This document shows positions 1 to 36,511 of a stretch of 36,511 bases of DNA, in pieces (position 1 is the first letter of the stretch; each line of letters starts with the position of its first letter). Made by a program: the position numbers and the translations under genes. Origin of the DNA: Paludibacter jiangxiensis (GTDB lineage Bacteria > Bacteroidota > Bacteroidia > Bacteroidales > Paludibacteraceae). The stretch covers positions 1 through 36,511 of the forward strand of contig CAMBSB010000035.1 in the NCBI GenBank assembly GCA_945870155.1. The letters are read 5' to 3'. The notes beneath the pieces were generated by a model. That model saw nothing but the letters and a program-made list of their open reading frames with translations, made no database searches and had not been told where the DNA came from.

Positions 1-575
1 TCCATGTGACACATGTTTGTATCGTACTGAAAGGTTGCAATTCTGGTTCTACCTTTTTTAATTAAAAAATTCACTGCATCGTAAGCCGATCTATAATTGT
101 CAAGTATTACAACATTTGCACTAACACCTTTAAAATATCTATCAATCAACACAAAAGGTATTCGCTGTTTATTTAATCGCACAATCCGCTGTTTCAAGCC
201 TTCAGTTACTGCCAATATCATACCAGCTACTCTGAAATTTATAAAATTATCAATCATAGCTTCACACTTTTCATCATTTTCATCAGAACCTACTATTAAA
301 ACCTGATATCCGTGCTTGGCAATATTCCTTTCAATTAACTGAGCCAGCTTAATAAAGTAGGGGTGAAGATCTGACACAACTATTCCAATAATATTCGTGG
401 AACCTCTGCGTAAACTACTTGCAAGCATATTGGGTTCGTAGTGAAGAATTTTTTTTGCCTCTTCAATACGTCGCCTTGCATCTTCACTTATCCTGGCTCC
501 TTTGCCATTTAATACAATTGAAACGGTTGTTATTGATAACCCGGTATGTAATGCGATGTCTTTAATTGTTGCCAT
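1..575 (-). CDS. LacI-family transcriptional regulator, C-terminus cut by window edge
   Basis: Translating the minus strand from the ATG at 573-575 gives an open frame to the window edge (191 codons visible). It begins MATIKDIALHTGLSITTVS, the classic LacI/PurR helix-turn-helix, followed by VLNGKGARISEDARRRI and the hinge-like SSLRRGSTNIIGIVVSDL that starts the periplasmic-binding-protein-like sensor domain. The usual family length is about 335-345 residues, so roughly the last 40% lies outside the window. The gene diverges from the glycosidase cluster to its right. LacI regulators in this position commonly sense a sugar or sugar phosphate released by the neighbouring enzymes; that role here is inference. 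The family assignment is secure, the effector unknown. Confidence 0.93.
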   Translation of the reverse strand, partial: MATIKDIALHTGLSITTVSIVLNGKGARISEDARRRIEEAKKILHYEPNMLASSLRRGSTNIIGIVVSDLHPYFIKLAQLIERNIAKHGYQVLIVGSDENDEKCEAMIDNFINFRVAGMILAVTEGLKQRIVRLNKQRIPFVLIDRYFKGVSANVVILDNYRSAYDAVNFLIKKGRTRIATFQYDTNMCHM

Positions 576-600
576 AAGAAATGTTGAGTAAAAAATAATA

Positions 601-630
601 CAAATGTACATTATAAATTTAATTCACCAA
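601..630 (-). promoter_or_regulatory. Bacteroidetes-type promoter of the LacI gene
   Basis: On the minus strand TACATTTG (608-601) matches the Bacteroidetes -7 consensus TAnnTTTG, and a TTG (630-628) lies 19 bases upstream, the expected spacing for the -33 element. The -7 box is 25 bases before the ATG at 575, giving a short leader of about 20 bases. Confidence 0.6.
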
Positions 631-794
631 ACAAATTAAACAATAAAAGACGCTTGACAGTCATAATATATTCATTATTAGAGTATATAGTAAAGTAAAT
701 CAATTTACTTAATAGTTAATTGTAAGCACATGCTATTACCATTAAAATTCATACAATATATTTTTATTCATACATTTTTGTATCTACTCGAAAT

Positions 795-844
795 TTAGTG
801 CAAGGTGCAAGTGTTTCTGTATAGAAACTTGCATCTTGCACTAA
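795..844. repeat. Long imperfect hairpin
   Basis: The arms TTAGTGCAAGGTGCAAGTGT (left) and ACTTGCATCTTGCACTAA (right) pair over about 22 bases with one G-T wobble and a two-base bulge, continuing inward through GTTTCT/AGAAAC around a GTAT loop. It lacks a T-tract on either side, so it is not a standard intrinsic terminator. It could be a small palindromic element or an RNA structure. Confidence 0.6.
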
Positions 845-1194
845 GTTTAAATATTTAGTAATATGATATCTGTGTATGTTAAAATAATTGCGTATCTTAC
901 TATATCTCATCTTACTCCCAACCCTTTTATCGGCGTAGGATTACCGAAAAGAGTCCAATTCGCTAAACTCTATTGCCACGGAGAGTATAAGGGTGTCGCT
1001 GTCGTTAAATGTAATTTCAGGGTTGTTAATGTACTACTGAAAGTTTAGTTCATGTGCGGCTACAGTTGTAGTTTGGGGAAACCGTGATAATAATAAAGCT
1101 TGTCTGTGCAATGAAGGTAATTAATTCACAGCATTACCGTATCTGTAAGCTAATAGAACTATATATAAAATATATTTAATACAAAAACAATTCA

Positions 1195-1270
1195 TATATA
1201 ATCCATATTTAAATAATATGGATTATATATGGATTATATACGAGTTATATATGGGTTATATATGGATTAT
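1195..1270. repeat. Five tandem 11-bp repeats with an inverted copy
   Basis: Five head-to-tail copies of a unit close to ATGGATTATAT start at 1218, 1229, 1240, 1251 and 1262; the third (ACGAGTTATAT) and fourth (ATGGGTTATAT) carry substitutions and the last is incomplete. An inverted copy (ATATAATCCAT, 1196-1206) makes a 13-bp stem with the first copy around a nine-base AT loop. The 11-bp period is close to one helical turn, which would place a bound protein or a bend on one face of the DNA. Confidence 0.8.
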
Positions 1271-1308
1271 CACCGAATATACATCGAATAAAGGGAGTCT
1301 ATGAGTGC

Positions 1309-1356
1309 AAAAAAAACACCTCGCAAAGCAGCAATTATTTTGTTGTAAGCGGGGTG
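1309..1356 (-). terminator. Intrinsic-terminator-like hairpin on the minus strand
   Basis: Read on the minus strand, CACCCCGC (1356-1349) pairs with GCGAGGTG (1324-1317) including one wobble. An inner six-pair stem (1329-1334 with 1340-1345) extends it, and eight consecutive T follow (1316-1309). That is the standard layout of a Rho-independent terminator. No minus-strand gene directly upstream explains it. Confidence 0.5.
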
Positions 1357-1493
1357 CTTAACATTTAATCACTTACACAAAATAATAGATGTCTTTTTCC
1401 TCAACTTTAAAATCCATGACCTGCCGGATTTTGAGTACACAACAGCTTTTTTCACGTCCAGAATACATTCAAAGTACAGCTAAATTATCCGAC

Positions 1494-3974
1494 ATGAATT
1501 GGAATAAAATAACTAAAAAAATATTATCCAAACTCCCCCTACAGGGTTTAGGGGCTCTTTTTCTCTTATTTTCCTCCTTCGATATCTACGTCTCCCCTTC
1601 GGGAAATGACAGGAACAACGGTTCTGCTTCAACTCCAAAAGCCACTGTCTCGTCTGCTTTACGTCAGCTGCGCGAGATGCGTCGACTGAATGCTCCCGGC
1701 ATTGAAAATGGGATCAATATTATTTTAAAAGGCGGAACGTATCATTTTTACGAACCTTTGTATGTTCGTCCCGAAGATAGTGGAACTTCACAGTCGCCTA
1801 CATCGATTTGTGGTGCTGAAGGTGAAAAGGTAATAATTAGTGGAGGTGTGGAAATTATAAATTGGAAAAAATCGGGCAAACTGTTAGTGGCCGATGTTCC
1901 TGATTTCAATGGTCGTCCACTCGACTTTAGGCAGTTGTGGGTAAATGGGAAAAAAGCAGTTCGGGCGCGTGATGTAGCCGATTTTGAAAATATGGAGCGT
2001 ATTATCCGCAATGACAAGGTAAATCAAATACTTTGGGTGCCTGCAAAGGCTGTAAAAGCAATACAAAAAGCTCCATACCCTGAAATGGTATTGCATCAAA
2101 TGTGGGCGGTATCGTTTTTGCGCATAAAATCTATTGATATTCACGGAGATTCTGCTGCTATTCGTTTTCAAACCCCCGAAAGTAAATTGCAATTCGAACG
2201 TCCGTGGCCGCAGCCGATGATTGCTCCTGGTAGAAATTCTGCTTTTTACCTGACAAATGCCTTTGAACTACTCGACCAACCCGGTGAGTGGTTTCACGAT
2301 ATTCGCACTCATAAATTATATTATTATCCGCTTGTGGGTGAAAAAATAAACGAAGCTACAGCTCCAGCCATCGAAACATTGGTAGAAGTAGAAGGAACAA
2401 CCGACCAACCTGTGGAAAACGTTTTATTCAAAAACATACAATTCAGTTATACCAACTGGTTGCGACCTTCGGAAAAAGGACATGTGCCTCTTCAGGCAGG
2501 TATGTATCTGACTGAAGCTTACCGGTTAAATCCTCAGATTGTTCGTGTCGACAATCATAAACTCGATAATCAGGGATGGCTAGGTCGTGGTGCAGCATCG
2601 ATCACAGTTAGTGGAGCTAAGAATATTAATTTTGAAAGTTGTCAATTCGAAAGTCTTGGTTTTAGCGGGTTGGATTATATTACAGGAACTTCAGGAGGAC
2701 TTGTGGAGGGTTGCGTTTTTAAAGATATTGCCGGAAACGGACTGGTTGCAGGTAGTTTTTCGCTGCCATCACTCGAAACGCATTTGCCTTATAATCCGCA
2801 GGACAAACGGGATATTTGCAGCGGATTGACTATTCGGAATAATGTATTCACCAATGTCACGAACGAAGATTGGGGTTGTGTGGCTGTTGCTGCCGGATAT
2901 GTGAAAAATATCAATATTGATCACAACGATATTAGTGATGTTTCATACAGTGGAATAAGTGTGGGTTGGGGTTGGAACCGTAACCTCATTGACATGCAAA
3001 ATAACCGTGTAGTTGCCAATCATATTAATCATTACGCCAAACACATGTACGATGTGGCGGCCATTTATACGCTTGGTGCTCAACCCAAAACGGTAATTAG
3101 TGAAAATTACATTCACGACATTTACTCACCGGGCTATGTTCACGACCCGCATCACTGGTTTTATTTATACAATGATGAAGGTTCATCATTTATAACCGTA
3201 AAAAACAATTGGGTACCTGCCGAAAAGTTCTTGCAAAATGCCAATGGACCAAATAATTTGTGGACAAATAACAATGCCTTTGTACATGATAGCATTATAG
3301 CAAATGCCGGTTTACAGCCCGCTTTTCGACATTTATTGAAAGAAGCAAATACCAAACTCGAGGGAAAACTACAGGAAATTCCACATTTTGCAGCTATCGA
3401 ATTTGTGGCCGAAAATGCAGACACAACACTGATTTTAAGCAGAGCCCGGGCAAACGGAGTAATAAAACCGCAACTTTACAAGTGGAATAATCACACGGTA
3501 TTGTATGCCAAAATGAATCAGGTGGAGAATCTGAAGGGAATTTACAGTAAACTTTTTCCCGGTCTGACAATAAAAGTATATGATAATAGAATGTACCAGT
3601 TTAGCAAATACGAACATTGCAAACAAACTCCCGCCGCCGAATGGGAGCACACGCTACTCACCTGCAATTTGGTGGTTGATGCTAAACTACAACAGGAATA
3701 TATGGATTATCACGTCACTCAGCTTGAAAAATGGCCGGAAATAAGCAAAGGTTTTTGCAATGCCGACTTTCAGCAATTACAGGTTTTTAGAGATGGTCGG
3801 CAGCTGCTACTTGTCATTAGTATTCCAAAAGGCAAAACACTGGCAGAACTAAATCCGAAAACAACCGAAAACAATCCACGTGTAAACGATTGGAATGAAT
3901 TAATGAAAAAATATCAAACCGGAATTGAAGGTACAAAACCGGGTGAAGTGTGGGTGGAATTGACCAAACTGTAG
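1494..3974 (+). CDS. Secreted right-handed beta-helix glycosidase, GH141-like
   Basis: The product (826 residues from the ATG at 1494) is a right-handed parallel beta-helix protein. An upstream in-frame ATG at 1389 would add 35 residues; 1494 is preferred because it places a short basic segment (NKITKK) directly before a hydrophobic core (LGALFLLFSSF), as in a signal peptide. The mature part opens with DIYVSPSGNDRNNG, then LKGGTYHFYEPLYVRP and RQLWVNGKKAVRARD, followed by many Asn-rich helix rungs (NINFESCQFESLG, GLTIRNNVF, NNRVVANHINHY). From family knowledge these fit the GH141 type, which includes an RG-II alpha-L-fucosidase and a xylanase; other beta-helix glycosidases or lyases remain possible. 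Part of the signal region is encoded by a short palindromic repeat (1532-1557). The stop overlaps a hairpin. Confidence 0.75.
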   Translation: MNWNKITKKILSKLPLQGLGALFLLFSSFDIYVSPSGNDRNNGSASTPKATVSSALRQLREMRRLNAPGIENGINIILKGGTYHFYEPLYVRPEDSGTSQSPTSICGAEGEKVIISGGVEIINWKKSGKLLVADVPDFNGRPLDFRQLWVNGKKAVRARDVADFENMERIIRNDKVNQILWVPAKAVKAIQKAPYPEMVLHQMWAVSFLRIKSIDIHGDSAAIRFQTPESKLQFERPWPQPMIAPGRNSAFYLTNAFELLDQPGEWFHDIRTHKLYYYPLVGEKINEATAPAIETLVEVEGTTDQPVENVLFKNIQFSYTNWLRPSEKGHVPLQAGMYLTEAYRLNPQIVRVDNHKLDNQGWLGRGAASITVSGAKNINFESCQFESLGFSGLDYITGTSGGLVEGCVFKDIAGNGLVAGSFSLPSLETHLPYNPQDKRDICSGLTIRNNVFTNVTNEDWGCVAVAAGYVKNINIDHNDISDVSYSGISVGWGWNRNLIDMQNNRVVANHINHYAKHMYDVAAIYTLGAQPKTVISENYIHDIYSPGYVHDPHHWFYLYNDEGSSFITVKNNWVPAEKFLQNANGPNNLWTNNNAFVHDSIIANAGLQPAFRHLLKEANTKLEGKLQEIPHFAAIEFVAENADTTLILSRARANGVIKPQLYKWNNHTVLYAKMNQVENLKGIYSKLFPGLTIKVYDNRMYQFSKYEHCKQTPAAEWEHTLLTCNLVVDAKLQQEYMDYHVTQLEKWPEISKGFCNADFQQLQVFRDGRQLLLVISIPKGKTLAELNPKTTENNPRVNDWNELMKKYQTGIEGTKPGEVWVELTKL
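1532..1557. repeat. GC-rich palindromic repeat inside a signal-peptide coding region
   Basis: ACTCCCCCTACAGGGTTTAG and the following GGGCTC match the palindromic family seen at gene boundaries elsewhere in the window. In frame it encodes LPLQGLGAL, just before and into the hydrophobic core of the leader of the beta-helix glycosidase. Confidence 0.6.
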
Positions 3975-3996
3975 AGACGGAATGCTTTCCGTCTCT
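3973..3996. terminator. Perfect stem-loop overlapping the stop codon of the beta-helix gene
   Basis: AGAGACGGAA pairs perfectly with TTCCGTCTCT around a four-base TGCT loop. The stop codon TAG (3972-3974) overlaps its first bases. There is no strong T-run, so it is either a weak terminator or a mobile palindrome parked at the gene end. Confidence 0.55.
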
Positions 3997-4035
3997 CAAT
4001 ATTGTAAAATTATGCAATTAGCACCGCCGACCATT

Positions 4036-4068
4036 GATTCGAAAATTCGTTCAAATTCGCATAATTCG
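4036..4068 (+). repeat. Short AATTCG repeats
   Basis: Four ATTCG motifs begin at 4037, 4045, 4055 and 4064, spaced 8-10 bases apart in the gap before the oxidoreductase gene. They may be a degenerate intergenic repeat; no function is evident. Confidence 0.4.
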
Positions 4069-4100
4069 CAGTTTTTTTAAAAAAAATAGCAGTTAAAAAA

Positions 4101-5168
4101 ATGAAAATAGGAATATTAGGGCTAGGAGAGGGGCGCAGCACCATTTCGGCAGTTTTAAATAGTAATAAACTGGAACTTGTAAAAATATGCGACCGCAATG
4201 AAGAACTCTGTCTGAAAAGAGCCAAGGAATTTGATTTCCACAGCTACACAACCGATTACAACAATTTGCTGAACGACACTGCAATTGATATTATTGCAAT
4301 TTATACGCCCGACCATCTCCATGCAGAACACATAAAACTGGCTTTGCAGCAAGGGAAACATGTAGTGTGTACCAAACCATTTATCGATAATTTGGCAGAT
4401 GCAAAAGAGCTATTGGAACTCAGCGAAAAATCCGGCAAAAAAGTATTTGTAGGACAAAGTTCACGTTTTTTTGAACCGGCCAAACGCCAACGTGCCGATT
4501 TTGAATCCGGACTCATTGGCAATCTAATAACCATCGAATCGCACTACAATGCCGACCATCGCTGGTTTTTGGGTAAGGGATGGTCACTAGACGATAAGTT
4601 TAAATGGTTGTATGGAGGTTTAAGTCACCCTGTTGATTTTATCCGTTGGTATTTGCCTGATATCAGTGAAGTGATGGGCTATGGAATGATAAGCGAAAAC
4701 GGAATAAAGGCCGGACTGAAAAACGATGATTGTATGCACTTTATTTTCAAAGCAAAGGATGGTCGAATTGCCCGTGTAAGCGGAACATATACCTCTCCAA
4801 CCCAACCATCACAAAGGGAAAGTGAAATGACTTGTATTTTAAGAGGAACTTCCGGGGCTAGTCAGGCCGATTATCATGAACTTAGGTATGCACTTACTTC
4901 AAAAGATGGTGAAGAAAAAATGATTAGCTGGGGTGATAAAGAAGCAAGTTATTATTTCCGCTTCGAAGGTCAAAGTCATCATGCCGGTGAGTATCAGAAT
5001 TATTTGGAATATTTTGCTGAAAGTATTGAAAAGGAATTTACAGCATATCCTGATTTAAAAGAAGGTATAAGAACTGTTGCTTTATTACAAGCTATGGACA
5101 GGTCATTACAAACAGGTATTCCCGTGAAAATCGATGCTATTTTGGCTGAATTTAAGCTTGAAATATAA
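4101..5168 (+). CDS. Gfo/Idh/MocA-family NAD(P)-dependent sugar oxidoreductase
   Basis: This 355-residue protein has the usual family length. The N-terminus MKIGILGLGEGRST is a Rossmann nucleotide-binding motif, slightly altered from GxGxxG. Residues about 88-93 (HVVCTKP) carry the conserved Lys92 of the E/T-K-P motif, and GGLSHPVDFIRWY contains the candidate catalytic His176. No signal peptide is present, so it should act in the cytoplasm. Members oxidise or reduce sugars, inositols and related hydroxy compounds with NAD(P). Between a secreted glycosidase and a sugar transporter it most likely acts on a monosaccharide released by the locus, but its substrate cannot be read from the sequence. 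Confidence 0.88.
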   Translation: MKIGILGLGEGRSTISAVLNSNKLELVKICDRNEELCLKRAKEFDFHSYTTDYNNLLNDTAIDIIAIYTPDHLHAEHIKLALQQGKHVVCTKPFIDNLADAKELLELSEKSGKKVFVGQSSRFFEPAKRQRADFESGLIGNLITIESHYNADHRWFLGKGWSLDDKFKWLYGGLSHPVDFIRWYLPDISEVMGYGMISENGIKAGLKNDDCMHFIFKAKDGRIARVSGTYTSPTQPSQRESEMTCILRGTSGASQADYHELRYALTSKDGEEKMISWGDKEASYYFRFEGQSHHAGEYQNYLEYFAESIEKEFTAYPDLKEGIRTVALLQAMDRSLQTGIPVKIDAILAEFKLEI

Positions 5169-5171
5169 CAA

Positions 5172-5370
5172 TTATTCCTCACTTAAAAATCCGATTCGAT
5201 TTCTTGGCTTTTCCGATTTAGGTTTTTCTAATTCTTTAAATGCAAAAGTAGTTTTCTAACACCTCACCATCTTGATGTTCCAATTTGGAATATCAAAATC
5301 AAACTTTTCTTTTGTAAACTGAAGCATAAAATCTTCTGGAAATCAATCATCACCCGCAAAGCCTTAAATT
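5172..5370 (-). pseudogene. Decayed ORF6N-domain DNA-binding protein
   Basis: The gap contains a broken minus-strand gene. One frame from 5342 downward reads FPEDFMLQFTKEKFDF. A second frame over the next part reads FQIGTSRW, stop, GVRKL. The first frame then resumes with TTFAFKELEKPKSEKPRNRI and GFLSEE to a stop at 5172. Together they follow the ORF6N pattern (RFPEDFMFQLTKEE, then TSSWGGVRKLPYAFTE, and a C-terminal PRxRIGF). At least two frameshifts, stops and a large internal deletion are visible. ORF6N proteins are common on phages and mobile DNA in Bacteroidota, so this marks an old insertion. Confidence 0.75.
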
Positions 5371-5472
5371 TACAAATTTTAAGTTGAAAATTTGTATTTA
5401 CATAACATTTCAAATATTGCTTGTAATTTTTTTAAATACAAATTTAAAAACTGCAATTACCCCTATAAATAC

Positions 5473-5480
5473 TAAATTTG
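5473..5480 (+). promoter_or_regulatory. Candidate -7 box upstream of the MFS gene
   Basis: TAAATTTG matches the TAnnTTTG consensus exactly, about 140 bases before the chosen ATG at 5621. No TTG is found at the preferred spacing, so support is limited in AT-rich DNA. Confidence 0.3.
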
Positions 5481-5620
5481 TTTTCAGGTACAAAAATGAA
5501 ATTTTTCCGTCTTTAAAAAGTATAATTTTTGCTGTTTTAATTTCCAGGTTTTGAATCTTGGTTCTTGATTCTAATATCAAAAAAAAACATGAAACGCACA
5601 ATAAAATATTAAAAATAAAC

Positions 5621-6988
5621 ATGGAACATAAAAAAGGAAGTTTAAAAAGTACGATTGCCGTATCGCTTACAAATTATCTGGATGCAGGCGCGATTGTAGC
5701 CGGCGCAAGCGGATTGACTCTTTGGCAAAATTATCTCGGTCTTACCGAAGGGCATCTCGGTTGGTTGAATGCCATAAGTGCCAACTGCTTTGGTGCGGCT
5801 ATTGGTGCGATTATTGGCGGTTTTCTGGCCGACAAATACGGACGAAAAACGATTTACACTTACAATATGCTTGTGTATATGTTGGGGATTGCCATTATTA
5901 TGTTCACGGTCAATTTCCCTATGCTGTTGACCGGATTTCTGATAACAGGTATTTCGGTAGGAGTGGGCGTTCCTGCCTCGTGGACTTATATATCCGAAAA
6001 TTCAGAAGTGGGTAATCGTGGACGAAATATGGGTATTTCTCAGTTTGCCTGGGGAGTGGGTCCGATGATTATTTTATTGTTGGGAATGTTGTTTGCTCCT
6101 GGTAAAGCCGATGCTTCAGCCGGTGTTTTATTCAGTTACGTGCAAAAAATTGCGGCATTCTTTTTAGGAAACGATGCAAGTGTTGAAGCAGTCAATGTAT
6201 TCAGCAGCCGTATCATTTTCGGCTCGCTGTTTATTGTAGCGTTTATAGCTTGGACTTTGCAACGAAAACTCAGTGAATCAAAAGATTGGGAGGAAGCTAA
6301 GTTAATGCAAAGCAAAGAAAAACAACCGGGTATTTTCGCATCGTTCGGAACTCTCTTTACCAATAAAACAAATATTCGCACCATGCTTTTTTTGGCATCT
6401 ATTTACATTACATGGAACATGGTTGCTTCCGTGATGGGTTTCTTTCAACAGCATATTTATGAAACCGCAGGCGGTTTATCCAACGGACAAGCGAATATGG
6501 TAACAGCTATTCAATGGATTGTGATTATTGCGGTAACATATTTCGGCTTTGCTATGTTAGTGGATAAAGTAAATCAGCGTTGGCTGTATTTTACCGGAAC
6601 TTTTATAGGTATTGCAGCCTGGTTTATCCTCATTTTTGTTGGAATAAAAAATTATTCCGCTTTATGGACTTTCACCATTCTGTGGGGAATCCATGCAGGC
6701 ATCAGTGTTCAGGCATTTTACGCGCTTTGGGCATCGGAACTCTTTCCTGCCAGATATCGCGCAGCGGCACAAGGTGTTATGTTCTTTGCCGTGAGAGGTA
6801 TAGCGGCAATATGGGGATTGGTATTCGTTAATATTTATGGTAAAAACGGCGAAGGATTTAATACAGCGGCCTACATTATGATTGGATTGCTCTTTATCGC
6901 ATTGATAATTGGAACTATCTGGACGCCTAATACCCGCGGCAAATCATTGCAACAAATAACAAAAGAAAGATACGGAGATGAAATATAA
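5621..6988 (+). CDS. Major facilitator superfamily sugar transporter
   Basis: The ATG at 5621 (MEHKKGSLKSTIAVSLTNYL) gives 455 residues; an in-frame ATG at 5558 would add 21 unlikely polar residues. About twelve hydrophobic segments are visible. The loop after TM2 carries GGFLADKYGRKTIY, the MFS signature GxLaDrxGRk, and the sixth-loop region contains QRKLSESKDWEEAK. The late motif ALWASELFPARYRAAAQGV resembles the PESPR-like region of sugar porters. It should import a sugar or small oligosaccharide across the inner membrane, driven by an ion gradient. It is followed, after a pair of palindromic repeats, by a rhamnosidase without signal peptide, so a rhamnosylated oligosaccharide or rhamnose is a reasonable guess. 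Confidence 0.88.
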   Translation: MEHKKGSLKSTIAVSLTNYLDAGAIVAGASGLTLWQNYLGLTEGHLGWLNAISANCFGAAIGAIIGGFLADKYGRKTIYTYNMLVYMLGIAIIMFTVNFPMLLTGFLITGISVGVGVPASWTYISENSEVGNRGRNMGISQFAWGVGPMIILLLGMLFAPGKADASAGVLFSYVQKIAAFFLGNDASVEAVNVFSSRIIFGSLFIVAFIAWTLQRKLSESKDWEEAKLMQSKEKQPGIFASFGTLFTNKTNIRTMLFLASIYITWNMVASVMGFFQQHIYETAGGLSNGQANMVTAIQWIVIIAVTYFGFAMLVDKVNQRWLYFTGTFIGIAAWFILIFVGIKNYSALWTFTILWGIHAGISVQAFYALWASELFPARYRAAAQGVMFFAVRGIAAIWGLVFVNIYGKNGEGFNTAAYIMIGLLFIALIIGTIWTPNTRGKSLQQITKERYGDEI

Positions 6989-6991
6989 ATA

Positions 6992-7030
6992 CCCCAGCTC
7001 CCTAACCCCCAAAAGGGGGAATTTTGGAGC
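6992..7030. repeat. Palindromic intergenic repeat, left member of an inverted pair
   Basis: A CCCCC-AAAA-GGGGG stem (7006-7019) sits within CTCCCTAACCCCCAAAAGGG, with outer GCTCC/GGAGC arms (6997-7001 and 7026-7030). It belongs to the same family as 7069-7096, which is in the opposite orientation. Confidence 0.8.
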
Positions 7031-7068
7031 ATCTCGAAAAATTATTATAAATAAATAATGACCAGCTC

Positions 7069-7096
7069 AGTTCCCCCTTTAGGGGGTTAGGGGGCA
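7069..7096. repeat. Palindromic intergenic repeat, right member of an inverted pair
   Basis: CCCCC-TTTA-GGGGG (7073-7086) followed by TTAGGGGGC is the reverse complement of the CCCTAACCCC core found at 6992-7030. The two copies frame 38 bases just before the rhamnosidase ATG. Confidence 0.8.
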
Positions 7097-7108
7097 GATT
7101 TTATACAT

Positions 7109-9262
7109 ATGAATAATTCCTCTTCTTCACCTATCTGGATTTGGTATCCGGGCGATTACGAAATTTGGTTAGGAAATCAAATGAACAACCGCCGTACCGA
7201 ACGTGGAGCGTTTTTCCCCCATTTCTGGAAAATGGACAGCCATTATGTGTTGGTGGAATTCAGTAAAAAAATAGATTTAGCAGTTGCCGAAGAAATAGAA
7301 ATTGCCGTTGAAGGAACATTCAATATTAAGTTGGACGGAAAACTTCAATTTGGTATGCCTAAAAAATTTTTGCTGCCAGCCGGAAAGTATAATTTAAGTA
7401 TCAAAGTATGGAATCAGGCAACTCCACCAACCATTTTTATCAATGGAAAAACAGTAAAATCGGACAACAGTTGGAAAGTAACTTACGAAGATAAAGAATG
7501 GATAGACGAAAGCGGAAAAGCCAGCGATACTTCGGCTACTATCTATATGGATGCTGGGGGTTGGGTCGATTTTGATGCAGCCGACAAACTTCCTTCGCTA
7601 TACAAACTGGCTACCGAAGAGCGCAAAGCCGTGGCAGTAAGCTATGCTCAGGGCGGTCGATTAATTGATTTTGGGAAGGAAACCTTCGGGTTTCTGCGCT
7701 TTTCTGCGCTATCGGGCAAAGGAAAAATCAATATCTATTACGGCGAAAGCAAAGAAGAAGCTTTGGATACTGAATTTTGCGAAACACTCGACCAACTCAT
7801 TGTTGATGGCAACAAAGTAACCGACGAGGCATTGGCAATTACTTGCTTCATTGAAGAAATTTACACTTTGGCTAACAGCAAAGCATTTCGCTATGTGTAT
7901 ATAACCAAAGATGATGGCGTGGACTTCAAAGAACTGAGCATGATGTATGAGTTCAAACCCGAAGTGCAGCGAGGTTCGTTCAAATGTAATGATGAGGAAG
8001 TGAACCAAATATGGAACGTTGGAGCTTATACCATGCAACTCACCACCCGTGAATGCTTTATCGACGGAATTAAACGCGACCGCTGGATATGGAGTGGCGA
8101 TGCTTATCAGAGCTACCTGATGAATTATTACCTGAGCTTCGATTCGCAGACCGTGAAAAATACCACCTGGGCATTGCGTGGAAAAGATCCGGTGACCAGT
8201 CATACCAATACTATTCTGGATTACACCTTTTTTTGGTTCCTTGGCATTTACGATTACTATATGTACACCGGCGACCGGCATTTCATTTCGCAGGTGTATC
8301 CGCGTATGCAAACCCTGATGGATTATGTGCTCGGACGAACCAATGTTAACGGCATGGTGGAAGGTCAAACCGGCGATTGGGTGTTTGTGGATTGGGCTGA
8401 TGACTTTATGGATAAACACGGAGAGCTGTCTTTTGAGCAGGTATTGTTTGCCAAAAGTCTGGAAACCATGGCGCTGTGTGCCGATTTGGTAAAGAATAAC
8501 ACCGACAAAGTGAAGTATGCTGGATTGGCATTGGCTTTGCGCGATAAACTCATTCCGGCATTCTGGAATGAAACAAGACAAGCATTGGTTCATAATCGCC
8601 TCAACGGAATTCAGCAGGAACAGATTACGCGCTATGCCAATATGTTTGCCTCGTTCTTCAATTATCTGACTCCCGAACAACAGCAACAAATTAAAGTTTC
8701 AGTACTTTTGAATGATTCCGTTATGAAAATAAGTACACCATACATGCGTTTCTACGAACTGGAAGCCCTGTGTACATTGGGCGAACAAAAGGAAGTAATG
8801 AAAGAAATGAAAGCCTATTGGGGCGGCATGATACGCGAAGGAGCAACTTCGTTCTGGGAAAAATACAACCCAACCGACAAAGGCACGCAGCATTTAGCCA
8901 TGTATGGTCGCCCTTATGGCAAAAGCCTTTGCCATGCCTGGGGAGCCAGTCCGATTTATTTGTTGGGAAAATACTACCTTGGCATTCAACCCGTAAAAGC
9001 AGGTTACTCAGAATTTTCTATTACTCCAACACTTGGTGGACTGAAATGGATGGAAGGAACAGTTCCAACTCCTAATGGGGAAATCAAACTCTACATGAAC
9101 GAAAATACCATCAAAGTTACAGCCACCGAAGGTAAAGGTTATCTGACTTTCACCAGCAAATCAAAACCAAACGCTTCCAAAGGTATAATTGAGAAAATGG
9201 ATGATAATAAATATCGGTTAATGATTGATGAAAAAGAGGAAGTGGTGGTGAATTACAAATAA
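7109..9262 (+). CDS. Cytoplasmic alpha-L-rhamnosidase-like glycosidase, GH78 type
   Basis: This 717-residue protein has N-terminal beta-sandwich regions (about 1-290), an (alpha/alpha)6 barrel (about 300-630) and a C-terminal beta domain with SEFSITPTLGGLKWMEGTVP, the usual GH78 order. It lacks a signal peptide (MNNSSSSPIWIW), so it should act on imported oligosaccharides. The active-site segment reads DGIKRDRWIWSGD (Asp319, Asp324, Asp331); in characterised enzymes such as Bacillus RhaB the residue matching Asp324 is the general acid Glu. The late Glu of the family is probably Glu584 in TSFWEKYNP. The Asp variant is, to my knowledge, common in some GH78 subgroups, so activity is not excluded. 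It probably forms an operon with the methyltransferase-like gene 14 bases downstream. Confidence 0.82.
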   Translation: MNNSSSSPIWIWYPGDYEIWLGNQMNNRRTERGAFFPHFWKMDSHYVLVEFSKKIDLAVAEEIEIAVEGTFNIKLDGKLQFGMPKKFLLPAGKYNLSIKVWNQATPPTIFINGKTVKSDNSWKVTYEDKEWIDESGKASDTSATIYMDAGGWVDFDAADKLPSLYKLATEERKAVAVSYAQGGRLIDFGKETFGFLRFSALSGKGKINIYYGESKEEALDTEFCETLDQLIVDGNKVTDEALAITCFIEEIYTLANSKAFRYVYITKDDGVDFKELSMMYEFKPEVQRGSFKCNDEEVNQIWNVGAYTMQLTTRECFIDGIKRDRWIWSGDAYQSYLMNYYLSFDSQTVKNTTWALRGKDPVTSHTNTILDYTFFWFLGIYDYYMYTGDRHFISQVYPRMQTLMDYVLGRTNVNGMVEGQTGDWVFVDWADDFMDKHGELSFEQVLFAKSLETMALCADLVKNNTDKVKYAGLALALRDKLIPAFWNETRQALVHNRLNGIQQEQITRYANMFASFFNYLTPEQQQQIKVSVLLNDSVMKISTPYMRFYELEALCTLGEQKEVMKEMKAYWGGMIREGATSFWEKYNPTDKGTQHLAMYGRPYGKSLCHAWGASPIYLLGKYYLGIQPVKAGYSEFSITPTLGGLKWMEGTVPTPNGEIKLYMNENTIKVTATEGKGYLTFTSKSKPNASKGIIEKMDDNKYRLMIDEKEEVVVNYK

Positions 9263-9276
9263 AGATCAAAATAAAA

Positions 9277-10347
9277 ATGACATTTAATCCCTTACTTGGC
9301 AATTCAATTTTGCCCGTAGATATAGTTTTGTTGCCTGAATGGTGGCACAAAAACGAAGGAATCTCCTTTGACAAAGACTTTTTTTGTCATCCATTGAAGC
9401 GGGTGGAGGTAGAGCAACAAAAAGAAAAAGTGCTTTATGAACGCTGGGGAAGATATGGTTTAGGACAACACCGAAACGAAGATCGTCCTGAAATTGGCGC
9501 TGTGCATTTGGCTGCCGGTTTTTTGCTTTCTGAAATGCTGGGTTGTGAAGTGAATTACTCCGAAGGTCATCCGCCACAGGTATTGGCAGCGCACAAAGAA
9601 TTGGAAAACGTAAGCGTGGAAGAAGCATTCAATTCCGATGCTTTTAAAAATGTACTCAAACTAAGTGAAGCATTAAAGTCGAAATACGGACATGTCACCG
9701 GCGATATCAACTGGGGTGGTGTTTTGAATATTGCCATGGATTTGCGGGGTGAAAGTATTTTTACGGACATGATGATGACTCCCGATGACGTTAAAGTATA
9801 TTTTGATTCTATAGCTGCTGTGATTCAGAAATTTACACACTTTTTACAAACCGAAACAGGCTCAACATCCGTGTCGGTAAATCGAGTTATTAGTCATCTC
9901 AAAAAACCTGTGTTATTGCATTCGCAATGTTCGCACACCATGATTTCGGCTGAAGATTACGAGGAATTTTTATTGCCCTACGATATTGCCTGGAGTAGTT
10001 ATCGACCTTACGGAATTCACTATTGCGGACCCGATCCGCATCGCATGGCTGCCAGTTTCGCCAAAGTTCCGCAACTCGATTTTCTGGATGTGGGCTGGGG
10101 TGGTGATGTGAAAATATTGCGTCAACATTTGCCTGATACATTTCTGAATATTAGACTTAGTCCGGTAGAATTGGCTAAACAAACCAAAGAAGAAATTCAA
10201 CAGACCATAATTTCGTTGGTGAAAGATTCGGCAAATCCTTATCTGACAGGTGTTTGCTGTATTAATATTGATGATTCGGTAAGCGATGATAAAATTGATA
10301 CGATTTTTGAAACGGTGGAGGAATTAAGAAGAACCCCTAACCCCTGA
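9277..10347 (+). CDS. UroD/MtaA-fold protein with zinc methyltransferase site (first of two)
   Basis: The 356-residue product has the TIM-barrel uroporphyrinogen decarboxylase/methylcobamide:thiol methyltransferase fold. IHYCG provides His248-x-Cys250 and GVCCIN provides Cys327/328; His-x-Cys plus a Cys about 77 residues later is the zinc site known from MtaA/MtbA-type methyltransferases and is not part of true heme-pathway decarboxylases. Other family-like segments are TGDINWGGVLNIAMDLRGE and DVGWGGDVKILRQHLP. It starts 14 bases after the rhamnosidase and precedes a second, divergent member, so it belongs to sugar metabolism here rather than heme synthesis. A methyl-transfer role is inference; no corrinoid protein lies in the window. 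The final residues RRTPNP come from a palindromic repeat, so the original C-terminus has probably been altered. Confidence 0.75.
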   Translation: MTFNPLLGNSILPVDIVLLPEWWHKNEGISFDKDFFCHPLKRVEVEQQKEKVLYERWGRYGLGQHRNEDRPEIGAVHLAAGFLLSEMLGCEVNYSEGHPPQVLAAHKELENVSVEEAFNSDAFKNVLKLSEALKSKYGHVTGDINWGGVLNIAMDLRGESIFTDMMMTPDDVKVYFDSIAAVIQKFTHFLQTETGSTSVSVNRVISHLKKPVLLHSQCSHTMISAEDYEEFLLPYDIAWSSYRPYGIHYCGPDPHRMAASFAKVPQLDFLDVGWGGDVKILRQHLPDTFLNIRLSPVELAKQTKEEIQQTIISLVKDSANPYLTGVCCINIDDSVSDDKIDTIFETVEELRRTPNP

Positions 10348-10357
10348 AGGGGAATTA
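10332..10357. repeat. Palindromic repeat overlapping a gene end
   Basis: AACCCCTAACCCCTGAAGGG plus GAATTA matches the boundary palindrome family. It encodes the last residues (TPNP) and the TGA stop of the upstream methyltransferase-like gene. Confidence 0.75.
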
Positions 10358-10415
10358 AGGATATATTAAGTTCAATTTTAATACATTGCCATTTGAAATA
10401 TAACAAAAGATGAAA

Positions 10416-10497
10416 TGAACCACAAAAGAATACAGTAGTCAAAAAAAGAATTAATTTTCAATATTGAAAATTCCCTTTTGTGTTCTTTTGTGGTTCA
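10416..10497. repeat. Nested palindromes between the two UroD-like genes
   Basis: A perfect 15-bp inverted repeat (TGAACCACAAAAGAA at 10416-10430 with TTCTTTTGTGGTTCA at 10483-10497) encloses a perfect 20-bp palindrome, AATTTTCAATATTGAAAATT (10453-10472). It fills much of the 238-base gap 10348-10585. It may act as a terminator or processing hairpin, or be a small mobile palindrome. Confidence 0.75.
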
Positions 10498-10585
10498 ATA
10501 TTTTTTTTATGGTAAAGTCAATTATCTAAAATAATTCAATATAATATTTTATAATCTTCTCTAATGGGGAAGTCTGGAGTGGCTT

Positions 10586-11713
10586 ATGGCAAAACAATTC
10601 GACAATAAACTTGCTGATTCACAGGCAACACAGGTGCTGCCTGTTAAACCTGAGAATTTTGATTTCGATAAATACGAGGCTTATGCTGCGGGACTAAATA
10701 AAACCTGTGCTGATTTTTGGCAGCAGAAATCAGGTGTGGTAGTCTATCGGCGTATACGGGTGGCTGAATGTTTTTCGTATGGTTGCAGGGATATGAAACA
10801 TTCGCTGGAACTTCAACTGGGAGCATTACAAAAAAGTATGCTTTTTAAAGCTGATGTTCCCAACTTTTTAGAACCGTGGTACGGCATTGGCACCATTGCA
10901 AGCGCTTACGGTGGCAATTATGTCTGGCACGATGGTCAGGCACCCGCGCTGCAAACCCGTTTCAATTCTATCGACGAAATATTGGCTTACGAACCGCTGG
11001 AAGTGGCAAAAACCAATATTGGCCGTCATACGCTCGATATGATTGCATATTTTATGGAGAAAACCAAAGGTCGTGTTCCCATTTCGCTCACCGACACTCA
11101 ATCGCCACTCAATATGATTGGGCATTTGTATCCACTCGATCAGTTTTTTATGGATACCATGATGGAACCTGACAAAGTTATGGAACTTTTTAATAGACTT
11201 GCCAATTTATCAATACAGTTTAATCAAGAACAAACGAAGCTTATTGGTTCTGCATTGGCTTCGCCCGGACATGGATTTGCATCATCTACTCAATGGACAG
11301 GGTTGGGAATGAGCGACGATAATGCCATTATGATTGCCCCTGAACAATACCTCGAAATGGCTGCACCTTCGGTGGAAAAAATTTGTAAACCGCTTGGTGG
11401 ACCTGTTTTCCATTCCTGTGGCGATTGGGGAAATTGGGTGGAAGCAGTGTTGAAAATGAAAGGATTGAAAATGGCTGATGGAGCATTTTCACCTCAAACC
11501 GACCCGGGAGCAAATACCAACTTAGAAGCATTTAATAGTTTTGCAAATACGGGTGTAGTACTCAATACCCGCATTGTGGGTGACTTAGAAACCATCAGTG
11601 AGCAACTCAAAAGACTTTGGGTGCCGGGCATGAAAATGGTGGTAGTCACGTATTGCGAAACGCCCGAAGAACAGGAAGAAGCATACCATTTAATCCACGA
11701 AATATGTCAGTAA
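10586..11713 (+). CDS. UroD/MtaA-fold protein with zinc methyltransferase site (second of two)
   Basis: The 375-residue protein is a second member of the UroD/methylcobamide methyltransferase fold but clearly diverged from its upstream neighbour. FHSCGDW supplies His276-x-Cys278 and TYCETPEEQ supplies Cys357, again the His-x-Cys...Cys zinc arrangement with about 79 residues of spacing. LTDTQSPLNMIGHLY and the FFMDTMMEPDKVMELFNRL segment are typical of the family. No signal peptide. Its last codons overlap the ATG of the following hexuronate-type transporter by ten bases, implying coupled translation. Paired members could act as donor-side and acceptor-side methyltransferases, as in methylotrophic and O-demethylase systems, but the substrate is unknown. 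Ordinary heme synthesis is unlikely from context and from the zinc motif. Confidence 0.75.
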   Translation: MAKQFDNKLADSQATQVLPVKPENFDFDKYEAYAAGLNKTCADFWQQKSGVVVYRRIRVAECFSYGCRDMKHSLELQLGALQKSMLFKADVPNFLEPWYGIGTIASAYGGNYVWHDGQAPALQTRFNSIDEILAYEPLEVAKTNIGRHTLDMIAYFMEKTKGRVPISLTDTQSPLNMIGHLYPLDQFFMDTMMEPDKVMELFNRLANLSIQFNQEQTKLIGSALASPGHGFASSTQWTGLGMSDDNAIMIAPEQYLEMAAPSVEKICKPLGGPVFHSCGDWGNWVEAVLKMKGLKMADGAFSPQTDPGANTNLEAFNSFANTGVVLNTRIVGDLETISEQLKRLWVPGMKMVVVTYCETPEEQEEAYHLIHEICQ

Positions 11714-12957
11714 AAATTGGGAATTACCGTTGGCGCATTGTGTTGTTACTGTTTTTTGTGACCACTATCAATTATATCGACCGTCAGGTTTTGGGTATTT
11801 TGGCTCCACAACTTCAGGTGCAGTTTGGTTGGTCCGAAGCCGATTATGGTTTTATTATCATGGCTTTTCAAGCTGCTTATGCCATAGGATTAATTTCAAT
11901 GGGTGCATTACTCGATAAAATTGGCACACGATTGGGATTTATTATCTCGGTGGCTTTACTTAGTGTTGCCGGAATGTTTCATGCGGCATTTAGCAGTGTG
12001 GTGGCTTTTGCTATAGCCCGATTCGGACTGGGTATCGGCGCATCTGCCAATTTCCCTGCAGCCATCAAAACTGTGGCTGAATGGTTTCCTAAAAAGGAAA
12101 GAGCCATTGCCACAGGACTTCTGAACACAGGTTCGAATCTTGGTGCCATACTTACACCGCTTATTGTTCCCATTATTGCTCTGAAATGGGGCTGGCAGTG
12201 GGCATTTATTTCGGCAGGTGCATTGGGTTTTGTGTGGTTGTTTTTTTGGATAATAACTTACCGCAAACCGGAGGAAAACAAAAAACTCAGCGCCGTAGAA
12301 CTCGATTATATTTTGCAGGATGAAAAAGAACCGGAAACACAAAAACTTCCTTGGAAATCAATTATTTCATACAAACAAACCTGGGGAATCTGTTTGTCAC
12401 GTTTTCTGACTGATCCCATCTGGTGGTTTTTCCTGTATTGGTTACCTAAATACCTCAATTCCAATTATCAAATAGACCTAACAAAAATTGGTTTGCCGCT
12501 TATTGTTATTTATGTAGTGTCAATGGGCGGTTCTATTTTCGGTGGTTGGTTTTCATCTTACCTGATTAAGCGTGGTAAAAATCCATTGGCGGCACGTAAA
12601 CTTACCATCTTTTTAATGGCAATATTGGTTGTGCCTATCTTTTTTACTTCATTCACTTCCAATATGTGGTTGGCCGTAGCGCTAATTTCGATGGCAACTT
12701 TTGCGCATCAAGGTTACGCTGCCAATATCTTCACCATTGTATCGGATATTTATCCAAAAAATGCTGTTGGTTCTGTTACCGGACTTGCGGGATTTTCAGG
12801 AGCAATTGGCGGTGTGTTATTTTCTGGAGCCGTAGGCTTGATTCTGCAAATTACAGGCAGTTATTATGTGGTTTTTGCCATTGCCAGTTTGGCTTATTTG
12901 CTTTGTTGGTTGTCGCTATATTTGTTCGTGCCGAATAATCAGAAAATTGAGATGTAA
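11704..12957 (+). CDS. MFS transporter, hexuronate (ExuT/ACS) type
   Basis: Starting at the ATG at 11704 gives MSVKIGNYRWRIVLLLFF and 417 residues; the longer frame from 11617 lies inside the upstream gene. TTINYIDRQVLGILAPQLQ and the following GLISMGALLDKIGTRLGF are characteristic of the anion:cation symporter family that includes ExuT and GudP, and ASANFPAAIKTVAEWFPKKERA is its conserved middle motif. About twelve membrane segments are present. The family imports galacturonate, glucuronate, other sugar acids and some organic acids with protons. Next to pectin-type enzymes a hexuronate or acidic sugar is likely. The gene overlaps the preceding methyltransferase-like gene by ten bases, and it ends only five bases from the oppositely oriented ribB. 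Confidence 0.85.
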   Translation: MSVKIGNYRWRIVLLLFFVTTINYIDRQVLGILAPQLQVQFGWSEADYGFIIMAFQAAYAIGLISMGALLDKIGTRLGFIISVALLSVAGMFHAAFSSVVAFAIARFGLGIGASANFPAAIKTVAEWFPKKERAIATGLLNTGSNLGAILTPLIVPIIALKWGWQWAFISAGALGFVWLFFWIITYRKPEENKKLSAVELDYILQDEKEPETQKLPWKSIISYKQTWGICLSRFLTDPIWWFFLYWLPKYLNSNYQIDLTKIGLPLIVIYVVSMGGSIFGGWFSSYLIKRGKNPLAARKLTIFLMAILVVPIFFTSFTSNMWLAVALISMATFAHQGYAANIFTIVSDIYPKNAVGSVTGLAGFSGAIGGVLFSGAVGLILQITGSYYVVFAIASLAYLLCWLSLYLFVPNNQKIEM

Positions 12958-12962
12958 ATAGT

Positions 12963-13586
12963 TTATTTTGAAATTCTTCTTTTATATTCAGCCAGTTGGG
13001 TGATGGAAATCAATTTCACATTGTGCTCTTGGGCAACAAGAACCAAATCATTCAACCGAGCCATTGAACCATCATCGTTCATAACTTCGACTAGTACGCC
13101 ACAAGGATTGAGGCCAGCCATTGAAGGTAAGTCGACAGATGCCTCGGTATGACCCAAACGAGCTAAAACTCCTTGTGGATGGGCAATGAGAGGGAAAATA
13201 TGTCCGGGGCGACCTAGGTCTTCGGGTTTTGTGTCTTTATCGACCAAAGCTATTACAGTTTTGGCTCTATCAGCAGCAGAAATTCCTGTGGTACAACCAT
13301 TTCCCAATAAATCCACCGAGACAGTAAAAGCTGTTGACATGGTTGCTGTATTATCTTCAACCATCCGTTGAAGTTTAAGTTCCTGAGCTCGTTCCTCAGT
13401 AATGGCTACGCAAATTAATCCACGACCAAACTTAGCCATAAAATTAATAATCTCAGGTGTAATTAAATCGGCTGCTGCTATAAAATCACCTTCATTCTCG
13501 CGGGCAACATCATCAAAAACCAATACTACTTTACCGTCACGGATATCTTCAATAGCTTCTTCTACCGAATTAAATTTTTCAGACAT
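12963..13586 (-). CDS. ribB: 3,4-dihydroxy-2-butanone-4-phosphate synthase
   Basis: The 207-residue protein is a stand-alone RibB: DDVARENEGDFIAAAD is the acidic metal-binding loop, GRGLICVAIT and GNGCTTGISAADRAKT follow, and RPGHIFPLIAHPQGVLARLGHTEASVD is the conserved core with the catalytic His/Glu region. The enzyme converts ribulose-5-phosphate to 3,4-dihydroxy-2-butanone-4-phosphate and formate for riboflavin synthesis. No GTP cyclohydrolase II domain is attached, unlike the fused RibBA common in bacteria. It lies downstream of a pentose-type catabolic operon on the same strand but appears to have its own promoter (13660-13667) and a palindrome in the short leader. Function is secure; whether it serves riboflavin or links to the sugar pathway is open. 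Confidence 0.93.
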   Translation of the reverse strand: MSEKFNSVEEAIEDIRDGKVVLVFDDVARENEGDFIAAADLITPEIINFMAKFGRGLICVAITEERAQELKLQRMVEDNTATMSTAFTVSVDLLGNGCTTGISAADRAKTVIALVDKDTKPEDLGRPGHIFPLIAHPQGVLARLGHTEASVDLPSMAGLNPCGVLVEVMNDDGSMARLNDLVLVAQEHNVKLISITQLAEYKRRISK

Positions 13587-13607
13587 ATTATTTATTTTAC
13601 AAATTTA

Positions 13608-13645
13608 CAGGTTTTTACAAACAAATAATTGTTTATAAAAACCTG
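13608..13645. repeat. Palindrome in the ribB leader
   Basis: CAGGTTTTTACAAACAA and TTGTTTATAAAAACCTG pair over 17 bases with one mismatch around ATAA. It begins about 15 bases after the ribB -7 box, so it lies in the leader RNA or forms an operator. The leader is about 65 bases, too short for a complete FMN riboswitch. Confidence 0.7.
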
Positions 13646-13659
13646 TTTAAAAAGAGCTG

Positions 13660-13667
13660 CAAAGATA
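13660..13667 (-). promoter_or_regulatory. -7 box of ribB
   Basis: Minus-strand TATCTTTG (followed by C) exactly matches TAnnTTTG and lies in the gap between the isomerase stop and ribB. No TTG is evident at the ideal upstream spacing. Confidence 0.5.
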
Positions 13668-13678
13668 GCAAATAATTT

Positions 13679-15094
13679 TTATTTATGGGAATAAACTTCC
13701 CAGCCTAAATAATTTCCAATGGCTTCTTCCAAAATTTCAGCTACATTTCCTCGAACCATAGCCACATGATGCTCAAATCCGTTTTTGCACATATATTTCA
13801 TCAGGTTCTGAAGATTTGGAATTTCGCAAACAGCAATTCCACCGTCCATGCCATAAGGATCATCAGTCATTGTACCTTCGCCGAGGTAGGTCTTAATTGT
13901 ACCTTTCATGTCGTCGGTCGAAATGCGGAAATAAGTCATATCGCCGGCAGCCACTTTCCCTTTTACCGCTCCGAAAGTATCTTCATCGCCTAAAACCGTT
14001 CCGAGTACATCCAACGTACCGATTTCTATTTCGTTTTGGAAAAATGATTTTGGATAATTGCTGCAATGCGTACAAACTACTTTGTTGCGGTCTTCGGCAA
14101 AGTTATTGTTCCAATCCAGAATTGCCGAAGGAGTTTTAGCTGCCAATGCCAGTGCATACATCGAAATTGTACCTGCCACATCCACTTCACATGCCGACGG
14201 CATCAATTTTTCGCCCATCATACTCATAGTAACACAGGCTGCACAACCATAATTCTTCTCAATAGATTCCCAGCATTGAATGGCCGAAATGACGATGTTA
14301 TTTTCATGTATCCAGTTTTCGACAGCCAGTCCAAAACGCGCTTGTTTGGCTATTTTTCCTTTGTGAACAATGGAACATGAACCATAATTCTGAATGGCTT
14401 CCACTTTTTCGATCACAACGGGGTCGGTTTCGCTGATTTTTTCGGCCGCGGCAATAATTTCCGACATATCAACCGGAACAATGGTTATGTCGCACATTTG
14501 CAGAATTTTCTCGCTGAAACGCATAGTTTGGAAACCAATGGGACGCGTACCGATAGCTCCTACGCGCAGCCCTTTCAAGCCTTTTACTACACGACAAATA
14601 CCTGCAAATTTCAAAATATCAGCAGTAAATTCTTTACTATCAAGACTGTATGTATGATAGGTAGTATCGGTAAATTTTATACCATACTGGTAAAAATTAT
14701 TGCATACCGAAAGCTTCCCACAGAAAGCATCGCGGCGACTTTTTACATCCACTTTGTCATTATCATCGTCAACAGCCTGAACAAGAATAGGCACTTTCAA
14801 TCCTGACATTTTGATGGAATTTACTACGCCCAATTCATCACCAAAATTGGGAAGTACTACGATAACGCCTTCAATAACATCCTGATTTTTACGAAATAAT
14901 TCCGCACATTTTATAGCATCGGCATACCCTTCAATATTGCCGGTAGGTGTTTCTTCTGAGGGTAAAATAATCGTATTAAAACCCATTTTATCCAATTTGT
15001 CGAGCACTTTGATGCGAGCGTCAGTAGCTAATTTTGAGTTGAAAATATTACGTGTAGCAATAATTACTCCGAAAGTTTGTTTTGTTGGTATCAT
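13679..15094 (-). CDS. FucI/AraA-family sugar isomerase, candidate D-apiose isomerase
   Basis: The 471-residue protein belongs to the L-fucose/L-arabinose isomerase superfamily: an N-terminal Rossmann-like domain (TFGVIIATRNIFNS onwards), a middle domain, and the C-terminal region with MPSACEVDVAGTISMYALAL and ILDWNNNFAED, close to the family's CEVDV and DWNN motifs. It has no signal peptide. Such enzymes interconvert aldoses and ketoses using a divalent metal. It is the fourth gene of an operon with a split transketolase and an FGGY kinase. That set matches the non-oxidative D-apiose route, making apiose isomerase the leading candidate. Isomerisation of arabinose, fucose or another pentose is the alternative. 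The family call is firm, the substrate inferred. Confidence 0.7.
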   Translation of the reverse strand: MIPTKQTFGVIIATRNIFNSKLATDARIKVLDKLDKMGFNTIILPSEETPTGNIEGYADAIKCAELFRKNQDVIEGVIVVLPNFGDELGVVNSIKMSGLKVPILVQAVDDDNDKVDVKSRRDAFCGKLSVCNNFYQYGIKFTDTTYHTYSLDSKEFTADILKFAGICRVVKGLKGLRVGAIGTRPIGFQTMRFSEKILQMCDITIVPVDMSEIIAAAEKISETDPVVIEKVEAIQNYGSCSIVHKGKIAKQARFGLAVENWIHENNIVISAIQCWESIEKNYGCAACVTMSMMGEKLMPSACEVDVAGTISMYALALAAKTPSAILDWNNNFAEDRNKVVCTHCSNYPKSFFQNEIEIGTLDVLGTVLGDEDTFGAVKGKVAAGDMTYFRISTDDMKGTIKTYLGEGTMTDDPYGMDGGIAVCEIPNLQNLMKYMCKNGFEHHVAMVRGNVAEILEEAIGNYLGWEVYSHK

Positions 15095-15130
15095 ATTTTT
15101 TGTATTTTTTATGTTCTTGTTTTTAGTCTT

Positions 15131-16612
15131 TTATTCTTTTATTCTTGATTGTCTTACTGCAATTTTCCAACCCGCATACAATTTCTCAGTAGCTTCTAAA
15201 TTCATTTCAGGTTCAAAAATAAATCCCGATTTTCTGAGTGAATTCAATTCATTCCAGTCATTCCATGTTCCGAGAGAAAACCCACTCATTAACACAGCAC
15301 CCAAAGCTGAAGCTTCTTCAATAGGACTGCGGTTGATTTTTGCCTGAAGCATATCAGCCTGAAACTGCATCAGGAAATTATTTTTTGCAGGTCCGCCATC
15401 CACTCGTAATTCGCAGATTTTAACGCCTGAAGATTTTATTAAATCGATCAAATCTTTCACCTGATAAGCTATGGATTCCAACGCCGCACGCACAATATGT
15501 GCTTTGTTTGTTCCGCGATTCATGCCACAAATCAACGCTTTGGCCTCATTGTCCCACCAAGGCGCACCAAGTCCGGCAAAAGCAGGTACAAAATAAACAC
15601 CATCAGTACTATTTACCGAATTAGCCAAGGCCTCAGTTTCAGTAGCGGATTGAATCAATTTCAAATCGTCTTGCAACCATTTGATAGTTGCTCCGGTGCA
15701 ATGGATATTTCCTTCAAAAGCGTAATAAGTTTTACCGCAAGCTGCAAAGGCAACCGAAGTTACCAATCCTTTGGGAGCTTGCAGAGGTTTTTCTCCAATA
15801 TTAATCATGATAGAAGAACCGGTTCCGTAAGTAGCTTTCCCCATGCCGGTTGTATAACACATTTGTCCGGCCAATGCACCATGAGAATCACCCAGAACTC
15901 CTGCAATAGGCACAACGGGAATTAATTCGTTGATTGTTGTTGTGCCAAAAATATTGTCAGAGGGAAGTGCCTGTGGCAACATGCTGGCTGGAATCGTAAA
16001 TAAATCGAGCAACTCCTGATCCCAATCGAGCGTATGAATATTAAAAAGTAAGGTGCGTGAAGCATTGGTATAATCGGTGGCATGCACTTTTCCTTTGGTC
16101 AAATTCCAAATCAACCAACTGTCCATGGTGCCCATAAGTAAATGTCCGGCTTTTGCATTGGTGCGCGCATTTTCTACATTATCTAAAATCCATTTCACAC
16201 CACTAGCCGAAAAATAAGGATTGATAATCAGTCCGGTTTTTTCATCAACTTTAGGTTCATGTCCTTGAGCAATTAAATCTTCGCAAATTTTCGTTCCTCT
16301 ATTACATTGCCAAACTACTGCATTGTAAATAGGTTTTCCCGTGCGTTTATCCCACACAACAACAGTTTCGCGCTGATTGGTAATGGCAACAGCAATAATG
16401 CTATCAGTTGGTTTTAGGTTTTCTGCAACAAGCATTTCGACAGCTTTATAGGTGTTTACCAGAATTTCTTCGGGGTCGTGTTCTACCCATCCGGGCTGTG
16501 GATAATATTGATGATGATCTTCGGAAACACGCGCAACAAGTTGTCCAATTTCGTTGAACAACATGGCTTTTGTGGCCGAAGTGCTTTGATCTATAGCGAT
16601 TGTAAATTTCAT
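15131..16612 (-). CDS. FGGY-family carbohydrate kinase, glycerol-kinase-like, candidate apulose kinase
   Basis: The ATG at 16612 gives MKFTIAIDQSTSATKAML, the N-terminal ATP-binding signature of FGGY kinases, in a 493-residue protein of normal length; an upstream in-frame ATG at 16639 would add nine residues. AITNQRETVVVWDKRTGKP and the following WQCNRG resemble glycerol kinase, GVLGDSHGALAGQMC holds the likely catalytic Asp, and RVDGGPAKNNFLMQFQADML is the C-terminal FGGY signature. The family phosphorylates glycerol, xylulose, ribulose, erythritol and related polyols or ketoses. Between an isomerase and a split transketolase it should phosphorylate the ketose product; in the apiose route that is apulose to apulose-4-phosphate. 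Simple glycerol kinase activity cannot be excluded from sequence. Confidence 0.75.
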   Translation of the reverse strand: MKFTIAIDQSTSATKAMLFNEIGQLVARVSEDHHQYYPQPGWVEHDPEEILVNTYKAVEMLVAENLKPTDSIIAVAITNQRETVVVWDKRTGKPIYNAVVWQCNRGTKICEDLIAQGHEPKVDEKTGLIINPYFSASGVKWILDNVENARTNAKAGHLLMGTMDSWLIWNLTKGKVHATDYTNASRTLLFNIHTLDWDQELLDLFTIPASMLPQALPSDNIFGTTTINELIPVVPIAGVLGDSHGALAGQMCYTTGMGKATYGTGSSIMINIGEKPLQAPKGLVTSVAFAACGKTYYAFEGNIHCTGATIKWLQDDLKLIQSATETEALANSVNSTDGVYFVPAFAGLGAPWWDNEAKALICGMNRGTNKAHIVRAALESIAYQVKDLIDLIKSSGVKICELRVDGGPAKNNFLMQFQADMLQAKINRSPIEEASALGAVLMSGFSLGTWNDWNELNSLRKSGFIFEPEMNLEATEKLYAGWKIAVRQSRIKE

Positions 16613-16651
16613 TTTTTGAGATAAAAGAGTAAAGAACAAAGAATAAAGACA

Positions 16652-17581
16652 TTAGAAAGATAATGCGGTTTTCAAAATTCCTTCTTCATCAATGCCATAA
16701 TATTTAAAAATTTCAGGAGAAGTAGCATGAATGGCATTTTCATCTGGTATACCCAAAATTTTTAGTTTTGCATTTCCGTTTTGTGCCACAATTTCAGCAA
16801 CTGTTCCACCTAAACCACCACTCACACTATGTTCTTCCACGGTGATAATTTTTCCGGTCTCCCGAGCAGCTTTTTCAATAATGTCTTTGTCAAATGGTTT
16901 TAGCGTATGCATATCAATCACGCGGGCTTTTATACCTTGCTCGTGCAGCTTTTTACCGGCTTGCAGACAGTGATATACAGTCTCACCTGTACCTACAATA
17001 GTCAAATCATCACCGTCAAGTAACAGATTTGCTTTGCCGATTTTGAAATCGATATTCTCGTTTTCATACACATTAGGAACTGCATTTCTACCAACACGAA
17101 TGTAAACCGGATAAGGATAATCAACTAATGCTTCAACTAATTTTTTGGTCTGATAAATATCACATGGTAACACAATTTGCATTCCGGGAAAAGTACGCAA
17201 CACAGCAATATCGTGCAAACTGTGATGCGAAAAACCTAAAGCACCGTAACTTACTCCACCACTTACGCCCAAAATTTTCACCGGATTGGCCGAGTAAGCC
17301 ACATCCACTTTTACCTGTTCCAAACTGCGCGCCACGTAAAAACAAGCAGGTCCGCACACGAAGGCTTTTTTACCCACCGAAACCAATCCTGCTGCCACAC
17401 CAACTGCATTTTGCTCCGCTATGCCCAGTTCCACAAATTGTTCCGGTAGTTCATCGGCAAATTTATCAAGGGTAACAGAACCTCGCGCGTCGGAGGTTAC
17501 AGCTATTATATCTTTATCTTTTTTTGCCAGTTCTACCAAGATGTCGGTGAACATTTTACGGCAAGGAATTGTATTTGTCAT
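16652..17581 (-). CDS. Transketolase, C-terminal subunit of a split enzyme
   Basis: The 309-residue protein corresponds to the pyrimidine-binding plus C-terminal domains of transketolase. VELGIAEQNAVGVAAGLVSV contains the Glu that activates thiamine diphosphate, LGFSHHSLHDIAVLRTFPGM is the conserved His region, and VYIRVGRNAVPNVYE starts the C-terminal part. Its ATG overlaps the TGA of the N-terminal subunit gene by four bases, so the two are translationally coupled and should assemble as one enzyme. Split transketolases carry out two-carbon ketol transfer. Here, with an adjacent kinase and isomerase, the apulose-4-phosphate transketolase (AptB) role is plausible. A general pentose-phosphate transketolase or a DXP-synthase-like activity is less consistent with the context. 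Confidence 0.8.
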   Translation of the reverse strand: MTNTIPCRKMFTDILVELAKKDKDIIAVTSDARGSVTLDKFADELPEQFVELGIAEQNAVGVAAGLVSVGKKAFVCGPACFYVARSLEQVKVDVAYSANPVKILGVSGGVSYGALGFSHHSLHDIAVLRTFPGMQIVLPCDIYQTKKLVEALVDYPYPVYIRVGRNAVPNVYENENIDFKIGKANLLLDGDDLTIVGTGETVYHCLQAGKKLHEQGIKARVIDMHTLKPFDKDIIEKAARETGKIITVEEHSVSGGLGGTVAEIVAQNGNAKLKILGIPDENAIHATSPEIFKYYGIDEEGILKTALSF

Positions 17582-18420
17582 AATTTTTTTATTCGTTCTT
17601 CAATTTCACAAATAGCATCTTTATACTGTTGCTCTGCGGGAACTCCGTGATGCCATTTCGCCCCATTTTCCATAAATGAAATTCCGTTTCCTTTGGTCGT
17701 GTGTGAAATAATTAATTTTGGCTTCTCGGTTGAATAATTTAAAACACCAAAGGTGTTTACAATATCTTCTATGTCATTTCCCTTCACTTCAAATACTTCC
17801 CAACCAAATGCTTCCCAACGTTCACGCATGGGTTCCAGGGCCATAACAGTTTCGGTTTTTCCGCTAATTTGCAAAGTATTCCGATCAATTATTGCCACCA
17901 AATTATCTAATTTATAATGACTTGCCGACATGGCTGCTTCATATATTGACCCTTCGCCCTGTTCTCCATCGCCCATTAAAACAAAAGTGCGGAATGTACT
18001 TTTCGACATTTTAGCTCCGATGGCCATACCAACACCAACCGACAAGCCATGCCCCAAAGCACCACTGTTTAGCTCCACTCCGGGTGTTTTTTTTGTTGGA
18101 TGGCCAGCAAGTTTGGAATTGAATTGACCGTAGGTATCCAGCAAACTTTGTGGAATAAAACCTTTGGCAGCAAGTACAGCATACAATGCTTCAACACTGT
18201 GACCTTTACTAAGGATAAACCTATCACGATCAGTTTTTTGCGGATTAATTGGGTCAATATTCATGACATGAAAATATAGCGCAGTCTCAATCTCGATGGA
18301 CGAAAGTGAGCCTCCGATATGTCCGCCTTTTGCCGAATAAATAATTTCTACTACCCGCTTTCGGATTTCTTCTGCCTGTAATTTCAGTTTTTTAATTTCT
18401 GAATCAGTTATTTTTGACAT
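17578..18420 (-). CDS. Transketolase, N-terminal (thiamine diphosphate-binding) subunit
   Basis: The 280-residue protein matches the N-terminal half of transketolase. AKGGHIGGSLSSIEIETALY and the ILSKGHSVEALYAVLAAKGF segment carry conserved histidines, ELNSGALGHGLSVGVGMAIG follows, and LMGDGEQGEGSIYEAAMSAS with IIDRNTLQISG is the thiamine diphosphate/metal motif (GDG...N). It is the first gene of the minus-strand operon transketolase-A, transketolase-B, kinase, isomerase. In the non-oxidative apiose pathway the matching two-subunit enzyme converts apulose-4-phosphate plus glyceraldehyde-3-phosphate to dihydroxyacetone phosphate and xylulose-5-phosphate. The fold is certain; the substrate is inferred from operon content. 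Confidence 0.82.
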   Translation of the reverse strand: MSKITDSEIKKLKLQAEEIRKRVVEIIYSAKGGHIGGSLSSIEIETALYFHVMNIDPINPQKTDRDRFILSKGHSVEALYAVLAAKGFIPQSLLDTYGQFNSKLAGHPTKKTPGVELNSGALGHGLSVGVGMAIGAKMSKSTFRTFVLMGDGEQGEGSIYEAAMSASHYKLDNLVAIIDRNTLQISGKTETVMALEPMRERWEAFGWEVFEVKGNDIEDIVNTFGVLNYSTEKPKLIISHTTKGNGISFMENGAKWHHGVPAEQQYKDAICEIEERIKKL

Positions 18421-18639
18421 ATAAAATTAATAGTTTTTAAAATTGAAAAGCTGTATAGCTACTCATAATACTTGGACGTCAGTTGTATCTATTTGTACCT
18501 CTTTTTTTTATTTTTTTTGAAAAGAATACTATCAACAAATTTACTGATACAAGCTAAAGTTTCGAGTACAACTCACCGAATATCACGTCAAACTACTATT
18601 ATTTTATGTTGAATATTTAGAATTATAAGTTTGTTGGTT
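18421..18639. promoter_or_regulatory. Divergent promoter region between the transketolase operon and the GH138-like gene
   Basis: The only signals visible are two exact -7 boxes: TAAATTTG on the minus strand (18543-18536), about 115 bases before the transketolase ATG, and TAAGTTTG on the plus strand (18626-18633), only six bases before the plus-strand ATG at 18640. Neither has a well-spaced TTG. The shared region suggests joint regulation of the two units. Confidence 0.35.
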
Positions 18640-21378
18640 ATGAAACTAAGAAAGGTTTTATTTTTATTTTTTGCAATAAATATTTCTGTTTGTGTTTGGA
18701 GCGAAAATGTTTATGTGTATACTTTTCAGAATGCATCAAATCGCGTGCAATTTGGCGTTGAAATATTGAGTAAATCGTTGAAAGAAAAGGGTTTTTCGGT
18801 TGAAAAGAAATATCAAAATCGCATTTCAAAAAAAGAAAAAACAGTTTTTGTTTTCGAACAAAGTCAAGTTCCTACAGCATCCAAACTACTCAAGAAACTT
18901 AAAATCATACTTCCTCAAAATCTAAAAAAAGAAGGCTTTAATATTCAAACCAAAGGCAATGTTACCATTATTTGTGGAGCCGATGGCAATGGTGCAATAT
19001 ATGGTTGTCAGGAACTAATTGACCGACTGAAAGATAGCAAAAAACTGGATTTGCCTTTAAATTTGACCGATGCGCCCGAAATGGTGTTGCGCGGAACGGC
19101 TATAGGCGTACAAAAACCTTACTATTTACCAGGACGAACAGTTTACGAATATCCATACACCCCTGAAAACTTCCCCTGGTTTTATGACAAAGCACAGTGG
19201 ATAGAATACCTCGACATGCTGGTTGCCAACCGCATGAACTCGCTGTATTTATGGAACGGACATCCGTTTGCATCGCTGGTAAAACTGAAAGATTACCCTT
19301 TTGCGGTGGAAGTGGACGATGCTACATTTAAAATGAACGAAGAAATATATTCGTTTCTGACCCACGAAGCTGATAAACGCGGCATTTTTGTTATTCAAAT
19401 GTTTTATAATATCATTGTTTCAAAGCCTTTTGCAGAACATTACGGCATTGCCACACAAGACAGAAACCGGCCAATAACGCCATTAATAGCCGATTATACT
19501 CGCAAAAGTATAGCTGCATTTATCGAAAAATATCCCAATGTGGGATTGCTTGTATGTCTTGGCGAAGCGATGGATACTTACGAAGACGATGTAAAATGGT
19601 TTACCGAAACCATTATTCCCGGCGTAAAAGATGGTTTGAAAACATTAGGCAGAAATGATGAGCCGCCCATTCTGCTTCGTGCTCACGATACTGATGCTAA
19701 AATGGTGATGGATGCGGCTTTGCCTCTCTACAAAAACCTGTACACCATGCATAAATACAATGGTGAAAGTTTAACAACTTACGAGCCGCGTGGTCCATGG
19801 GCAAAGATTCATACCGATTTAAGTTCGCTGGGAAGTATCCATATTAGTAACGTACATATTTTAGCCAATTTGGAACCTTGGCGCTGGAGCTCACCTGATT
19901 TTGTGCAGAAAGCAGTAAAAGCCATGCACAATATCCATGGAGCAAATGCATTACACTTGTATCCTCAAGCTTCGTACTGGGATTGGCCTTACACAGCCGA
20001 CAAACTACCAAACGGCGAACGTCAAAAACAAATTGACCGTGACTGGATGTGGTACAAAACATGGGCACGTTATGCATGGAAAGCTGACCGTAATCGGGTT
20101 GATGAAATAAAATATTGGAACTCGCAAATTGACAATTATTATGGCGTAAATGAAGCTGATGCATGCCGTATACAACGTGCATACGATGAAAGTGGCGAAA
20201 TTGCTCCAAAACTGTTGCGACGATTTGGTATTACCGAAGGAAACCGCCAAACACTTTTACTGGGAATGTTTATGGCTCAACTCGTGAATCCATATAAATA
20301 CACCATTTATCCCGGATTTTATGAAAGTTGTGGTCCTGAAGGTGAAAAGCTGATTGAATATGTGGAAAAAGAATGGAAAAAACAACCCCATGTAGGCGAA
20401 ATGCCTCTCGATATTATTGCTCAGGCAATTGCTCATGGCGACAAAGCCATTGCTGCCATCGATTCAGTTGCTGGTAAAGCAACCAAAAATAAGGACGAGT
20501 TCAAACGACTTCAAAACGATATGCATTGCTACCGTGAGTTTGCTTATTTCTTTGAAAATAAGGTAAAAGCTGCCAAACTTGTGCTCGATTATCAATGGGG
20601 AAAAGAAATTAGCAAGCTTGATGCGGCTATTCCATATATTGAAAAAAGTTTGGAACATTATAAGAAATTAGTTGATTTGACAAAGGATACTTATTTGTAT
20701 GCAAACAGTATGCAAACAGCTCAAAGAGCTATCCCAATAAGTGGTTTGGATGGAAAAAATAAAACATGGGAAGAAATGTATATTTATTTTCAGAACGAGC
20801 TGGAAAACTATAAAAAAAATCTTTCTATGTTGAAAACTCATCTTAACGCGCCTGTTAAGAAAACACTTATTCCTGCTTTAGCTGTTGCAAATGTAAAACT
20901 GATTAGCAAGAATACTACGATAAAATTTCGTTCAGGGGATTCATTATACTCTGATTATCCTTCAAAAATTATAGAATTTGCTCCGGAATTAGCTAATATG
21001 ACTCCCTGGTTTATGAACTCAAATGCGCAAAGGGAAAATGGTACTGCTGTTGAATTTGAGACTGATAAACACGTAAAATTGCTAATTGGTTATTACAGAG
21101 ATGATCATCGCCGTTTTGCGAAAGCACCTAAACTCGAAACAGATGCCTCTGCAAATCTTTACAGCCAAGCCGAACCTGTACTGTTTAATGCCATAAGTAT
21201 TGACGGTTTACCTCCTGTCAATGTTCATGCATTTCATTTTGAAGCAGGTTATCATAAATTATTATTACCTAAAGGATTAATAATGGTGATTGGATTCACC
21301 AATGCAGATATTATGCAGAGAAATGCCGGTCTTGCAGGTTTAGATAAAGACGAAAGCATGGATTGGATGTTTAATTAA
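18640..21378 (+). CDS. Secreted alpha-glycosidase resembling GH138 (alpha-galacturonidase)
   Basis: The ATG at 18640 gives MKLRKVLFLFFAINISVCVW, a clear signal peptide, and 912 residues. An N-terminal alpha/beta domain like that of GH67/GH20 enzymes (about 25-145, with GADGNGAIYGCQELIDRL) precedes a (beta/alpha)8 barrel (about 150-560). Candidate catalytic acids are Glu309 in CLGEAMD and Glu376 in YNGESLTTYE. Their 67-residue spacing equals that of the two catalytic Glu residues I recall for the GH138 structure (Glu294 and Glu361); this needs an alignment. Helical and C-terminal beta domains follow. GH138 removes galacturonic acid from chain A of RG-II. The gene lies near a propeller-GH2 gene, as GH138 does in B. 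thetaiotaomicron as I recall. An alpha-glucuronidase-type activity or a new family is the alternative. Confidence 0.6.
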   Translation: MKLRKVLFLFFAINISVCVWSENVYVYTFQNASNRVQFGVEILSKSLKEKGFSVEKKYQNRISKKEKTVFVFEQSQVPTASKLLKKLKIILPQNLKKEGFNIQTKGNVTIICGADGNGAIYGCQELIDRLKDSKKLDLPLNLTDAPEMVLRGTAIGVQKPYYLPGRTVYEYPYTPENFPWFYDKAQWIEYLDMLVANRMNSLYLWNGHPFASLVKLKDYPFAVEVDDATFKMNEEIYSFLTHEADKRGIFVIQMFYNIIVSKPFAEHYGIATQDRNRPITPLIADYTRKSIAAFIEKYPNVGLLVCLGEAMDTYEDDVKWFTETIIPGVKDGLKTLGRNDEPPILLRAHDTDAKMVMDAALPLYKNLYTMHKYNGESLTTYEPRGPWAKIHTDLSSLGSIHISNVHILANLEPWRWSSPDFVQKAVKAMHNIHGANALHLYPQASYWDWPYTADKLPNGERQKQIDRDWMWYKTWARYAWKADRNRVDEIKYWNSQIDNYYGVNEADACRIQRAYDESGEIAPKLLRRFGITEGNRQTLLLGMFMAQLVNPYKYTIYPGFYESCGPEGEKLIEYVEKEWKKQPHVGEMPLDIIAQAIAHGDKAIAAIDSVAGKATKNKDEFKRLQNDMHCYREFAYFFENKVKAAKLVLDYQWGKEISKLDAAIPYIEKSLEHYKKLVDLTKDTYLYANSMQTAQRAIPISGLDGKNKTWEEMYIYFQNELENYKKNLSMLKTHLNAPVKKTLIPALAVANVKLISKNTTIKFRSGDSLYSDYPSKIIEFAPELANMTPWFMNSNAQRENGTAVEFETDKHVKLLIGYYRDDHRRFAKAPKLETDASANLYSQAEPVLFNAISIDGLPPVNVHAFHFEAGYHKLLLPKGLIMVIGFTNADIMQRNAGLAGLDKDESMDWMFN

Positions 21379-21380
21379 GA

Positions 21381-21410
21381 CTAACGCCTAAGCCCTAAAG
21401 GGGAATTTTA
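21381..21410. repeat. Palindromic boundary repeat
   Basis: CTAACGCCTAAGCCCTAAAG then GGGAATTTTA is a copy of the boundary family starting three bases after the GH138-like stop codon. A more degenerate copy (AAGCCTTAAATGGGAATATT) occurs near 22143-22162, just after the next gene. Confidence 0.7.
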
Positions 21411-21444
21411 AGAAATAAAAAGCCTCGGGTTTTGCACAATAAAT

Positions 21445-22134
21445 ATGAAATATAATTTTTATATAGCAATTCTTATTCTGACAGTTGTTTGTCCCTTATT
21501 CGTTGTGGGACAGGATAATACATTTGACAATTTAGTGACCGATATTGATGGCAATGTTTATATGACTATAAAAATAGGCAATCAGGTTTGGATGGCAGAA
21601 AATCTGCGAACTACACATTATCGTAACGGAGATCCAATTTTGACCACTACGCCTGATACACTCGATTATAGGTTGGAGGCTGAGCCAAAATACCAGTTTG
21701 TATATAATAATGATGAGGATAATGCATTGATTTATGGCCGACTTTACACTTGGTATGCAGTTACTGATAGTCGAAATATTTGTCCTGAATGCTGGCATAT
21801 TCCTACTATCGAAGAATATAAAATACTCGACGAAACTTTGGGTGGAAAAATAGCTGCCATTGCAAAACTTAAAGCTGTGGGAACGAAATACTGGTTGAAA
21901 CCTAACTCTGACGCAACAAACGACAGCGGCTTCAATGGCTTACCGGGAGGATGGCGTTCGGCCAAAGGCAGATACGGAGCCATTGGTAAGTATGGACATT
22001 GGTGGTGTGCCAACCGTCAAACGGAGGAGTATACATTCAGAATGTTTTTATCATTCGACGAATCCTGTTATAAAAATCATTTAGGTTCATCCGATCCACA
22101 AACAGCTTGGTCGGTGCGATGTGTGAAAGATTAG
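21445..22134 (+). CDS. Exported FISUMP-domain protein
   Basis: The 229-residue protein starts with a signal peptide (MKYNFYIAILILTVVCPLFV) and carries one FISUMP (Fibrobacter succinogenes major paralogous) domain: DIDGNVYMTIKIGNQVWMAE then NLRTTHYRNGDPI, YGRLYTWYAV, CPECWHIPTIEEYKIL, GFNGLPGGWRS and the end WSVRCVKD. These define the family unmistakably. Such proteins are abundant on the surface of Bacteroidota and Fibrobacter; no enzymatic activity is established and binding or surface roles are suspected. It sits between two glycosidase genes on the same strand, suggesting co-expression. Confidence 0.9.
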   Translation: MKYNFYIAILILTVVCPLFVVGQDNTFDNLVTDIDGNVYMTIKIGNQVWMAENLRTTHYRNGDPILTTTPDTLDYRLEAEPKYQFVYNNDEDNALIYGRLYTWYAVTDSRNICPECWHIPTIEEYKILDETLGGKIAAIAKLKAVGTKYWLKPNSDATNDSGFNGLPGGWRSAKGRYGAIGKYGHWWCANRQTEEYTFRMFLSFDESCYKNHLGSSDPQTAWSVRCVKD

Positions 22135-22273
22135 ATCTTCATAAGCCTTAAATGGGAATATTAATAAATCAATTGACTCAGGATTTAGCTGCTTTCTATG
22201 TTTAATTAAGAATATTGATTTTTAGCAGAATCATGATTTAATTGGCAAAATTCTATACATTTTACAAGAATAG

Positions 22274-25200
22274 ATGAGAAAAATATATTTACTAATTTTT
22301 ATCTTTTTAGCTCCATTTTTATCAGCTCAAATTTCTCCTCTCTCCCTAAGAAAAGGGAGTGGGGGTGAAGTGTTCCAATCCCGTATGTCCGAAATCTACG
22401 AGCAGGTAAAAACACCCCATAAATACGGTTTGGTTGTTGCGCCGACAACAAATAATTACAAAATTGATTGCCCCACCGTTTTTCAAAAAGATGGAAAATG
22501 GTTTATGACCTATGTGGTTTATAACGGCAAAACCGGAACTGATGGTCGTGGTTACGAAACATGGCTGGCTGAAAGTGATGATTTACTGCATTGGACAACA
22601 ATGGGACGAATTCTTTCGTTCAAAGAAGGAACTTGGGATCAGAGTCAACGTGGAGGTTTTCCTGCATTGCCCGACATGACTTGGGGTGGAAGCTACGAGC
22701 TACAATCGTGGAAAGGAAAATACTGGATGACCTATATTGGTGGTGAAAATTCTGGATATGAAAAAGGGCCTTTAAGCATTGGACTTGCATGGACTCTTAA
22801 AAAAAATCTGGGCAAAACCGTGGAATGGGAATCATTTGAAAAACCCATTCTTTCGAGCAAAGATAAAGATGCACAATGGTTCGAAAAACTGACGCAATAC
22901 AAAAGCACAATTTATTGGGATAAAAAGAAAACATTGGGCGCACCCTTTGTAATGTTTTACAATGCCGGTGGCGTACATCCTGAAACGGGTTTGAAGGGTG
23001 AACGCATAGGTATTGCACTATCGAAAGATTTGAAAAAATGGAAGCGTTACGCAGGAAATCCTGTCTTTGGACACGAAATTCAGGGTATGATAACCGGTGA
23101 TGCACAAATTCAGCAGTTTGGAGACTTGTACGTGATGTTTTACTTTTCTGCTTTCAACACCAATAAACCTTATAAAGCATACAACACTTTTGCTTGCAGT
23201 TACGACCTTATTCATTGGTACGATTGGCAAGGCGACGATTTGATTATTCCTTCGAAACCTTACGACGACCTTTTTGCACATAAAAGTTATGTTATTAACC
23301 ACAATGGCGTAGTATATCATTTTTATTGTGCGGTGAATACACATGACCAACGGGGCATTGCTGTGGCAACGAGTAAACCAATGGGACGTTCCGAGGTGCG
23401 TTTTCCTGAACAGGAGATAAAAGAACGTCGAACACTCGTGAATCTGAATCAGGATTGGAAAACGTGGATGAACAAGGATACTTTTAAAGTAGATATTCCG
23501 CATAACTGGGACGATTATTATGGCTATCGCCAACTTACACATGGAAATTTACACGGAACAGCTACCTACACAAAAACATTTACAGCACCCATTATTGAGA
23601 TAAATAAACGCACATTTCTACGTTTCGAAGGCGTTGGAACGTATGCAAGGGTAATGTTGAACGGAAAAAATTACGGACGATTTTTGAGTCGAAGAACAAC
23701 TTTTACGATTGATGTTTCGAACGAAATTAAATCCGGGACTACAAATCAGCTGACTGTAGTTGCAGAGCATCCCGAAATGATTTCGGACATGCCGTGGGTG
23801 TGTGGTGGTTGCTCGTCGGAATGGGGCTTTAGTGAGGGCTCGCAGCCGCTGGGAATTTTCCGACCTGTGGTATTGGAAATTACCGATAATGTGCGCATTG
23901 AGCCTTTTGGTGTTCATATTTGGCACAATGACAAAGCCGATTCGGTATTTATTGATACGGAATTGAAAAACTATGCTGCCGAAAAAGTGCAAATTGAATT
24001 TGTTAGCAAACTGAATAATGAAGATGGTCAAGCGGTTTTCCGTTTGGCTGAAAAAGTAACATTAAACGCAAACGAAACACGAATAATTCGCCAATCGTCG
24101 CCGATTACAAATCCAATTCGTTGGAGCAGCGAAAAACCCTATTTGTATAAACTGGCTTCGATGATTAAGCGTGAAAACAATATAACTACCGACGAAATTA
24201 CGACCTCGTTTGGCGTTCGTACTATTAGTTGGCCGGTAAAACGAAAAGATAATGATGGACGCTTTTTTCTGAACGACAAACCGACTTTTATCAACGGAAC
24301 TTGCGAATACGAACACCAGTTCGGACAACCGCATGCCTTTAGTAATGAGCAAATTATTTCACGCGTAAAGCAAATCCAGTCTGCCGGATTCAATGCCTTC
24401 CGGGATGCGCATCAACCGCACAATTTGGAATATCAGCATTTACTCGACGACAAAGGAATACTTTACTGGACGCAATTTTCGGCACATGTGTGGTACGATA
24501 CACCAGAGTTTCGGAATAATTTTAAAACATTGCTTCGCCAATGGGTAAAAGAGCACCGCAACTCGCCTTCGGTAATTATGTGGGGCTTGCAAAATGAAAG
24601 CGTGTTACCAACCGATTTTGCCGAAGAATGTTGCAGTATTATCCGCGAAATGGACCCAACAGCTCGAAATATGCGTGTGATAACCACCTGCAATGGAGGT
24701 ACTGGCACTGATTGGGATGTGGTGCAAAACTGGAGTGGAACCTATGGCGGCAATATTGAAAACTACGGAAAAGAGTTATCGCAAAAAAATCAGTTGCTCA
24801 ATGGTGAATATGGTGCTTGGAGGTCGCTAGGCTTTCATACCGAAACAACAGAATTTGATCCCAGCGGTTTGTGGACGGAAGGTCGTGCAACGCAGCTGCT
24901 GGAAAAGAAAATAAAACTGGCCGAATCGGTAAAAGATAGTGTTTGCGGGCAGTTTCAGTGGATTTTCAGTTCGCACGACAACCCCGGTCGCCGCCAGCCC
25001 GACGAAGCTCACCGCGTTATCGACAAAGTTGGACCGTTTAATTACAAGGGATTGGTTTCGCCCTGGGAAGAACCAACCGATGCCTATTATATGTATCGTG
25101 CCAACTATGTTTCAGCAAAAACTGACCCGATGGTATATATTGTTTCGCACACTTGGCCAAACCGTTTCACAAAGCGGACAAGAGCAACAATTGAAGTGTA

Positions 25201-26518
25201 CAGCAATTGCGATAGCGTAAAACTCTACAACGATGCAGTGGATTCAGTCTATTTGGGTAAAAAGAAAAACAACGGCATTGGAACACATTTCACATGGGAA
25301 AATCGGGACATTCGCTACAATGTGCTTCGCGCTGTGGGATATTTTGGTGGAAAAGAGGTAGCAGAAGATGTGGTGGTACTGAACAATCTGGAAAAAGCGC
25401 CGCATTTTAAAATGCTTTATTTTGATAAAGAGAATTCTTTTTACAATGATGAAAGAATTTCATGGCAACCTGAAACCGCCAGAAAAATTAAAGCTAATCA
25501 TAACTACAACTATCTCTATCGCCTAAACTGCGGTGGCGACGAATACAAAGACCAGTTCGGGCAAACATGGCTAAAAGACGACAGCACTTTTTCGCGTTCG
25601 TGGGCAGCCGATTTCAAGGAACTGAATCCGTATCTGGCAAGTCAGCGCGTAACTTACGACCCAATACGTGGCACAAAAGATTGGTCGCTGTTTGGCAATT
25701 TCCGCTTCAGTCGACACAAGCTAAACTTTAGCTTTCCGCTTCCGGATGGAAACTACCGCGTGGAACTTTACTTTACCGAACCGTGGCATGGAACAGGCAG
25801 TAGCGAAAAAACCGACTGCGAGGGACTGCGGATTTTTGATGTGGCAATTAACGATTCGGTTGTGTTGAATGATTTGGATATTTGGGCAGAAAGCGGACAT
25901 GATGGAGCATTGAAAAAAGTGGTTTATGCTACCGTAAAAGGTGGAAAACTGGTGATTTCATTCCCCGAAGTAAAAGCCGGACAAGCAATTATCTCGGCTA
26001 TTGCCATTGCCTCTTCTGATAAAAATGTACAAATAATACAAGCAAAACAAACTGATTGGTCGTGGAGGGAAGCCGAAAAAAATGTTTTGGAGAAAACGCC
26101 AAAAGAAATGCTTCCCGAAGATAAAAATGCACGTGTAAGCACTACTTACGAAGCTGAAAAAGCTATTTTGAAAGGTAATTTCGAAAAAATAATCGTGAAA
26201 AACAAAGAAGGAATTCGATTTGGAAAAGGTATCAATAATTCTATTCAGTGGACTATCAACACCGGATTAGCACAGATATATGCTTTGCGATTTAATTATA
26301 TGAATACAACAGTTAAGCCAATTAAAGCTCATTTCCAAATATTTACGTCGAATGGTATACTGCTGAAAGACGATGAAATTACTTTTTCTGAAACCCCTGA
26401 TAAGTGGAAACAAATAAGTACCACGACCGGATCTTATATTAATGCCGGTAAATATTTTGTGCGAATAACAGGCGAAAATATTGACGGATTAAGTTTTGAA
26501 TCGCTCGAGGTTCAGTAA
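22274..26518 (+). CDS. Two-catalytic-domain glycosidase: beta-propeller (GH137/GH43-like) fused to GH2, with malectin and CBM-like domains
   Basis: The 1414-residue product has a signal peptide (MRKIYLLIFIFLAPFLSAQ). Residues about 45-370 form a five-bladed-propeller-like domain (DCPTVFQKDGKWFMTYVVY, then repeated WYDW/YVMFYFS strands); candidate acids include Glu158 (IGGEN) and Glu243 (LKGERIGIAL). Residues about 385-960 are GH2, with acid/base Glu775 in MWGLQNES and nucleophile Glu845 in LLNGEYGAW. A malectin-like domain (about 1080-1245, YRLNCGGDEYKDQFG) and a CBM6/35-like C-terminus (YEAEKAIL) follow. I recall the same propeller-GH2 order in the B. thetaiotaomicron RG-II enzyme BT0996 (GH137 beta-L-arabinofuranosidase plus GH2 beta-glucuronidase); a GH43-GH2 fusion is the alternative. 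Residues ISPLSLRKGSGGEV after the signal are encoded by a palindromic repeat. Confidence 0.78.
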   Translation: MRKIYLLIFIFLAPFLSAQISPLSLRKGSGGEVFQSRMSEIYEQVKTPHKYGLVVAPTTNNYKIDCPTVFQKDGKWFMTYVVYNGKTGTDGRGYETWLAESDDLLHWTTMGRILSFKEGTWDQSQRGGFPALPDMTWGGSYELQSWKGKYWMTYIGGENSGYEKGPLSIGLAWTLKKNLGKTVEWESFEKPILSSKDKDAQWFEKLTQYKSTIYWDKKKTLGAPFVMFYNAGGVHPETGLKGERIGIALSKDLKKWKRYAGNPVFGHEIQGMITGDAQIQQFGDLYVMFYFSAFNTNKPYKAYNTFACSYDLIHWYDWQGDDLIIPSKPYDDLFAHKSYVINHNGVVYHFYCAVNTHDQRGIAVATSKPMGRSEVRFPEQEIKERRTLVNLNQDWKTWMNKDTFKVDIPHNWDDYYGYRQLTHGNLHGTATYTKTFTAPIIEINKRTFLRFEGVGTYARVMLNGKNYGRFLSRRTTFTIDVSNEIKSGTTNQLTVVAEHPEMISDMPWVCGGCSSEWGFSEGSQPLGIFRPVVLEITDNVRIEPFGVHIWHNDKADSVFIDTELKNYAAEKVQIEFVSKLNNEDGQAVFRLAEKVTLNANETRIIRQSSPITNPIRWSSEKPYLYKLASMIKRENNITTDEITTSFGVRTISWPVKRKDNDGRFFLNDKPTFINGTCEYEHQFGQPHAFSNEQIISRVKQIQSAGFNAFRDAHQPHNLEYQHLLDDKGILYWTQFSAHVWYDTPEFRNNFKTLLRQWVKEHRNSPSVIMWGLQNESVLPTDFAEECCSIIREMDPTARNMRVITTCNGGTGTDWDVVQNWSGTYGGNIENYGKELSQKNQLLNGEYGAWRSLGFHTETTEFDPSGLWTEGRATQLLEKKIKLAESVKDSVCGQFQWIFSSHDNPGRRQPDEAHRVIDKVGPFNYKGLVSPWEEPTDAYYMYRANYVSAKTDPMVYIVSHTWPNRFTKRTRATIEVYSNCDSVKLYNDAVDSVYLGKKKNNGIGTHFTWENRDIRYNVLRAVGYFGGKEVAEDVVVLNNLEKAPHFKMLYFDKENSFYNDERISWQPETARKIKANHNYNYLYRLNCGGDEYKDQFGQTWLKDDSTFSRSWAADFKELNPYLASQRVTYDPIRGTKDWSLFGNFRFSRHKLNFSFPLPDGNYRVELYFTEPWHGTGSSEKTDCEGLRIFDVAINDSVVLNDLDIWAESGHDGALKKVVYATVKGGKLVISFPEVKAGQAIISAIAIASSDKNVQIIQAKQTDWSWREAEKNVLEKTPKEMLPEDKNARVSTTYEAEKAILKGNFEKIIVKNKEGIRFGKGINNSIQWTINTGLAQIYALRFNYMNTTVKPIKAHFQIFTSNGILLKDDEITFSETPDKWKQISTTTGSYINAGKYFVRITGENIDGLSFESLEVQ
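22335..22370. repeat. Palindromic repeat inside the coding region of the propeller-GH2 enzyme
   Basis: CTCCTCTCTCCCTAAGAAAA then GGGAGTGGGGGTGAAG has complementary CTCCC/GGGAG arms (stem CTCCC at 22342-22346 with GGGAG at 22355-22359). It is in frame directly after the predicted signal peptidase site and encodes SPLSLRKGSGGE. Confidence 0.7.
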
Positions 26519-26589
26519 TTAGTGATTACAAAAAACAAAAAACACAGTCTTTCTATCAGCATAACTAATAATTATTTTAATTTTTTGCA

Positions 26590-26597
26590 TAATTTTG
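26590..26597 (+). promoter_or_regulatory. -7 box of the CotH gene
   Basis: TAATTTTG matches TAnnTTTG and lies 26 bases before the ATG at 26624, giving a leader of about 20 bases. This supports the downstream start over the ATG-less upstream extension. Confidence 0.45.
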
Positions 26598-26623
26598 CAA
26601 TTTACAATAACCATCTAATATAT

Positions 26624-29317
26624 ATGAAATTAGGATATAAACTGCGCATTTTTATAACTTTTGTACTATTCTCAAATATTATCAATGCACAAAGCAATAA
26701 AATTCTAATCACGGAATTTATGGCTATTAACTCTAATGGCATAATGGATGAGAATCTTGAACATTCCGATTGGTTGGAAATTTTCAACAACACCGATAGT
26801 CCTATCAATTTAGCTGGTTGGTATTTAACCGACGATGCAAATGTTCCTACTAAATGGACTTTTCCCTCAATAATTATTCAAAAAAATGCTTATTTAGTTG
26901 TGTTTGCTTCGGATAAGAACCGAATTGACCCCACAAAAAACCTGCATACCAACTTTAAACTTTCAGGTTCGGGTGAATATTTAGGAATTATTGAGCCAGA
27001 TTTAACGGTTTCACACGCCTATTCTCCTATATTCCCTGCACAACGACAAGATGTTTCGTTTGGTTATTTTCAAGGTCAACAAGTTTATTTCTCTACAGCT
27101 ACACCCGGACAGGAAAACGTGGGTGGAAGTTTGCCTTTTTCGCCTAATTTCAGTAGCAAACGAGGCTTTTACAATACTCCATTTGATGTTACTTTATCTT
27201 TACCCGGAGGCGATGGTCAAATATATTATACAACTAACGGTGCCCGACCTTCCAAAACAACCGGATCACTTTACACTACACCAATTCGCATTTCAACAAC
27301 AACTCCACTCAGCGCAGTGTCAATCAATTCGGCCGGTGTAAGCAGTTCAATTGTTACAAATACTTACATTTTTTTAACCGATGTGCTTAAACAACCCAAA
27401 ACTCCGGCGGGTTACCCAACCGACTGGAAAGAATCTACAGAGAGTTCATCCATTCCTTCAGATTACGAAATGGACACCCGTGTAACTACTGCTACAGCTT
27501 ACAAGGATAAAATAATTGGTTCTTTTCAATCATTGCCTACCATGAATATCGTTACCGATATTGGTAATTTATTTTCGAATGTTGAAAACACATTAACCGG
27601 AGGTATTTATATTTTCACAGGTTTGCCACACAGCGAAAGTAAAGTCTGGGAAAGACCAACTTCGGTGGAGTATTTTGATCCGAAAACCGGAAAAGAATTT
27701 CAATTGACCTGCCGTTTAAAATTGCATGGAGGGAACAGTCGACGACCCAGTAATAGCCCAAAACATGGTTTTGAACTGACTTTCAAATCTTCTTATGGTC
27801 CTTCAAAGTTGAACTTTGATATTCTTGACGAAAAAAACACAACCAAAGAGTTTAATTCATTGGTGTTGAGAGCAGGTTATAATTACACCTGGGTAAAAAA
27901 TTCGGCCTTGCAACAAGCTCCAGCACAATACATTCAGGATTCTTGGGCAAAAACCACACAGTTGGATATGGGACAACTTTCGTCACATGAAACTTTTGTA
28001 CATCTTTATTTAAATGGTTTATATTGGGGACTTTACAATATCTCAGAGGAAATAAACAATGATTTTCTTAAATCTTATTTGGGTGGAAACGAAGAAGATT
28101 ATGATGTGGTGAAAGAAAAAGAAACAACAACGCCTACTGACGGTACCATGGTTGCATGGAATTCATTTAAATCGCAAATTACAGGAGTTGAAACCAATGT
28201 AAATTATCAGAAAATACAGGGAAAAAACGCCGATGGCACTGTTAATTCTGCTTTTCAAAAACTGTTAGATGTTGATAATTACATTGATTATATGCTAATA
28301 AATTATTATATAGGTAATGGTGATTGGGATGCCAATAACTGGACAGTAGGTAGAAATAGAATAACAAATGATGCAGGATTTAAATTTTTTGTTTGGGATG
28401 CCGAAACATCTATGACATCCTTAACCGAAAATAAAATTATTACCGGATCAGCCGGCAATCCTGCCGCTTTTATGCAGTATTTAAAGAAAAATGCTGATTT
28501 TAAAGTAGCTATTGCCGATAGAATTAAGAAACATCTGCTCGATGCTGGCGGAGCATTAACACCTGCTAAAAATATGGAACGTTACAATAAATTAGCCGAC
28601 GAAGTTGAACAAGCCATGATTTGCGAATCGGCGCGCTGGAGCGATTGGTATACTCCCTATACTCCATACACTTTAAACGACCATTGGTTGCCGCGAAAGG
28701 CTGATTTATTAGCCAATTATTTCCCTCAACGAACCGATGTTTTATTGTCGCAATTGAAAACAGCAAGTCTCTATCCTGGTGTTAATGCACCGGTATTAAG
28801 TCATGCAGGTGGTGATATGACCACTGCAATTAATTTGGGAATGACAACTAATTCAGGAACAATTTATTATACAACTGATGGAACAGACCCCCGCACAGCC
28901 ATAACCGGAACTGTAGGTGTCAATACAAAAACCTATACATCGGCAATTAGCATAAATTCTAATACAACAATCAAAGCCCGTGCAAAAACTTCTACAGAAT
29001 GGTCGGCCCTTTCTGAAGCAATATTTACCTACACCAATGCAATACAAACGCCTTTAGTTGAAATGCTTGCAAGTTCATCATATCCAAATCCATTCAGCAT
29101 ATCAACAAAAATTCAATTAACCATACCTTATGAAAGCGATTTGCAAGTTGATATTTACAACATCGATGGCAGCTTGGTAAAACAATTGTTTAAAGGAAAA
29201 GCCAATAGCGGAGTAAATCAGTTTGACTGGATACCAACTAATACATCAAAAGGCGTATATATTTGCCAAATTAATTTTGAAGGTAAAAAAACATATTTGA
29301 AATTGGTAAGAAGATAA
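26624..29317 (+). CDS. T9SS-exported CotH-kinase protein with lamin-tail and chitobiase C-terminal-like domains
   Basis: From the ATG at 26624 (MKLGYKLRIFITFVLFSNII, signal peptide ending near INAQ) the protein has 897 residues. Order: a lamin-tail domain (about 25-140, KILITEFMAINSNG then DWLEIFNN and LAGWYLTDD); a CHB_HEX_C-type domain (about 180-250, GQIYYTTNGARPS); a CotH kinase-like domain (about 300-670, LKLHGGNSRRPS, LVLRAGYNY, YLNGLYWGLYNISEE, FFVWDAETSM); a second GTIYYTTDGTDPR domain (about 730-810); and a type IX sorting domain (SSYPNPFSISTKIQ to YLKLVRR). CotH proteins can phosphorylate proteins in spore formers; here it is probably surface-anchored or secreted and may act on or bind extracellular glycan. 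It ends the plus-strand block. Confidence 0.88.
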   Translation: MKLGYKLRIFITFVLFSNIINAQSNKILITEFMAINSNGIMDENLEHSDWLEIFNNTDSPINLAGWYLTDDANVPTKWTFPSIIIQKNAYLVVFASDKNRIDPTKNLHTNFKLSGSGEYLGIIEPDLTVSHAYSPIFPAQRQDVSFGYFQGQQVYFSTATPGQENVGGSLPFSPNFSSKRGFYNTPFDVTLSLPGGDGQIYYTTNGARPSKTTGSLYTTPIRISTTTPLSAVSINSAGVSSSIVTNTYIFLTDVLKQPKTPAGYPTDWKESTESSSIPSDYEMDTRVTTATAYKDKIIGSFQSLPTMNIVTDIGNLFSNVENTLTGGIYIFTGLPHSESKVWERPTSVEYFDPKTGKEFQLTCRLKLHGGNSRRPSNSPKHGFELTFKSSYGPSKLNFDILDEKNTTKEFNSLVLRAGYNYTWVKNSALQQAPAQYIQDSWAKTTQLDMGQLSSHETFVHLYLNGLYWGLYNISEEINNDFLKSYLGGNEEDYDVVKEKETTTPTDGTMVAWNSFKSQITGVETNVNYQKIQGKNADGTVNSAFQKLLDVDNYIDYMLINYYIGNGDWDANNWTVGRNRITNDAGFKFFVWDAETSMTSLTENKIITGSAGNPAAFMQYLKKNADFKVAIADRIKKHLLDAGGALTPAKNMERYNKLADEVEQAMICESARWSDWYTPYTPYTLNDHWLPRKADLLANYFPQRTDVLLSQLKTASLYPGVNAPVLSHAGGDMTTAINLGMTTNSGTIYYTTDGTDPRTAITGTVGVNTKTYTSAISINSNTTIKARAKTSTEWSALSEAIFTYTNAIQTPLVEMLASSSYPNPFSISTKIQLTIPYESDLQVDIYNIDGSLVKQLFKGKANSGVNQFDWIPTNTSKGVYICQINFEGKKTYLKLVRR

Positions 29318-29611
29318 TTTAGAGATAAAAAACAAGAACAATCAATTTAACGAATCATTTGCCTAGTTACATCATTACCCGCTTTGTTAAAAAATTCGGT
29401 AACAGGCAATGATTATGGTTTGCCAATTAAGCCTGTAAACTCGCAGGTAGAAACATTTACTTCTGAAAATCGCAACCAAAGGCGGCTTCCATTTTCGACT
29501 AAGTGTTGTTGGAAATAATTAAAGCAAAAATTGTGTTTTATGCTTTTTCATTTTACAAATTTATAACTTTCCCAAAGTTCAATACTTTAGGAAAGTTAAG
29601 TTTTTAAAAAA
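29318..29611. other. Convergent intergenic region
   Basis: No gene is supported. An imperfect inverted repeat pairs AATCATTTGCCTAGTTAC (29353-29370) with GTAACAGGCAATGATT (29399-29414), with two single-base bulges. A plus-strand frame reads NSVTGNDYGLPIKPVNSQVE and a little further without a start codon, perhaps a gene remnant that I cannot identify. Confidence 0.5.
29565..29597. terminator. Hairpin between convergent CotH and GH3 genes
   Basis: AACTTTCCCAAAGT and ACTTTAGGAAAGTT pair over 14 bases with one mismatch around TCAAT. A T-rich run follows shortly on the plus strand (AAGTTTTTAAA), and the hairpin lies 15 bases beyond the GH3 stop on the minus strand, consistent with a bidirectional terminator. 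Confidence 0.5.
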
Positions 29612-32260
29612 TCAATTATTGACCAAAAATTTTTCACCCACTACTTTCACCTGACTTACAACTACGTTTTTGTTGGCTATTGAAACTACGTCCGGTTGTT
29701 TTCCACCTACTGAAATCAGTACTTTACCGGTTTCAACCACAGGGTTATTATTAGCATCACGGGCAGCAAATTGATCGGGAGTAAGTTCAAATTCAACTGT
29801 TTGCGTTTCGCCTGCTTTCAAATATATGCGTTTGAAGCCTTGCAATGATCGTACTGCTTTTTGAAGTTTACTATAAGGTAACGAAACGTATAATTGCACA
29901 ACTTCGTCGCCATCAATTTTACCCGTATTGGTTACATTTACAGCAATTTTAATTCTTTCACCGGTTTTGATTTCGGCTGTAATATTTTTCAACGCATATT
30001 CAAAAGTGGTGTAACTTAATCCATAACCGAATTCGTACAAAGGTTTGTCTTCGAAATAACGGTAAGTTTTTCCCTTCATATTGTACACGTCAAATGCAGG
30101 TATCTGATTGATATTCTTGTAGAAAGTTAGCGGCAATCGTCCCGAAGGATTGTAATCACCAAAAAGGATGTCGGCAATGGCTGTTCCGCCGGCCTGACCC
30201 GGATACCAAGCTTCGAGGATGGCTGGAATATTGTCAGCTTCCCAGTTGAATGCTACCGCACTACCGTTTAACAACACCAATACAGTTGGTTTTCCGATCT
30301 TCTGAATTTCGCGTATCAATTCGGTCTGACTGGCTGGCAGTTGAATATCCAAACGGTCGCCGTGATCAAAACCGGGCACTTTCACCTTCATTTCTTCACC
30401 TTCGAGCGATGGGCTTAAACCCATGCAAAGCACTACCACATCGGAGTTTTTTGCTAATTCTACAGCTTCTTCTTTCAGTTTTGGATTTGGAACATCCCAA
30501 ACCAAGCGAGCTGTGGCAAATTCAGTATTGTTTTGAGGATAATCAAATTGAATTTCATACTTTTTTCCGGCTTCCAGTTCTATAAATTCATATTCGTTGC
30601 GTGGGCTGTGATCGCTCGGACGACCATGAATAAACAATTTCCCATCAATAAAAATATCAAATCCATTGAATGCTTCTGCTCCGATAGCGTATTTTCCGGT
30701 TAATGGCGGTACAAGAACTGTTTTCCACCGAACCGAAAACGAATCGGGCTGCATGTCGTTGAACGGTGCTTTTGACCACCAAACAAAGTCCAGTTTTTCA
30801 TCAATTCGTTTATGTTTTAATTTGCCCTTAAAGTTTTTACCAGCAAAATACTCTCCTTTTAAACCATTCTTTTTCAGCGACTTATCAGTAAAAAAATATT
30901 TGGGCGAAATGGCTGTGAGACAAGGCAATTCATCAGCCAAGCGGCAACCCTGTGCATAATTTACCACTGCATTTGGCAGCTTAGCAACAATTCCTTTCAA
31001 TGGAGTAATACCATTGGAAGGAAAACCATTATAATTTCCAAGCAGAATTTCGCGGTTATCTGCATTTGGTCCAATCACAGCTACACGTTTCACATCTTTT
31101 GAAAATGGAAGCGTATTATCAGCATTTTTCAACAAAACCATAGATTTGTGAGCCGATTCCAATGCGACTTCCTTATGTTGCTGACAATCCACTACCGAAA
31201 GTGGAATTTGTGCATATTTCACTTTGTCGTTCGGATCGAACTGCCCGAGTTTCATACGTGCCATAATCAATCGTTTCACCGAAATATTGATTTCAGCCTC
31301 TGTAACAAGTCCTTGTTTTACAGCATTTAACAAACTTCTGGCATAAACGCTTCCGCAATTTAAATCCGTTCCCGCTTTTACAGCCATTGCCGAAGCCTGT
31401 TCGGGTGTTGCAACAATATTATGCGCTTTTTTCTCATAAAAATCCTGTATAGCTCCACAGTCTGAAACGATATAGCCCTGAAAATTCCAGTTATTTCGCA
31501 AAATATTTTCCAAAAACTTACTTCCACAACAAGGCGCACCGTTCAATCGTTGGTAAGCACACATCACAGAATAAGCGCCACCTTCCTCGACAGTACGTTT
31601 GAAATGAGGCAAATAAGTTTCGGCCAAATCGTAGTCACTGGGCCAAACATCAGCCGAATGGCGGGTAGATTCCGGTCCGCTGTGCACTGCAAAATGTTTC
31701 ACAGTTGCCACCAATTTCATATAACGAGGATCGTTTCCCTGCAAACCTTTGATAAAGGGAATGGCTACTTCGGCTGTCAGATAAGGATCTTCGCCGTAAG
31801 TTTCCATGCCACGTCCCCAGCGTGGATCACGAAAGATATTGATATTCGGAGTCCAGAAAGTTAGTCCCTGATAAATTCCACGTTTGCCCTGACGTTGGTA
31901 ATCGTTGTATTTTGCCCGGGCTTCGTCCGAAATTACATTCGCAACTGAAAACATCAAATCCTTGTCCCACATGGCTGCCATGCCGATAGCTTCAGGGAAA
32001 ACGGTTGCCAAACCCGAGCGTGCCACACCGTGAAGACATTCGTTCCACCAGTTGTAAGCAGAAATTCCCAAGCGATTAACAGCCGGAGAATCAAAACGCA
32101 TAAGTTCTGTTTTTTCTTCAATGGTCAATCGGGAAACTAAATCGTTGGTACGCTTCTCAAAACTTAATGTTGTATCTTTCCATGGATCAATTGCTTGTAA
32201 TGGAGAAACTATTGTTAATAAAACGATAGTTGTGAAAAAAAATAGTTTTGTGCTTTTCAT
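29612..32260 (-). CDS. Secreted GH3 glycosidase with PA14 insert
   Basis: The ATG at 32260 (MKSTKLFFFTTIVLLTIVSP) gives 882 residues with a signal peptide; a TTG twelve bases upstream is a poorer start. The GH3 barrel opens with LSFEKRTNDLVSRLTIEEK, the nucleophile Asp267 lies in GYIVSDCGAI, and KHFAVHSGPESTRH is the conserved substrate-binding region. The C-terminal GH3 domain is interrupted by a PA14 domain (about 463-590, LKGEYFAGKNFKGK onward), then GLSPSLEGEEM and a fibronectin-III-like end. GH3 members of this architecture are exo-acting beta-glucosidases, beta-xylosidases or alpha-L-arabinofuranosidases. The gene follows a truncated sensor remnant and probably shares its promoter. The exact sugar is unknown. 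Confidence 0.9.
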   Translation of the reverse strand: MKSTKLFFFTTIVLLTIVSPLQAIDPWKDTTLSFEKRTNDLVSRLTIEEKTELMRFDSPAVNRLGISAYNWWNECLHGVARSGLATVFPEAIGMAAMWDKDLMFSVANVISDEARAKYNDYQRQGKRGIYQGLTFWTPNINIFRDPRWGRGMETYGEDPYLTAEVAIPFIKGLQGNDPRYMKLVATVKHFAVHSGPESTRHSADVWPSDYDLAETYLPHFKRTVEEGGAYSVMCAYQRLNGAPCCGSKFLENILRNNWNFQGYIVSDCGAIQDFYEKKAHNIVATPEQASAMAVKAGTDLNCGSVYARSLLNAVKQGLVTEAEINISVKRLIMARMKLGQFDPNDKVKYAQIPLSVVDCQQHKEVALESAHKSMVLLKNADNTLPFSKDVKRVAVIGPNADNREILLGNYNGFPSNGITPLKGIVAKLPNAVVNYAQGCRLADELPCLTAISPKYFFTDKSLKKNGLKGEYFAGKNFKGKLKHKRIDEKLDFVWWSKAPFNDMQPDSFSVRWKTVLVPPLTGKYAIGAEAFNGFDIFIDGKLFIHGRPSDHSPRNEYEFIELEAGKKYEIQFDYPQNNTEFATARLVWDVPNPKLKEEAVELAKNSDVVVLCMGLSPSLEGEEMKVKVPGFDHGDRLDIQLPASQTELIREIQKIGKPTVLVLLNGSAVAFNWEADNIPAILEAWYPGQAGGTAIADILFGDYNPSGRLPLTFYKNINQIPAFDVYNMKGKTYRYFEDKPLYEFGYGLSYTTFEYALKNITAEIKTGERIKIAVNVTNTGKIDGDEVVQLYVSLPYSKLQKAVRSLQGFKRIYLKAGETQTVEFELTPDQFAARDANNNPVVETGKVLISVGGKQPDVVSIANKNVVVSQVKVVGEKFLVNN

Positions 32261-32276
32261 TTGTTTTGACAATTTA

Positions 32277-32531
32277 TTAAATATTTTTTATGTTGGCAAA
32301 TAACTTTGTAGAAATGTTTTTATCATTTCTGTAAGTCATAAATTTTACGCCATCATATTTATTCAGTCCATCTTCTGTGGCTATCCAGATAAAGTTGCGC
32401 GAATCCTGAAATATTGTATTTATAAGGCTGTTTGACAACTCATTATCTGTTGAAAACAGTTTCCCGGTTTGAGCTGTTATTGAAGTTATTATTCCTGAAA
32501 TATAAAGCAGGACTAACATGAATTTCTTCAT
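32277..32531 (-). pseudogene. Truncated N-terminus of a hybrid two-component sensor
   Basis: This 84-residue frame begins with a signal peptide (MKKFMLVLLYISGIITSITA) and continues LSNSLINTIFQDSRNFIWIA then TEDGLNKYDGVKFMTYRND, the first propeller repeat of Bacteroidetes hybrid two-component (HTCS) or related sensors. Intact HTCS proteins are roughly 1300 residues with sensor, kinase, receiver and AraC-type output domains. Here a stop follows after the first repeat, and the GH3 gene begins 16 bases later, so everything else is missing. It is most simply the relic of a local regulator deleted when GH3 was joined here. Expression as a small exported peptide cannot be excluded. Confidence 0.8.
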
Positions 32532-32573
32532 ATATTAATACTTTGATTTACTGTGGTTAAGTGATATTTGCGA

Positions 32574-32581
32574 CAAAAGTA
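32574..32581 (-). promoter_or_regulatory. -7 box upstream of the sensor remnant and GH3
   Basis: Minus-strand TACTTTTG exactly matches TAnnTTTG and lies 42 bases before the remnant's ATG at 32531. The promoter of the lost sensor may now drive GH3. Confidence 0.5.
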
Positions 32582-32767
32582 CAAAAAAATAATCAACAGG
32601 AATTTAGTAAAATGACGAATTAATATTTATTTCGTAACTTGCAGAATTGTAAATATTTAAATTAGCTTTTACACTCAGATACAGTATTTATTTTATTTTT
32701 TCAATAAATTCTGTTTTTGAGTACATCTCAGCCTTTTTTGCGTCTCAATTTCACTAATTAGTTTTAA

Positions 32768-35993
<3,226 letters not shown>

Positions 35994-36045
35994 AACAGTT
36001 CTTCGATCATAAACAAATATTAAATATCTATATATACTAATCAAA

Positions 36046-36075
36046 ATTTCCCTTTAGGGGATAAAGGGGTCATTT
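36046..36075. repeat. Palindromic repeat, right member of an inverted pair
   Basis: AAATTTCCCTTTAGGGGATA then AAGGGGTCAT is in the opposite orientation to 35969-35993. The pair frames the gap between the GH2 gene and the aldolase-family ATG at 36080, as the pair 6992-7096 does before the rhamnosidase. Confidence 0.75.
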
Positions 36076-36079
36076 TTAT

Positions 36080-36511
36080 GAAAACAACTTTACGAGGAAT
36101 AGTTCCACCCATTGTTACGCCATTGTTGGACGATAACACACTTGATATTGAAGGTCTTGAACGATTAATTGAGCACGTTGTTGAAGGCGGAGTTCACGGT
36201 ATTTTTATTTTGGGTACAACCGGCGAATCGCAGAATTTGGGCTATGGGTTGCGCTGCGAAATGATAACGCAATCGGCACGAATATTGAAAAACCGTATTC
36301 CGTTACTAGTAGGGATTTCGGACACTTCGATTGCCGACAGTATAGCTTTAGCAAATGTAGCTTCTGAGTTTGGCGCCGATGCTGTGGTTTCGGCTCCCCC
36401 TTATTATTACGCTACAGCCCAAGCTGAATTGGTTGATTTTTACAATGTGTTGATTCCACAATTGCCACTGCCGATATTCCTTTACAATATGCCGACGCAT
36501 ACAAAAACATC
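36080..36511 (+). CDS. DapA/NanA-family aldolase or dehydratase, C-terminus cut by window edge
   Basis: The ATG at 36080 opens 144 codons to the window edge without a stop. MKTTLRGIVPPIVTPLLDDN is the family start, FILGTTGESQNL carries the pyruvate-carboxylate-binding GTTGE motif, PLLVGISDTS follows, and FLYNMPTHT contains the conserved Tyr of the YNxP motif. The Schiff-base Lys should lie just past the edge. The family (about 300 residues) contains dihydrodipicolinate synthase, N-acetylneuraminate lyase and 2-keto-3-deoxy sugar-acid aldolases. In a sugar locus a keto-deoxy acid aldolase is more likely than lysine synthesis. RG-II contains Kdo and Dha, for which such an enzyme would be suited, but that is speculation. 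Confidence 0.85.

Follow-up and report, generated by a model that had tools for sequence, protein, structure and literature searches.

OdmB and VdmB, named as corrinoid-dependent aromatic O-demethylases of the UroD superfamily (PMC10418091), are among the closest described counterparts of the proteins examined here. For a polysaccharide-derived sugar, the 6-O-methyl-galactose of porphyran, oxidative O-demethylation is ascribed to cytochrome P450 (PMC10033563, PMC12316285), and the mechanism of anaerobic sugar demethylation is called undiscovered in a 2025 paper (PMC12316285). BT0997 and BT1002 act on rhamnogalacturonan-II (RG-II), and Bacteroides thetaiotaomicron reportedly builds up 2-O-Me-Xyl-Fuc (PMC7939467). 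In our search of the full-text literature, with subscription journals mostly outside its scope, no report of corrinoid-dependent sugar demethylation was found among the matches listed (titles and abstract starts). Uronic acids of RG-II reportedly carry methyl ethers, as O'Neill is said to have described in 2020.

We analysed a window, that is, the whole stretch of 36,511 nucleotides from Paludibacter jiangxiensis, which encodes two divergent URO-D-fold proteins, UroD1 and UroD2. An earlier note had raised the possibility that they form a two-component pair stripping methyl ethers from sugars through a corrinoid protein, and had named 2-O-methyl-xylose and 2-O-methyl-fucose as methylated sugars of RG-II; its underlying observation is confirmed, and its interpretation as a whole is partly supported. 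On balance, we consider it probable that both proteins are zinc-dependent methyltransferases of the cytoplasm, each specific for its substrate, and that they belong to a system for corrinoid-dependent O-demethylation operating during RG-II degradation.

The RG-II locus and its two UroD genes

By homology, the window is an RG-II degradation locus, since it encodes close relatives of BT_1002 (5mqp) and BPa0997 (6hzf), a 5mt2/5mui-type domain and a 3cih-type rhamnosidase:

1389..3974, plus strand: enzyme of GH141 fucosidase type that ends in a rhaM (mutarotase) domain (PDB 5mqp 'Glycoside hydrolase BT_1002', E 7.7e-255)
4101..5168, plus strand: GFO/IDH/MocA oxidoreductase (Pfam)
5621..6988, plus strand: MFS transporter of a different type from that at 11704..12957 (Pfam, NCBIfam)
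7109..9262, plus strand: alpha-L-rhamnosidase (Pfam Bac_rhamnosid domains; PDB 3cih 'Putative alpha-rhamnosidase', 1178.7 bits)
9277..10347, plus strand: UroD1, 356 aa, divergent URO-D-fold protein, predicted methyltransferase (MT-I type)
10405..10515, plus strand: strong, terminator-like hairpin with a U-run behind it, in the gap separating UroD1 from UroD2 (-33.2 kcal/mol, z -5.85)
10586..11713, plus strand: UroD2, 375 aa, divergent URO-D-fold protein
11704..12957, plus strand: MFS transporter of acid-sugar type, 417 aa (best NCBIfam match TIGR00893 'D-galactonate transporter')
18640..21378, plus strand: alpha-galacturonidase of BPa0997/BT0997 type (PDB 6hzf/6hze BPa0997, 1329.6 bits over 7-911)
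22274..26518, plus strand: multidomain enzyme, 1414 aa, with an N-terminal domain as in PDB 5mt2/5mui (616.4 bits over 32-383), then GH2 and malectin domains (Pfam)

The first of these products matches Pfam PF21231 (GH141_M), with PF05336 at aa 763-860. We take the rhamnosidase to be GH78-type, the galacturonidase to be a GH138 enzyme, and the transporter downstream of UroD2, whose TIGR00893 score of 258.9 bits lies under the cut-off of 395, to be ExuT/DgoT-like. By eye, the N-terminus of the galacturonidase resembles a signal peptide. An apiose pathway considered for the minus-strand genes at 12963-18420 was dropped, the FGGY kinase there being a glycerol kinase.

As the earlier note had described, the two genes lie between the rhamnosidase and the transporter, and the 3' end of UroD2 overlaps the transporter start (11704) by 10 bases. 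The hairpin that separates them may give the two genes separate transcripts. The tandem order is not general: two genomes of the order sample carry UroD1 on one contig and UroD2 on another. From 132 relatives in genome contigs, 80 UroD1 loci were kept; UroD2 went undetected in 56 of these, some of them shortened by contig ends, which counts against a fixed two-component pair. L054/L036, L094/L038 and L097/L042 are apparently identical contigs that appear twice, their lengths and positions being equal. Across 395 genomes of the phylum, UroD2 was matched in its own genome, and two further hits were partial (E 4.5e-37 and 3.7e-33).

The neighbourhoods differ between loci with and without UroD2. 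The acid-sugar-type transporter immediately follows UroD2 in 14 of 24 UroD2 loci versus 0 of 56 loci devoid of UroD2 (p 1.3e-9), and GH138 occurs in 16/24 UroD1+UroD2 loci versus 5/56 (p 2.9e-7). The galacturonidase and acid-sugar transporter beside UroD1 and UroD2 point to an O-methyl-galacturonic acid (MeGalA) of RG-II as substrate, and not to 2-O-methyl sugars. The methylated-glycan setting proposed earlier stands, given the relatives of solved RG-II enzymes, but the sugars named are not supported; other divergent UroD-like genes occupy the places expected for the use of 2-O-methyl-xylose and 2-O-methyl-fucose. Our initial guess, 4-O-methyl-glucuronate, was ranked behind MeGalA since the 900-aa enzyme is BPa0997-like. 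SSS transporters and GFO/GH109-like genes also occur next to UroD1, which must therefore have settings other than MeGalA, and L037, one of the four order-sample UroD2 genes, has no nameable sugar gene nearby.

Family placement and zinc motif

Both proteins score above the curated cut-off of 23.9 bits for Pfam URO-D (PF01208; UroD1 25.7 bits, UroD2 38.3 bits), and profile-profile alignment (hhalign) with nine MtaA-like/Mlp-type UroD proteins gave E 1.9e-14 for UroD1 and 6.9e-13 for UroD2. Single-sequence and profile searches of solved structures yielded no useful match, the best true relative being a UroD at E 0.25; it is Pfam and hhalign that place the two proteins in the superfamily. A place in the heme pathway was rejected, neither protein matching TIGR01464 (HemE) at E 0.01. 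Against the NCBIfam MtaA/CmuA models TIGR01463 and NF004889, UroD1/UroD2 reached at best 20.4/30.4 bits, below the cut-offs of 235.4/244, and both fall outside the Mlps in a FastTree phylogeny of 31 sequences, a small midpoint-rooted tree whose rooting is uncertain. These placements bear on the idea that UroD1 and UroD2 act in sulfur or selenium methyl metabolism, the role assigned to type 1 mlp clusters by Kountz and Balskus (PMC10418091). Superfamily, His-Cys-Cys motif and corrinoid partner would be common to both, yet the small tree does not group UroD1 and UroD2 with Mlps, and their nameable neighbours are glycosidases and sugar transporters, with no sulfur or selenium gene among the named ones (many ORFs are unnamed); we regard this role as extremely unlikely.

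The putative zinc ligands are as follows:

10018..10026, plus strand: UroD1 zinc motif His248-Tyr-Cys250, aligned to the Mlp H-x-C
10255..10260, plus strand: UroD1 Cys327-Cys328, either one the presumed third zinc ligand
11411..11419, plus strand: UroD2 zinc motif His276-Ser-Cys278
11654..11656, plus strand: UroD2 Cys357, presumed third zinc ligand (profile-profile and ortholog alignments)

In profile-profile alignment, the His-x-Cys...Cys of both proteins falls on the Mlp zinc-motif positions, and the residues singled out in the earlier note (His248/Cys250/Cys327 and His276/Cys278/Cys357) are in place. H248, C250 and C327 are present in all 74 aligned UroD1 sequences, the window's own included, a basis set by ORF calling that missed UroD1 in several high-GC loci. 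Cys327 and Cys328 are adjacent and both conserved, the Mlp Cys pairing with a different one depending on the alignment method. In UroD2, H276 and C278 occur in 24/24 sequences covering these positions; C357 occurs in 22 of 25 orthologs (L, V or S in the other three), and L039, a fourth ortholog lacking it, has Ser there. Conservation of the third ligand of UroD2 is accordingly not strict.

A His-Cys-Cys set is reported for S-methyltransferases, one or both Cys being replaced in UroD-type O-methyltransferases (PMC10418091). The Cys replacement that this rule leads one to expect of a UroD-type O-demethylase (MT-I) is not seen here, UroD1 keeping His-Cys-Cys in 74/74 sequences and UroD2 differing at the third position in 3/25. 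Taken alone, the motif, being of the S-methyltransferase type in that scheme, speaks against ether cleavage by UroD1 and UroD2, and its earlier use as an argument for ether demethylation is not supported. Two other UroD-like groups depart from it: the 'MWEH' family (H-x-D) carries Asp in place of the second ligand, and in the RhaT/RhaM-linked UroD paralogs (H-C-H) a His lies close to where the third Cys would be. Both changes resemble the replacements reported for O-methyltransferases.

UroD1 and/or UroD2 could accordingly be MT-II enzymes that pass the methyl group of methyl-Co(III) to a thiol, e.g. homocysteine, sugar demethylation being left to the MWEH or the RhaT/RhaM-linked genes. The motif shared with Mlp/MtaA enzymes and the Asp and His substitutions of the other two groups fit such an arrangement. 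However, an Mlp or homocysteine methyltransferase already adjoins the corrinoid gene in most corrinoid modules viewed, which makes a further MT-II unneeded; the neighbours of UroD1 and UroD2 are sugar enzymes and a sugar transporter, and some UroD2 orthologs do without the third Cys. We deem an MT-II function unlikely, and prefer sugar O-demethylation for UroD1 and UroD2 themselves.

Candidate corrinoid partners and gene linkage

Within the window no corrinoid or activator gene was matched, in agreement with the earlier note, which had suggested searching the genome for corrinoid and RamA-like genes. Both exist there: contig C158 encodes a corrinoid protein, MtaA-like (Mlp-like) and MtaB-like proteins, a CobW-like GTPase and the activator RACo, and the absence of a corrinoid partner from the genome is thereby rejected. 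This cluster lies on another contig than UroD1 and UroD2 and, with its MtaB-like gene, would fit methanol use.

In an order sample of 198 genomes, the corrinoid subfamily was defined by the 24 genomes scoring above 320 bits (35 pass E 1e-40). By tests that ignore phylogeny, it is present in 7/7 genomes with UroD1/2 versus 17/191 others (Fisher p 1.6e-7), in 6/6 versus 17/191 when the own genome is left out (p 1.3e-6), and in 7/7 versus 28/191 at the looser cut-off of E 1e-40 (p 3.2e-6); RACo, likewise tested, occurs in 5/7 versus 9/191 (p 1.6e-5). The PF02607 domain, found in 163/198 order genomes and mostly MetH-sized among the matches listed, is as such no evidence for a demethylation system. 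Fifty of the 80 UroD1 loci, picked by eye, were surveyed for RACo and PF02607. A RACo/PF14574 activator occurs in 29 of these genomes and PF14574 is missing from 21, while 39 short-type corrinoid genes are spread over 34 (counted by hand); 3/50 lack both the PF14574 activator and the short corrinoid type. Twenty of the 39 genes were viewed in context, those left out being the ones known beside UroD1 and some others.

Could the corrinoid modules of pectin loci serve methanol from methyl-esterified pectin through an MtaB route, with UroD1 and UroD2 performing an unrelated task? An MtaB-like gene is present in the C158 cluster and inside the RG-II locus L185. But MtaB was matched neither in the 80 UroD1 loci (E 1e-8) nor in the stretches of L186, L167, L171, L172 and L195, and the co-occurrence tracks UroD1/2 and not GH138 alone, as the corrinoid subfamily is found in one of the four order-sample GH138 genomes that lack UroD1/2 (small numbers). 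We hold a methanol role to be quite improbable.

Gene order in some relatives joins the two systems. Runs of UroD2-transporter-MtaC-Mlp (L186), UroD1-MtaC (L094) and RACo-Mlp-CobW-UroD1 (L062) were found, and L052 carries on one strand MtaC-Mlp-MetH-activation-GH141-(282-aa ORF)-GH78-GH127-UroD1-UroD2-(93-aa ORF)-GH138. L195 and L185 are RG-II loci with corrinoid modules inside, but with other UroD-like genes, and MetH-activation-like genes adjoin several corrinoid genes in relatives. The neighbourhood survey yields corrinoid runs and RG-II genes in some relatives, but a corrinoid gene in only 5 of the 80 UroD1 loci (three of the five being close relatives, and many loci being shortened by contig ends). 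Together, the corrinoid and activator genes in the same genome, the order-sample co-occurrence and the shared gene runs sustain the proposed cobalamin link.

Some of these counts would suit cobalamin-independent sugar enzymes, e.g. a lyase or decarboxylase that needs zinc and acts on an acidic sugar, the corrinoid association being indirect ecology: 75/80 UroD1 loci, many cut short by contig ends, gave no corrinoid match, and the 21/50 genomes devoid of a PF14574 activator agree. Against it stand the presence of one corrinoid subfamily in 7/7 order-sample carriers, the head-to-tail arrangement with genes for corrinoid proteins, Mlp and RACo that distant genomes show, and the conserved zinc motif of methyltransferase type; we find it very unlikely.

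Proposed route and comparison with known systems

In the corrinoid-dependent O-demethylation that we favour, a secreted GH138-type galacturonidase and other glycosidases, going by homology, would release the acidic sugar of side chain A, and the acid-sugar-type transporter, as the gene run suggests, would bring it in. UroD1 and UroD2 would each bind a methyl-ether sugar at the zinc site, most likely mono- or di-O-methyl-galacturonic acid, and transfer the methyl group to Co(I) of the MtaC-type corrinoid protein from contig C158. From the neighbours in relatives, homocysteine or tetrahydrofolate would be the next acceptor; the enzyme would vary with the species, being an MtaA-like Mlp in some and a homocysteine S-methyltransferase or pterin-binding methyltransferase in others. 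Re-reduction of the corrinoid would fall to RACo or to a free-standing activation protein of MetH type.

A broader scheme, which we put forward tentatively and hold to be possible though not probable, is that RG-II-degrading anaerobes remove methyl ethers independently of O2 with a set of UroD proteins: UroD1+UroD2, with the GH138-type galacturonidase and acid-sugar transporter, for mono-/di-O-methyl-galacturonate; MWEH for 2-O-methyl-xylose, together with GH31 and a sodium:solute symporter; and, for 2-O-methyl-fucose (or the 3-O-methyl-rhamnose of fern/lycophyte RG-II), the UroD linked to RhaT/RhaM, all via one corrinoid protein and with methyls ending on homocysteine or folate. If true, the methyl ethers of the plant wall would be a one-carbon source, and such a route could explain the use of methylated sugars by oxygen-free bacteria.

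As general background, OdmB and VdmB work with a corrinoid protein, a second methyltransferase and a reductive activator. UroD1 and UroD2 share with them the UroD superfamily and, as proposed, partners of these kinds and the reaction R-O-CH3 + Co(I) -> R-OH + CH3-Co(III). They differ in that the substrate would be a sugar ether, the genes lie in RG-II loci and usually apart from the corrinoid gene, and the zinc motif is His-Cys-Cys. With MtaA/MtbA/CmuA and the type 1 mlp clusters, as presented in PMC10418091, they have the URO-D fold with its His-Cys-Cys motif in common, and C158 and the corrinoid modules of relatives resemble type 1 clusters in holding Mlp-like, corrinoid and activator-like genes; in contrast to these systems, UroD1 and UroD2 score below the NCBIfam cut-offs, lie outside the Mlp group and occur in a glycan rather than a sulfur/selenium context. 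The P450 system also takes a methyl ether off a polysaccharide-derived sugar, but it uses a monooxygenase, releases formaldehyde and is reported from aerobic bacteria. The window encodes relatives of BT0997 and BT1002 from the RG-II system of B. thetaiotaomicron (PMC7939467, PMC12282258) as well as of further RG-II enzymes, and the RG-II loci L196 and L197, which gave no UroD or corrinoid match, look like the B. thetaiotaomicron type. Finally, the split cobalamin-dependent methionine synthase and glycine betaine demethylase MtgBCDE (PMC12478193) is alike in that its corrinoid, homocysteine and pterin modules are separate and connect demethylation with methionine or folate, and differs in that its methyl-donor enzyme is a pfam06253 methyltransferase and its hosts are aerobic marine bacteria.

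The RG-II locus and the zinc site of UroD1 and UroD2

Judging by its gene content, the window is very probably a rhamnogalacturonan-II (RG-II) locus, because it encodes relatives of BT0997/BPa0997, BT1002, 5mt2/5mui and 3cih.

Gene content of the window
1389-3974, plus strand: GH141 enzyme with a C-terminal rhaM domain (Pfam), match to 5mqp
4101-5168, plus strand: GFO/IDH/MocA oxidoreductase
5621-6988, plus strand: MFS transporter
7109-9262, plus strand: alpha-rhamnosidase, match to 3cih
9277-10347, plus strand: UroD1
10586-11713, plus strand: UroD2
11704-12957, plus strand: acid-sugar-type MFS transporter
12963-18420, minus strand: one run of RibB, fucose-isomerase-like protein, glycerol kinase and split transketolase
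18640-21378, plus strand: 912-aa enzyme of the BPa0997 type
22274-26518, plus strand: 1414-aa enzyme, N-terminus matching 5mt2/5mui

The 912-aa enzyme, not named by Pfam, scores 1329.6 bits against the solved enzyme BPa0997 by sequence comparison, and we take GH138 to be the family number of this type. The GH141 enzyme matches 5mqp, 'Glycoside hydrolase BT_1002', with an E of 7.7e-255, and its L-rhamnose mutarotase domain (aa 763-860) makes it a glycosidase-mutarotase fusion. In passages of PMC7939467, BT0997 is an RG-II alpha-galacturonidase and BT1002 an RG-II fucosidase. The glycerol kinase of the minus-strand run is GlpK, with a score above the cut-off. Since the closest named relative of UroD1 among the matches listed is encoded in a Paludibacter MAG (85% identity), the source organism is probably an anaerobic member of the Bacteroidales. 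Between UroD1 and UroD2, a strong, terminator-like hairpin with a U-run after it lies at 10405-10515 (-33.2 kcal/mol, z -5.85), and the two genes may therefore not share a transcript.

UroD1 and UroD2 barely exceed the Pfam URO-D cut-off, no NCBIfam methyltransferase model matches them above its cut-off, and HemE gives no match at all. Profile-profile alignment with nine UroD proteins of the MtaA-like/Mlp type yields an E of 1.9e-14 for UroD1 and 6.9e-13 for UroD2, the H-x-C motifs and later Cys of both falling on the Mlp positions. The His-x-Cys...Cys zinc motif that the earlier note had read in both proteins is thus borne out, with H-C-C in 74/74 UroD1 sequences; for UroD2, all 24 sequences that reach the H-C positions have both residues, and 22 of 25 retain the third Cys. 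Within the UroD superfamily, His-Cys-Cys is described for S-methyltransferases, while one or both Cys are replaced in O-methyltransferases (Kountz and Balskus, in passages of PMC10418091). Several other UroD paralogs of the genome holding the window have non-HCC sites: the RhaT/RhaM-linked type carries H-C-H, and the MWEH family, which has no Pfam match and can be aligned with UroD1 through its profile (E 1e-9), carries H-x-D. The predicted site of UroD1 and UroD2 is a thiol-type one retained inside a sugar operon, and this His-Cys-Cys site keeps alive the alternative that one or both are MT-II enzymes, which pass the methyl group from methyl-Co(III) to a thiol. Mlp-type UroD proteins with an F-x-C instead of an H-x-C zinc motif and an extra C-terminal extension, thioredoxin-like in the first, are encoded at L057 5384-7003 (minus strand) and L062 1520-2953, two fetched loci.

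Candidate corrinoid partners and gene neighbourhoods

The earlier note proposed UroD1 and UroD2 as a corrinoid-dependent sugar O-demethylation pair, which calls for a cobalamin-dependent partner, and the genome has one since contig C158 encodes a 222-aa corrinoid protein, an Mlp-like UroD and the genome's one corrinoid activator (RACo), together with an MtaB-like protein, a CobW-like GTPase and a 229-aa protein resembling carriers of the Met_synt_B12 activation domain. The only other PF02607 corrinoid protein is MetH-sized (1184-aa frame), and URO-D matches number 14, UroD1 and UroD2 included.

A genome-contig scan returned 132 UroD1 relatives, of which 80 loci were kept, with titles from Bacteroidota, Planctomycetota, Kiritimatiellia, Spirochaetota and others; neighbours were linked by self-set phmmer thresholds (E 1e-8 or 1e-6) and a simple ORF caller. 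UroD2 occurs in 24 of the 80, immediately downstream of UroD1 and in the same orientation in 19, and the acid-sugar transporter directly follows UroD2 in 14 of the 24; none of the 56 loci without UroD2 showed this transporter. GH138 is present in 16/24 loci with UroD2 and in 5/56 loci with no detected UroD2, and some of these 56 have SSS transporters or GFO/GH109-like genes. Because so many UroD1 settings lack UroD2 or GH138, the substrate range of UroD1 must be wider or different there.

An MtaC-type corrinoid gene is present in the fetched stretch of 5/80 UroD1 loci, where gene density predicts 0.2 (P 2.4e-6). Three of these five loci are closely related to one another, and three independent cases give P 0.0012. 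The corrinoid gene directly follows UroD1 in L094. In L051, L052 and L055, corrinoid and Mlp genes precede GH141, GH78, GH127, UroD1, UroD2 and GH138, all on one strand except for one opposite-strand ORF in between in L051, and two of these three corrinoid modules include a MetH-activation gene. L062 (Calditrichaceae) has RACo, Mlp, CobW and UroD1 in order, the CobW end overlapping the UroD1 start.

Of 39 short-type corrinoid genes in the UroD1 genomes, 20 were examined, and six of them adjoin sugar transporters or glycosidases.

Corrinoid genes adjoining sugar genes
L186: UroD2, transporter, MtaC, Mlp
L185: 1414-type, GH138, GH78, GH141, MetH-activation, MtaC, symporter, MWEH, GH31, MtaB
L172: GH31, MWEH, symporter, RhaT/RhaM-linked UroD, RhaM, RhaT, MtaC, Mlp, MetH-activation
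L167: RhaT/RhaM-linked UroD, RhaM, three ORFs, RhaT, MtaC, Mlp, MetH-activation
L171: RhaT, MtaC, Mlp, MetH-activation
L178: GH127-like, MtaC, Mlp-type, CobW-like, UroD of the RhaT/RhaM-linked type

A UroD paralog adjoins the corrinoid gene in L175 and L182. The other 12 neighbour Mlp, homocysteine methyltransferase, MTHFR/pterin-binding or other genes, with no nameable glycosidase or sugar transporter directly beside them, many ORFs being unnamed; L177 has a GFO-like gene a few genes away. The control L195, from a genome without UroD1/2, carries on one strand GH31, MWEH, symporter, MtaC, Mlp, MetH-activation, GH141, GH78 and GH138. Neither L196 nor L197 (both RG-II loci) nor L198 (a GH138 locus) gave a UroD or corrinoid match within the stretch examined.

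Co-occurrence across genomes

All counts for the order come from one even set of 198 genomes. Of these, 6 carry UroD1 and 4 carry UroD2 (7 have at least one of the two), 14 have RACo, 24 have the MtaC subfamily at over 320 bits and 8 have a GH138-type enzyme. The UroD1-UroD2 tandem is broken in two of these genomes, and one UroD2 gene (L037) lacks the transporter. By tests that ignore phylogeny, the MtaC subfamily occurs in 7/7 UroD1/2 genomes versus 17/191 others (p 1.6e-7; 6/6 and p 1.3e-6 with the window's own genome excluded; 7/7 versus 28/191 and p 3.2e-6 at a looser E of 1e-40), RACo in 5/7 versus 9/191 (p 1.6e-5) and GH138 in 4/7 versus 4/191 (p 3.8e-5). As only one of the four GH138 genomes without UroD1/2 has the MtaC subfamily, these small numbers suggest an association with the UroDs more than with RG-II degradation in itself. 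A PF02607 domain alone is unspecific (163/198). Across phyla, and without a matched control, RACo is found in 29/50 UroD1 genomes, some PF02607 match in 50/50, the short MtaC type in 34/50 (hand count) and RACo or the short type in 47/50.

A putative modular system and its candidate substrates

The simplest reading of these gene arrangements would be a modular corrinoid methyltransferase system, in which several UroD-fold enzymes, each substrate-specific, would serve one corrinoid protein and share the second step and corrinoid reactivation. The methyl end acceptor may vary: PF02574 and Met_synt_B12 activation proteins suggest homocysteine in the L174 type, and MTHFR and a pterin-binding protein suggest folate in the L183 type. 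L174 (6820-10508) has consecutive MtaB, MtaC, homocysteine S-methyltransferase and MetH-activation-domain genes, a row resembling a split methionine synthase fed by methanol, and L183 (6474-9617, minus strand) has MtaC, a pterin-binding protein and an MTHFR with a DUF5981 domain.

For UroD1/2, the GH138-type galacturonidase and the acid-sugar transporter give a hint of the substrate. Mono- and di-methyl-etherified GalA is reported in passages of PMC9640925, and two enzymes for the two methyl groups of GalA is an attractive but speculative role for the pair. Contig C13 of the same genome holds a GH31-MWEH-symporter set, which would serve MeXyl, and a UroD-RhaM-RhaT set, which would serve MeFuc or 3-O-methyl-rhamnose, a sugar known in lycophyte and pteridophyte RG-II (in passages of PMC12168206). 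There, L015 (3667-11708) is a single run of GH31, MWEH (H-x-D, UroD-like), a symporter-like gene, RhaT/RhaM-linked UroD, RhaM and RhaT, a candidate set for 2-O-methyl-xylose and 2-O-methyl-fucose. On contig C7, L014 (6388-11454) interleaves UroD-like genes or fragments with genes that, by eye, resemble a galactokinase and the transporter FucP.

Among the full-text literature matches listed, there was no report of corrinoid-dependent demethylation of sugar ethers, and nothing on RG-II loci or the UroD1, UroD2 or MWEH families in a demethylation role. Corrinoid-dependent O-demethylation itself is already known for aromatic ethers.
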